64,000 nt of DNA from Morinoia aosen (lineage: Eukaryota; Arthropoda; Malacostraca; Amphipoda; Talitridae). The notes beneath the pieces were generated by a model, which was given only the letters and a program-made list of their open reading frames with translations, had not been told where the DNA came from and made no database searches. The stretch covers positions 54,234,020 to 54,298,019 of the forward strand of contig CM059567.1 of the NCBI GenBank assembly GCA_030386875.1. Direction: 5' to 3'. The position numbers and the translations under genes are program-made. Shown here piece after piece: positions 1 through 64,000 of this stretch (position 1 is the stretch's first letter; each line of letters opens with the position of its first letter).

Positions 1-416
1 TGGTTTGTCTATTAGTACGCCTCGTATATTTTGTCTATTAATATGCCTCGTATGGTCTATCTATTTTGTACACCTCTGATAGCTTGTCTATTAGTACACC
101 TCGTATAGTTTGCCTATTATTATTATGCCTCGTGTGGCTTATCTATTTGTACACCTCGGATGGTTTGTCAATTAGTACTCCTTGTATAGAACTTTTGTTA
201 GACTACTAGCACACCACGAATGGTCTGTCTATTAGTGCGCCTCGTATATTTTGTCAATTAATATGCCTCGTATGGTCTATCTACTTGTACACCTCTGACA
301 GTTTGTCTATTAGTACACCTCGTATAGTTTGTCTATTATTATGCCTCGTATGGCTCATCTACTTGTACACCTCGGATGGTTTGTCAATTAGTACTCCTCG
401 TATGGAACATTTGTTT
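1..416. repeat. Minisatellite with a higher-order unit of about 220 bp
   Basis: Degenerate units of about 28-31 bp share a core like CTATTAGTACACCTCGTATA. They are arranged as two larger copies, beginning near 1 and near 221, whose internal unit order matches. This is a satellite-like higher-order structure. The array is cut by the window start, so its full length is unknown. The stretch 417-517, between the array and the truncated integrase, is AT-rich and shows no gene. Confidence 0.85.
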
Positions 417-517
417 TAGGATGCCCTATATTTAAGAAACTTTTAAAAGCCAATATGTTGGCATGTATCTCATGTGACAATTTGGAAATAAACATTTTTT
501 CTTTTTTCTTTCTTTTC

Positions 518-884
518 TTCCATACAACATTTCTGCTGCTGTGCACTGCTGATCTTGCCGATGCAAATTCCTAATACTCAGTAATACTACTGGAAGTCTG
601 TCAGTCCAATCGTGACTGCAATTAAGGCAACGCAATGCAGCCTTTAAATCTCTGTGGACTCTCTCAATAAGTCCATTCGACTGCGGATGATACGCGGTAG
701 TACTGGTGTTTCCACAACCTAAGGCGGCGCTAAGCTCACTCCAGAATTTGGAGGTAAATTGTGATCCCCGGTCATGCGTGACACTTAAGGGAACCCCAAA
801 TCTGGAAATCCAATTACTCATGAAAGCGCGACCTACAGTCTCATTTTGGGTATCAGGAAGAGGCACGGCCTCAACCCATCTCGA
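518..884 (-). pseudogene. Element A integrase, distal catalytic fragment
   Basis: The minus-strand peptide carries the second and third integrase catalytic residues: the D of THDRGSQF and the E of NGLIERVHRD, in D,D(35)E spacing. It matches residues of the element C integrase at 29599-30870. It is broken on both sides. Upstream it is separated from the rest of pol by the 885-2495 insertion. Downstream, homology stops right after MLYG near position 518, where pyrimidine-rich sequence unrelated to element C begins, so the integrase C-terminus and the 3' LTR are missing. Confidence 0.85.
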
Positions 885-2495
885 AAAAAATAAAAAAATA
901 AAAAAGAAAAACAGTATATTTCCAATATAGATGGTACAAAAGTACCATCATTGGTTTTTAAAATCTCTTAAAATTAATACACTTAGATGATACACACACA
1001 CGAGTATTGTAAAACTCGTGTCACTAGTCGAAAAGAAATGATTGAGGGCAATGTAACTCCTAATCTTGCTTAATCTACATTTGATAATACATGTAATGAT
1101 AATTATAAGAGACAACACAATTTCATGGACGATGCATTTTCATTGTGAGGTGAAAACACTTTTGACAGTTTACATGTACATGACATAAAACTTAGCAATT
1201 CTTGACGCCAGGAAATAATACATGAATCGCTTGTTTCGGCCAATGTTCAAAAGTGTCATTTTAAGGAAGCATGAAAAAAATATGTATATAAATATACATC
1301 CGTATATATATACATATATATATATATTCATACATATATATACATGTACATATACACACATACATATACATGTATACACGTACACGTAAGCATGAGGACC
1401 AAGAAGATTATAAGTTTTGTATTTCTAATCCAGCAATTTTAGCATAGCGGTCATTAGTTAATAAGCATTTTGTTTAAACAAAAAGTGGATGATCGCACAA
1501 CAAATGTATAGTTTTTACATGAATGCTTTACAATAATAAAGAGATGACGAGTTAGGTAATGTTGCAAGTTGAGAGTGAACAGAAAAAAGACCATTATCTC
1601 TAGTAAAATGCTAGTTGTCAGTCTAGTACACACATGTGTGCACATATACACGCAAATATATACACATGCACATGCACGCACATACTTACACCAAACTCGT
1701 AAGGATACACAAATGCATTTCTATGCATCGAGGCAATACATACGCATTCTATTTCGCGTGCACACGTACACATATATACAAGTAAGCATGTGCGCGAATA
1801 TCAGCGTAAACCAGTCAGTATAAACCAGAAATTCCAGTCGAGGGAAACGGAGAAAATATCTTTTATTATGGCATGAATTTTATAAAATTTCGTACTAAAA
1901 ATAGTGGCACAAAACGGTATACCTAAGTCTGAAACATGAAAACGATTGTGGGACGTGAATAAGAAACAAAACATTAATGTCCTATAAAGGTTTCATATTA
2001 GGAAAAAAAATCACATTATCTTTGAAATATGGCGCAAATTGTCGGCAATTGATAAACAAACATACGGATCACATTATTATAAGCATATAACTATAAGCGT
2101 AATACTGCAGTATAAATGGATGATCACACAACGAATTTATTGCTTTTTTTACATGGATGCTTTACAATTTCATATTAGAAAGAAAATCACATTATCTTTG
2201 TAATATGGTGCAGAATGTCTGCAATTGATAAGCACACACACACACATAGGTACCATGACGGTCTAGTTTGATGCTTGCACAGAAATGGAGAGGAATGACA
2301 TAAAATGCAACCTTCGACTGGTTTATCTACTCTAGTGCACACAGGTGTACGTGGATATATGCACACCCATATGCCCACATACACCTATATACGTACACAC
2401 ATATTCAAGTAAGCATGTTTGCAAATGGCAGCGTATAGGCGATCAAATCACAATACCTACGCATACCTTAAAACTGTTGTGTGATATCTTGTATA
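885..2495. mobile_element. Unclassified 1.6-kb insertion in the element A integrase
   Basis: Comparing element A with element C shows foreign sequence between the integrase codons RF and RWVEAV. The insertion is flanked by TCGA at 881-884 and TCGA at 2496-2499, a 4-bp target-site duplication. The left edge is an A-rich run (885-910). I find no terminal inverted repeats, no LTRs and no credible ORF. The inside holds three degenerate internal repeats, CA/TA-rich tracts and the recurring phrase AAGTAAGCATG. The class is not recognised. Confidence 0.7.
1290..2425. repeat. Three degenerate internal repeats with CA/TA microsatellite tracts
   Basis: A recurring block contains GGATGATC, ACAACRAAT, a T-run, ACATGRATGCTTTACAAT and then an alternating AC/AT tract, ending in GTAAGCATG. 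Ends are visible near 1385, 1783 and 2408. The motif ATTATCTTTGAAATATGG recurs near 2017 and 2191. It looks like repeated internal duplication of the inserted element rather than a simple microsatellite. Confidence 0.65.
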
Positions 2496-2499
2496 TCGA

Positions 2500-4830
2500 G
2501 AACCTATCAATTATGGTTAACAAGTAGGAATGACCGCGCGACAAAGGCAACGGACCCACCAAATCTAGGTGTACGGAGTCGAATTTGTGTCCAGCAAATG
2601 CACAACTCTGTAGCGCTGCACGATTATGTTTCACAACTTTGCTACTCTGACATGCATGGCAGTTTTGCACCACAATTTGCTTGACCTCCTTACGCATCGC
2701 TGGCCAGACGAAACGATCGGAAATCAAACGCAATGTACGGTTAATACCAGGATGTGAAAGAGAATGATAGTGAAGAATAGCTACTCTGCGGAGAGTCGCA
2801 GGAAGATACAAACGAGAAAGTCGCTCAGCATCACGGTACACGCCGTCAACCAAGGTTAATTTCAAAGAGGTAGTGTTAGAAGGTTTGAGAAGATCCTGGA
2901 GTTCAGGACCCTCCTTCTGAGCATTACTAATATTACCGAAAGTGATCTCACCACCGGGGTTGATAGAGTTAATCCTTGACAGACAGTCTGCCACTGTATT
3001 CTTCAACCCTTTAATGAAGCGGATGTCAGTGGCAAACTGACCAATGAAGGACAGGTGTCGAGCTTCTCTTGGTGAGTGTCGCTCAGAAGGCATGTTGATC
3101 GCCGAGGTCAAGGGTTTGTAGTCTGTGTAGATCACGAACTCCTTTGCCTCTAGAGCATAGCGAAAGTGTCTCACAGACAGATAGATAGCAAGGAGTTCCC
3201 TACCGAACGCGCTGTAAGCACGCTCAGTGGGCGATAGCTTTTTGGAAAAGAAGGCAAGAGGAGAGATATTAGTACCTACTTTTTGTTGCAAAACGGCACC
3301 TACGGCAGTACTGGAGGCATCAACCACTAAACTGAAGTCAGCATTGGCAATAGGGTAGGATAATTCAGTCGCGGTAGCTAGCTTGTGCTTAATCTCATCA
3401 AAAGCTTTACGTGCTGAATCCGTCCACTTGACATCGGTAGATTTACCTTTTCTCTTTAGTTCCAGCAAATCTGACAAGGGAGCTAAAGTTTGCGTGCAAT
3501 TTCTGATGAATGTATGATAGAAATTAAAAGAGCCTAGGAACCTTCTCAGTTCCCTCTGGGTCTGTGGAAGAGGAAAGTTTTTGATCACTTCTACTTTGGA
3601 AGGCAAAGGTTTTAGACCTAGGCTAGAGATTTCATGACCTAAGTATATCAGTGATGGCTTTCCGAGCTCACATTTGGCAGGATTTACCAGGAGTCCATTG
3701 TCGGACAATCTTTCAAACACGACCCTAAGATGATCTTTATGTAGCTCCGGGGTTGCGGATGCCACCAAAATGTCGTCAAGATACACATAGGCAAAAGTGA
3801 GATCCGAGAAGATTTCAGACATGTGTCGTTGGAATGTCTGAGGAGCATTCCTTAAACCGTAAGGCATCTTGAGGAATTCAAAGAGACCAAACGGAGTGAT
3901 TACCGCGGTCTTATGTATCGCGCTTTCCTCAAGTGGAATTTGATGGAAGGCGCTTTGTAAATCTATTTTTGAGAAAATTTGTGCTCCCTCTAAATTTGCA
4001 CTAAAATCATGTAGGTAAGGGATAGGATAGCGGTCAGGTAGAGTAACGGCATTCAACCTGCGGAAATACCCGCACGGTCTGAATTCGCCGTCAGCCTTGG
4101 GTACTAGCAAGAGAGGGCTAGCCCAAGGGCTTTTGGAACTGCGGATGATGCCGCTGTCTAACATCCTAGCAAATTCTTTCTTGGCTTAAGCCAATCGATC
4201 AGGCGGTAAGCGTCTAGCTCTGGAGTAAACTGGCGGTCCAGTTGTTTCAATGAAGTGTTTTGTGCTCTTCTGCATATTTTTAGAAGCTAAGTTAGAGTTT
4301 GTTAATGCAGGGTATTCTGCGAGAACCTGCTCGAACATGCACTCTTTCTTGAAAGCAATAGAGAAGGAATGCAAGACATTAGCTCTAGTTATGCCACAAG
4401 CGGGAATTGAGATCTGTGTCTCCTCGTCCCTAATTTTACGGTTTTTAACATCTACAATGATCCCGTACTTGGCTAAGAAATCAGCACCGATAATGGGCTC
4501 TTGGACTTCTGCTATCATGAAAGTAAAGGTGAAATTTCTCCTCAATCCCAGACTGCACTCGAGTACTCTCTCCCCATAACAAGCTATTGGTGTGCCATTT
4601 GCGGCGCGTAGTGTCGCTAACAAATTGTTGTTTTTATCTTTCGCCGTGGCTGGGATAATTGACACACTTGAACCTGTGTCGATCAAAAATCGATATTTGG
4701 TAGTGGGATCGAATATGGTTAACAAGCGAGTAGTCTGGGAGTGAGGCAACGCAGTACTCGCTACTATGCGTCGCTGTTGGCGTTTCCCGAAGTCATTTCG
4801 GTATAACGAGGACAGAACCGTGACCCGCAC
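2500..4830 (-). pseudogene. Element A pol: protease, RT, RNase H and proximal integrase, with one nonsense codon
   Basis: Read on the minus strand. The aspartic protease has LIDTGSS (about 4675). The reverse transcriptase has YLDDIL (about 3785). RNase H shows VVDASS, GRELLA and ADCLSR. The integrase zinc finger is H-x-H then CHAC, followed by the first catalytic D in HLDLVGPL. The frame is broken by an in-frame TAA at 4186-4188, where element C has a leucine codon; otherwise it stays open until the 885-2495 insertion. Pol starts in the -1 frame relative to gag and overlaps it (4764-4830), the usual frameshift layout of Ty3/gypsy elements. Inactive copy. Confidence 0.92.
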
Positions 4831-5743
4831 TTTCGTGCTTGGTCACCAAACTTGTGATGATACCAACATAGGTTACTATTAGCATCGCGAGAGCGCGATC
4901 TAGAGTGGCGGTTTTGATTTGACCTATCATAAGATCTACCTCTATCGAAACGTTGAGGAGGAGGAGGATAGTCATAGGGATAGTCGTAGGCATGGTAACG
5001 TGAGACATTCCTTGGGCCTGGCTGGATATGAGCTACAGTATGACCTAACTGGCAATTCTGGACAGCTTGTTTCAGCTCGGAGATTTCTAGTTGCATTGTA
5101 TCCATTGCCGCTGAGGATTGATTATTAGCAGTATTGGACGGGCTAAAATTCGCAGCTGATGCGTTCAAGGAAGCTACCTGCGGTGCTTGTGACATGTTTA
5201 GATTGCGCATCACTGTCTCAGTGGCCTGAGCTAGGGTCTCGAGACTTTCGTTCGAACCAATCATTGATAAGAAGGGTCGCACATTAGTCGGTACTATGTT
5301 CAAAAACACTTCTCTGAGAAATCCCTCAGCTACGCCAACACCGGCTGCTAATTTTCTAAGTTCCTTAACTAACGAAGTAGGAGAGAAAATGACAGAGACA
5401 GGTGGAATTGCCGAGACCTAAACTTGTGGAATTGTGGAATTGCCACAAGAGACCTAAACTTGTCCACGTCGGACAACTGTAATTTTTCGAGGATTTTACT
5501 TTTTAAGATTCCGTAAGGGTTTATAGCAGGCGGATTCACGATTAATTCATTAGAGTCACTTAGCATTTGCGTGGGCACAGCAGCTATTAATGCATGAAAC
5601 ATATCTGAAGAATTAGTGATTTTATTATATCGGAAGATAGCCTCAACTTGGTTGAACCAAGTTTGGCTTTCTGCTGGTATGAAAGGAGGAAGAGTTATAG
5701 GCTTAGTGCGCGCTGGAACTGCCTCATTCTCTGTGTCGGACAT
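4764..5743 (-). pseudogene. Element A gag with CHCC motif, frame-broken
   Basis: The N-terminal half (5743-5369) begins MSDTENEAV and contains a capsid-like segment (QTWFNQVEAIF). The C-terminal half (5309-4764) has an Arg/Ser-rich nucleocapsid tail with CWYHHKFGDQARKC and a further Cys, the CHCC arrangement of CsRn1-type gag. The two halves are in different frames. Near 5405-5460 a short stretch meaning roughly KFRS-QFH is present twice, and this tandem duplication shifts the frame. Confidence 0.85.
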
Positions 5744-6213
5744 ACTGGCAATTTTTTTCTTTTGAATGCAAAATTAAGCTATAACGGCACGGAATTTACG
5801 TAATCAACGCCTAATAACTTTGGTATTAAAGTGTCAAAGTTTTGCGTTTCTAGTTACCTATTCAATCATTCAAACAAAGTTGAAACGGAAAGAAAGAAAA
5901 AATGGAAACAAAAATTTTTACGGTAGTCAGAAATAAGCGTAAAGCACGGAAATAAGGAAAAAAAATTTTTTTCCTACCTACTGTGGCACAAAAGACAAAA
6001 GACAGAATAGCACTGAGAAAAATTTTTTTTGAGCTGCTCAGAAAACGTTAGCACAGTACATCCATGGAAAATTCTCAAAACATACTACACAATGGGAACT
6101 TATCATTACAATGATATGCCAAAATTATCCTCTCTCACGTTTTCTCAAACACTTATCGAGTTGAATAGTTTTGTTTTAAGCTTGAAAGCTGGGTCACTCT
6201 GGGTTGTCACCAG
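5744..6213 (-). other. Element A leader with primer-binding site (6195-6212)
   Basis: This is the untranslated leader between the 5' LTR and gag. On the minus strand, directly after the LTR end (6214), it reads TGGTGAC-AA-CCCAGAGTGA, the same site as in element C (TGGTGACCCCAGAGTGA) with two extra bases. TGGTGACCCC fits a tRNA-Trp-type primer as described for CsRn1 elements. The rest is A/T-run-rich and shows no gene. Confidence 0.75.
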
Positions 6214-6313
6214 TGTTAGGGTTGGTGGTGATGAGTTAAATTTAAGATCCAACCTTAAACGTTTTTCTCAACAAGTGTTTTTCAAAATTGCAAGAGAGGA
6301 ATAATAAAGACAC
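6214..6313 (-). repeat. Element A 5' LTR, inner part
   Basis: This is the end of the LTR next to the primer site, beginning TGTTAGGG on the plus strand. It lines up with the reverse complement of the element C LTR end. It is cut by element B; the last five bases (GACAC, 6309-6313) are repeated at 17723-17727, where the LTR resumes. Confidence 0.8.
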
Positions 6314-6715
6314 TATTGTAACTCTAGTGAACCTACACTAGAGCACAGTATAGGTTCTACATAGACACAAATAACACATCCATAGACAAATGCAATGACA
6401 CAGCAAGTTAGGTAAATAGTTCACTCACCTCTTGGGTAGCTTAACTTAATACTCAATTTGTAGTACTGTGGCTAGTGAGATTAGAGCGGAGATAGACGGA
6501 AATATCTAGAATAGAGTAGAATAGAATTAGTACATTAGTTTAAAACTTAAAAAGTTAGATACCAATCACAGTACGTAATTATATACACACTCGGTCAACA
6601 GTTACTTGTTGTTGAACCCGAGGCCATTTGCAGACTGGCTTGCGAGTGTTGCTGTCTTGAGCGTTGCCAACTTTTGGTCTCTCTAACTAGAACTTACACT
6701 ACTCGCTATATTACA
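6314..6715 (-). repeat. Element B 3' LTR
   Basis: 402 bp, ending CTATATTACA on the plus strand, so it starts TGTAATATAG in element orientation. The plus-strand left end is TATTGTAACT, where the partner LTR has TGTTGTAACT. It matches 17321-17722 along its full length with about 11 substitutions. Confidence 0.95.
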
Positions 6716-6728
6716 CCCCTCCCTCCTT
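6716..6728 (-). other. Element B polypurine tract
   Basis: On the minus strand AAGGAGGGAGGGG directly precedes the 3' LTR, the expected plus-strand primer site of an LTR element. Slightly further from the LTR, at about 6738-6751, is a run of 14 C (14 G in element orientation). Confidence 0.8.
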
Positions 6729-6786
6729 AATTAGAAACCCCCCCCCCCCCCTGTATCCCCAGTCCCCTTATTTTATATAGTCAATC

Positions 6787-7860
6787 CTAAAGGTCCATTC
6801 TCACCACAGGCTTCCGAGCCCGGGTAGACCTGCCTGAGATGCTAGCACTTGGAGGCTCGAGCATCCTAGCCTCCTGGGTGGGAATCGGGTAATCAGGTGT
6901 TTCGGAGTCAGATTCATTAGTCGGAGGTGGTGGGTATGAATTTTGAGCAGGTTGTGGAAACACAACGGTTTCCTCTGTAAGTTGTTCCAAGGGTTCAGGG
7001 ATCGTGTTCGAGCAGGTAATAACTTGGTCCTGGTGTCGACGAACGACCTCTCCCCCCTTCAGTTGGCACTTGTAGGATACCGGGCCTGTTTTCTCAATGG
7101 TGGTAGCAGGGGTCCATTTTGGGGAACCCGGCGTGTATTGACGGACCATCACAGGTGACTCCGGCGGAATGTCAACCGCGCGAGACCCTGGGTGGTATCT
7201 TTTCTGAGCGTCCTGGCGTTGAGCAACTTTGGACGCGATTGCCTCTGACGGCCAAAGCAGATCAAGGCGAGAGCGAACTTTCCTGCCTAACATCAGTTCG
7301 GCGGGCGTAACACCTGTTGTCGTGTGGGGTGTCAGCCGATAGTTGAACAGAAACCTGTCTAGTGCTAGGCGTAAGGGTTCCGTTGACTTTCGTATATTCT
7401 TCTTGAAAGTTTGTACCATGCGCTCTGCCAGTCCATTAGTTGAAGGGTGGTATGGTGCGCTCGTAATATGTCGCATACCACATGCCTTCACAAATTCTTG
7501 GAATTCAGCCGATGTGAAACACGTTGCATTGTCAGAAACAATTGTTACTGGAAATCCAAATGTCGCAAAAGTGTGTTTCAGGCACGAGATCGTTTCGCTA
7601 GAGGTTGTAGTAGATGTGAGAAAAATTTCAACCCACTTAGAGTGTGCATCCACGATCACTAGATAGTATTTTCCATCCATTGGGCCCGCGTAGTCAATGT
7701 GTATGCGATGCCAAGGCTTCGCAGGCCATTCCCACGGATGGAGTTCAGCTTTCGTTGGTGCAGCTCGAGTGCTCAGGCACTCGCTGCATGACTTAGTCGT
7801 TTCTTCTAGATCTTTGTCCAGCAGCGGCCACCATACATAGCTGCGAGCTAACTCCTTCAC
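6787..7860 (-). pseudogene. Element B integrase, catalytic core and C-terminus
   Basis: A 357-codon minus-strand reading frame. It has the zinc-finger CSEC, the catalytic core with D in HIDYAGP, D in VSDNATCF and E in NGLAERMVQ, then a basic C-terminal domain and a Pro/Ser-rich tail ending RMDL. It is separated from its own N-terminal zinc-finger histidines (about 14176-14200) by the 6.3-kb BEL insertion. The remaining frame is open, so this part was intact when BEL arrived. Confidence 0.92.
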
Positions 7861-8169
7861 TGTGACTGCCTCAACAATTTCTATCGACGAGGGGAAGGTT
7901 CAGAAAAGTCCACGGATGATGCAAAACTTGTCCTAAGCAGCCATTTATTGTACATAAATTTTCATTTCCTTCTCTGGAGTCTACACACTACTTCAACACA
8001 ACTGGCCGCCTCTACTCAGCTCGCAGAGTTTAAATACCTAATGTACCGGAAGAGAGCGTTTCCGGAAAACGAGTGAACGTGCGGACTGGTTCCCTCGATA
8101 TTCGAAGGCACAAATTTTCTACCGCTGTTTGAAAATAGAAATTTCCTAAATTGCTGCGAAGGCAGCACA
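7861..8169 (-). repeat. BEL 3' LTR
   Basis: 309 bp. Differs from 13862-14170 only near 7925-7935 (AAAACTTGTCCTAA against AAAGCTTGTCTTAA). The last 24 bp of the gag-pol frame, including its stop codon, lie inside this LTR. Confidence 0.97.
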
Positions 8170-11100
8170 CTCCTCTCTCTCAACAGTGCTAGGTAAGATT
8201 ACTACAATATCTTTAATCGATCGCTCACAACTTTTGGTACCTCCGGAATTGTCCGTCCGCCGCAGCGTCGCCCCACGCACGCGTCCGTCCGATCCCGAGC
8301 GATGCACCGACTCTACCCGAGCCAGGGGCCACTGACATCTTGGAGACTGCGAGTCTCGTACCAGTACGATGTCCCCCTGGGACAAGGGACGCCTTGGTGT
8401 CGTCCATTTTCTGCGACGACTGATTTCTTGAAGGTAGAATTGTCTCCATAGTTGCCAGAATTGGTCCGCCAACAGCTGCACTCGCCGCCATCTTCGTGGA
8501 CCATAAGCGAGGAGGTCGCGATCTGTGAACGAGTCTGACGACTGTGTGCGAGAGGCGTCCCTCATGGTTAGCAAAGTGGAGGGACTGATAGGGAAAACAT
8601 CATTGGGGTCTTCGGAAGGGGCGTACAGGGGCGTAGAATTTACAATGGCCGCGGCTTCTATCAGGAGGGTGTGCATATCATCACGGTTGAGTGTCACCTT
8701 TCCTGACCTCCCCAAGGTCAGGTCGAGTACCTTTCTGATCGCTCCAATTTTTCTCTCCCACACACCTCCATGATGACTCGCTCCAGGGAGATTAAATTTC
8801 CACTCGCATCCCCTAGTCTCCATGTCCTTTGATACTTTGTTCAAATCGCAAGATTGAGACACCGCACCTGTAAAGTTGGTGCCTCGATCGCTTCTTATCA
8901 GCTGGGGGGTGCCTCGTACAGAGATGAATCTACGCAATGCGTTCATAAAGGAAGGAGTATCCATCCCACAGAGAGGTTCAACGTGAACTGCCCTGGACAC
9001 AAGGCAGGTCACCAATAGGCCATACATTTTCTTCGTGGCCTTTGTGATTCGGGTGCTCTGTCCGTCATGTACAGTGAACGGCCCGAAGACATCTAAGCCC
9101 ACCCGGGTGAAAGGTGGGGTGGGGATGAGACGATCTTCCGGGAGGTCGGCCATCATCTGTTGCTCAAAGGGAGCTCTCAGCCTCCTACAAATCACACAGC
9201 TCCTCAGGAGTCGTTCTATTTGCTTTCTACCTTGCGGGATGAAGAAGCCTAGAGATCGCACCTTACCAAGGGTGAGGAGACGGCCCTGGTGAGCCACCAG
9301 CTGGTGTGCCCGTCTTATAATTATCTGAGTGAAGGGATGGTTCCTGGGTAGGATCAAAGGGTGTTTTTGATCCACTGGTAAGTCACTGTGCTTTAGGCGG
9401 CCTCCTACACGGATCAGACCCTCTTCATCCACAAAGGGGGCCAGTGGTGTCAGTTGATGTCCTTCCGGTAGCTGCATTGGACCTGGTTTCCCCGTCTTGG
9501 GTAGTATTTCGCTGTAAGATTCTTGTTGGACGGCCTTAACGAGGTACATTTCAGCTTCCTGGTCGTTCTGAAGTATACGTAGTGTCGGTTCCGAAGAAGT
9601 GTTGAGGTTAGATCTCGCTCGCATCAGCCACTTATGTGCCAGGTTGTGCACGGTGCGGGTAACCCCGAGAAGCCTGGTCCACCTACTCAGTCGGTCCATC
9701 ACCGTACGAAATGGAGGTGGCGAACCGGTCAAGGTCGTGAAGGCTTTGGTCTCCGGCAACGATTCTGTTAGTTGCGCTTCCTCAAAAGGGGGCTGAGCGT
9801 CGACGACGCAATCTTCTAATATCCAGGCAGGGCCGGTGAACCAATGGCTGTGTACGAGCTGCTCTACATCCGTGGGACGAGTAGCCATGTCTGCGGGGTT
9901 CTCTTTCGTGTCTACGAAGTACCACTGAGTCGGAGAGCAATGCTTATTAATCAACTCTATTCTCCGGGTCACATATCTGGTGAAGCGTTTATCCTCATTT
10001 TTCAGGTATCCAAGAACAATTTGACTGTCCGTGTAGTATCTGACTTCTTGCACATTCACCTTGAGGTCGTTGAGGGTCTCTCTTGCTGCCAGTACTGCTT
10101 CGACTGCGGCGCACAGTTCCAACCGTGGTATGGTGGTAGCTGCCCTAGGTGCCACCCTCGAACTGGCGTTGATCAAGGTGGAATGTTTCTGCTCTCGGGT
10201 ACTGGTCAGCCGCAAATAAATCGCATAGCCAATGGCCTCCTGAGAGGCGTCACAAAAAACGTGAAGCGAGTGCCGTGAAACCTCTCCAAAGTCGCGCGGC
10301 TTCACGCACCGACTGAGGCGTATTTCCTTTGATCTTCTCAGTCCGTCTTTCCACGATTCCCAATGCTCTTCCAGTTTCTTAGGTAGAGGTTCGTCCCACA
10401 GAGTGGAGCTTTGGTTAGTTTCGGCAGTGCTATCAGACAGCGCCTTTCTTTGTAGAAGTCTGCCACCCAAAATAAGAGGCGCAGCTAGTCCGAGGGGGTC
10501 AAAGAAGGAGTTCACAGTAGACAGCACACCCCTCCTAGTGAAGGGTCTGTCCGGGATATTGACCTTGAATATTAACAGATCTTCGGAGACGTTCCAATGG
10601 ATCCCCAATGTTCGTTGGATAACGGATCCGTCCCAAGTGACAGTCTTTGGTGCGGCTAGTTCCTCGTCTGGCAGACCCACCGTTACCCGAGTGTCAGACG
10701 TGGCAACTTTGTGAATGTTCAACCCATACTTGTGCAACAGAGACCGCACCTCGCCAAGCAGCTCCCTGGCCTCGTCTGGGGAGTCCAAACTAGCAGACCC
10801 ATCATCAACGTACGTCGCATGACGGAGAAAGTCAGTGGCCCGGCTCGGGCGTCCGGATGCATCGCCCAGGTCGGCGATATGGCGAAGGGCGAACGCAGCG
10901 ACGGCCGGAGAGCTCCGCAACCCGAAGACATGGACCTTAGCTCTGTAGGGGACAATCTCGTTAGTAACCCGATTATCTTTGAACCAAAAGAAACGCAGAT
11001 AGTCCCTGTCTTCAATCTTGACTCGAAAATTGTGGAACATATTTTTTATATCAATTGTAAAGGCTACCTGGTGGAGTCGGAATCTCTGCAATATTCCCCG

Positions 11101-13836
11101 AAGGCTGTTGTTCAAATCGGGGCCCGTCAACAACTCATCATTGAGGCAGTGTCCCTTGTGCTTTGCTGAACCATCGAACACCAACCTAACTTTCCCTTCT
11201 TGGGCTTGCCTTACCGGGAAGATAGGCAAGTACCATCCCACGCCTTTCTCAGGAAGTTCCCCTGCGACTACTTCCTCAACGTGATCATTGTCAATGTACG
11301 ATTGCATTTTCTCGAGACTTAGTGTAGCACTTGAGGGATCTCGACGCAGTTTTCCCAACGTCGTGTTCGTTCTTCCCAATACAGACACGTAATTATTACA
11401 CAAATTTGGTGGATCTCTAGTAAAGGGTAAGGGCGCAACAATCCTATCGTCTTTCACTTCGATACCAGCTCTCAAAATACTTACAAATTTATTGTCTAAC
11501 ACACTCAGACCCTGGAGCTCGTCGTCGACTCGCTCCTCAAAGACGTCGAGCGTCTGCCTCCCAGGGTTGGGCCCACGTATCTTGATCGAGAAGTGATGAT
11601 CCTCGTGGTTCACGAATGACGTCCGCAGGGCAGTGGTCTGCTGGGTTCTCGCTCCTCCGTTCAATGGTCCCAACAGTGCCCAGCCCAGGGCGGTCTTGCA
11701 GGCAAGAGGACCTCGTACTCCATAGTGTCTAGATGCCATGAGCGACACGGCATCTCTTCCGATGAGTATCAGTGACCGAGCCAAAGGATCATGCTCATTG
11801 AAGTGCTTGACCAGGTGCGCAACGTGGCTGAGCTTCTTCACAACGTCGGGAGTGGCTACTTCGTCAGTCGTGTCCGGGATATTTTCGTTGGTCCATGTAG
11901 TGGGTAGCTGATGCCATCGGTTCTCACCCACACCCCTTATCTTGAGCCCGGTGATGGCGTGTCCTTCCACCTCAGACGACAGACCACTCAGTGTTCTGAG
12001 GGCGTACTTCCAGGGAGTGGCCTTAAGATCGAGCTGTTCTATCAGAGAAGGGTCCGCAAAGCATCTTGAGCTTTGCTCGTCAATGATGGCGTAACAACGC
12101 ACTTTTCTCTGGGTGGACGTCGAGGTGACATCTACTAACAGCGTCTTGGAAAATTCCCTGGACTCGAGACCGAGGCATCCAGTTCTGGTGCAGGTGGCGA
12201 CCTCACCAGGGGTCACCGGTTTAGTGCTTGCCCGGTGCATGACCGTCAAGTGTGAGCCTTGACAGTGAGAACACTTCACTTGTTTGTCGCAGTTCCTGAT
12301 GTAATGGGGACCAAGGCATCGGAAGCATACCTTCGCCTCGGTGATGAGCTTCTTCTTCTGGTCGATGGGTAGTCTTCCAAAGGACCGGCACTCCCAGGTT
12401 CCATGGGCGTCGACCTTGTGGAAAATACATTTGTTGATTCTATGGTCCGTTTCCGGAGGTTTTTTGTTGTGAGGTCCTTGCGCCTCATATCTTGACTCAG
12501 GTTTGTTGTAGGCCACCATGGACTGATCACCTTCACTAGACTCTTTCTTGGTATTCTGGTCAGCGCTTGTGTGCAGGACCCGAACGGGCTTGGGTCTTCC
12601 GCCTGACAGTGCTGGGTTGAAAAATGGATCCCTCATCGCTCTTTCTTCGTCTCTTAGGAACTGGTTGAAGAAGGAGAACGTTGGGTGCTGCCCACTCTTG
12701 GCTCGTAGGTCAGATGCTCTCCTATGCCATCTGCGTTGCAGATCTGGCGGGAGTTTGAGTGCCAAGAGCCTCATGCCTCTGGTAGTGCAAAACTCCTCCA
12801 GCTCGTCCGATCTTGCTGCGTTGGTAAGTGCGGTACTCGTAGAATCTAAGAAATCCTGGAGAGCGGTAAGATCCCCAGGAGGGATGTTTGGGAAGTTCCG
12901 AAGTTGGTCTGCCGTGTGTTCTGCTAGCAACCAGTCCGAACCATAACGCTCACGAAGGGTGTTCCATACCACCTGCAACACTGCCTCTGCATTGTCTCCG
13001 ATGACTGACCTCATAGTTCTCTGAACGTACTCCTTGGGTTTACCCGCGGTATTGGCCGCCAAAACTTGTAGCTCTTCGATGGGGCCCAAAGCTAGTCCCT
13101 GCAGTCGATTCTTCAGATCAGATTCCCAGCAATGGTACAATCCGATGTCTCCTTTGAAGGGGTTGGCAGGGGTCTTCAACAGCTCGGCCCGGATAAGGTG
13201 AACAGAAGCTGCATCTAGAGTGCTTCCCTGCCTAGGAGCTCTCAGTCGATGGTTTGCCTCTACTCTAGGCTCTAGAATCGACCTGCGAGAGCTCACGGAA
13301 GCGTGTTCCATCAGCCCTGCCAGATCATCTAGGTTGCTTTCCTGCTCTTGATATTCTTCATCCTCTCCTTCTGAGATAGTAGAAACCTCAGAGGCTACCG
13401 ACAGTGGTGTGGAAAAAGGTCCAACTTTTTCTCTTCTTACGGAGGTAAGTTTACTCATTCTCTCACTACGCAGAGAAGACAGGTCTTTGGGATCAAGGTT
13501 GGAAACCATGTCCCCTCCAAGCCTCTCCATCTGTTTGTTGAGCGTCGCGATGCGACCAAAGCAGTCTTCCAGCATCACACGTCTCTTCAAAAATTGCTCA
13601 TGGTACCGCTGCTTATGTCCTGCTCGTTCCAAGGAACCTTCAAAGGCTCTGCTTGAAGTGATGAACTGATCGCGCTTGACCTTAAGTTCAGCTATGAAGG
13701 ATAAGATGGCCGACGTCTCATCCTCTCCTGGACTCTCCCTGGACAGGGCTTCATAAAGATCGTCATAGGTTTTTACGGCTTCAACTTCAGCTAGTTTAAG
13801 GGTTTTCTTTGAGCTTCTTTTGGCCATTTGAGACAT
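8146..13836 (-). CDS. BEL gag-pol polyprotein, 1896 aa, intact
   Basis: A single frame encoding all functions needed for reverse transcription and integration. Order by approximate residue: coiled gag head; DUF1759-like capsid segment (PFKGDIGLYHCWESDL, about 225); zinc knuckles CFRCLGPHYIRNC (about 505) and CSHCQGSH (about 522); retropepsin with IIDEQSS (about 584); RT with TYVDDGS (about 1010); RNase H with HVFCDAS (about 1193); integrase zinc finger (H/H about 1512, CVIC about 1549); catalytic core (GLDVFGPF about 1583, RSDRGTNF about 1653, VWERKIGA about 1692); DUF5641-like C-terminus (about 1785-1880). The start ATG lies only 25 nt inside the 5' LTR boundary, and the stop lies within the 3' LTR. 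The protease motif DEQS replaces the more common DSGS, a variation expected in BEL elements. No frame breaks seen. Confidence 0.95.
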   Translation of the reverse strand: MSQMAKRSSKKTLKLAEVEAVKTYDDLYEALSRESPGEDETSAILSFIAELKVKRDQFITSSRAFEGSLERAGHKQRYHEQFLKRRVMLEDCFGRIATLNKQMERLGGDMVSNLDPKDLSSLRSERMSKLTSVRREKVGPFSTPLSVASEVSTISEGEDEEYQEQESNLDDLAGLMEHASVSSRRSILEPRVEANHRLRAPRQGSTLDAASVHLIRAELLKTPANPFKGDIGLYHCWESDLKNRLQGLALGPIEELQVLAANTAGKPKEYVQRTMRSVIGDNAEAVLQVVWNTLRERYGSDWLLAEHTADQLRNFPNIPPGDLTALQDFLDSTSTALTNAARSDELEEFCTTRGMRLLALKLPPDLQRRWHRRASDLRAKSGQHPTFSFFNQFLRDEERAMRDPFFNPALSGGRPKPVRVLHTSADQNTKKESSEGDQSMVAYNKPESRYEAQGPHNKKPPETDHRINKCIFHKVDAHGTWECRSFGRLPIDQKKKLITEAKVCFRCLGPHYIRNCDKQVKCSHCQGSHLTVMHRASTKPVTPGEVATCTRTGCLGLESREFSKTLLVDVTSTSTQRKVRCYAIIDEQSSRCFADPSLIEQLDLKATPWKYALRTLSGLSSEVEGHAITGLKIRGVGENRWHQLPTTWTNENIPDTTDEVATPDVVKKLSHVAHLVKHFNEHDPLARSLILIGRDAVSLMASRHYGVRGPLACKTALGWALLGPLNGGARTQQTTALRTSFVNHEDHHFSIKIRGPNPGRQTLDVFEERVDDELQGLSVLDNKFVSILRAGIEVKDDRIVAPLPFTRDPPNLCNNYVSVLGRTNTTLGKLRRDPSSATLSLEKMQSYIDNDHVEEVVAGELPEKGVGWYLPIFPVRQAQEGKVRLVFDGSAKHKGHCLNDELLTGPDLNNSLRGILQRFRLHQVAFTIDIKNMFHNFRVKIEDRDYLRFFWFKDNRVTNEIVPYRAKVHVFGLRSSPAVAAFALRHIADLGDASGRPSRATDFLRHATYVDDGSASLDSPDEARELLGEVRSLLHKYGLNIHKVATSDTRVTVGLPDEELAAPKTVTWDGSVIQRTLGIHWNVSEDLLIFKVNIPDRPFTRRGVLSTVNSFFDPLGLAAPLILGGRLLQRKALSDSTAETNQSSTLWDEPLPKKLEEHWESWKDGLRRSKEIRLSRCVKPRDFGEVSRHSLHVFCDASQEAIGYAIYLRLTSTREQKHSTLINASSRVAPRAATTIPRLELCAAVEAVLAARETLNDLKVNVQEVRYYTDSQIVLGYLKNEDKRFTRYVTRRIELINKHCSPTQWYFVDTKENPADMATRPTDVEQLVHSHWFTGPAWILEDCVVDAQPPFEEAQLTESLPETKAFTTLTGSPPPFRTVMDRLSRWTRLLGVTRTVHNLAHKWLMRARSNLNTSSEPTLRILQNDQEAEMYLVKAVQQESYSEILPKTGKPGPMQLPEGHQLTPLAPFVDEEGLIRVGGRLKHSDLPVDQKHPLILPRNHPFTQIIIRRAHQLVAHQGRLLTLGKVRSLGFFIPQGRKQIERLLRSCVICRRLRAPFEQQMMADLPEDRLIPTPPFTRVGLDVFGPFTVHDGQSTRITKATKKMYGLLVTCLVSRAVHVEPLCGMDTPSFMNALRRFISVRGTPQLIRSDRGTNFTGAVSQSCDLNKVSKDMETRGCEWKFNLPGASHHGGVWERKIGAIRKVLDLTLGRSGKVTLNRDDMHTLLIEAAAIVNSTPLYAPSEDPNDVFPISPSTLLTMRDASRTQSSDSFTDRDLLAYGPRRWRRVQLLADQFWQLWRQFYLQEISRRRKWTTPRRPLSQGDIVLVRDSQSPRCQWPLARVESVHRSGSDGRVRGATLRRTDNSGGTKSCERSIKDIVVILPSTVEREECAAFAAI

Positions 13837-13861
13837 TGCAGAGATGTTGTTGAAAATTTAT

Positions 13862-14170
13862 TGTGACTGCCTCAACAATTTCTATCGACGAGGGGAAGGT
13901 TCAGAAAAGTCCACGGATGATGCAAAGCTTGTCTTAAGCAGCCATTTATTGTACATAAATTTTCATTTCCTTCTCTGGAGTCTACACACTACTTCAACAC
14001 AACTGGCCGCCTCTACTCAGCTCGCAGAGTTTAAATACCTAATGTACCGGAAGAGAGCGTTTCCGGAAAACGAGTGAACGTGCGGACTGGTTCCCTCGAT
14101 ATTCGAAGGCACAAATTTTCTACCGCTGTTTGAAAATAGAAATTTCCTAAATTGCTGCGAAGGCAGCACA
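13862..14170 (-). repeat. BEL 5' LTR
   Basis: 309 bp, carrying the element promoter by family rule. The 25 nt between this LTR and the gag-pol start (13837-13861) would have to hold the primer-binding site. I could not match that stretch to a tRNA end. Confidence 0.97.
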
Positions 14171-15318
14171 TTCACCCTGGATGATCCAGCATGGCCAGAG
14201 TGAAGTTCGTCCACAATGGCTTGTCTGAGAGCTTGGGGAACAATAATTCTTGCTCCCGAGAGCACACAGCCATTTTGTGTGGACAATTCGTCTCGCCTCC
14301 TAGTATACGGAGCGAGATCAGGATCACCAATTACCGTCGAAGGCCAGCCTACTTGGCAGTATTTGTATACCTTTGAAAGTACTGGGTCCCTTAGGCTGCC
14401 GTCGCGGATGTGGGTGCTGGTGACTGGAGCTGACTCGAGGAAATTTACTAAGGACGTCCATTCCGCAGGAATAGGTGTGGCTTCCTCGGGAGTTGTCAAA
14501 GGTAGACGACTGAGAGCATCAGCTGTGCCCAACAGCACGCCGGACCGGTGACACAAGGTGAACTTGTAGGACTGCAGTAGTAAAGCCCACCTTTGAATGC
14601 GCCCGGATGCCATCGGAGGAATGCTTCTACCCGGATCAAATAGTCCTAACAAAGGTTTGTGGTCCGTAACCACAGTGAAATCCTGTCCCCACAGGTGGCA
14701 ATGAAATTTTCGAAGTGCGAACACCATAGCTAGGGCTTCTTTCTCAGTTTGAGAGTAGTTGCGTTCTGTTGCTGTTAGAGTTCGGGAGGCAAAATAGGCG
14801 GGGCGTTCAATCCCATCAATAAGGTGACACAGCACCGCTCCCACACCATACGCACTACTGTCAGCCACGACCACTATGGGTTTCTGAGGGTCAAAGTGGA
14901 CTAGAGTCTGAGAGTCCAGGAGGGCTTGTTTAGATTTCTGGAAGGCTCTCTCCTGACTTGCATCCCATTTCCAAGGGGTTTTATCCCTCAGTAAAGTATT
15001 TAGAAGCTCCAGCATGGTTGCAGATGGTTTTAGAAATTTCCTATAGAAATTTAACAGCCCAAGGTAGGCTCTCAGTTGAGTCACATTAGTAGGAGCTGGT
15101 GCATTCTGGATTGCTGCTACCTTCTCTGCAGTGGGGTGCAATCCATCCTTGTCAATTTGGTATCCAAGGTAGGATACCTGTGGCACTCCAATTTTGCATT
15201 TATCCATTTTCAGTTTTAGCCCTGCCTCCTGTACTTTAGATAAGACTTGATAGAGACGCTTGTTGTGCTCTTGCTCATTAGTGGCACTCACCAGGACGTC
15301 ATCCAGGTAGCAGAACAC
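14171..15318 (-). pseudogene. Element B pol: RT palm, RNase H and integrase N-terminus
   Basis: The minus-strand frame opens with the RT catalytic YLDDVL (about 15300). It continues through the RT thumb (YLGLLNFYRKFL), RNase H (VVVADSSAYGVGA, TEKEALA, VTDHKPL, ADALSRL) and the start of the integrase zinc finger (HSGHAG). It then runs into the BEL LTR at 14170; the apparent residues beyond that are LTR sequence. It is out of frame with the upstream gag-RT part because of a small deletion next to YLDD. Confidence 0.92.
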
Positions 15319-17092
15319 TCCTGGGACGCTGAAATATTCCAGGTGCCGAGGCTATGCCAAAGCTTAGCCTATTATAAGCGAACAGACCTCTATGGGTGTT
15401 GATCACGGTGAGCTCCTTGGATTCATCATCCAACGGAAGTTGGGCGTACGCCTGAGACATGTCTAGCTTGGAGTATATAACTCCTCCGGCTAACCCGCTA
15501 AATAAATCTTCCACTCTGGGTATGGGGTAGGCATCAAGCCTAGTGGCTCTGTTGACTGTTAATTTGTAGTCCCCACAGATGCGGATGCTTTGATCAGCCT
15601 TGAGCACAGGGACGATAGCCGCTTCCCATCTTGAGTACTGTACATGGGTGAGGATGCCTTCCTGCACCAGTCTATCAAGTTCTGCCTCCACCTTAGGTCT
15701 CAGTGTGTAAGGCACGTTCCTGGCCTTACAAAACTTTGGTGGTACGGCTGGATCCACTTCTATTTTGAAATTCCTTCCCTTAAAGCAACCTAGACCTGGT
15801 TGAAAAAGGTCGGGGAATTTATTTGCTAACTCTTCAGGGCAGGTAGTCAATTTGTTGACATTATTTGATACTATAGTTAGCCCAAGGGAATCAATCAGGT
15901 CCCTACCCAGCAAAGCTGGCCCCTCCCTGTCTACAATCACAATAGTTGCTAGCTGAGGAACCCTACCACTAGCTTCACGCTGGATGTTAGCCCTAATCTC
16001 TCCGCAAACCACTAGTGTGGTTCCCCCATAAGTCCTAAGCTTAACATCAGAAGGTCTCAGCTCGGGTCTTGACTTAGCTGGTATTTTAGAGTAGGTGGCC
16101 ATTGAAAGGATAGACCTGGCAGCACCTGTATCTACCTCCATCTCTAATGGCACACCATTTAGTAACAATTTTATTTTGTTTGGGGGTTTCATTTCTTCTG
16201 CTATTGAGAAAATCTCCCCATAACAGCCTAGATTAGCAACTGGATAGTCTGCACAGGTTGCATTGTTAGTTTTATTAGGGTTAGGGTGGTGTTCCCTCCC
16301 CCTTTTCTCATGCATTGCATGCACAAAATTATTTTTGTTGCCTCTAGCAGAATTTTGATTTTTCAATTTAAAGCAACATTTCTTAAGATGGCCTTTTTGG
16401 CCACAACCATGACAAAAACTGTCTTTATAGGGGCAATCTCTACGCCAGTGCAGATTACCACAGCCGCTGCATGCTGATTTGGGGCTAGCTTGAGCCTGAG
16501 TTTTGCCCTGAGGCTTAATAGCAGTTTGCTTTACTCTATGCTGGCCCACATTTAGTATGGAATTAGGTTGCCTTAACACAACCGTCTCCCTCAGTTGAGT
16601 TTCTTTGGCAGTTGCCAGATCCACGGCTTTTTTCCATGTGAGGTCAGCTTCATTCAGCAAACAATTTTGAACATCATTACTGGCCACACCCAGTATGAAC
16701 CTATCTAGCAGTGTTTCTTCCAGAACTTCCTGTTTGAAATTACAGGTGTCTGAAAGGGCCTTTAAGCTAGCCATAAAATCAGCAATGCTCTCCCCTTGTT
16801 TCTGGTTCCGCTTATGGAACCTAAACCTTTCAAAGATCTGGTTGCGTGTCGGCTTAAAATGCCGTCTTAACGCTTCCATGATCTCCTCATAGGTAGCATC
16901 TAAAAGTCTTTTAGGGGAGAGTAGGTCCTTTGCTAACCTAACAATTTTAGGACCCACCAGAGCAATAAATGTTTTAGCTTTATTTGAATCTTCCACTTTA
17001 TTAATACTCAGGAAGCAGTTTAGCCTGACTTCATATTCTGGGAATTCTTCCTCTAAAGGATTGAATTCTCCCACTGAGCCTAGCATTGGCAT
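15299..17092 (-). pseudogene. Element B gag-protease-RT N-terminal part, 597 aa
   Basis: Gag and protease are fused in one frame. The capsid-like region includes GESIADFMASLKAL. Two zinc knuckles follow: CSGCGNLHWRRDC (about 206) and CHGCGQKGHLKKC (about 225). The protease has EVDTGAARSIL (about 320). The RT fingers/palm start near 470 (IRICGDYKLTVN, YSKLDMSQAYAQL). The frame is lost between FQ(R) and the YLDD box near 15330: compared with related RTs, roughly nine or ten codons are missing and the remainder is shifted. The start codon at 17092 gives a Met-Pro-Met-Leu beginning and lies 228 nt from the LTR. Confidence 0.92.
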
Positions 17093-17320
17093 TTTTACCC
17101 AGCTTTACAGCTAATTGTCAGATATCTACCTGAAATAGTAGTAGCAACAATATCAGTTGCAAGAGTAGCCAATTCAAGAGGCTGTAATAATACACCTTGG
17201 TAAAAAAAATCAGAAATTTACAGCATCAATACTCTAGTCACTGAATAATAATATAAATTCTGAGTTCCTTCATTAGTCTAGCCTCTCCCAATAGTTCTAC
17301 AAAAAAATCCTCGTCGCCAG

Positions 17321-17722
17321 TGTTGTAACTCTAGTGACCCTACACTAGAGCACAGTATAGGTTCCACATAGACACAAATAACACATCCATAGACAAATGC
17401 AATGACACAGCAAGTTAGGTAAATAGTTCACTCACCTCTTGGGTAGCTTAACTTAATACTCAATTTGTAGTACTGTGGGTAGTGAGATTAGAGCGGAGAT
17501 AGACGGAAATATATAGAATAGAGTAGAATAGAATTAGTACATTAGTTTAGAACTTAAGAAGTTAGATACCAACCACAGTAGGTAATTATATACACACTCG
17601 GTCAACAGTTACTTGTTGTTGAACCCGAGGCCACTTGCAGACTGGCTTGCGAGTGTTGCTGTCTTGAGCGTTGCCAACTTTTGGTCTCGCTAACTAGAAC
17701 TTACACTACTCGCTATATTACA
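17321..17722 (-). repeat. Element B 5' LTR
   Basis: 402 bp, plus-strand TGTTGTAACT to CTATATTACA. On the minus strand the bases directly inside it read CTGGCGACGAGGA (17308-17320), the candidate primer-binding site. The leader 17093-17307 is AT-rich and holds no gene. Confidence 0.95.
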
Positions 17723-18554
17723 GACACTTCATGGGATAACTCAGCTCGAATTTTTATTGGAGGAAGCCGTGATGACCGATGGCGTGCTTGACTTCTGACG
17801 ATCTTCTCTTAGATGGGAAACTCCATGCAAGCGAGGTCCGGCGAGCGATGACGTTGGAGGTGTATGTGAGTGTGTTTGTGGAGGTTCACGGTCTGTTAAA
17901 TTTTAGCGACTGACAGAATATCAATTCCAACCGTGACGTGTGGATGAGTCATTATTTATGGGTTCAGACTTTAGAATAATTCCACGATGTGGAAAGCAAA
18001 TTGTCGAGGTTGAGCGGGTAGATTAATTTGCCATTTGTTGTAGAATACTAGGCTCTACTAGCTCTGAACCAAGTGATTGCAAAGTGATATATGACCAAAA
18101 GTCAGAACGTCTCACGTCACAAATAAGTAATTTACGTGGTGTATCTCGATGGCTTAGTGAGAGATAATATGCCACATGAATTCACAACTTGTACAGCTCA
18201 AACCCAAGGAATGTGTGTTGTGGCGTTTGGTGCCGTCGAGGATCAGATTTGCTCTATTTGAACACTTAATTTCTTTCACTTACAAGAACGGTGTAACGCA
18301 CAAGCTAAGGAGGCACGAGAGAGTGACGCGGAAAACCAAGCATCCCGCGCGGCGTCGCCCCTTTTCAGAGGCTTTAAACTCGAAAATGTCGATCGTGTTT
18401 TTATATGTTATGCATTTACACAAAAACTTCAAGGATTACTAATTAAAAGTAGAAAGTTATTAATGATAATTTAGAGTAAGATTTTTATTGTCAATAATTA
18501 TGCTATTTAAGTGCGAATGAGAAATTTTATAATTGTACACTTTGTAGCTAATGC
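17723..18554 (-). repeat. Element A 5' LTR, outer part
   Basis: This resumes the LTR after element B. ACTCAGCTCG with a following TTATTGGA stretch aligns with the element C and F LTRs (reverse complement). The segment 18380-18549 matches the first 170 bp of the element C LTR (reverse complement: ATGCATTTACACAAAAACTTC, TTTAAGTGCGAATG, TTTGTAGC). The outer LTR end is displaced to 24097-24105 by element D. Pieced together, this LTR is only about 0.93 kb, against 2.38 kb in element C. Confidence 0.82.
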
Positions 18555-19821
18555 TAACGAAAAAAGCGAGCGGGGGGAATTTGAAATACAGACAACGGAA
18601 TAAAAGTTTAATAATACCACCAGAATATTTAACAATGCCGACAAATAAATAAATAATCGTGCAATGAAAAATAAATTAGGTGATGGAGAACGATGGTTTT
18701 CGTTCGATGGTTGCGTCGGAGACTCGGCCCGAAGTGTCGGAGCCGCTGTCGTGACTCCAGGCGCAAACCCCGCGCCTTCCGTTAGTGCACCTAGGTGAAA
18801 CAAAATAGCAAAATTTAAATAAAAGGAGTAAATACGATGTATGATGATCTGACTGGCTTGGAGAATAAATCAGTTAAACACACCCAAACTAACCCCGATC
18901 TGATACCTATAAACACCAACTAAATTTACACCCACCGATCTGATCTCAAACACCTCAACTAACGTAACTCCCACCGATCTGATCTAAAACACCTCAACTA
19001 ACGTTACACCACCGATCTGATCTCAAACACCTAAACCCATAAATAAATACACCTCGATCTGATCTACACCTAATCCCGTAAATAAACACACCCCGATCGG
19101 ATCTGCACCTAAACCCGTAAATAAACACACCCCGATCTGATCTGCACCTAAACCCGTAAATAAACACACCCCGATCTGATCTGCACCTAAACCCGTAAAT
19201 GAACACACCCCGATCTGATCTACACCTCCGATCTAATTCTAACTAGTTAATATATTGATTGATTACCCTAGGCGCTATTATTTAACAGGAGGGAACGGAA
19301 CACTTCAATGAGCTTCAGCCGAACAATCTAATGCTTACGCACGACACACGACAGCACTGCGACTTACTGCTCTAATGATGAAGCGAAGTGTTTTCATGCG
19401 GTGAGTGAGGTGATGATGACGGGTGCGCACTCGCGCTCACAGGGTGCTTAGCCGCCTCCTCCCATGCCGACCGTGGTGCGGCAACAAGACCAGCGCACAC
19501 TGAATGGCCGGACGGCGGATGAAGCCGTGCCGGATGGTGAGTTAGCGGAGCTGGTCCAGATGGTGAGGTCCAGAAGTTGATGCGCTAGCGGTGAAGGCTG
19601 AAGATGATCTGACGATTTTGGGCGCAACAGATCTGAGGTTGGATCTGCCGACAGTGCTTTGAGAAAAAGTCAGTTGGCAGTGAATGAAATGTCGACAGCG
19701 TAAATCGCTATGCCGGTTGTAAGATATAGAATTGTCAACTGTACTATTGAAGTGTTCGTAATTAAATTGTAATGCTCTGTTCCCATATAACCGTTCACAT
19801 AAAAAAGGCACTTTTTCGACA
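18555..19821 (-). repeat. Element D 3' LTR
   Basis: 1267 bp, plus-strand start TAACGAAAAAAGCG (TGACG in the partner) and end CTTTTTCGACA. Contains the 39-bp tandem array described separately. The sequence just inside (19822-20146) is an untranslated tail without a clear polypurine tract. Confidence 0.95.
18960..19235. repeat. 39-bp tandem array in the element D 3' LTR, core CCGATCTGATCT
   Basis: Four near-perfect 39-bp copies (CACCTAAACCCGTAAATAAA plus CACACCCCGATCTGATCTG) follow several more degenerate ones. Each carries CGATCTGATC. The same array is in the other LTR at about 23235-23510. On the minus strand it produces a fake 13-residue repeat (FIYGFRCRSDRGV), which I do not regard as a protein. 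Confidence 0.9.
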
Positions 19822-20146
19822 CTGGGGCGCGCGGCTACAAATTTTTCTGAAAGAAAACTTGCAGAATACACCTATATATCAAGTCTAAATTAAGTTACAT
19901 TACCTTATCTATATGCGTTACAAAACTAAAGAACAGTTCTCAACTGCGAACACATCTACACAAGAACGATCGTACGGCAAATTTCTCTAACCGAAAATTT
20001 GCAGGATACAACTACACTAAATCTAAATTAAACCTAAATGAAACTACGTTGCTGCATCAAGAAAGATTGAACACGGCGAAGAACAAATTCAAATTTAACA
20101 CATAACATATATACAATAGGGAATACCGTACTATTTCAGTACGGCT

Positions 20147-22663
20147 TCAGCCTTTTTGGTTTTGAGAGTCTACTTTACGTGTAGACCTCCGAAAGGGCTG
20201 CGGAGTCTGCGGGCAACGACGTTGCCGCTGATGCTGCACGGGTAAACCAGGAGCCCCGGAGACAGAATGCGGCCGCGGATCACAGTCTGTTTCGGCCCAA
20301 AAAGCAGGAAAATGGCTCGACTTCCGTAAAGGGTCGAGTTGCAGTACATCATCAACAGCAAATTTGAAATTAGGAAAACGTTTATACCGATCATTCTCAT
20401 CGATATCCTGTTCCAACGAAGTATGTTGAAACTTTTTGTTGTTTGTCTGAATCGAATAGTTTGTAGTTTCGCAGGACTGACGCAACAGGGCTCGCGGCTC
20501 GTCTCGAGATCCGACGTCAGTGCGCCAAGTGTCGTCGTAGTCTTTATCTGACTGTAATGCAGGAATTATTTTAGGAGTAAGCAATTTCCCACCTTGAATT
20601 ATAACCTCAGGAGTAGCGGGAACAGAGCTTAATTCACCGCCACTATCCTTTCCTGGAACGTACGAAACGTTCGCGGTGTTCTGAAATAGGCCTTTAGTTC
20701 GAACACGCCGGTCTCTTGCTGGAGGAGAATTAGGCATTGTAATATTAGAAATAGCAGGAGAGACAATATTAAGTGTATCAGGTAAGAATGGCAAATTTCT
20801 CGCCAAGCGAGTGACGTCACCAAACAGTAGCAACCCAGCGTGCGTCTCTGAAAGAACAGAAGGTTTATCCCTTCCGAAAGAAATCTGGTTCTCCAGGAGA
20901 ACCTCGGGATTTTTGTTTCCCAGAACAAAGGAAATATCAGAAACTTCATCAGACTCTTTCAGCAGCGGATCTGCTAAATTGTAGCCCTTCTTGTGAAGGG
21001 TCTCGGCAACACCTGTCAAGCCAGGTAGTTTCAGAATAATATTAATTGAGGGAACACAAATTGCTTCCAGCTTTGAAATTTTATTTCCTAAGGTTAAATT
21101 CACAGATACGATTTTCGTAGTGAATCGCTTAGACTCGTTGAAGCCGTTTATCTCAATTGGATAATTCCGTTGAAGAACGGGCAGATTTAATTCATCAGCG
21201 ACAGACGCGAGGATGAAGTTCGTCTGGCAACCACTATCCTTCATTGCCCTAACGGGAAAGTTTCCTACCTTACCGGTAAAAGTTGGCAGGAGCACTCTAG
21301 TCCCCACATCGCTCTGAAGGGCCGACTCCGTCCACACCATGCCTGTGCTGACGCTCGCACATTGCTCGGTCGAGTCTCTGCGCCTGGACTCTGAACCTTT
21401 GGAAGGATTTGAATTAGTTTGGGATGTACATAGGAAGGTCATGTGTTGTCCATTGCACTTGAAACAAGGCCTACTGAATTTAAATTTACAATTACTCGTG
21501 GAATGGTTGGTATATCCGCAACGAGCACAAGCATTTAGGTCTTCCAATCTTTCTCTCTTGGAATCTGGAGTCGGGTACATGGTGCAATCTTTGGTGGAGT
21601 GCGAGAATTCGCGGTTGCCTTCTCCATCGCTGCAGAGGGAACAGAAGGATAATTTTTTAACAGTTCCTAATTTTTCATTGGGGAAAGCCGTGACATTAGT
21701 GGCCAAATTGTGTACCGAGGAACTCTGTTTAGCATTACCAGTTTTGCGCTTTTCTTGATAGCGAAGTTCTTGGTATCTGTCAATGGCACTGAAAATGTTA
21801 TGATTAATTTCGGGTAACGTAGGTTTGTTGTTATTACAAATGTTAACAATTTGATTTTGCAATGAAGTATTCATGCCATTCCAGATGAAGTAATTTAGGA
21901 CAAGGTCGACAGAAATGTTAAGGTTACGAAAGAGATCTTGAACAGAGCGCATCTCACTGACGTACTCGTACGGGCTCTCATGCTGGCTCAAATGCAACTG
22001 CGCAAGGCGCTTGATTGCATCGAACTGCTGTGAAACTGTGCGCGCAAACGCATTGACCAACAGCTGCCTAGCATTGTTGTACGACTGGTCAGAGCCTGAA
22101 AGAGAGTTGATCAAAATTAGGGGATCATTGCGCAGCTGCTTCTTCAAGTACACAAATTTTTCGTAACTTGACAGTTCGTATTTGTCGATGCTGCTATCGA
22201 AGTTCTGCAAGAAATGGGTTAAGTTTTCCGTACGCTCATTACCAAAGGTAGGTAGAGGCACATCCGGTAGTTTTAATTTGTTGAGACGCGCAGTGGCCGG
22301 GCCAGCAGGAACCGTGGCCGAGTTCGACGCGCCATCTGCGGAAATATGGTCTTTAAGTAGAGCCAAAGCGTCAGATAATTTCACCGCATACGTTTCACAT
22401 GAATCGAACTCAGCAGCCAGCTTACCGTCATCCGTGGAAGTCTTACAAAGCTGAGTAGCAATCTCGCTGTCGAGACTTCGGACGTCCAGGCTCAGCTGCT
22501 CGAGACGACTCAGCGAAGACAATTTCTCGTTGCGGGTAAGTGAATCGATATTTTCGTGAGTTCTATCACAGAGTTTCGTGATCTGTGCCCGAACGTAGCC
22601 GCGGCACCTCACTGAAAAATCGTATTTAGACATTTTTAGAAATTTTGATTTAAGAAATGTCAC
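20147..22663 (-). CDS. Element D gag-protease polyprotein, 838 aa, no pol
   Basis: Structural protein of a BEL/Pao element. The likely start is MSKYDF (22633) or the in-frame ATG ten codons earlier. The N-terminus is a coiled helical region. A DUF1759-like capsid follows (LPTFGNERTENLTHFLQNFD, then YEKFVYLKKQL). The zinc knuckles CARCGYTNHSTSNC (about 378) and CFKCNGQHMTFLC (about 398) have C-x2-C-x3/4-H-x4-C spacing. The retropepsin has MKDSGCQTNFI (about 474), followed by GLLLFGDVTRLARN. After this comes a low-complexity Pro/Ser/Thr tail with no RT, RNase H or integrase motif, ending in QPFRRSTRKVDSQNQKG. No stop interrupts it, so the shortened product may itself be maintained. Whether the tail is a remnant of a pol C-terminus is unclear. 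Confidence 0.85.
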   Translation of the reverse strand: MTFLKSKFLKMSKYDFSVRCRGYVRAQITKLCDRTHENIDSLTRNEKLSSLSRLEQLSLDVRSLDSEIATQLCKTSTDDGKLAAEFDSCETYAVKLSDALALLKDHISADGASNSATVPAGPATARLNKLKLPDVPLPTFGNERTENLTHFLQNFDSSIDKYELSSYEKFVYLKKQLRNDPLILINSLSGSDQSYNNARQLLVNAFARTVSQQFDAIKRLAQLHLSQHESPYEYVSEMRSVQDLFRNLNISVDLVLNYFIWNGMNTSLQNQIVNICNNNKPTLPEINHNIFSAIDRYQELRYQEKRKTGNAKQSSSVHNLATNVTAFPNEKLGTVKKLSFCSLCSDGEGNREFSHSTKDCTMYPTPDSKRERLEDLNACARCGYTNHSTSNCKFKFSRPCFKCNGQHMTFLCTSQTNSNPSKGSESRRRDSTEQCASVSTGMVWTESALQSDVGTRVLLPTFTGKVGNFPVRAMKDSGCQTNFILASVADELNLPVLQRNYPIEINGFNESKRFTTKIVSVNLTLGNKISKLEAICVPSINIILKLPGLTGVAETLHKKGYNLADPLLKESDEVSDISFVLGNKNPEVLLENQISFGRDKPSVLSETHAGLLLFGDVTRLARNLPFLPDTLNIVSPAISNITMPNSPPARDRRVRTKGLFQNTANVSYVPGKDSGGELSSVPATPEVIIQGGKLLTPKIIPALQSDKDYDDTWRTDVGSRDEPRALLRQSCETTNYSIQTNNKKFQHTSLEQDIDENDRYKRFPNFKFAVDDVLQLDPLRKSSHFPAFWAETDCDPRPHSVSGAPGLPVQHQRQRRCPQTPQPFRRSTRKVDSQNQKG

Positions 22664-22829
22664 AAGAATTTTTAGATTTGGTAATACTAGTATAAGAGAC
22701 CAAAGTAGCTCTCACGCCACAGAACAAAGACCTGAAAGCACAATCAAGAGCACGGAACACGAGCACGCTCCCGCACCAGTCACCACACCACCACACGAAG
22801 TCCGCTCGAACCCCCTGGCAAGGTCGCCA

Positions 22830-24096
22830 TGACGAAAAAAGCGAGCGGGGGGAATTTGAAATACAGACAATGGAATAAAAGTTTAATAATACCACCAGAA
22901 TATTTAACAATGCCGATAAATAAATAAATAATCGTGCAATGAAAAATAAATTAGGTGATGGAGAACGATGGTTTTCGTTCGATGGTTGCGTCGGAGACTC
23001 GGCCCGAAGTGTCGGAGCCGCTGTCGTGACTCCAGGCGCAAACCCCGCGCCTTCCGTTAGTGCACCTAGGTGAAACAAAATAGCAAAATTTAAATAAAAG
23101 GAGTAAATCCGATGTATGATGATCTGACTGGCTTGGAGAATAAATCAGTTAAACACACCCAAACTAACCCCGATCTGATACCTATAAACACCAACTAAAT
23201 TTACACCCACCGATCTGATCTCAAACACCTCAACTAACGTAACTCCCACCGATCTGATCTAAAACACCTCAACTAACGTTACACCACCGATCTGATCTCA
23301 AACACCTAAACCCATAAATAAATACACCTCGATCTGATCTACACCTAATCCCGTAAATAAACACACCCCGATCGGATCTGCACCTAAACCCGTAAATAAA
23401 CACACCCCGATCTGATCTGCACCTAAACCCGTAAATAAACACACCCCGATCTGATCTGCACCTAAACCCGTAAATGAACACACCCCGATCTGATCTACAC
23501 CTCCGATCTAATTCTAACTAGTTAATATATTGATTGATTACCCTAGGCGCTATTATTTAACAGGAGGGAACGGAACACTTCAATGAGCTTCAGCCGAACA
23601 ATCTAATGCTTACGCACGACACACGACAGCACTGCGACTTACTGCTCTAATGACGAAGCGAAGTGTTTTCATGCGGTGAGTGAGGTGATGATGACGGGTG
23701 CGCACTCGCGCTCACAGGGTGCTTAGCCGCCTCCTCCCATGCCGACCGTGGTGCGGCAACAAGACCAGCGCACACTGAATGGCCGGACGGCGGATGAAGC
23801 CGTGCCGGATGGTGAGTTAGCGGAGCTGGTCCAGATGGTGAGGTCCAGAAGTTGATGCGCTAGCGGTGAAGGCTGAAGATGATCTGACGATTTTGGGCGC
23901 AACAGATCTGAGGTTGGATCTGCCGACAGTGCTTTGAGAAAAAGTCAGTTGGCAGTGAATGAAATGTCGACAGCGTAAATCGCTATGCCGGTTGTAAGAT
24001 ATAGAATTGTCAACTGTACTATTGAAGTGTTCGTAATTAAATTGTAATGCTCTGTTCCCATATAACCGTTCACATAAAAAAGGCACTTTTTCGACA
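22830..24096 (-). repeat. Element D 5' LTR with adjoining primer-binding site
   Basis: 1267 bp, TGACGAAAAAAGCG to CTTTTTCGACA. On the minus strand the bases directly inside it read TGGCGACCTTGCCAGG (22814-22829), a candidate primer-binding site beginning with the expected TGG. The leader 22664-22829 has no gene. Confidence 0.95.
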
Positions 24097-25527
24097 AATG
24101 CTACATATTGCACGGCATTACTGGGATGACCAGTGTAGCATTAGCTACAAAATGTATAAATACAGTAAATTTCTCATTAACATTCAAATAACCTAATTAT
24201 TGGCATTAAAAATCTTACTTCACATTATTAATAATAATTTTCTACTTATAATTAGTAATCTTAGAAGTTTTTGTGTAAAAGCACAAAAATGAAAATATTA
24301 TCAGCAGTTGTTCGAGTTTTAAGTCGTTGTGATGGCAATATCACAGCCGACGCCATTGTCGAAGCGTCATTTTCCTTCTCGTGTGAGCTCGTGTGGGTCA
24401 GCGTCTCGTAAGTGGAAATAAGTGTTTTAATTAGTTGGAATCTTGCTTAAAAGATTACGTGTTTTTTATCGTGTTTAAGTTCTAAGTGATTTTTACCAGT
24501 GCTGTGTTATTTAAAGATGTGCAAATAGTTCGTAGATATTTCGTGCGAATTGCATAGCATATTCTGAGTTGTTCTCAAAATGGCGTAACCGTGAATGGTG
24601 TGTGTAACGTTGTCATTTTATGTTCAAGATTAATTGATTTTGAGCCAGAAACATTAGTGTAGCGTCACACGGGCATTTTAGGAAGTTACCGGGATTCTTA
24701 TTGTTGATCGTGTGCTTAAATTAGATCGCCGATCGTGTGCTTAAATTAGATCGCCGATCGTGTACAGAAATCGCATGTAGTTTTTCATAATATGATTAAT
24801 AAATTATGACTTTTTCACAATCAAAATTCTTGTTAATGTCATGCTTATATTTTAAATCAAGAGCACAAAGAAAAGTTATTGCTAGCATGTTTAAACCTAT
24901 CCTTATTCTTCATGAGCTTAAAAAAAGAGAAATGAATAGCTCGAGGAAATCTGTGGGAAGAAACTCAGGGTTTCTCCGTAATGGGAATTTACCGCTGCAC
25001 TGCTAGGGAAAACAGTTGTTGTGGGTTTTCTTGGCGCCTCTCTGGAAATGTCATTCAGCGTCCTCAAATATTCCAGATTCTTCGACGTCAACAACGCCAC
25101 AACACACTCATCCCTGGGCCTTGACCTTTGAGCTTCACCTTTACTTTGCCTGTAGTTCTGCCGTGAGCCGGATTTTCTACCTTGGCTTTATTCACCTTGA
25201 ATTCACCTCGGCTTCAATTTGTCTTTAGCTTGGTATATTATCTAATTACTGGCTAAATATTAAACTGCTTCCAAACACGGACACTTTTCTTCAATGTGCA
25301 AGGATCTTAAATTAATAGCAAATCAAGATCTACTATCGCCTTCAATCACGGCTCAACTTGATATCATTCCCCTGCTAACATTACGCAGACCTTGAGCTTA
25401 ACCCTGAAATCACACTGATTTCTCTAGCCTTGCAAATTTGCCTCCCTCATTAAGTAAACTCCATAAATCACACACACGCACACCCCCATGTTGACTTCGT
25501 CACTCGCCGGAGCCTGATAGTTATAAG

Positions 25528-27906
25528 TGTAGCATATCGCTACAAAGCGTAAGAATTATAAATTTTCCCATTCGCACTTAAATAAATTAATTATTGGCAT
25601 TAAAATCTTACTATAATTTATTATTAATTATTTTCTACTTCTAATTCGTAATCATTGAAGTTTCTGTGTAAATGCATGAAACAATAAAATAACACCCGAC
25701 ATTTTTCGAGAGAGGAGCCCTCTGGTGGCAATACTGCGCAGTTGCGCGTCTCTTCTTCAAAAAGCCACTCTTACTTTGGCGCCTTACTCTAGCGGTGTTA
25801 CAGCAAATTCTCGTGAGTAAAAATGTGTTAGAAAATTATCGTGTTCCTTTTCGTCGTGTTCAGTGAGTATAAATAGTGACAGTGCTGGTATTAAGATGCG
25901 TAATTGTGCGTGGAAATTGATGTAGCATGTTCTCATTCAGAATTCCTCAACATGACTTAGCGTTAATTTTTACGCCATGTGCATTTCGTGTGTCAGTAAT
26001 TTATACTAAATACTAAACTACGTTTTTTTCCCTTACTGAAAGTCATACACTTGCAGCGTTCATGTCGAGATTGAAATTCGATCATATAAATACTCGTTAG
26101 AGCACGACAGAGCCGCTAACGTCTTGGTGCCGGTTCCTTGTTCTTAAAAATAGCGACGCACAGATTGCCGTCGCGTTAGGATTTTGCGATTCAAAAATCG
26201 TATCTTACGCATTTTAGAATAAGATTCTTTACAAACATACTAGTAGTAGTTTTCCTTAAATGTGTGACGTGTAATAAGTGGGAATGCCTTTTCAATAATT
26301 TCGTACGAACTAATAGAGTACGCAAATTATTCATGCACATGCTTGCTAAAGTTTCTTTTAGTTTCCTTTTCTTTAATTTCATACTCCTTAAATCGCGTTT
26401 AATCGCACTTATTTCAATTTAAATCATTTCAATAAAAATTTAATTCCATTCTGTTCATTCTTGTGACAAAAACACCCACTACCATTTGCCTTTCGTGAGT
26501 GCGTACAAATTATGCCGGCGGCTTGGCGAATGCCGACGTGTAGAGCCGCCGGGTTAATCGCCGCACTGATTTTCATGTTTTCATCTTGCGCATATTTCCT
26601 TTCTTTGCATGCAAAACGTTTAGTGTTTCCTTCTTTTATTGTGGAGATTATTCCATAATTTTTTAGTATTGCAAATGACCTTTATCGGTGATCTTCAGTA
26701 GGACTTATATCAATGAAACCTTGGAATTTTTCTCTGTTATTTCTTGTACAGTTATAGAGACGTTCTGGAGTACTTAAAGAAGCATTAATTCTCTTTCTAT
26801 GAAATTCTTAATTGCTGTAATTCTTTTCTTTTGCTTCATGAACCATGTCTTGTTAAGTCATGTGTTTTCCATGGTTCCAGGGATTTGATCCCCGATATTG
26901 CTCTTAGATAATCACTAAAAGTATTACTAAAAATTCTTAAATTTTATGCCTTGTATTAAAGCAAGAGCAGCTGTATAAGAGTTCTTAATTGATTCTGTCC
27001 TATCTCTCTACTTTTGAGCTTGACGAGAAAGAGAACAAATGAAATTGACTAGAGTCAAATCTGTAGGATTTCTCGAATTCTGCTGTGTGGGAGTTTTATT
27101 CATTACGATGTTGTGGGACTGTCAGTGGTGAAATTCCTTGATGTCTCCTTGGACTGTTCATCCAGCGTATTGGAATCTTTGCAGGACTTCAACGTCATCG
27201 CCACACACCACTCGCAACAACCTCCCTTGGGCCTTGTTTTGCCTCAACTTGAGCCGCCTTGTTTTGCCTCAACTTGAGCCGCCTTGTTTTGCCTCAACTT
27301 GAGCCGCCTTGTTTTGCCTCAACTTGAGCCGCCTTGTTTTGCCTCAACTTGAGCCGCCTTGTTTTGCCTCAACTTGAGCCGCCTTGTTTTACCTCAACTT
27401 GAGCCGCCTTGCTTTGCCTAAAACTTAAACTTAAACTGGCCGGAACTGGCCCGACCTTAACTGGACGTGACTTAACCAGAATTTACCTGGCTTTGGGCCT
27501 CATTTTCGGTCTCGCTTGTTTGGGCTTTAACGCTACTTAACTCACCTAAGAATTGCCTCAACTTGAGCCGCCCTGCCTGGCCTCAACTCAATCAAAATCG
27601 ATCACTCACAACGTCACGGTTTCCTCAAAGTCGATAAATTGGCCCCCTTACATCATTTGCAAACCACACACACACACACGGTCGACTCCAGCTATTTCTC
27701 CAGGAGCCTCCCGACTGCCCGGACTGCAAACCCTCTTCTAGCCAAGTTCATCGGTGGTTCAAGACTCGGCGGTCCTCTCCGGCTTCTTTCCAATATATAC
27801 CCCAAAAGCTGAGTCCAAAGTGCCTTATTATCCTTCTCATAATTTTCTCCCAGATGCTTGTCGAGGTTTGTAAGGACTGGCTATACCCCGCGGCCAGATC
27901 CTAACA
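25528..27906 (+). repeat. Element C 5' LTR
   Basis: TGTAGCATATCGC to GATCCTAACA, 2379 bp, unusually long. Includes the 25-bp palindromic tandem array at 27231-27419 and an ACACACAC tract near 27668. No ORF of substance. Confidence 0.95.
27231..27419. repeat. 25-bp tandem array with palindromic core in the element C 5' LTR
   Basis: About 7.5 copies of GCCTTGTTTTGCCTCAACTT plus GAGCC. Every copy contains the perfect 11-bp palindrome CTCAA-C-TTGAG. An isolated copy of the core recurs near 27555. The same array is present in the 3' LTR. Confidence 0.95.
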
Positions 27907-27991
27907 CTGGTGACCCCAGAGTGACTAAAGCAATTAAAGTGACAAGCAGAGTGACTAAAGTGACAAGCAATTACTAAAAGATTTTCCTGCA
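27907..27991 (+). other. Element C primer-binding site and shortened leader
   Basis: TGGTGACCCCAGAGTGA begins one base after the LTR. TGGTGACCCC is complementary to a tRNA-Trp-type 3' end. An imperfect repeat (GAGTGACTAAAG, AAGTGACAAGCA) follows, and then the deletion junction where gag and protease should be. Confidence 0.8.
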
Positions 27992-29662
27992 TTGACAAAT
28001 TCTAACTTAGTTTCTACAAAAATGCAGGCCAGCACAAAGCACTTCATAGAGACGACGGGACCGCCGGTCTACTCCCGAGCAAGGCGACTACCGCCTGATC
28101 GATTGGCGTTAGCTAAGAAAGAATTTGCGCGCATGCAAGAAAATGGCATTATCCGCAGTTCCAAAAGTCCTTGGGCTAGCCCTCTTTTGCTAGTACCCAA
28201 GGCTAACGGTGAATTCAGACCGTGCGGGGATTTCCGCAGGTTGAATGCCGTTACTCTACCTGATCGCTACCCTATTCCTTACTTGCATGATTTCAGTGCA
28301 AATTTAGAGGGAGCTCAAATTTTCTCTAAGATAGATCTCCAGCATGCCTTTCATCAAATTCCACTTGATGAGAGTGCTATCGCTAAGACCGCGGTAATCA
28401 CTCCTTTTGGTCTTTTTGAATTCCTAAAAATGCCACACGGCTTGAGGAACGCTCTTCAGACGTTCCAAAGGCACATGGCGGAAATTTTCTCTGACCTCAC
28501 TTTCGCTTATGTCTATTTAGACGACATCCTAGTGGCATCCACAACCCCGGAGTTGCACAAAGACCATCTTAGGGTCGTTTTTCAAAGATTGTCCGACAAT
28601 GGACTCCTCGTAAACCCTGCAAAATGTGAGCTCGGAAAGCCATCACTGATTTACTTAGGTCATGAAATCTCTAGCCTAGGTCTAAAACCTTTGCCTTCCA
28701 AAGTAGAAGTGATCAAAAACTTTCCTCTTCCACAGACCCAGAAGGAACTAAGAAGGTTCCTAGGTTCTGTTAACTTCTATCATCGTTTCATACGCAACTG
28801 TGCTCAAACCCTAGCCCCCTTGTCTGACTGGCTTGAACCGAAACGAAAAGGCAAATCTATTGAGGTAAAATGGACAGAAGAAGCGCGCAAAGCTTTTGAG
28901 GAAATCAAGCACAAGTTAGCATCCGCGACTGAATTATCCTACCCTATTGCTAATGCTGATTTTAGCCTCGTTGTTGATGCATCCAGTACCGCCGTAGGTG
29001 CTGTGTTGCAACAACAAGTAGGCACTAATATCTCTCCTCTTGCTTTCTTTTCAAAAAAACTGTCGCCCACTGAGCGTGCTTATAGCGCGTTCGGTAGGGA
29101 ACTTCTTGCTATCTACTTGTCTGTGAGACACTTTCGCTATGCTCTAGAGGCAAGGGAGTTTGTGATCTACACAGATCACAAACCTCTGACCTCAGCGATC
29201 AAGATGCCTTCTGAGCGGCATTCGCCAAGAGAAGCTCGACACCTGTCATATATTAGCCAATTTACCACTGACATCCGTTTCATAAAAGGGTTGGACAATA
29301 CTGTCGCTGATTGTCTATCACGCATAAATACTGTCCAAACCAGTGGTGAAATCACTTTTGGTAATATCTCCAAGACTCAGAAGGAGGATCCTGAACTTCA
29401 GGACCTTCTCAAACCTTCTAACACTTCCTCTCTGAAATTGACCTTGGTTGACGGCGTGTACCGTGATGCCGAGCGACTTTCTCGTTTGTATCTTCCCGCG
29501 ACTCTCCGCAGAGTAGCTGTCCTCCACTATCATTCCTTCTCTCATCCTGGTATTAACCGTACATTGCGTTTGATTTCCGATCGTTTCGTTCGCCAGCGAT
29601 GCGTAAGGAGGTCAAGCAAATTGTGCAAAATTGCCATGCATGTCAGAGTAGTAAAGTGGTGA
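27992..29662 (+). pseudogene. Element C pol: RT, RNase H and integrase N-terminus
   Basis: There is no proper start codon; the reading frame simply emerges from the gag/protease deletion. RT: FRPCGDFRRLN, YPIPYLHDF, KIDLQHAFHQIP, YLDDILVAS. RNase H: LVVDASSTAVGAVLQQ, GRELLAIY, IYTDHKPL, ADCLSRI. Integrase zinc finger begins HYHSFSHPG. Near 29590 one base is missing relative to element A (in the codons after DRFV), so the true pol frame continues in the next reading frame at 29599. Everything after DRFV in this frame is out of frame. Confidence 0.92.
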
Positions 29663-30870
29663 AACACAATCGTGCAGCGCTGCAGAGTTGTGCATTCACA
29701 GGTCACAAGTTCGACTCTGTACACCTAGATTTGGTGGGTCCTTTGCCTTTATCGCGCGGTCATTCTTATTTGTTGACCATCATAGATAGGTTCACACGTT
29801 GGGTTGAGGCTGTCCCTCTTCCTGATACCCAAACCGAGACTGTAGCGCGCGCTTTCATGTCGATCTGGATCTCCAGATTTGGTGTTCCCTTAAGGGTCAC
29901 ACATGACCGGGGATCACAATTCACCTCCAAATTCTGGAGTGAGCTTAGCACTGCTTTAGGGTGTGAAAACGTAAACACTACCGCTTATCATCCACAGTCA
30001 AATGGACTTATTGAGAGAGTCCACAGAGACTTAAAGTCGGCAATACGTTGCCTAAACTGCAGCAATGATTGGACTGACAGACTTCCAATAGTATTGTTGA
30101 GCATCCGCAATCTGTACCGACAAGATCAGCAGTGCACAGCAGCAGAGATGCTCTATGGTCAAACACTTCGTCTCCCCGGCGACATTGTTGACCCAAAACC
30201 TTTGCACGAATTTTCATCCGCTGACCGTTCCGCATATGTAACCTGTCTTAAAGACTCCATGCGTCAGATCAAGTATGTTGCCCCGCGAATGCCTCAGACT
30301 GAGGACAAACTGGATCCTGCCTTGCAGGACTGCACACATGTGTACGTCCGAAACGACGCCATCAAACCTACACTCACGCGCCCTTATGATGGCCCATTCA
30401 AAATACTCAAACGCACGCCCAAATATTTCATCCTTGAAAGATCTGGTTCACACGACCCCGTGAGCATTGATCGATTAAAAGTCGCGTACACTTCCGATCA
30501 TAGTGTAACTGCTAAACCATCATTCTCTCCACAGAATTCTCTTTCCACTGAGACTCGATCATATCTACCATCTCAGCTTCCTCAGTTGGCTGCATTGTTG
30601 CCTAGTCAACTCGAGTGTAATCCTTTCTATGTGCCTGTACATTCAAACCCTATCCCTAAGCCTATCGTAGATTCTAATTCTAGCCCTCTTACTGAAACAG
30701 CGACAAGTATGGATAGACCAGACGAGCCCGCTGCAGTAACTCGTGTTCCTAGAACTCTTGCCGATCTACATTTGCAGACACGATTGGTGAAACTTCCCCG
30801 CGTAGTAAGATTTTCTGACCGCCAAACCCGGCACGGTCGCGTAGTTAGACCTCCTTCCCGCTACAAATGA
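29599..30870 (+). pseudogene. Element C integrase, catalytic core to C-terminus
   Basis: Continuation of pol after the single-base deletion. Zinc-finger CHAC; catalytic D in HLDLVGPLPL, D in THDRGSQFTS, E in NGLIERVHRD; a C-terminal domain with YDGPFKILKR (GPF-type) and a tail ending VVRPPSRYK. All three catalytic residues are present. It stops 41 nt before the 3' LTR, leaving no room for an env gene. Confidence 0.92.
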
Positions 30871-30911
30871 TTGCAGCGGGTGGACCTTTCGGTCTGCGCC
30901 TTGGGGGGTAA

Positions 30912-33291
30912 TGTAGCATATCGCTACAAAGCGTAAGAATTATAAATTTTCCCATTCGCACTTAAATAAATTAATCATTAGCATTAAAAATCTTACTATA
31001 ATTTATTATTAATTATTTTCTACTTCTAATTCGTAATCATTGAAGTTTCTGTGTAAATGCATGAAACAATAAAATAACACCCGACATTTTTCGAGAGAGG
31101 AGCCCTCTGGTGGCAATACTGCGCAGTTGCGCGTCTCTTCTTCAAAAAGCCACTCTTACTTTGGCGCCTTACTCTAGCGGTGTTACAGCAAATTCTCGTG
31201 AGTAAAAATGTGTTAGAAAATTATCGTGTTCCTTTTCGTCGTGTTCAGTGAGTATAAACAGTGACAGTGCTGGTATTAAGATGCGTAATTGTGCGTGGAA
31301 ATTGATGTAGCATGTTCTCATTCAGAATTCCTCAACATGACTTAGCGTTAATTTTTACGCCATTTGCATTTCGTGTGTCAGTAATTTATACTAAATACTA
31401 AACTACGTTTTTTTCCCTTACTGAAAGTCATACACTTGCAGCGTTCATGTCGAGATTGAAATTCGATCATATAAATACTCGTTAGAGCACGACAGAGCCG
31501 CTGGCGTCTTGGTGCCGGTTCCTTGTTCTTAAAAATGGCGACGCACAGATTGCCGTCGCGTTAGGATTTTGCGATTCAAAAATCGTATCTTACGCATTTT
31601 AGAATAAGATTCTTTACAAACATACTAGTAGTAGTTTTTCTTAAATGTGTGACGTGTAATAAGTGGGAATGCCTTTTCAATAATTTCGTACGAACTAATA
31701 GAGTACGCAAATTATTCATGCACATGCTTGCTAAAGTTTCTTTTAGTTTCCTTTTCTTTAATTTCATACTCCTTAAATCGCGTTTAATCGCACTTATTTC
31801 AATTTAAATCATTTCAATAAAAATTTAATTCCATTCTGTTCATTCTTGTGACAAAAACACCCACTACCATTTGCCTTTCGTGAGTGCGTACAAATTATGC
31901 CGGCGGCTTGGCGAATGCCGACATGTAGAGCCGCCGGGTTAATCGCCGCACTGATTTTCATGTTTTCATCTTGCGCATATTTCCTTTCTGTGCAAGCAAA
32001 ACGTTTAGTGTTTCCTTCTTTTATTGTGGAGATTATTCCATAATTTTTTAGTATTGCAAATGACCTTTATCGGTGATTTTCAGTAGGACTTATATCAATG
32101 AAACCTTGGAATTTTTCTCTGTTATTTCTTGTACAGTTATAGAGACGTTCTGGAGTACTTAAAGAAGCATTAATTCACTTTCTATGAAATTCTTAATTGC
32201 TGTAATTCTTTTCTTTTGCTTCATGAACCATGTCTTGTTAAGTCATGTGTTTTCCATGGTTCCAGGGATTTGATCCCCGATATTGCTCTTAGATAATCAC
32301 TAAAAGTATTACTGAAAATTCTTAAATTTTATGCCTTGTATTAAAGCAAGAGCAGCTGTATAAGAGTTCTTAATTGATTCTGTCCTATCTCTCTACTTTT
32401 GAGCTTGACGAGAAAGAGAACAAATGAAATTGACTAGAGTCAAATCTGTAGGATTTCTCGAATTCTGCTGTGTGGGAGTTTTATTCATTACGATGTTGTG
32501 GGACTGTCAGTGGTGAAATTCCTTGATGTCTCCTTGGACTGTTCATCCAGCGTATTGGAATCTTTGCAGGACTTCAACGTCATCGCCACACACCACTCGC
32601 AACAACCTCCCTTGGGCCTTGTTTTGCCTCAACTTGAGCCGCCTTGTTTTGCCTCAACTTGAGCCGCCTTGTTTTGCCTCAACTTGAGCCGCCTTGTTTT
32701 GCCTCAACTTGAGCCGCCTTGTTTTGCCTCAACTTGAGCCGCCTTGTTTTGCCTCAACTTGAGCCGCCTTGTTTTACCTCAACTTGAGCCGCCTTGCTTT
32801 GCCTAAAACTTAAACTTAAACTGGCCGGAACTGGCTTGACCTTAACTGGACGTGACTTAACCAGAATTTACCTGGCTTTGGGCCTCATTTTCGGTCTCGC
32901 TTGTTTGGGCTTTAACGCTACTTAACTCACCTAAGAATTGCCTCAACTTGAGCCGCCCTGCCTGGCCTCAACTCAATCAAAATCGATCACTCACAACGTC
33001 ACGGTTTCCTCAAAGTCGATAAATTGGCCCCCTTACATCATTTGCAAACCACACACACACACACGGTCGACTCCAGCAATTTCTTCAGGAGCCTCCCGAC
33101 TGCCCGGACTGCAAACCCTCTTCTAGCCAAGTTCATCGGTGGTTCAAGACTCGGCGGTCCTCTCCGGCTTCTTTCCAATATATACCCCAAAAGCTGAGTC
33201 CAATGTGCCTTATTATCATTCTCATAATTTTCTCCCAGATGCTTGTCGAGGTTTGTAAGGACTGGCTATACCCCGCGGCCAGATCCTAACA
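30912..33291 (+). repeat. Element C 3' LTR
   Basis: 2380 bp, near-identical to 25528-27906. Its copy of the 25-bp palindromic array lies at about 32616-32804 with the same number of units. Confidence 0.95.
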
Positions 33292-33295
33292 TAAG

Positions 33296-33404
33296 ACATT
33301 TGAAAAACCAATGCTAAGATCATATATATCAGGCTTGATTGGAAATAAAGCATCCCAAAGATGCCGATGTCAACCTAACCTTAACCTAACCTAACCTTTC
33401 GCCT
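33296..33404. other. Small insertion in element E with CCTAA-type repeats
   Basis: Compared with the element C LTR, about 120 bp of extra sequence (the last bases before 25528 plus 33296-33404) sit between GGAGCCT and CTGCACGGACTGC. It ends in CCTAACCTTAACCTAACCTAACC, similar to the arthropod telomere repeat but only a few units long. Origin unknown. Confidence 0.5.
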
Positions 33405-33825
33405 GCACGGACTGCGCACCATCTTCAGTCAAGTTCTTCAGTAAACAAGACGCAGCGGTCCTTCCGGCTTCTTCAAATAAAAACTCGAACACAGCTGAGT
33501 CCCAACAGTGTCGTCATTACCCTCTCGTTAGCGTGATCTTAAACATCCATTCTCGAGTTCATTTGCGTTTTGGTAGTTGGTATTATCGCCAAAGTCTAAC
33601 CAACTATCAAACGTAAAACCAGTACGTCAAAACCCGCCCTCAGGAAAGGTGGGCCACTTCAACTCACTTCACATGACGACCTCATTACAGTCACTGTCCT
33701 ATACTCTATGCACGTAGAAAAATTTTTCATACTATCAATAATACTCAAATTACATTTCTGATCCAATCCAGTAAGACAGATCGTACCAACAATCATCTTC
33801 AGCCCATCTGGTATACCACTCATTC

Positions 33826-36010
33826 TGTCGGGTTTTTCCGCCGTTGGGTGGTTGAATGTAAATATTAATTTTTGAACGGCAAGAACAACTCGATCAATGC
33901 TCGAAGCGTAAGGGAAAAATTATGAGAGTGATAATGAAAAGCGGTTATGGACTCAGCTCGTTTTGAGGTGGAGTTTATTGGAAGAGGAAAACCAGGAAAA
34001 CTGGCTTGGATCTTGATCTCGGAGAGCTTGTCTAGGTGGGCAATCCTTGCCGGAGGACCAGGCTGGCGTTGACGAAGGCCGGCACGCGATGGAGTAAGCA
34101 GGGTGAGTGAGTTGTATTTGGGGATTTGAGTTTGGCAATTTTAGATGATTGAGCGCAGGTCAGTGAATTAGTTCCGGTAGAACTAATGACCCCAAAATAA
34201 GGTGGGGTGTGAGTGAGCAAGTTAAATCAGGCTCATGTGAGCAGAATCAAGTCGGCACATTAGCAGGAGCAAGTTGAATTATTTGCTCAGATTAGTAGTA
34301 GCAAGTTTAGTCACTGCTTATGTGGGAATAGCTATTAAGCAATCAACATGGCACTCAGGAAACCCAGGGAGATTCAATTTTGTGAGTGTTGCGTGTATGG
34401 CGATGATGTAGAGGTCCTGCACAGGGGTCCAAGATGCTGGGTGAAACATTCCAGGAGAGACATCAAGACATTCCACCACTGACAATCCAAATTATAATGA
34501 CAACTCTTCCCACACGGAGAAATCCGAGAAACTCCTACAGTCTTGACTCCAGCTACATTAGGATTCTCGCTCTTGGCAACTCAAAAGAGATAGGACAGAT
34601 TTTTGGTTGACAGATTTTAACTAAAAGATAAATTGTTTACTCACTAATGCCTCTGGCTTTAAATTCTGAGTATTAGGTTTAAGAATTTCCAAGAATAAAG
34701 ATCGTGATTCCTTACAGAGACTACGGGCAAGTAAACACGAGATCTACGAAAAATGGTGAAAATATCAAATGACTGCACTTTTGAAAGCAGTAAGAAAAAA
34801 ACATAAAAATCCTAAAATTCGAGGATCTCAATCCTACTAAGAAATCCTGGTAGATCATTTGCAATAATAAAGGAATTAAGGAATAATATATATCCCCAAA
34901 TGATAATAGGAAAAGGAAAACCTAAGCATTGATTTCACAGGCAGAAAATACGCGAAGAAAGAAAAACACGAAAGCACGAAGTTACGCGTGGCGATTTAGC
35001 CGGCGACTATACGCGTCGGCCTCAGCCAGAGCCGCCAGCAATTTGCACACACTTAAGATAGGCAGAAGGTTGGGTGTTTTTTATCACCAGAATGCGATGA
35101 GTTAAATTAAATTTCATTGAAATGTTTCTCTATTGAAATAAAGGCGTTTACGTAAAGGTTTCCAAACGAGTATGGAATTAAGAAATGAAATACCAAAATT
35201 TATCAAGCATAGGCATGAATACTTTTCGTAATTTAAACTACTGCCAGTAAGAATAAATGCTACTATACACATGCCTATAGTATTTATAATCACAGAGTAG
35301 TGACAAGAGAGGGCGGTGTGAGGTTCCCGCCATTACACAAAGACGCTATCGAACGAACGCCGGCAATTTTCGCCGCGTTCATTTCAAGCAGAGATTATCG
35401 TAGATTAGTAGATTATCGAAAAGAAAAAGGAACGAGCATGATTATGCTTTGATAATAAAATCATGACACGGAAATGCAATGCATATCGAACATGATTATG
35501 CTTTGATAATAAAATCATGACACGGAAATGCAACGCACATCTGGCGCAATATCTTTACACTAAATCACGTTGAGGAAGGGCAACAAAACACTGAATGAGA
35601 CACATGCTACATCAATATTCCCACGCATAACTACGTAACTTAATAACACTGCACTGTCACTTATTAATACTCACTGACACGACGAAAAGGAACACGATAA
35701 TTTCTAACACCTTTAAACTCACGAGAATTTGCTGTAACACTGCTAAGGTAGGACGCCAGAGTGAGAGTGGCTGTTTGAAAGAAGAGACGCGCAACTGCGC
35801 AGTGTTGCCACCAGAGGGCTTCTCTCTCGAAAAATGTCAAGTGTTATTTTTATTATTTCATGCATTTACACAAAAACATCAATGATTACGAATTAGCAGT
35901 AGAAAATAATTAATAATAAATTATAGTAATATTTTTAATGCTACTAATTAATTTGTTTAAGTATGAATAGCGAATTTCTAATTTTTACGCTTATGTAGCG
36001 GTATGCTACA
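33826..36010 (-). mobile_element. Element F: solo LTR of the element A/C family
   Basis: Read on the plus strand it runs from TGTCGGG (33826) to GTAGCGGTATGCTACA (36010), the reverse complement of the family LTR. ATTC flanks it on both sides (33822-33825 and 36011-36014), a 4-bp target duplication. Internal matches to element C include ATGGACTCAGCTCG and the last 170 bp. It contains a 54-bp tandem duplication at about 35437-35533. 33623-33821 shows nothing recognisable. Confidence 0.88.
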
Positions 36011-37647
36011 ATTCTCTCCATATTGTTTAAATACCAAATTCATGAAAATTACCCTCTCATGCTCATATTTACTCCAGCACAAAATTTTTATTTGTTTCCT
36101 TCATTCCCTCACCACACTGGCAATATAATCTATTATTATTTTCATTCCACCTCCATATGCATTTTTTCACACTCGACGCCTTACACCTCACAGCAGACAA
36201 GAATTGGCTTCTAAAGCTACTATCATAGAATATCTCACACTTTGGCATATTCTTTCATATTTACCTGATTAATGTAGGTTTTTGCGTCGTGCTAAGCATC
36301 CACTTGTTCAATCTAAATTCTAAACTCTCTCGTTTGCCTCTCAATCTCTTTTTTCCACCTCTCGCATTCCCACTCTGATCCTTCTCCTCCAACATTCATT
36401 GAAGTCAGTCGTTCACAAGTCTCCAAATTCTTACACGAATAATTTTTTGTATACTTAGTTTTTCTGATTCCATCAATTTTCTTGTCATTTTATTAAAATT
36501 TGTCCAATTTTGTTTCCCACAGGAATGAAATAGTTCCGTTCTTCCAAAGAATAGTAATTCTTGTCAAGTCTTCCCGCCGCTGTTCAAATGATGTTTTCCT
36601 GCTTTTAGAACGATGTCGCAGAATATGATGACAAAATGCTTTTAGATTAGAAATGCTGCAGAATTTATTTTGCTCGTCAACTGTTGGTGTTAGTAAAGAA
36701 TTTTAAGAGCAGTTTCAGTTGTAACTTCAAAGTAAGTTCTGTTGCAGTGGGACATTTTAAATCTAAGGTGTAAATACCAAATGTGCAATTGCAACACAGT
36801 TCACAGTGAGTTGCGATCAATAAATTTTTCTAAGCATTTTTCAAGCGTATGTTTATTGTGAAATAATAAAAATGTTAGTTTTCAAGTAAACATTGTTATA
36901 GTTGATAGGGTATTGTTTACAATGTATCAAAACATGTTATTGTAGATATTGCTATGTGGCTTATAAAACCTAACTACCTATTAAATAGGGCCTAACTAGT
37001 TAGTTCAAATTAAGAGACCAACTGTTCAGGAAATTGAAGTTTATTTCTAAAGTTCAATTAAATTACTCCTAAATATATGACATATTGTCTGCAATTTAGC
37101 AGTTTGATTGGTACAGAAGATGTTTTTGATGTGTAGATGATATTACTTCTAAAAATTTGCAATTTAGCAGTTAGATTGTTAGAGAAGATGTGTTTGAAGT
37201 GTAGGTAATACTGGTAATTATTTTCATTATATTGTTCTGTTAATAATGTTTGTTTTATTTTATTTCTATGATGCTACTTGAGTTCATGCTTTTTTATTAT
37301 CTCTTTTAGTTTTCTTCTAAACTTATAAAATAAATTTTTATTTACATAGTAAGCCCTCCTTATATGGTAATGTTCACAGTTATGTTTTTTGGTAACTACT
37401 GCCATTGATTTCAATTATGGTAAAAAAAATTCACAGATACAATACCCGCTCCTTTTTTATTCACACTGTATCATAGCATCACTACGCTAGGCCATCGCAA
37501 CAATCAATCTTTTCCTGCACTTCTCTCTGTACACAATTAAATCTTGAATTTCAATACAAAACTTAGCAAGTGGACGGGGAGTAAAAATAGTTTTTGTTCA
37601 CTTTGCATAGTCTTTTTAATTTTTTAAATGATATTTTCATGTTTTTA
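36011..37647. other. AT-rich stretch without recognisable genes
   Basis: Only short random ORFs. A loosely repeated phrase, GCAATTTAGCAGTTTGATTG (about 37092) and GCAATTTAGCAGTTAGATTG (about 37158), is the only structure noticed. Confidence 0.6.
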
Positions 37648-38581
37648 GGGGTGACTTTCAAGATGGGATAAATGTTGAGGACTAGACCATAATCGATTTT
37701 TGAATTTTTGATGCCTAAATTTTGGTAATGAGATCAAAAGAAGTAAGTTTTCTTTAATGCACTTTCCGTTGGAAATGCGTATTTTAAAAGTTTTTGCTGT
37801 AAATGAGTTACCGGAACTCCAGTGTTTGAGGTGGGAATAAGTAAATAAGGGAAGCATCACCCTATTACAAACGTTAAGAGGTTGGGTCGTGAGGGGTAGC
37901 CACAGTTCTTTTAGTGAAAATCATAAATAAGGTGAAATTCTAGTATGCATTAACATAGATAATGAGATGACGAGTTATATTGTCGATTCAAAATACTTAA
38001 TTTGAATGTTCTCAGATACGTCAAACCCACAACATACCGGGGTTGAAGTTGAAGACCTGCGGTCATCTCAAGGCTGCCAGTTACGTCGAAGCAACGGTCA
38101 TGCATGTCGTTGAATCCATTTTGGGATCTTCCCCTTCTTTTTGGCGGGTTTGGACACACTCGATCATTTTGACGTAATGGCTTGGTTACAACCTTTATTT
38201 ATCATTTTAATTAGAAGAACTGTGGCTACCCCTCACGACCCAATCTCTTTACATTTGTAATAGGGGGTTTGCTTCTCTTATTTATTTTTTCCCGCCTCAA
38301 ACAGTGGAGTTACGGCAAAGTCGGCTTGGTTGGCGCGCGGCTACACTTGTTTACTTTCACGTCGGACCGCGCGCTATATTTTTTCCTGCCTCAAACACTG
38401 GAGTTCTGGTAACTCATTTACCGCTATAACATGTAAAATACTCATTTCCGACGGAAAGTGCATTGAGGAAAACTTTTTTAATTTGATCTCATTAACAATA
38501 TTTAGGCATCCAAAACTAGAAAATCAATTATGGTCAAGTCAATCAAGTCCTCAACATTTACCCAAGATGGAACACCTCCCC
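37648..38581. mobile_element. Foldback element: long inverted repeats of about 0.3-0.4 kb
   Basis: The left arm (37648-37935) and the right arm (about 38180-38581) are reverse complements with modest divergence. The outer ends are GGGGTGACTTTCAAGATGGG and, reverse-complemented, GGGGAGGTGTTCCATCTTGG. The inner ends share GAGGGGTAGCCACAGTTCTT. The right arm carries about 80 extra bp bounded by two copies of CCTCAAACA-TGGAGTT. The roughly 240-bp spacer has no transposase. I found no convincing target duplication. Confidence 0.8.
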
Positions 38582-39250
38582 AATTATTACATGCTATAAT
38601 GGGTTTGGTGTAAGGTAATTTGGATTTTTGGTAGGGTGTATAATGAGAACTTATTGTCTTATCTTTTTGCACTATTGAATCTGTTATGTATTTTGACCAT
38701 CTGGTGGATATCTGAAGTTAGAGTAGATTGGGTTAGGCCAAGTTGACTTTGATTTTAACACTTTGACTGCGACTTGCACCATCCCTGAGACACGGAGGTA
38801 ATTTTCATAATGCTGCTGACCAATCAGTAGTCACAAATTTGATTTTCATAAATACTTAATAAAAGCTAAATGAGGGCACGATCTAGTTCATGTTTGGTAT
38901 TTTCAAAATTGTTTAACTACAATTGACTTTAAATTTGAGTTTGGTATTCAACTTAATATTTAGTAGTTGCACTCAAAGTGTTTTAAGTTTTGTGTTTTGC
39001 TGAGCATGCCCCCTTCATAAACCAGTATAAAATTATCAGTTTAAATTGCAGAGTATTTTAAATGTTATCTTTAAATCCTGAAAAACAAATTGTTTTGAGC
39101 AAATAATTTAATCTTTATGGTTTTTTATTGTCATTAGATGATAAGAACTTATATGATATGTGAAGTATACCTTCTAAAAGTGTATGCAGACTTGTGGAAA
39201 GATTTTTTGCTTCATTTGAATAAAACCTATTTATTCCAGATTGAGCAGTG
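38582..39250 (+). promoter_or_regulatory. Upstream region of the CENP-T gene, possible 5' UTR splice acceptor at 39239
   Basis: AT-rich, no ORF. TTTATTCCAG at 39230-39239 resembles a 3' splice site just before the start codon, and a TGA in the coding frame (39242-39244) closes the reading frame upstream. So a non-coding first exon further upstream is possible, but no promoter element was identified with confidence. Confidence 0.4.
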
Positions 39251-42200
39251 ATGGATGATAGCATGAGCTCTACTCCTCGCAAGGTGCTCAAAGGTTTCAT
39301 GGCCGAGGCCTCTCCTCACAACACTCCTGCTGCTTTCAAGAAGGACGGCCAGCCTGAAACTAGGAGATCAGTTGCTCGTGGTGTGTTGGCTGCTGCTTTG
39401 TTTTGCCAGCCAGAGAATGTATTTTTGCAGTAATGGTGCTCAGGGTTGTGTTGAATTGTGGGTGAATGTAGCCATACAATTTGATCACTAACTATTTTAA
39501 TGGATGGGATAAATTTGTTGGAACAGTATAGTACTTTCCATTTTCTACTATTATTTCATTCATCAGTAGAAAATATATTTTTTGCACGTAGATGTGCTTA
39601 CTATTTCAGGAAGGATGACTGTGGAGATTTTTTGGTGCTGCTATAGCGTGAGGTCTACCACATTATAGCATAAGGTCTACCTTTAACTAGTAATATAGTG
39701 TGAGGTCAAGTTATTAGTGGATATTACTTATTTCCATACATTTAACTTAGCTATAAACACTTAATTGTACATCTCAAACTGCACCTGGGCTAGCGATATA
39801 TGGAGGTAGATCTCACAGTATAGTAGCAAAAAATTTTTTTTACTTTAGTAGTGACTTGGATGATGCCTGATGTTCATTCTAGATGTTTAGGTTTAATTTC
39901 AAACGGAGAGAAAGTGTTCATAAACATTCTTTTTGAATGGATGTGAGTTTGTGTTTACATTAGAGATACAGTAGTTGCGCACAATATGGAAGTAGGTTTG
40001 TGTGTATGTCAATATAAATCTGAGGCTGCAACAAATGCCTGACTGGCATTAGCTCTTGCTTTTGTGTTCAAGTATTATAGGTTTCAAAAGTTTTGCTTGT
40101 GTTTTCATGTTAACTTGCTTGTGTTTTCATGTTTACATGAATGGTCAGGTTGTATTTGTGATCTATAGTTCCTACTATTTGCAAGGTTGTGTAGATAATG
40201 GTTTACCTTCGAGATATAATACATCAGGACGAGTGAGTGTGATGTGTAAGTTCAAGTCTTCATAGCTTTGGATTAATCAGTGAATGTGCACAATAGTGCC
40301 TTATTGTAAAATTTCACTTTTTCTGTCCAAAGGAGACCAAATGTGAATAATATGAAGTGCCTAGTTCAGTAAAACTCATTATTTGTAACCTCACAAATTG
40401 GACATGCTTTTCAGATCATGTATGGATTTTTATGTGTTAAATTATATTATATGTGAGTGAGTGATATTCTTGTTACTGCTGAGTGATGCTCAAACAAGAG
40501 ATCAAGTGCTAAAACCGAATGAGGCTAAGTCCAGTAGAAGCTTCAGACCTCAATTGGAACTGCTTTTAGTAATTAATGGCTTGCAGGTGTGTCATTCTAA
40601 GCATCCGTGATCTAGCACACCCACTTGTAGTAGTTCACATCTGTTGTAGGTCAATTGCTAAGATGAATATGTTATCTATGGATTTCTTTCTAATTCTGCA
40701 TCCAAATGATAACTCACTATTAACATGAGCCTTGGGGTCATATTACTTGGTGTCATGTAAGAAATTCCATCCAAGACTTGCATGGTATCAATGAAAATAT
40801 ATGATGAAATTTTGTGTAAGTAAACACAAATTAAGCTCAAGAAGAGTGTGTGTGTTTGGTAATATTGGAAATGTCATAAATATTTGGTGTGAATTATTTT
40901 GAATGAAGAAGTAACGTTTGTTATGGTTCCACCGCATTCAGAATAATTTTGGTATTAACTTTGGAGGAAGTCCTATGACATAACGCATGAGTTTGTGCTA
41001 CATTTTTTTATGAGTGACATTTTCTATATCCTTTGCGCGTACAATCTCAGTGGTTGATTTTAAGCTGGCAACCCAATAACAATTGGTTTCCAAACTTAGG
41101 TTCAATATTGCTGTAAAAATGATCTTGTGGGATGTTGTTTTTAGTTTCCATGATTTGTAACTTACTTGTATTGTTGTATGCTTACATGCCTGTGTTGTTT
41201 TTTCAGAACTTGATGCCCCTGAAGATCTGCGTAAGAAAGTGCTAAAACGACGCTCCATAAATGCAAAAAAAGGTGAAACAGCAGATGTTTCTCTGAAAAA
41301 AGCCGACCAAAGCTTAGGACAGAACCTCACGTATGCAAATGTTTCTCAGATTTCCTCAGCATCAGATGAAAGTATTACACATGAAAAAGAAAAGTTGCGA
41401 ATAAAACGCAAACGTCAGGGTATTTCCTCCAGCCAACTTCGTCCTTCAGAAAGCACACAGAAGAATATTTCTCTTGCTAACTTCACCTATGCAGAAGTTT
41501 CTGATGACGACTCTTCTTTGGGGGACACTTTATTGGCCGAGAGAGAAAAGGTAGCCAAGCGGAAGAGGGGAGGTAGAATTATATCATCTTCTCAGCCAAT
41601 GGGTGGTGTCCGCAAAGCCTCCTTGCCTGCAAAAGAATCAAACGTCACGCTACCTGTGGACTACACTTATGCGGGCGTTGACACCATGGAATCCTCCGCT
41701 GAAGTCATAAACATAGACGACATCAAGAAGCGGCGAAGACAGTACACAAGATCGGGTAAACAGAACACAACGCGATTGGCTAGAGCTGAATTTGACAATG
41801 ACAACCAAACAAAAATGATCAATGAAAGCACCAAAGGGGAAATAGAAGGGACCTATGACTTTGATGACTCCAATAAAAGTTCTTCTGATGAAAGCATTGA
41901 CCTAAATGCCGTTAGGCAACGGAAGAAGAAATTCAAAGCAAGTTCTGCGAAAGCAAGAACAGGTGACATGCTCGCCACTGGTTCAGGTACAGACCCACTG
42001 CGCCTGTCTTCTGGCTCATCTGCTTCGTCAGGTCCTGGTGGTTATGTGACGGCATCACCTCATGCTTCTCCAGCTGCATCACCTCGTCGTGCATCACTAG
42101 CTGCATCACCTCGTCGTGCATCACTAGCTGCATCACCTCGTCGTGCATCACTAGCTGCATCACCTCGTCGTGCATCACTAGCTGCATCACCTCATGCTTC

Positions 42201-45200
42201 TCCAGCTGCATCACCTCGTCGTGCATCACTAGCTGCATCACCTCGTCGTGCTTCTCCAGGTGAATCACCTCGTAGTGCTTCTCCAGGTGTATCACCTCGT
42301 CGTGCTTCTCCAGGTGCATCACCTCGTAGTGCTTCTCCAGGTGTATCACCTCGTCGTGCTTCTCCAGGTGCATCACCTCGTTGTGCTTCTCCAGGTGCAT
42401 CACCTCGTCGTGCTTCTCCAGGTGCGTCACCTCGTCGTGCTTCTCCAGGTGCGTCACCTCGTCGTGCTTCTCCAGGTGCGTCACCTCGTCGTGCTTCTCC
42501 AGGTGCGTCACCTCGTCGTGCTTCTCCAGGTGCGTCACCTCGTGCTTCTCCAGGTGCGTCACCTCGTCGTGCTTCTCCAGGTGCGTCACCTCGTCGTGCT
42601 TCTCCAGGTGCGTCACCTCGTCGTGCTTCTCCAGGTGCGTCACCTCGTCGTGCTTCTCCAGATGCGTCACCTCGTGCCTCTCCAGGTGCGTCACCTCGTC
42701 GTGCTTCTCCAGGTGCGTCACCTCGTCGTGCTTCTCCAGGTGCGTCACCTCGTCGTGCTTCTCCAGGTGCGTCACCTCGTCGTGCTTCTCCAGGTGCATC
42801 ACCTCGTCGTGCTTCAAAAGCTGCATCACCTCGTCGTGCTTCAAAAGCTGCATCACCTCGTCGTGCTTCAAAAGCTGCATCACCTCGTCGTGCTTCAAAA
42901 GCTGCATCACCTCGTCGTGCTTCAAAAGCTGCATCACCTCGTCGTGCTTCACTAGCTGCATCACCTCGTCGTGCTTCACTAGCTGCATCACCTCGTCGTG
43001 CTGCACTAGCTGCATCACCTCGTCGTGCTGCACTAGCTGCATCACCTCGTCGTGCTGCACTAGCTGCATCACCTCGTCGTGCTGCACTAGCTGCATCACC
43101 TCGTCGTGCTTCACTAGCTGCATCACCTCGTCGTGCTTCACTAGCTGCATCACCTCGTCGTGCTTCACCAGGTGCATCACCTCGTCGTGCTTCACCAGGT
43201 GCATCACCTCGTCGTGCTTCTCCAGCTGCATCACCTCGTCGTGCTTCTCCAGCTGCATCACCTCGTCGTGCTTCTCCAGCTGCATCACCTCGTCGTTTAG
43301 CTCAAGTGTTGGCTCCAGAGCTTATCTCGAAAAAAGATAAGCCTCCATTCTCGCTGGGAAATAATTCATCTCCTTTATCTATTTCTTCTCGGAAATCTGT
43401 TCTGCAAGTACAACCGTCCACTAGCCCTGCGCGCCAAACTTCTGAACTTGAAAGTAGAAATGTTGCTTTGTTGATGAGCGCATCTGGTTCTGCTGCTGTT
43501 TCTACTCGTTCGGCTTCATATATTGATGGTGGTGCTTCACCTAGTAAATCTACTGGGAAAAAATTGTCTAATTTTGAGGATAGCTCAAACTTGAGTGTCT
43601 CTGATAAACTTGGCAATTCCAAAGATGTCTCCGTTGTTTCGACTCTCTCAGAAAAAAAGTCAGGTTTGGGAAAGAACCTCAGTGTGTCACTTGATTTGGA
43701 TGGGAGTTTAGTGGCTGCGTCTGGTCAAGTTAAGGGTCGAAATCTGGCAAGTTTGCCTCGGAGTAAGACAAATTTAAATATGGCTGCACTCATACAGAAT
43801 GCCCTGCATCTAGATACCGAAAATTCTGGTCCGACCACACAACTTGTTTCTGACAACTTACAGATCGAGGAAGGAGACACAAGTTCTGAAGTTAATTCCG
43901 ACGAATCTGTTGTTCCTGAGACCCCTGACTCCAATTTAGTAGTTCGTCATGATTCACCGAAAGCGACTACCAGACGCTCATTGTTAAAAGAGTTTAATGG
44001 CAGTAAAGCCCTCGGTGAAATTTTAGGTGAAGCTCCCTCTGTTATCCCTCCCCCTGCTAACTTTGAGGATGATCCCAACGTTTCACGCAGTAATTTGGAC
44101 GTTGAGCCAACTTTCGATAGCGAAAGTTCTGTGGCTAAAAGTGTTTCACCCCGTCAAGCTTCTCCCGCTGCGTCGTCGCCCCGTCGCGCTTCTCCCTCTG
44201 CGTCGTCGCCCCGTCGCGCTTCTCCCTCTGCGTCGTCGCCCCGTCGCGCTTCTCCCTCTGCGTCGTCGCCCCGTCGCGCTTCTCCCTCTGCGTCGTCGCC
44301 CCGTCGCGCTTCTCCCTCTGCATCGTCGCCCCGTCGAGCTTCTCTCGCTGCGTCGTCGCCCCGTCGGGCTTCTCCCTCTGCGTCGTCGCCCCGTCAAGCT
44401 TCTCCCGCTGCGTCGTCGCCCCGTCGCGCTTCTCGCTCTGCGTCGTTGCCCCGTCGAGCTTCTCTCGCTGCGTCGTCGCCCCGTCAAGCTTCTCTCGCTG
44501 CGTCGTCGCCCCGTCGAGCTTCTCTCGCTGCGTCGTCGCCCCGTCGAGCTTCTCTCGCTGCGTCGTCGCCCCGTCGAGCTTCTCTCGCTGCGTCGTCGCC
44601 CCGTCGAGCTTCTCACGCTGCGTCGTCGCCCCGTCGAGCTTCTCTTGCTGCGTCGTCGCCTCGTCGAGCTCCCGCTGCGTCGTCGCCCCGTCGAGCTTCT
44701 CCCGCTGTGTCGTCGCCCCGTCGAGCTTCTCCCGCTGCATCGTCGCCCCGTAGAGCTTCTCCCGCTGCGTCGTCGCCCCGTCGGGCTTCTCCCGCTGCGT
44801 CGTCGCCCCGTCGGGCTTCTCCCGCTGCGTCGTCGCCCCGTCGGGCTTCTCCCGCTGCGTCGTCGCCCCGTCGGGCTTCTCCCGCTGCGTCGTCGCCCCG
44901 TCGGGCTTCTCCCGCTGCGTCGTCGCCCCGTCGCGCTTCTCCCGCTGCGTCGTCGCCCCGTCGCGCTTCTCCCGCTGCGTCATCGCCCCGTCGGGCTTCT
45001 CCCTCTGCGTCATCGCCCCGTCGGGCTTCTCCCGCTGCGTCGTCGCCCCGTCGCGCTTCTCCCGCTGCGTCGTCGCCCCGTCGGGCTTCTTCCGCTGCGT
45101 CGTCGCCCCATCGCGCTTCTCCCGTTGCATCATCGCCCCGTCGGGCTTCTCCCGCTGCATCGTCGCCCCGTCGCGCTTCTCCCGCTGCATCATCGCTCCG

Positions 45201-46158
45201 TCGGGCTTCTCCCGCTGCGTCGTCGCCCCGTCGAGCTTCTTTAGCTGCAGCTAACAAATCAAGAATGTCAGTTTTATCTATTAAAAAAGAAGTTCTTGGA
45301 TCACCTGTTGCTAACAATCAGAAGAATTCATCAGCTAGTACATTGGAAAATTGGGTGAGAACGGTACCCAGTACCTCAGGTACTGCGAATAGGTCTTCAG
45401 GTCGTCAAGATGATCCAACTCATGTTAGAATTCTTGCTGATGAGTGGCATGAAGACGAAGATGACGTATATGTAGATGTGGTAGGTCTTGATGATAGTCC
45501 AGTAATGAACAAATCGCTTTCTCTTTCCGGCACTAGTTCTCACCGCAAATCTGCGCAAGCTGGAGCGCTTCCTCAAGGTGATCAATCTGGAACTGCACTT
45601 TTGCTTGATAAGTCGTCAAAATCCCTGTCTAAAACCGTAAGTCCTGCAAAAGAAAAGCCTTTGAAGCAGATGTCCATAAAAGGTTTTTTGAAATTCTTGG
45701 AGAAGAATGAATATGAGGCTCCTGGCGTAGCTGAGAAAAAACGTGAAGCTGAGGAGGAAGTTAAAAGGATGCTTAAGAAACCTGACGTGGAGAAGTCTCC
45801 TTTGTCAAAAGCCAAAACTCATTTGAGGAAAAAGGTTGTTCATGCATCCAAAAAATCAAAACTTTGGAAAACTCTTCCGTATGCGTACCACAAAGAAACT
45901 TTCAACAATTTCTCAAAACGAGAGTACAGTAAGGCGGTCATCAATGAAGTTGTTCAGGCGTCAGAAGTTTTCTTTGCTAATCTAATCTCTGATTTGAGCG
46001 AAGTTGCAACAGCTCGTGACCACAGTTCTATTCAACCGTCCGACGTTATATACCTCATGAAGAAACAGGGCCTTATTGAAGATTCAGAACATTCGCTCAA
46101 TGCTCTTGCGGAGGAGTTTTTGCCTGTTAATGAGTGGCCTCACTTGGATAATAAGTGA
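39251..46158 (+). CDS. CENP-T: CENP-T homologue (kinetochore protein), about 1693 aa, two coding exons
   Basis: CENP-T sits in the inner kinetochore (CENP-T-W-S-X nucleosome-like particle) and recruits Ndc80 and Mis12 complexes. Exon 1 is 39251-39380; the donor G|GTGTGT and the acceptor TTTTTTCAG|AA at 41206 join in phase 1, giving SVAR-E-LDAPEDL. Exon 2 is 41207-46158. The N-terminus has TPRKVLKG (8-15) and SPHNTP, like the TPRxLL motifs of vertebrate CENP-T. Four TYA-type repeats start near residues 83, 135, 195 and 258. SPRRAS arrays occupy about 326-740 and 1024-1391. The C-terminus, from about 1595, is a histone fold (YHKETFNNFSKREYSKAV, DVIYLMKKQGLIED, EEFLPVNEWPHL) resembling the human helices up to RRQGLV and the HLPLEY tail. 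It is about three times the length of the human protein because of the arrays. Further introns are possible but not required. The family call rests on both ends of the protein and was not tested by a search. Confidence 0.87.
39381..41206 (+). other. CENP-T intron 1 (phase 1)
   Basis: 1826 bp, GTGTGT...TTTTTTCAG. AT-rich. Contains three copies of ATAG(C/T)(G/A)TGAGGTC-like sequence (39645-39715) and a 22-bp tandem duplication, TTGCTTGTGTTTTCATGTTA (about 40094-40137). No embedded gene seen. Confidence 0.8.
42052..43296 (+). repeat. Coding minisatellite 1 in CENP-T: 27-bp unit, about 46 copies
   Basis: The unit encodes S-P-R-R-A-S-P-G-A (TCA CCT CGT CGT GCT TCT CCA GGT GCG). Variants are grouped: SLAA near the start, a long SPGA block, five SKAA (about 42811-42945), ALAA (about 42990-43115), SLAA, SPGA, then SPAA. 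A few units lack one Arg codon (42541, 42673). The reading frame is kept throughout. Confidence 0.97.
44146..45249 (+). repeat. Coding minisatellite 2 in CENP-T: 30-bp unit, about 37 copies
   Basis: The unit encodes S-S-P-R-R-A-S-P-A-A (TCG TCG CCC CGT CGC GCT TCT CCC GCT GCG), one residue longer than array 1 and much richer in CpG. Variant positions are R codon choice (CGC, CGA, CGG) and SP/SL/SS/SR/SH before the Ala pair. One unit near 44665 is shortened by three bases. The frame is never broken. Confidence 0.97.
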
Positions 46159-46297
46159 AATGAAACGTAAATTTCGTTCTCATTACTACGTGAAGTTGTG
46201 AAGGAAATATTGGCTTCTACTGTTCTTTGTGACCGTTATGACAGTACTATTCTATGGACTCACAAATTTCATATTAAACTTTGATAAATTTCCAGAG

Positions 46298-46303
46298 AAT
46301 AAA
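46298..46303 (+). terminator. Polyadenylation signal of the CENP-T gene
   Basis: AATAAA 140 bp after the stop codon, followed by a T-rich stretch (TTTTATAGGAGTTTTGTT). It is the first canonical signal after the gene. Confidence 0.65.
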
Positions 46304-49300
46304 GTATTTTATAGGAGTTTTGTTCCTTGGGTTAGTTATTCTTAGTTTGAACGTACAAGCACGGATTATTACTTTTGTTTTCTATTTTCAACTGTGGCAG
46401 TACAGGATCATTAGCTGACGTAGGCGCTTTTATTTGCTACTGTCATCGCACTCGATAAGATGCCTTATTGTTTTGTAGCATTTTGAGACCGGCCAACGCA
46501 ATGGATGCGCAGGCTGCTGTGTGATCAAATTATTAGTTGTAGAAGATGCGATTTATTCGTATTTGGTATAATGGATGTGTTACTTTAGCGGCCTCGTGTA
46601 CCAGCTGCTTCGTTCATTTTCATGCTTATGACATGCGATTTTGCCACAGGGTAATGATCTACCCGTAAGCCCTCATGCTTAGCATTTTTTCAGTGTGTTT
46701 TTAAATGTTTATTAGTCAAATAAATAGACTCCGACCTATCAACATCGAATCTTTAAACCAATCGTTTAGCAGACGATCGTATTTACTACCTAACTTTGGA
46801 ATTGTGTTTCTTTTTTTTTTCTACTATTCGTTTTTTATACCGATTCTGCTGCAATGAAATTTGTTCTAATATTTTATTATATCGTGTAGATATTAGTTCT
46901 TTACATTTTGTTCCCTTTTCGTTTACTATTCGGTATTTCATACCGATTTCGCTGCATTGAACTTAGTTCTGACTGTTTATTGGATCGTGTAGATATAATT
47001 TTTTCCTAGCCTTCCTTTTTGTAGTTAATATTTTTGTCAAGTTCGAGTTGTACTTTTATTTTTTTGTAGCTCTCGTAATGTTAATCGAGCCGATACAAGA
47101 ACTTTGGTTCGTGTTTCTGATGGTGTTGCTGTGTGATCAACTGTTGGTTCTCGACACGTTGCAACGGTTCAGAGGATTGTTTTATCTCAATGTGTTTTAG
47201 CGAATACTAATGTGCTTCCTTGAATTTCATCCGTCGTTTGATTAACCTAACTTTGGATTTGGCATATTTCCTTATTACGTGTTCTGTAAAATAAGAATCA
47301 CTACAAACCAGTGGCAGTTTTAAACATTTGCTGACAGTTAAACTTCTGTATTGTAACTTTATATAGCCTGGAAACTTTTGAAGTGACCTTCACGGTTACT
47401 TGGATGTCTAACGCGCATCAGAGGGCAGTTGAACTCCTCACCTTTGAAGAACGGAGGGATTTTGACAATGCCTTACATTCACAACCACTCACGGGTACAG
47501 TCTTTTTTCAAAAGTCTTTCTCCAGCGTGAAATCAGCGGCATTTTTTTCAACTTTATAATTTTGAAGTGAAGCTGACTTGCCTCACGTACGAATTTCGGT
47601 CTCTGCGTGTGAAGAAACTGGCGTACTGCTTTTCTGACTCGGTACACAATATTGTCGCTACTGTATCATCTACGAGTTTTGAACAGCAATCCATAGAACT
47701 TTTCGAGCATCCCCGACGGAACACCGTGTGTTTTATCACTTCTACTCAAGAGAATGGTACTTGATAAGAGCCAACCTGATGTGCTGGGTCATGATGTTTA
47801 ACGCCAAATGACGCTTATTCCGTACTACGGCACTGGTCAAGCTACAATTTTACAATTTCATCTATGAGAATAGGATTGGGTGACGCTCCGAGCTTTAAGC
47901 TTGGTGTGCTTTCCTTCCGTTAAAATATAAAAGTTTCTTGCTTTGTTACGCACCGTATTTTTCGGTTCACTTATTTTTTCAGCACTTCACGTTCATCTTC
48001 AATTTTTATTTCGTTTCATAAGCTTCAATCTTGTTTTTATACGCAGGGTTTGGTGACATCTTGTGCATAGATTCCTCATTCCCTTGAATTATATATTAAC
48101 TCGTTTACTCCGTTGGGTTTAACTGAAGTTCAATGTTCAACTCAAATTGAAGTAGATTTGAAGGTCAATATTAAAAATAACGAACATTAAATGTATTGTG
48201 TCTTTATTCAATTTGCATTGAGTATTTCTCAAAATTGAGTTCGTGACTGCAAGTCGGTCAACAGAATTACGAAAACCCCCTCAGTGACCACCGGTGGATC
48301 GAATCGCAACCAAAGCGTTAAATGGGCATTGTTTCTTACTTTCGAACACTTTTGTCGCGGCTTGGGAGGCTTAGACTAATGCGATCTAATCAAATTAGCA
48401 TTGATCGGGCGCGTCTTCATAGCGATGTTTATTTTCCATCAATAAATTGTAATAACTCACGAATGTACGTATATTATACACTCTTACATAAATGTACATG
48501 AAATACGTATAAAATGAATTTTTATCCATTTTGTAGCCTCTGCCCTTGTAATAAACTACGAACGTATTAACTACATGCTATACATTCAACTGCCACAGCC
48601 ATCGCAGCGAAAAAATTACAAGAGAGAAATTTGCTTCTATTGGACTTGAGGCTGCTCAAATGATCGCTTTTTTTGTACCTAGTATGTGGTATTTCGAAAA
48701 AATTGCATTACAAACAGCTATTATCTCATGTTTTTGAAATGCGTAATTTTGAAAATTCTTATGTTAATCATCGTCAACGTTTCATGGAAAATGGCTTTAG
48801 CTGAAAATAATAATTCAAATTCAAATAATAATGCAATGTTAGTGAAGATTAAACTTAATTGTTGAGGTATGGAACGCAATGTCTTGATGCGCACACGGAA
48901 TTCATTCGCTTCAATTGAACTGTGCAAGAATTAGAATAAATATTCGTATCTGCGAGTGAAATAAGAATACCCCAAGCAATAAAGAGCGTATATGTATTTC
49001 ACCGCTCACACTCTAGTTCACCAAACACAAAACAGTCGTGTACTGCTACCGCATCAATATAACATGCTGGAAACTCCTTGAGTCACTTTCCACGTTATTT
49101 TAGTTATTCATAAATAAAAAAAGAAAGTTAAAAAATTTGCATGATTTATGCAGTACTACCTCGCTCGAAGTATTGCTTACCAATTCTTCAGTGTATTCTA
49201 ATAGGTTATCTGGTTGAATAACGTTCAATATAACGACTCATCAGTGCTTCGTAATGCAGATACGACTTTGAGCAATAGCAATGATTTTAACAAAATGAAC

Positions 49301-51159
49301 GCTTCACAATACTGCAGTGAACTTCTGGTGATAGAAATGCATCTAATATTTAAGCTCAAAACTATTTCTTTCTTAATTTTTTCCAACAAAAAGAAACGGT
49401 ATTTCTAGTTTCGTCCTCGGCAAATCAAGGGCGTAAAGCAAATATATTTCCAAAATGAAAAGGCAGTATAACTCATCAAGTGCTATTCTTTTCTCAAATT
49501 CCTTTGACAGATACACATCCAGTATTTCCAGTTTCGTCTTTCGAAAAACGCGTGCAAATCGAATACCTATCCGAAACAAAATAACAGTATAACGCATCAA
49601 GTGAGCGAGAATGTATTGTAAAATCTAAATAACGAACAGACCAAGAACCAAACCATACGGCAGAAGCGTGCACACTTGCATGCAGTGCAAGTTGCGGTCA
49701 ACGTTAGGTCCAATGGCCGCGATGACACACTTGATTGCTCTGACCTGGACGGGGCTGCGCTGCTGGCGAGTGCAGTGCAAAGTCTTTTGGAGGTGACATG
49801 GCCAGTAAAGCCTCGGACACGCGCCAACTGAGAACGGAATAGTCAAAATATTACGATGTTTTTTTTTTGCATTTTAGGTTTTAATTTGATCTAAATGTGC
49901 TATCCGGTGAAGCCGTAGTCACGCGTTAGCTGGAAACGGAATAGTCAAAATATTGCGCTGTTTTTTTACATTCTAGGTTTTAATTTGACCTAAAAATGCG
50001 GGTGTGATGTTTGGGTGATCACGATATTTGAGGAATGAAAAGGAGATTTTTCGTTCAGTTATGGAACGGGCTAATCATTCACTGAGTGTGGTCAGTTCAC
50101 ACCATTCACAGAGTTTCAAGTCGACACACATGCTGCTATTCAAATCCAAAGATACAATATCGTAGGAAATGTAAAAATTTGAATTTCTTGTTGTGAAAAG
50201 ATAAAGGTAGAAATAAATTCTTTTCCTACAGTAGCTGAATGTTTTATTTAGTGAAGAAGCACTCGAAGATCTCTGATTCAAAATCCTTATATCCGATCGC
50301 AAAATATGCTGCATATTGATAACTCACATTTTCTTATCGAGTACCAAGTTTACGAAAAAATTGTGTTTTAATGCTGAGGCTGGTTTATGATGTAAAGAAG
50401 TATGCAAAAAATTCATTTTATTGCTTATTTAGCGTTGCACTTATTTAAAGAACAAAAATTGAGTCTTTACTTTTTACGAAAACCCAGTTAATTAGATTAA
50501 TCGTAAACGTATATCTCAACTCAAGTAATTATATCTCCTCAGGAAATTGTTCTCTGAAGTCCATACATCCAGCAAGGTCTGCTCACACAATTTTCATTCG
50601 TGCTGCTTGCATTTCCAAACTTAAAAATTTTATGTTGTATCGAGGTGCCATTCATTATATGGGAGTAATCCTCGGTTGAGCGCAAATTTGTATAAAGTTA
50701 GGATGTGTAAAATTTATCCAAAAGAAATAAATCTAAAATAATTATAAAATTTATCCGAAAATTGAAAAAGTTGTCCAAAATAATTGTAAAATATTTGAAA
50801 ATTTGTAATACATACTTGTCTACGCATCCTTCAATAGGGCAAACAATCTGGACTTTTTCAGCGTTCAACTTATTTGTTCCCAAGTATTAATAAAGGGTTT
50901 CAGCCATTCCATTCGAAAATGAATTCTTACAGTGCATATAATGATTGTTATGTTGAATATAACCCAAGGTAGGAGGTCATCTACATTGTGTGCTGCAGTT
51001 TCAACAACTATTTACGTTTTTATTTATTTAGTTTACATTTTTAAGGATTATTTAAAAAACAGAATCGGGTTTTAGGATGATTTTCATCGCTATAATTCGG
51101 AGCCGAGCTCTGAATGGCGGAAAACTGGTGTGTAATTCGATGTTTGTATCAGTCAAGAG
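46304..51159. other. Intergenic region with old duplications, no gene recognised
   Basis: AT-rich with only short random ORFs. Three direct duplications are visible: about 46820-47010 (two copies of CTATTCG-TTTATACCGATT-CGCTGCA-TTCTGA, roughly 100 bp apart); about 49395-49605 (GTATTTC-AGTTTCGTC ... CAGTATAAC-CATCAAGTG twice); and about 49806-49995 (CGGAATAGTCAAAATATT with TAGGTTTTAATTTGA twice). Confidence 0.6.
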
Positions 51160-51507
51160 AATGCTGGAGCAAGAGTCACAGCACGAGAACTCGCGCTTCT
51201 GTGCAACACAGAAAGCGCTGTTTTATTAGAACAACCGCATGAGCGGGAGCTGAAGCTCGTCAACCTGCAAAGTGACTCAGTTGCTTTCCAGACATTGTGA
51301 TAGGTGGTGTGAGTTGCGGGCTCGAGTTGCGCGTAACCTGGGGAGAGAAAGTAGCCCGGAGTGAGGTGCTGGTTGCAAAAGTTCTCCGCTCTGTGTTTTG
51401 CATTGACTGGTCTCATTGAGGCTATCTCTCCTAGGCTCCAGTGATGACAAACTTACGAGTGTCATAGATGCCCGTGTGCCGATTAAGGATATTACTGGAT
51501 TTAATAC

Positions 51508-51610
51508 ATGAAGATGGGCTGCAGAGTGCGTGACCGTAACGTCTTGTGGCTTCTTCTTGCGGTTAGCCTCAGTAGTCTTCCGGCTCTCAGATGCAACGAA
51601 ATTACGGAAG
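51508..51610 (+). CDS. First coding exon of a secreted or membrane protein (signal peptide), rest outside recognition
   Basis: ATG at 51508 or, with a better context (AAGATGG), at 51514. The peptide has a basic start (GCRVRDRN), a hydrophobic core (VLWLLLAVSLSSLPAL) and a plausible cleavage region (RC-NEITE), a classic signal peptide. It ends at GAAG|GTAAGA, a strong 5' splice site after the first base of a codon (phase 1). Phase-1 introns after signal-peptide exons are common in genes for modular extracellular proteins. The upstream 51160-51507 is relatively GC-rich and could be 5' UTR or promoter. No following exon could be found in the remaining 12 kb, so the family is unknown. Confidence 0.55.
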
Positions 51611-52189
51611 GTAAGACTGTAAATCCGGGTTCTTTTTGATGTTTTTTTTAATAATACAGAATGAACAGAAACCGTGGAATTAAATGTACTATTTGACTGA
51701 ATCAACTACTTTTGTAACAGTACATTTAAATTCTTTTAATTATGTAATTCTACTGAGCAGCAACGGAAAATTTAACTTCCAAGTTCTATTTCCTCATATG
51801 CTGACCTCATTTGCGGAGGAGTTTATGATCTTCAAGGAGTATTTAATCTCCTTTAGTTAAGAAAGCTACCAAAGATCTTATATGTTTATCATTAAAAGAT
51901 TTTCATGTTTATGTTATCTGCACTTCAAATCTCAACTTACATCAATGCTGGAGAGTCAGATGGCTTGAGACCTACATATAGTAGCAGAGATATATTTTAC
52001 AGGTTTGTAATACCGTCCCGTTTGATATTTTTTTGCGCTATGCGGTAAAATGTGATTGCTGTAAAAATTTTTCCCGGTCTCGCTCTCTGGCGATATATTT
52101 TGCTGCGCTTTTCTTTTGGTGAGGCTCAACTATTGCTTCAGCTGAGCGCCGCGGCTTTCTCTTCTGCGCATCGCTGCAGCTGCTGCTGC

Positions 52190-52962
52190 CTGTTGTTGGT
52201 GTTGTGCTGGTTGTGTGGTTGTGTGTTGCTGGTGTTGTGCTGGTTGTGTGTTTGTGTGTTGCTGGTGTTGTGCTGGTTGTGTGTTTGTGTGTTGCTGGTG
52301 TTGTGCTGGTTGTATGTTTGTGTGTTGCTGGTGTTGTGCTGGTTGTGTGTATGTCTATTGCTGGTGTTGTGCTGGTTGTGTGTTGCTGGTGTTGTGTGGT
52401 TGTATGTTGCTGGTGTTGTGCTGGTTGTGTGTTGCTGGTGTTGTGTGGTTGTATGTTGCTGGTGTTGTGCTAGTTGTGTGTTGCTGGTGTTGTGTTGGTT
52501 GTATGTTGCTGGTGTTGTGATGGTTGTGTGTTGCTGGTATTGTGCTGGTTGTATGTTGCTGGTGTTGTGCTGGTTGTATGTTGCTGGTGTTGTGCTGGTT
52601 GTGTGTTGCTGGTGTTGTGCTGGTTGTGTGTTTGTCTATTGCTGGTGTTGTGCTGGTTGTGTGTTGCTGGTGTTGTGTGGTTGTATGTTGCTGGTGTTGT
52701 GCTGGTTGTGTGTTGCTGGTGTTGTGCTGGTTGTATGTTGCTGGTGTTGTGCTGGTTGTGTGTTGCTGGTGTTGTGCTGGTTGTATGTTGCTGGTGTTGT
52801 GCTGGTTGTATGTTGCTGGTGTTGTGCTGGTTGTGTGTTGCTGGTGTTGTGCTGATCGTATCTTGCTGGTGTTGTGCTGGTTGTGTGTTCATTGTGTTCG
52901 TGCGCCGCTGGTGTTGTGCTGGTTGTGTGTTCGTGTGCTGCTGGTGTTGTGCTAATTTTGTG
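52190..52962 (+). repeat. 25-bp G/T-rich minisatellite, about 28-30 units
   Basis: The unit is GTTGCTGGTGTTGTGCTGGT plus TGTGT, with a 31-bp variant carrying an extra GTTTGT. The plus strand is almost free of A and low in C. Because 25 is not a multiple of three, several frames stay open and give Cys/Val/Leu-rich peptides (VLLVLCWLCVAGV), which are not taken as genes. Degenerate relatives of the unit continue to about 53290. Confidence 0.95.
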
Positions 52963-53299
52963 TTTGTGCACTAGTGTTAAGCATTTTTGATGTTTGTTTG
53001 CTGGTGGTGATGAGGATTATTGGTGTTCTTGTGCTGCTGGTGATATGCCTATTCGGAGATACAAGCTGCTAGTGACTTGATTCATTGGTGTTAGTGCTGT
53101 CTTGATTTGCTTATAATGTGATTGTGTACTGCTAGTGTTGTGCATACTTGGTGCTTGTGTGCTTCTGGTGTTGAGTTTATTTATTGCTTCTGTGCTACTC
53201 ATGCTATGCTGGTGCTGTTGTGTTGGTATGATAGACCGGTAATAGTGCTACGTTGGGATGATGTTCATATGCCACTAGTGTTTTGCTGGAAAGGTTTTT

Positions 53300-56200
53300 G
53301 AACGTTGCTGTTGTGGTGTTAGAATAGCTTACTTGCTGCTAAGTTGTACTTTTGCGTATTTTTGTGCTGCTGAAATACCACATTCATGAGTCACAACACT
53401 TACGATTGTAAACTGATACTGACCAAAAAGATCTAGGGATATGAAGCTCGTATTAGAGGTAAAATTTCGCTTTATACTTGTCCTGCTCGCGTCTTATATT
53501 TGAATTTTGCACCAATGAATTTCTCATGCTACTCGTAGGCCACTATGTTTTATTTTTTGATCGCTACCAAGTTTCAATGTTAACTCTTCTGTTTACGCAA
53601 CTAACGCGAACCGTTTGCATGCTGCCGTTGCGAAGTGATCATCTTGGTCGTGCATGTGCTGTGGTAACTGGGTGGTGCTCTGGGCAGTGAAAATGGTAGC
53701 TTGAATAGTGAGTGGGGCTCATGTCTCTTTGATACAACGATGGCACAAGTTGAGGACAAATGACAGCAATAATGTGAGCGAGCGTAAATCATTGACCTTT
53801 ATTTTACAAAGTAAGTTGTTTCGTCCTTATGATGCTGAAGAGAGGTGCCGATGCGGCGCTAGAGGAAAACTCGTATATGAACTCTATACAGTATATGAAA
53901 ATGATGCAAATTTTTATTCTCTGTAACATCACACAAACGGGTTAAATGCAGAGCGCCGAGCTTATTGTTTTTTCGCTATTGCATGAAGGCTAATGAGTCT
54001 CTTGAAATTCATTTTGAAGCATATATAGAGTTTGGCATTGGTGACCTCGACGCTGCTTAGATACCGATCTTATTTTACTTCTTCAGTTCGTAAATGAATT
54101 TCAAATTGAAAAAATAAATAAATTAGAGCAGCAATGGTCTCTTAATTCAAATATGTTCAGTTGTTGGACCATTTTTATTCCGATTGGTTTTTGTATAAAA
54201 TTATTTTCATCGAGGTTCAAAATGTTGGTTCAGGGTTCAAGGCTGGAGGATCGGTCTTCTACGGCAACACACACAACCTCAGACTAGATCGACATCGGGT
54301 TGTTCCTTCATCCTAAATGAGAATATTGCGTTCGTTGATTCAGTGAGACACGAGAGCAACAAATAAATAATAATAAATTAATGACGAAGTCGTGCCGATA
54401 TTTTCATACAATTCGTGCGTACGCTTCCTTAGCGTGTGAAGTATTGTACTGTACTTACGACGCGGTAATTGACTGTTTCGGTTCATTTCGATGGTGTTTA
54501 TTTTTGCTGCGCCTTTAGTATGCCTGTGCAAAGAAAATGAGATCTCAATAAACATCCTTCCTTGCTTTCAGTGTCACCACTGCTACTCTCAAAGTCAACA
54601 TTATTAAAATTATTTATTATTGTCAGATACTGAAAGGTAAATGTTGATGTTCTTCAATATGAAAGAGAAACATCATTCATATTCATTGACACATGATTGG
54701 CATAATATTAGATATCTGGAAATACTCAGCTACTCTACTCATTTGCAGCACGAATGACTCGTTCGTGCGAGTGTAACTGACTCAATTAACTTTTGTATTA
54801 GTGATGTCGGTTTCTCCGGCAGCTCACCTCAGTTACATGGGCCTGTGATGGCAGAACTTGCGTGAAACTTACATTGACATGATGTCATTTGGTCTCGTGA
54901 GCCGTCAGCGGGTCTGATCAGTCGTCCTATGTGAAGTGGAAAGTTAATGGAGGTCATGTGACGCTATAGAGAAGCGGCTTGTCCATACGGGCTGGCTCCA
55001 GTGAAAGGACCCTGGTCCATGTGACGTGATACGTTGCCCACAAAGATTTTAATAACAAAATTTACTTAGTGCCGTTACCGAAAAAAATCGGGACTTGTTT
55101 TTGGGGGTATAGTCTGCTTAAATGAAATGAGATGTTATTTTGAGTTTTTTCAAAGTTTAACTGTAAATTCGATGAAGAGAAAGTTCAACCAGCAGCTCTG
55201 TTTATATGAGGTTATTTCTAAAACTTTCGATTCAAGTTACTGCGTGGTGTATCTTTAAATAACTAAATGAGTCAATCAGTAGAAAGTGTGTAGTCTAAAG
55301 CAAATTCTTCCAAATTTTATTCGATTTCTACAAACCAAGTTTTAGTGCGCTAAGCGCTGTAGTTTTCTTAGCGTCACAGAAAATTTTTCTCGAAAATTCT
55401 GTCCGTCACAACCAATTAAATTCTCCAATAAATAATTGGGGATGAAAGTTTTGAAAAAACTCTGTCATTCTATCGAATCATATATTTTTTTTATGGGTGT
55501 TGAAAGTAAAATTGAACTATTAGTGTTCAAATTTCTTACTAAAAACTCCCTGTACTGTAAATGACTTTTCGATTGCTTTATTATGTTTTTGTGTAGTTTA
55601 TGGCAAATTTGTTGCTAGGGTTCAAAATTTAATATCCGTTGTAAGGTGATTTTAATACCAATCGTGAACTGTTAAGCAACTGAAAACTACACTGTGAAAA
55701 CAGGAAAATGCATTAGTTTAAGGATTAAAAGATTACAAAATGTGAAAGTTTAAATATAATTTCTAAAATTTTTAAGCAAAACACTACTCAGCGTCAGTAG
55801 AAACTGCTAAAGAAAAAGACTTTATTTTACCTTAAATGGAGGAGTATACGTCTAATGACATTCAACTAAAATGTAAAGGTAACAATGGGTAAAATATGGT
55901 AACAAAAGCGAAAATTTCCTAGAAGTATAGACAGAAAACACCTGGTAACAAATAAGTGCATACAGATTTTTAACAGAATGAAGAGATTGCACAAGATAAC
56001 TGGTTATCAAACTTAGAATATTCAAAGGAACAAACGTATCGCGACTATTGGGAGTTGGCATTTTAACATAAATTAAAAAGCTTTCTGTCAACTTTAACTC
56101 GCCTGGGCGACATCGTCCTGAAACTTTAAAATCGACTTAGCTCACTGGACGATTACAGCTACTGATATGATCTGTAATACCACCACGTAGCGAATTTGTA

Positions 56201-57537
56201 ACGGATCTGTATACTCAGTAATGCCCAATGTTGATTCTTCTCCATACAAAAGGTGACCGAACCCTAGCTGCACTGCATGGGAGCCATACGCTGCATTGCT
56301 GAGCGTCGTAGATGGTAGGTATCTGGTCCGTCACCTTGGATAGATTCTCTATGATGATACTACTGAAATAACTTTAGTATGTTATTGGGAGCAGTGCTTG
56401 ATAGTGATCCTCAATACATTTTTTATTTTCATCATTAAGTTTGAAACTAGCACTTGGTGGACAAATGCGAATTTTTTTATGAATATGAGACCCTACAGGA
56501 AAGCTTTAATTTGTTATATTAGGTTTCTTTTTCAGGATATTGCTTACGATATTATAAAGGTATCCATTACATCGAAGAAAGAACTTTCGGAAATCTAACT
56601 TTTTTTCAAAAATATAACTAGTTCGAATATATTTTCTATTTTCTTGAAAATGAAGCACTTACCGAGCTAATTTTCAGGGTTAGTAAAAATGGTACTGTGG
56701 AGTTTGGGCCCGAAACTATTCACGGTAGAGCTTTTGTTATCGTACATACTGGTAAAGGAATAATTATAAATTTTCGTGTTGTTTATGTCAAACATTGATA
56801 AACAATGTTTTTTTCTCGACGGGGTTTATGTAGGCTATTTTTACAGCAAGATAATTGAGGTAAAGCTATGTAAGTGCTTACGTTCTATAGTAGGAAGGTG
56901 TTCAGGGAATTAGCTCAGTGGTATGAAAAAATACAAGTAAAAGTGTTGAGCGTGAGGTTGTCTCTCATCTCACGAACAGTAATGTCGCAAGTCTATTCTA
57001 CAGAAACAAAAGAGATCATGTCAGTATCTGTGATCATCCTGTGCGTCATTCCGATTTCAAAGGTTAGCTCAGTGTAGGCCGGCAAGTTGAAGTTATCTGG
57101 GAGTATCTTGATGCGTCTTAAAATGCACTGCTCAGTAGTCGTGATTCGTCAGTACCTTTGAATACTTTGAGGTAGACCATCGGATTCCTTGGCAATCTCT
57201 TCATACTAGTTGAGATGTGTATAACATTTAGTTGTCATCAGACGTATCCTTTCCATAGTCTGTATTTTTAGGAAAGTCTCGATTTTTTCCTATTTATACA
57301 CACACTTATATTTAGATTTTACCTGAATTTTACTATACGCTAGTTCTCTCACTTGATATGCAATAACTGTTTTTACTCTTTTGGTTGCTACTGAGGATTG
57401 GCAATGTGATGCTTGAAAGCTACACAGATAGAGCTTTTTTTTTAAAAAGTTGCACCTAGCATGTTTTTTTTCGCGCTCTTACTTTAAAGGTTTTAATAAA
57501 AATACTCTTTGCAGAGCATAAACTTGTTATTCAACTT
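53300..57537. other. Probable intron sequence, nothing recognised
   Basis: If 51508-51610 is a first exon, this lies in its intron. Only short random ORFs, A/T-rich, no RNA gene or transposon ends recognised. Confidence 0.5.
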
Positions 57538-57712
57538 TACGGTCCTTGATACTCGCGAGTCATAATTTTAAGTCGTTCACACATGCGAGTGGTAACTTAA
57601 AGGTCGTTAATATTTGCGAGTCTCAATTTTCCTCTCGTCGATACTTGCGAGTCGTAACTTTACGTAAGTCGTAAGTTGATCCTTGCTAGTCTTAATTTTA
57701 CGGTGAGCGATA
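57538..57712. repeat. Degenerate tandem repeat of about 35-40 bp
   Basis: About five units share GTCGTTAATACTTGCGAGTC plus GTAATTTTA, with GCGAGTC/GTGAGTGG variants. Moderately diverged. Confidence 0.75.
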
Positions 57713-58036
57713 CATGTACATGTGTGTCATGCGAGCGCTATCTGTCAGGTCGGAATTTCACTGAACTTCTATCAAGCGTATGAAATGTAAAGTTGTTTTA
57801 TTAAAATGTACTAGCTGTGAGCGGCTATCTCTGTGTTTACCTTTTCTTGACGAAAGTTGTTCCCATTTTCTGACAGGCTCTGGTATTCATTTTACACGCT
57901 TTCTTCGATATGAAAAATTGCTTATTTAGTCGTGTTTAGACAAAACTATATTTTTTTACCCACTACAGTGCACTTCGGTGTTTCCTGAATTTTTGTATCT
58001 ATCACCGTTCTTTGGAGCAAAATATTGCTCTCAGTC

Positions 58037-58146
58037 TCTGCTCAGTATCTACTCAGTATCTGCTCAGTATCTGCTCAGTATCTGCTTAGTATCTGCTAAG
58101 TATCTGCTGAGTATCTGCTAAGTATCTGCTCTGTATCTGCTCAGTA
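58037..58146. repeat. 11-bp tandem repeat (AGTATCTGCTC), about 10 units
   Basis: CAGTATCTGCT repeats with single-base variants (TTAG, TAAG, TGAG, CTGT). Period 11 bp, close to a DNA helical turn. Confidence 0.93.
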
Positions 58147-61100
58147 AAAAGACGTCATGGCTACTCGACCTCTGAGCTCAGGAGCGCAGATGGCGGCCTG
58201 GAGAGGCAGGTCTTCTAACTGTCATAGACCAGTACGCGTTCCCGTAATGCTTTTTTGTTTCATCCACTCTGGTCGATGACGTGGGAATTTAAACTAGGCA
58301 CTCGAGTCAGATCCTACATTGTTCTGCTTCTTCAAGACTCTTGTCTGCATTTTTGTACTTCGAGTCGTAGAATTTGGTTTCTTTTAGGACCTGGAGGAAG
58401 ATGTGTGTGTGAGCTAGAGATGATAAGGAATAATTCTTGGAGAACTTTTCATGCGCAGTTGTTACCGTTAGATTGTCTCTCGATGTGGTACTGCTGAGGC
58501 TTTTCAAACTGAGAATTTTTTTAACCGCGAAAAAAAATTGGAATGAACTGCCGCGTTCGTGTTGGATGATGAGTAAACGCTAATCAGAGTTTTATTTCCT
58601 ATTCAGCAGTGGCAAATTTTCCCTATTTTCTTCGAATTATGGTTTACTGATAAAATAAGATTGCGCTAAATTGATGGGATGAAATTTAAATTCATATAAA
58701 GTCGGTTTGGTAAATACAAAATAATGACAGTATTTTGCATCAAGAAAAGACATTAACCTCGTTCTTTAGCCTCCCTCGGAACAGCCAATGCGTTGAAGAT
58801 GGTATACTCAGTATTTACAAAAATCCTTAGTTTTCGATTTACGAGTATTATTTCACTCTAAAAGACAAAAGCATTCCTAAAGCTCAATACCCGAATAAAA
58901 AATAAGAGAAAGTATTATATCACCTTCAATATCTGATAAAATCCCTTGATAAGGGTCGTTTGGTTAAATCAGCATCAGCAATGTTGTGAATTGTGATTAT
59001 AATTATTTATAGTATTTGTTTCTAGTAATAATATGTTCATTTAATGCATATCATTTATTCTATATACAATATTTATTTATGTATCTTACCAAATCATGGG
59101 ATTTCACGTACCCTCAAGGCTAGTACAAAAGTTTTAGTTAATAAATGATATTAGACCTGTGGTGCGCTAACCTGTTTAAGATCAGTTTATTTTAGAGCAC
59201 AGGGAAAAGTCAGCACTGTTCTTGAATGCAAGTCTTTCACCCGCAGTTTTTTCTACGTCAACAAAAAGACTTCAGAAGCAACCTAAGACGGTCAGACAAG
59301 ACGATCACCTTTCCGCACTTTTTTGCCTCACACCAGCAAAACTTGATATTGAACTGTTTTTCCAGATCATCTTCTTTTCAATGGTTTGGTCGTCAAACAT
59401 CGAACCTCATTTCCGAATAAACGTGGTATCGTGGGCAAAACTTTGAAGCGAAAAAGTGTACCACGTTATTATTTTACAATTTACGAGTATTTTTATTTTC
59501 GTCATACAGTTCATTTATCATAATTGACATCTCTCGTTATATATGATTCATACTAATCATAGGCTTTGTAATAAGACAATCAGTTTTCACAGTACAAATA
59601 AGAAAGAATTACAGCGCTGGGAAGGTTATAATTGGCGAGCGGAGCTGCATGTTATAAAAATGATTTTGAAAGCTCGTGTTCATGTGGGACAACGGTCCCC
59701 GACCGCATTCTTTGCTTGTTCGCTCAACATCAAATTTTCAATTCATTTCTTTTTGACTGTTCACGTGCTCTTCAGATCCCACGTGGTTGTTTATCCAGAT
59801 CCCTTGGGTAGTCCAACCTAGTTACCAAACTTATCACAGCGCGGGGGAGCCAATTTCTCTTTTGTCACTCGGGCTTCAGCACCTGAGATTTTTTTTATTT
59901 GTCGGTCTTAGGTTGAAGATTTTTTAATCCGGCTTGAGCTCACTCATGCCAAATACAGGCTTGGAGCCGCTGCTTGTTTTTGTGTTATCGCCATTGAAAC
60001 CGGACTTGAGGAGGAAGCAAAACCTATGTCTGAAAATGACCGGCTCTTGCCTGAATTGACAAAAACATGGGGAATGTGTACAAGAGGCCCAGTCTGTACA
60101 ACAAAGCCGGCGTAGGGCTTCAGCTGTAAAATTTCTCAAGTTCAAAGTCCTTCATCAAATGAGTTTATGTTTCATTGGAACTGTTTCAGTTTATGTTTCA
60201 ATTCTGCTGTAAAAGTTCACCTGCTATGTTCTGTATAAACGTTAATTCCATAGGAGTAACATGACGGTGTTTAGGCAACTTATTCTACATTCATGACTTA
60301 AGCTCCAAACTCAAGAAAACTAGCTGCTTATTGTGTAAAGGAATTTCAATATATAAAGTACGTATTCGAGTTGTACCTTGACTGTTAATACAAGTTAAAT
60401 GTGTCTATAGAACCGCCGGAAGATGTGGGTTGTCTACTGCTGCAGCGCCTCGGTTCTGCCGAGGAGACATTGAGGATGCGAGTCGTAAGAGCTCCTTCTA
60501 ATTGGTCGACAGGCTCCAGTTACGAGTGTACGTTGCCTTTCTATATTTCGCCGTTGAAAGTAAAACAAAAATTGGAAGTAACTGACCTTACGGGTAAATT
60601 TAAGAAGAATTTGTGGAAAAGAGGAAATGATGGCTCCAGCGTAAATGTGTAAATATTCAGTACTTTTAATGAACTTGATTTTAAAATTTATGCAGTTTTT
60701 AATTTGAAGAGATGTGGCTATGAGAAACAAGTTTCAAGTGTACACTGTGCACAGAAGCGATCCATTCTTCGTTAAAGTTGCTATGAGATTTTTGGAATGG
60801 AGCGTTGACGTCAGTTGTGAGTTATCATAGCAAGTCTCTGTTGCAATGAGAGCGTGCAGCTATTCTAGATCATAGCCAGCATCCCTTACGTAAATCTGGA
60901 TCAACACCGTAGCATCGTGTTTTATTTCTTTTCTTTTGTTAAAAATTTAAATGCTTTCGGCTGAAGAAGAATCGAGTTATCAATACACGATCGTGTGGTT
61001 GAATGTATTCAACAATATAGCTGATAACTGTCTATTGCGTACGCTATGCTACGATTTAGTTTAGTTTAGACATCGTCTGTAGAATGTTAATTAGTGTGTT

Positions 61101-61880
61101 ATGAGGGTCGATAATGCCATCAGCACTCACCTCCTCGGTTGCTAGGCACTGTGAACTCTTTGTTTGCTTATCATTTGTGGGTCACTAACGTTTCGTTATG
61201 TTTATATTTACCTTGCAATTCAGTACTGCATTATGTTTCTTCGTCAGGCTTGGCGGTTGTAAGTCTTCCGTAGGTATAAATGGCGTCACTCTTGTAGTGT
61301 CATTCGCAGCTGACGCTGACGTTGGTGCTGGTTCATTATGTTCTGGCGCGTCCCTATCAAGTACGGGTGCACCCAAGTGGTGACCTCGTTTCTCACATGC
61401 CCTGGGAAAACGTACTTTTTGGCTATGAAATTCCCATGGTTATAAATCGAGTTTTATGAATGGATAATTTTTTTGGATCTTTATTGAATTCGAAACTTTT
61501 CGAAAGGTGCATTAATGCTATTAATTAACAGGTTTGATTTGAGAAGAACTTTCTCGAGAGCTTTCGAGCGCTACGTTGGTGCTCATTTTGAAATTGCAAG
61601 AGAGAGAACACGAATTCATTGCGCATAGATGCGAGTTAAGTTTTTGTAGAATTTTGGCGATAATGGAAACAACACTGCATAAGAATAACGCCAATGGCAA
61701 AAAATATTAACAAACACGGAATGCGTAGCAAAAACAATCGAAGAATGTAGAAAATATGAAAATTACAACTAGAATTTGCAGATTACACCACATACCTAAA
61801 AATCTAACTTAAAATACTTAAGGGTGCAGAGTGTCACGTCGGTTCTGAGTGGGCCTTTTAAAATGAATTAAAATACTTAC
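58147..61880. other. Non-coding stretch, no gene recognised
   Basis: Short ORFs such as 60401-60652 (plus) and 61198-61383 (plus) have no recognisable domain and are not supported by context. Splice-like sites occur but cannot be linked to the 51508 exon. Confidence 0.45.
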
Positions 61881-61885
61881 GGCAG

Positions 61886-62090
61886 TCTTTAAATCAGCAG
61901 AGTTACACCGTACTCAGATTCTAAAATTGGTCTGACGATTTGTTAGATGCTCTCTGGACTTGCTGAGTGACGCCGTATTTAAATTTTAAAATTGGTCTGA
62001 CGATTTAAAAGATGCTCTCTGCAGCCTTTAAATCGGCAGAGTCACACCGTGCTCAGATTCCACGATTGGTCTGACGATCGCAGCTATGGG
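61886..62090. repeat. Tandem repeat of about 70-80 bp, three copies
   Basis: The shared core is ATTGGTCTGACGAT, with flanking CAGAGT(T/C)ACACCGT and AGATGCTCTCTG. Copies lie near 61900, 61975 and 62045. Confidence 0.85.
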
Positions 62091-63179
62091 CGTGATCTCT
62101 GATGTTACTGTAGAGTGGATTTGTGACGAGCCTGTGAGGGTGGGAGGACATGTCACGATATTCAGAAACGCGCGTGTGAACACGACAAAAAGTATCTCCA
62201 CAATACGTAGTTTCACACTGTCTATCACTGGCGCCAATTACATTCTGTTGCTGAGCATCATCGATCGGGTCTGGTCCTTCATTGTAAATAAGCTTCCCAT
62301 GAAGAGAAAATTACAATTGAAGACTCTAATATCTAAATACGGGTGATTGTTGTTCATAGCCTTGCACAATCTTCTAGGAATAATAATATTGGCTTGAAAC
62401 AAACATAAAGGCATGGTAGATAAAAATCATTTTTTGTGGAAGCACGGAATTATTCAGGTCGGCTACGATGTGAGCTGTTACTATACCTCTTCAGGAAGCT
62501 ACAAACGAGGTCACAATGGCATCCACTGTGACAGATGAAACCCTCAAAGATGTCTTATTACTTGAATGGTAAATAATCGGAACACATATTGTAGGCTATG
62601 GAAAATAAAGCTTGTGAAGATGATTATACATGCCAGCTGTAGAAAAAGATCTCTAGAAAAATATTTCCCAGACTTTGTAACATTCTCATTTAAGAATAAC
62701 AAACTGCTTTTTTCGTAACTTCATGCGTAACTTATTTCGGAACGAAATCAGCACACATTGTCATTTTCCCCTAATCGACGGCAGCCATTTATCGATGGGA
62801 GTTGGTTTTTGCAAAGAGGCAAAATTTCAGCTGCTTTCCCTCCAAGTGATAACGCTCACAACAAGATCTGGTCTTTTTTAAGTGAATCTAAGGTTTTTGG
62901 GACGTCAATGTATGACATACGAGTATCTCCTATGCATCATGGTAAAAATGTTAGGATCGTAGGGAAAGGTTTAGTGTTCCTGAGTACCGAGATATGTGCT
63001 TATCAGAATCAGAAACGCTAATCAATCTACATACAAAGACATGATCTGCTCATCATCGGAGAGGTTTTAGTGTGCGCATTGAGTTTCTTATTTTTTGTGT
63101 AGCGAAAGATAAACACGTAAATTTTTCGGCTTGAGTAGGTTTTGGATAATTTACATCAAAAAAGCTGTAATACTTCCGC

Positions 63180-63440
63180 ACCAACGGCTGCATTGACACC
63201 AGTACCACACCAACACCACACAGCACCACAGCATCGAGGCCGGAGGGCGGTTCACAGCTCCGTTACCTGAGGTGGGCGGTTCGCACGACGCGCCGCGGCC
63301 GCGCATCAGCCAGAGCTCCTCCGTCTGTGCACTGCGCGGTTCTTCACATTATTATCGCCTTTGCTATCCCCTCACCGGCCCCACATGACCGAGGTGACTA
63401 GTCAGCTGGAGCTCGTGCTACCAAACACCGCCGCAGCCTC
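63180..63440. promoter_or_regulatory. CpG-rich patch in AT-rich surroundings
   Basis: A sharp rise in G+C and CpG (GACGCGCCGCGGCCGCGC near 63290) between AT-rich flanks. It could be a promoter, a non-coding exon or GC-rich repeat debris. A GT donor-like GTAGGTTG follows near 63452. No ORF supports a protein. Confidence 0.35.
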
Positions 63441-63724
63441 GCTTGCATCTGTAGGTTGTAATTGAAGAGCGTTCAGGAATGAGCTGTTCGGTGTTCTCTC
63501 AATCATTTGTTCCGACTATTGACATGAGTATTACCATACCCATGTGTGTATATCAACTAAGGGTCTTTATGCTACGGCATTTTAAAATTCAGTAATGGTT
63601 CTTGTATCATCTTTACTGAAAATAAACTGCTTTTCTTTTCTTTTCTTTCTTTTCGTGGGAGTGGAGGTCTTCAGTTATGTATGGTATGTTGGGTTTGATC
63701 GAGCGATTCTGAGTGAATGCTCGG

Positions 63725-63965
63725 GGAGAGATTTTCGGCATGCAGTTAGTTCAATAGAGATTTTTGGTATGCTGTTCAGTTCGAGTTTTTGGTACGCTGT
63801 TTAGGTAGACTTTTGGTTTACATTTCAGGTAGAGAATTTCGGGATGCCGTTCAAGTAGAGCTTCTCGCGATGCAGAGATGTTCGGGATGCTGTTCTACAA
63901 GAGATTCTCGGGATGCTGTTCTAATGCAGATTTTTGGCAAGCTGTTATTGTTAGATTTCGGTATG
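63725..63965. repeat. Degenerate tandem repeat of about 30-35 bp at the window end
   Basis: Repeated GGGATGCTGTTC / GGTATGCTGTTCAGTT with AGAGATTTTTGG between, about seven units, running to near the window edge. Confidence 0.75.
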
Positions 63966-64000
63966 TATGTCTCTAGTTAGAAGAACTTACTGAGCTTTTT

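Follow-up and report, generated by a model that had tools for sequence, protein, structure and literature searches.

Chromatin is joined to the microtubule-binding machinery by two main links, and CENP-T is one of them. In vertebrates it is licensed by CDK1-cyclin B, which phosphorylates it and thereby recruits the NDC80 and MIS12 complexes (PMC5241120, PMC9427032); this regulation, as far as the available part of one of these papers describes it, depends on a small number of CDK1 sites (PMC9427032), and the N-terminus of the vertebrate protein extends under tension (PMC5241120, citing Suzuki 2011). The arthropod CENP-T of an insect, B. mori, is numbered to residue 1016 and is about 1000 residues long by that numbering; insect CENP-T is reported to have a monomeric histone fold with no identified CENP-W, and non-insect members are named from horseshoe crab, ticks, millipede and shrimp (PMC12678787). 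The available main text of that paper contains neither 'Hyalella', nor a word starting 'crustace', nor 'repeat'.

The window analyzed here, a stretch of 64,000 nucleotides from the talitrid amphipod Morinoia aosen (contig CM059567.1), carries a CENP-T gene of two exons with a product of 1693 residues (Table 1), in agreement with the span, 39251–46158, and the approximate length given in the original prediction. As read from the DNA, the gene has a histone-fold C-terminus, N-terminal blocks that are conserved, and a pair of in-frame SPRRAS arrays, whose lengths vary by whole units from one genomic copy to another. With vertebrate CENP-T (human, 561 residues, PDB 7qoo; chicken, 3b0c and 3vh5) the product shares, by sequence, the CENP-T_C fold with its QGL...LP extension and, as judged by eye, the N-terminal TPRxxL, and it differs from the vertebrate proteins in the two arrays (781 residues), in four TYxxV modules and in its 75 full CDK sites. 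The threefold enlargement claimed for it holds against the human protein but not against CENP-T of the amphipod Hyalella (1023 residues), over which it is only about 1.65-fold longer; without both arrays it would have 912 residues. The start and the donor site of exon 1 are identical in both other genomic copies of the gene, in which the intron is 3876 and 3868 bases long.

Table 1. Features of the CENP-T gene, with positions counted from the first letter of the window.
Feature	Position	Strand	Residues	Remarks
Exon 1	39251..39380	+	1-43 plus one base	ATG to donor G/GTGTGT (slash, exon end); in frame with exon 2
Putative NDC80-binding motif	39272..39316	+	8-22	TPRKVLKGFMAEASP; similar to the T11 motif of human CENP-T (alignment by eye)
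Intron	39381..41206	+		1826 bases; GTGTGT at start and TTTCAG at end in all three copies
Exon 2	41207..46158	+		Single open frame; acceptor TTTTTTCAG; stop at 46156-46158
Four diverged TYxxV...SS...basic modules	41323..41958	+	Starts at 83, 135, 195 and 257	Extend to about residue 294
Array 1	42052..43293	+	326-739	414 residues; 9-residue unit, mostly SPRRAS(P/L/K)(G/A)A; 39 SPRR
Inter-array region	43294..44145	+		Blocks LPRSKTNLNMAALIQNA (within residues 875-909) and VPETPxSNL (within residues 936-961); 77/213 residues identical to Hyalella
Array 2	44146..45246	+	1024-1390	367 residues; 10-residue unit SPRRASPAAS; 31 SPRR; no counterpart in Hyalella
Conserved block	45679..45732	+	1535-1552	KGFLKFLEKNEYEAPGVA; from alignment with Hyalella
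CENP-T histone fold	45904..46128	+		Pfam CENP-T_C (PF15511) match, residues 69-143 of the 152-residue query

By sequence, membership of the gene in the CENP-T family is secure. The C-terminal 152 residues match Pfam CENP-T_C (PF15511) with 46.5 bits (E 4.3e-12), above the curated cut-off of 28.1, and the other histone-fold families listed fall below their cut-offs (CENP-S, 15.6 bits against a cut-off of 28; TFIID-18kDa, 13.3 bits). The best sequence matches in the PDB are the CENP-T chains 3vh5_T and 3b0c_T of chicken and 7qoo_T of human, and the alignment to the chicken and human proteins continues through the QGL...LP extension. Together with a clear amphipod orthologue, these matches bear out the expectation of a CENP-T-like C-terminus, and a better fit to another histone-fold family is rejected on the Pfam scores. 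Structure alone does not decide the matter: a Foldseek search with a poor model of the C-terminus placed chains of chicken CENP-T entries in the top five rows (E 9e-4 to 8e-3) with nucleosome chains close behind (from E 1.1e-2), and by structure alone CENP-T was tied with another histone fold. The same model shows the histone-fold helices and, in the extension, one helix at 85-95, with pLDDT below 50 from residue 91. Among possible partners, no match to CENP-W (PF15510) was obtained from the five candidates scored in the genome, but 14 of 14 control genomes were likewise without a match, so the result is no evidence that CENP-W is absent; one of eight candidates for the Ndc80 subunit matched Ndc80_HEC (E 3.0e-8, 43.5 bits, cut-off 25.1), over positions 16-78 of the 147 in the profile.

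The sole protein relative found is the 1023-residue protein of Hyalella azteca, which carries PF15511 and is misnamed in its source record as the muscle-specific form of NAC subunit alpha. It was retrieved with region 780-912 of the arrays-removed protein as the query (110 protein-database candidates, threshold E 0.1), at E 9.8e-43 and with 71% identity over 80% of the 133 residues. Outside the arrays, the two amphipod proteins have the same order of blocks throughout, with 123 of 308 residues identical in the N part (40%), 36% in the middle part and 126 of 247 in the C part (51%). A search with the C-terminal 303 residues found no relative among 1469 candidates at E 0.01, and none was found in viral contigs. 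A profile from the permuted alignment of the two species yielded no match at E 1 among the 7990 candidates scored, but it also missed the Hyalella sequence, its own member, and its silence is therefore uninformative on other relatives.

At the place of array 1, the Hyalella protein contains a stretch of 167 residues that opens with the 9-residue unit SPRRAPTAA and then decays, and in which 5 SPRR motifs, 8 full CDK sites and no RRxS/T are present, counts taken from the protein as given by its source, in which repeats could be under-counted if the assembly is a draft. In the protein alignment, no counterpart of array 2 is found at the corresponding place. The original statement that no CENP-T with such arrays is known has thus to be corrected for a small, worn precedent of array 1, and what appears to be new in the talitrid protein is the size and regularity of the arrays and the presence of the second one. 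Because the small array is shared, array 1 must be older than this species, and because array 2 is absent from Hyalella, it is not needed in amphipods generally. Since the array in Hyalella keeps SPRR without any RRxS/T, the part of the motif that serves as a CDK site seems to be the older one.

The putative NDC80-binding motif at the N-terminus resembles STPRTLLRRVLDTADP in the human T11 motif (10-25 of 7qoo_T) and MTPRSALQAYMDVATP in Hyalella; as judged by eye, TPRxxL followed by A-x-P matches the human motif, and a search of exon 1 against the PDB gave no matches up to E 10. The four TYxxV modules further downstream are also found in Hyalella at matching places (residues 93, 143, 206 and 273). 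When pairs of modules were compared with 2000 shuffles, 9 of the 24 cross-module pairs scored above all of them, and the weakest pairs were no different from shuffles. The start of module 1, NLTYANVS, resembles the human sequence LNLTFATP around T195, a region tied to MIS12 recruitment in the available part of the source (PMC5241120). Human CENP-T was not among the PDB matches of a profile of the eight TYxxV modules, taken up to E 10, and the idea that the modules might be copies of a MIS12-binding element is offered only as a lead.

Together, the two in-frame arrays make up 781 of the 1693 residues (46%) and contain 70 SPRR motifs, which confirms the figure of about 780 residues given originally. 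With a score threshold of 50, Tandem Repeats Finder resolves 42063-43296 into 46 copies of a 27-nt unit (94% match, score 1726) and 44149-45240 into 36.5 copies of a 30-nt unit (93% match, score 1743), whereas 42 and 34 units were counted by a script that took only units of fixed length and pattern and left irregular ones out. Each S-P-R-R is a full S/T-P-x-K/R CDK consensus, and 71 full sites lie in the arrays (9.1 per 100 residues), as against 4 in the remaining 912 residues (0.4 per 100). Most units also read R-R-x-S, a motif of the basophilic-kinase type, with 67 RRxS/T in the arrays. Residue counting gives a net charge of +158 for the arrays, which hold only 2 acidic residues, and of +12 for the remainder of the protein, which confirms the large positive charge that the arrays had been predicted to add; with one phosphate (-2) on every full CDK site, the computed net charge of the arrays is +16.

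A dispersed satellite was set aside as an explanation, because the SPRR codon pattern is dense in the CENP-T gene only, across the window and 29 examined loci. Other tandem repeats, which are non-coding, are also present within the window. That a repeat has been misread as coding is thought unlikely, because the frame is open through both arrays in three of three copies, the gaps in the arrays are multiples of 3 (7 of 7, in the 1707-1717 and window-1717 comparisons, two of the three copy pairs) and a related array exists in Hyalella. Such frame-keeping is to be expected of any translated repeat, and hence says nothing on function beyond translation.

The genome contains three full-length open copies of the gene, encoding 1693 (window), 1707 and 1717 residues, with the 1707-residue copy about 1.55 Mb from that of the window. 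The C-terminal 152 residues are identical in all three copies. When the arrays are left out, the window and 1707-residue copies differ with a dN of 0.0033 and a dS of 0.0225, a ratio of 0.149, and the 1707- and 1717-residue copies have no nucleotide differences in 911 compared codons, apart from one one-residue gap. The latter two are collinear up to the end of the fetched stretch (106,364 alignment columns, 99.56%), and the alignment of the window copy with the 1707-residue copy continues to the end of the window, at 98.8%. The copies are haplotypes that the assembly left uncollapsed or else large duplications of recent date; three sequences exceed the expectation for one diploid locus. In either case, comparison of the copies shows that the arrays change by whole units: array 1 is 414, 389 and 398 residues long in the window, 1707- and 1717-residue copies and array 2 is 367, 407 and 407, and the totals are similar (781, 796 and 805), though each array varies separately.

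We infer that the arrays form a disordered linker with a CDK1-switchable charge, in an amphipod-like crustacean CENP-T that is translated through both of them, and put the probability of this reading at roughly two in five. In its favor are the concentration of full CDK sites and positive charge in the arrays, the SPRR core kept in Hyalella, the silent differences between the two consensus units described below, the whole-codon gaps, the low dN relative to dS outside the arrays, the similar array totals of the three copies and the established control of CENP-T by CDK1 in other organisms. It is plausible, as had been proposed, that the arrays lengthen the linker between the histone fold and the NDC80-binding tip; they would be translated as disordered polycations in the tether that connects the chromatin anchor with the N-terminal tip. 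During interphase, the arrays would keep the tether bound to nucleosomes or DNA. As cells enter mitosis, phosphorylation of the SPRR serines by CDK1-cyclin B, in the full S-P-x-R consensus, would bring a net charge of about +158 down in the direction of zero, upon which the neutralized tether would be released and free to stretch, and the arrays would then serve as extra length. The number of units would set the length of the tether and the steepness of the switch, and single units may come and go. In its boldest form, the proposal is an electrostatic clutch, in which about 70 CDK1 sites flip a polycation of 780 residues from a chromatin-bound to a free, stretchable state at mitosis and evolution tunes the length of the tether and the threshold of the switch through repeat copy number; this version is rather unlikely.

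Nearly as likely as the charge switch is the neutral growth of a tolerated repeat, by which a length-tolerant linker would have gained a GC-rich minisatellite of 27/30 nt that grew by slippage and unequal exchange and is translated, but only fills space. The make-up of the arrays differs among the three copies, the Hyalella protein lacks array 2 and retains no more than a worn stretch with 5 SPRR, and the window contains the non-coding tandem repeats mentioned above, all of which are consistent with such growth. The variants within the arrays are consistent with it as well. When distinct variants were collected over 125 and 111 regular units of the three copies and compared by Fisher's test, no significant deficit of replacements, or excess of silent variants, was found in the SPRR core of array 1 (1 silent, 4 replacement, p 0.65) or of array 2 (5 silent, 3 replacement, p 0.11), nor in the rest of the unit (array 1, 3 silent and 9 replacement, p 0.72; array 2, 6 and 13, p 1.0). 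We therefore make no claim that selection keeps each SPRR, and neutral growth stays a serious rival. Against it stands the comparison of the two consensus units, TCA CCT CGT CGT GCT TCT CCA GCT GCA in array 1 and TCG CCC CGT CGA GCT TCT CCC GCT GCG TCG in array 2, which are the same whether taken from the window copy alone or from all three copies. Over the nine shared codons they differ at 5 bases, and as judged by eye all 5 differences are synonymous, for which the chance is about 0.004 if one-third of changes are silent, a value to be read with the fact that the pattern was noticed before testing. Furthermore, the SPRR core survives in Hyalella within a different unit, and the arrays are flanked by conserved blocks of an otherwise constrained protein.

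It is rather improbable that the arrays are constitutive DNA-binding arms, which would make the CENP-T anchor bind DNA more tightly, perhaps at an AT-rich centromeric satellite, without any switch. The net charge of +158, the 2 acidic residues in 781 and the 70 S-P-R-R repeats would suit such a role. SPKK/S-TPXX motifs are minor-groove DNA binders, for example in the tails of sperm histones, and the likeness of the SPRR arrays to them is one of motif only. However, the available parts of the sources assign DNA binding by the CENP-T complex to the histone folds (PMC9427032) and describe the DNA-binding patch of CENP-T in silkworm cells as dispensable for mitotic rescue (PMC12678787). Moreover, the array serines lie in full CDK sites, so that binding unchanged through mitosis seems unlikely.

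That the arrays are a spacer only, which would lengthen the entropic spring from chromatin to NDC80 and in which charge and phosphosites are incidental, is very improbable: it would suit the nearly equal total length of the arrays in the three copies and the stretching of vertebrate CENP-T N-termini described above, but it leaves unexplained why one motif with a full CDK site recurs in both arrays and in Hyalella.

Among the titles and abstract openings listed in literature searches on CENP-T, none describes such arrays, and these searches found no papers on amphipod or crustacean CENP-T. Outside CENP-T, a functional parallel to the proposed charge-switchable linker is the array of MELT repeats in KNL1, which recruit checkpoint proteins; like the SPRRAS arrays, they are kinase-target motifs that are repeated, and change fast, within the disordered part of a kinetochore scaffold (Tromer 2015 is reportedly cited in connection with them). 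The two cases differ in protein, motif and kinase, and SPRRAS has no known partner. The basidiomycete protein bridgin likewise brings into a kinetochore linker a basic stretch through which DNA and nucleosomes are contacted, but in the available part of its description it is a separate protein that is recruited by the outer kinetochore (PMC9252888), and the likeness is functional. A CENP-T with about 70 CDK sites, together with a relative that has few, provides a natural comparison for the effects of tether length and bulk charge, and suggests that the expansion of kinase-motif arrays in kinetochore linkers may not be confined to KNL1.

The source genome harbors three full-length, open copies of the CENP-T gene (G000:C12:52730346, C12:54279719 and C24:11944210), as against one match for Ndc80, and two of the three are alike over more than 106 kb at 99.6%. 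The three copies are either uncollapsed haplotypes or recent large duplications. The intron (39381-41206) comprises 1826 bases in the window copy versus 3876 and 3868 bases in the other two, a difference probably generated by an insertion or deletion. The GT-rich minisatellite downstream of the gene is also found beside the copy encoding 1707 residues. Elsewhere in the window, frames resembling two types of retrotransposon were recognized by eye, and the Gypsy-like frames are bordered on both sides by one 25-bp tandem repeat, a placement similar to that of long terminal repeats.

Features in the CENP-T gene and the surrounding window
Feature	Position	Residues	Remark
Four diverged repeat modules, TYxxV...SS...basic	41323-41958	83-294	conserved in Hyalella
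Two conserved inter-array blocks, LPRSKTNLNMAALIQNA and VPETPxSNL	43699-43959	875-961	
GT-rich minisatellite	52195-52964		periods 25 and 232
BEL/Pao-type polyprotein-like frame	8146-13857 (-)		single open frame, 1903 aa
Gypsy-like frames	27959-30870 (+)		inside 27231-32804
25-bp tandem repeat	27231-27419, 32616-32804		

The Hyalella azteca relative (P0001), a public protein with a CENP-T domain, is recorded as nascent polypeptide-associated complex subunit alpha, muscle-specific form. This name appears to be wrong, and the S/P-rich repeat of the protein may have given rise to the error. The TYxxV modules resemble LNLTFATP of human CENP-T, which contains T195, a likeness that serves as a lead only; the modules could represent several docking sites of a single kind.
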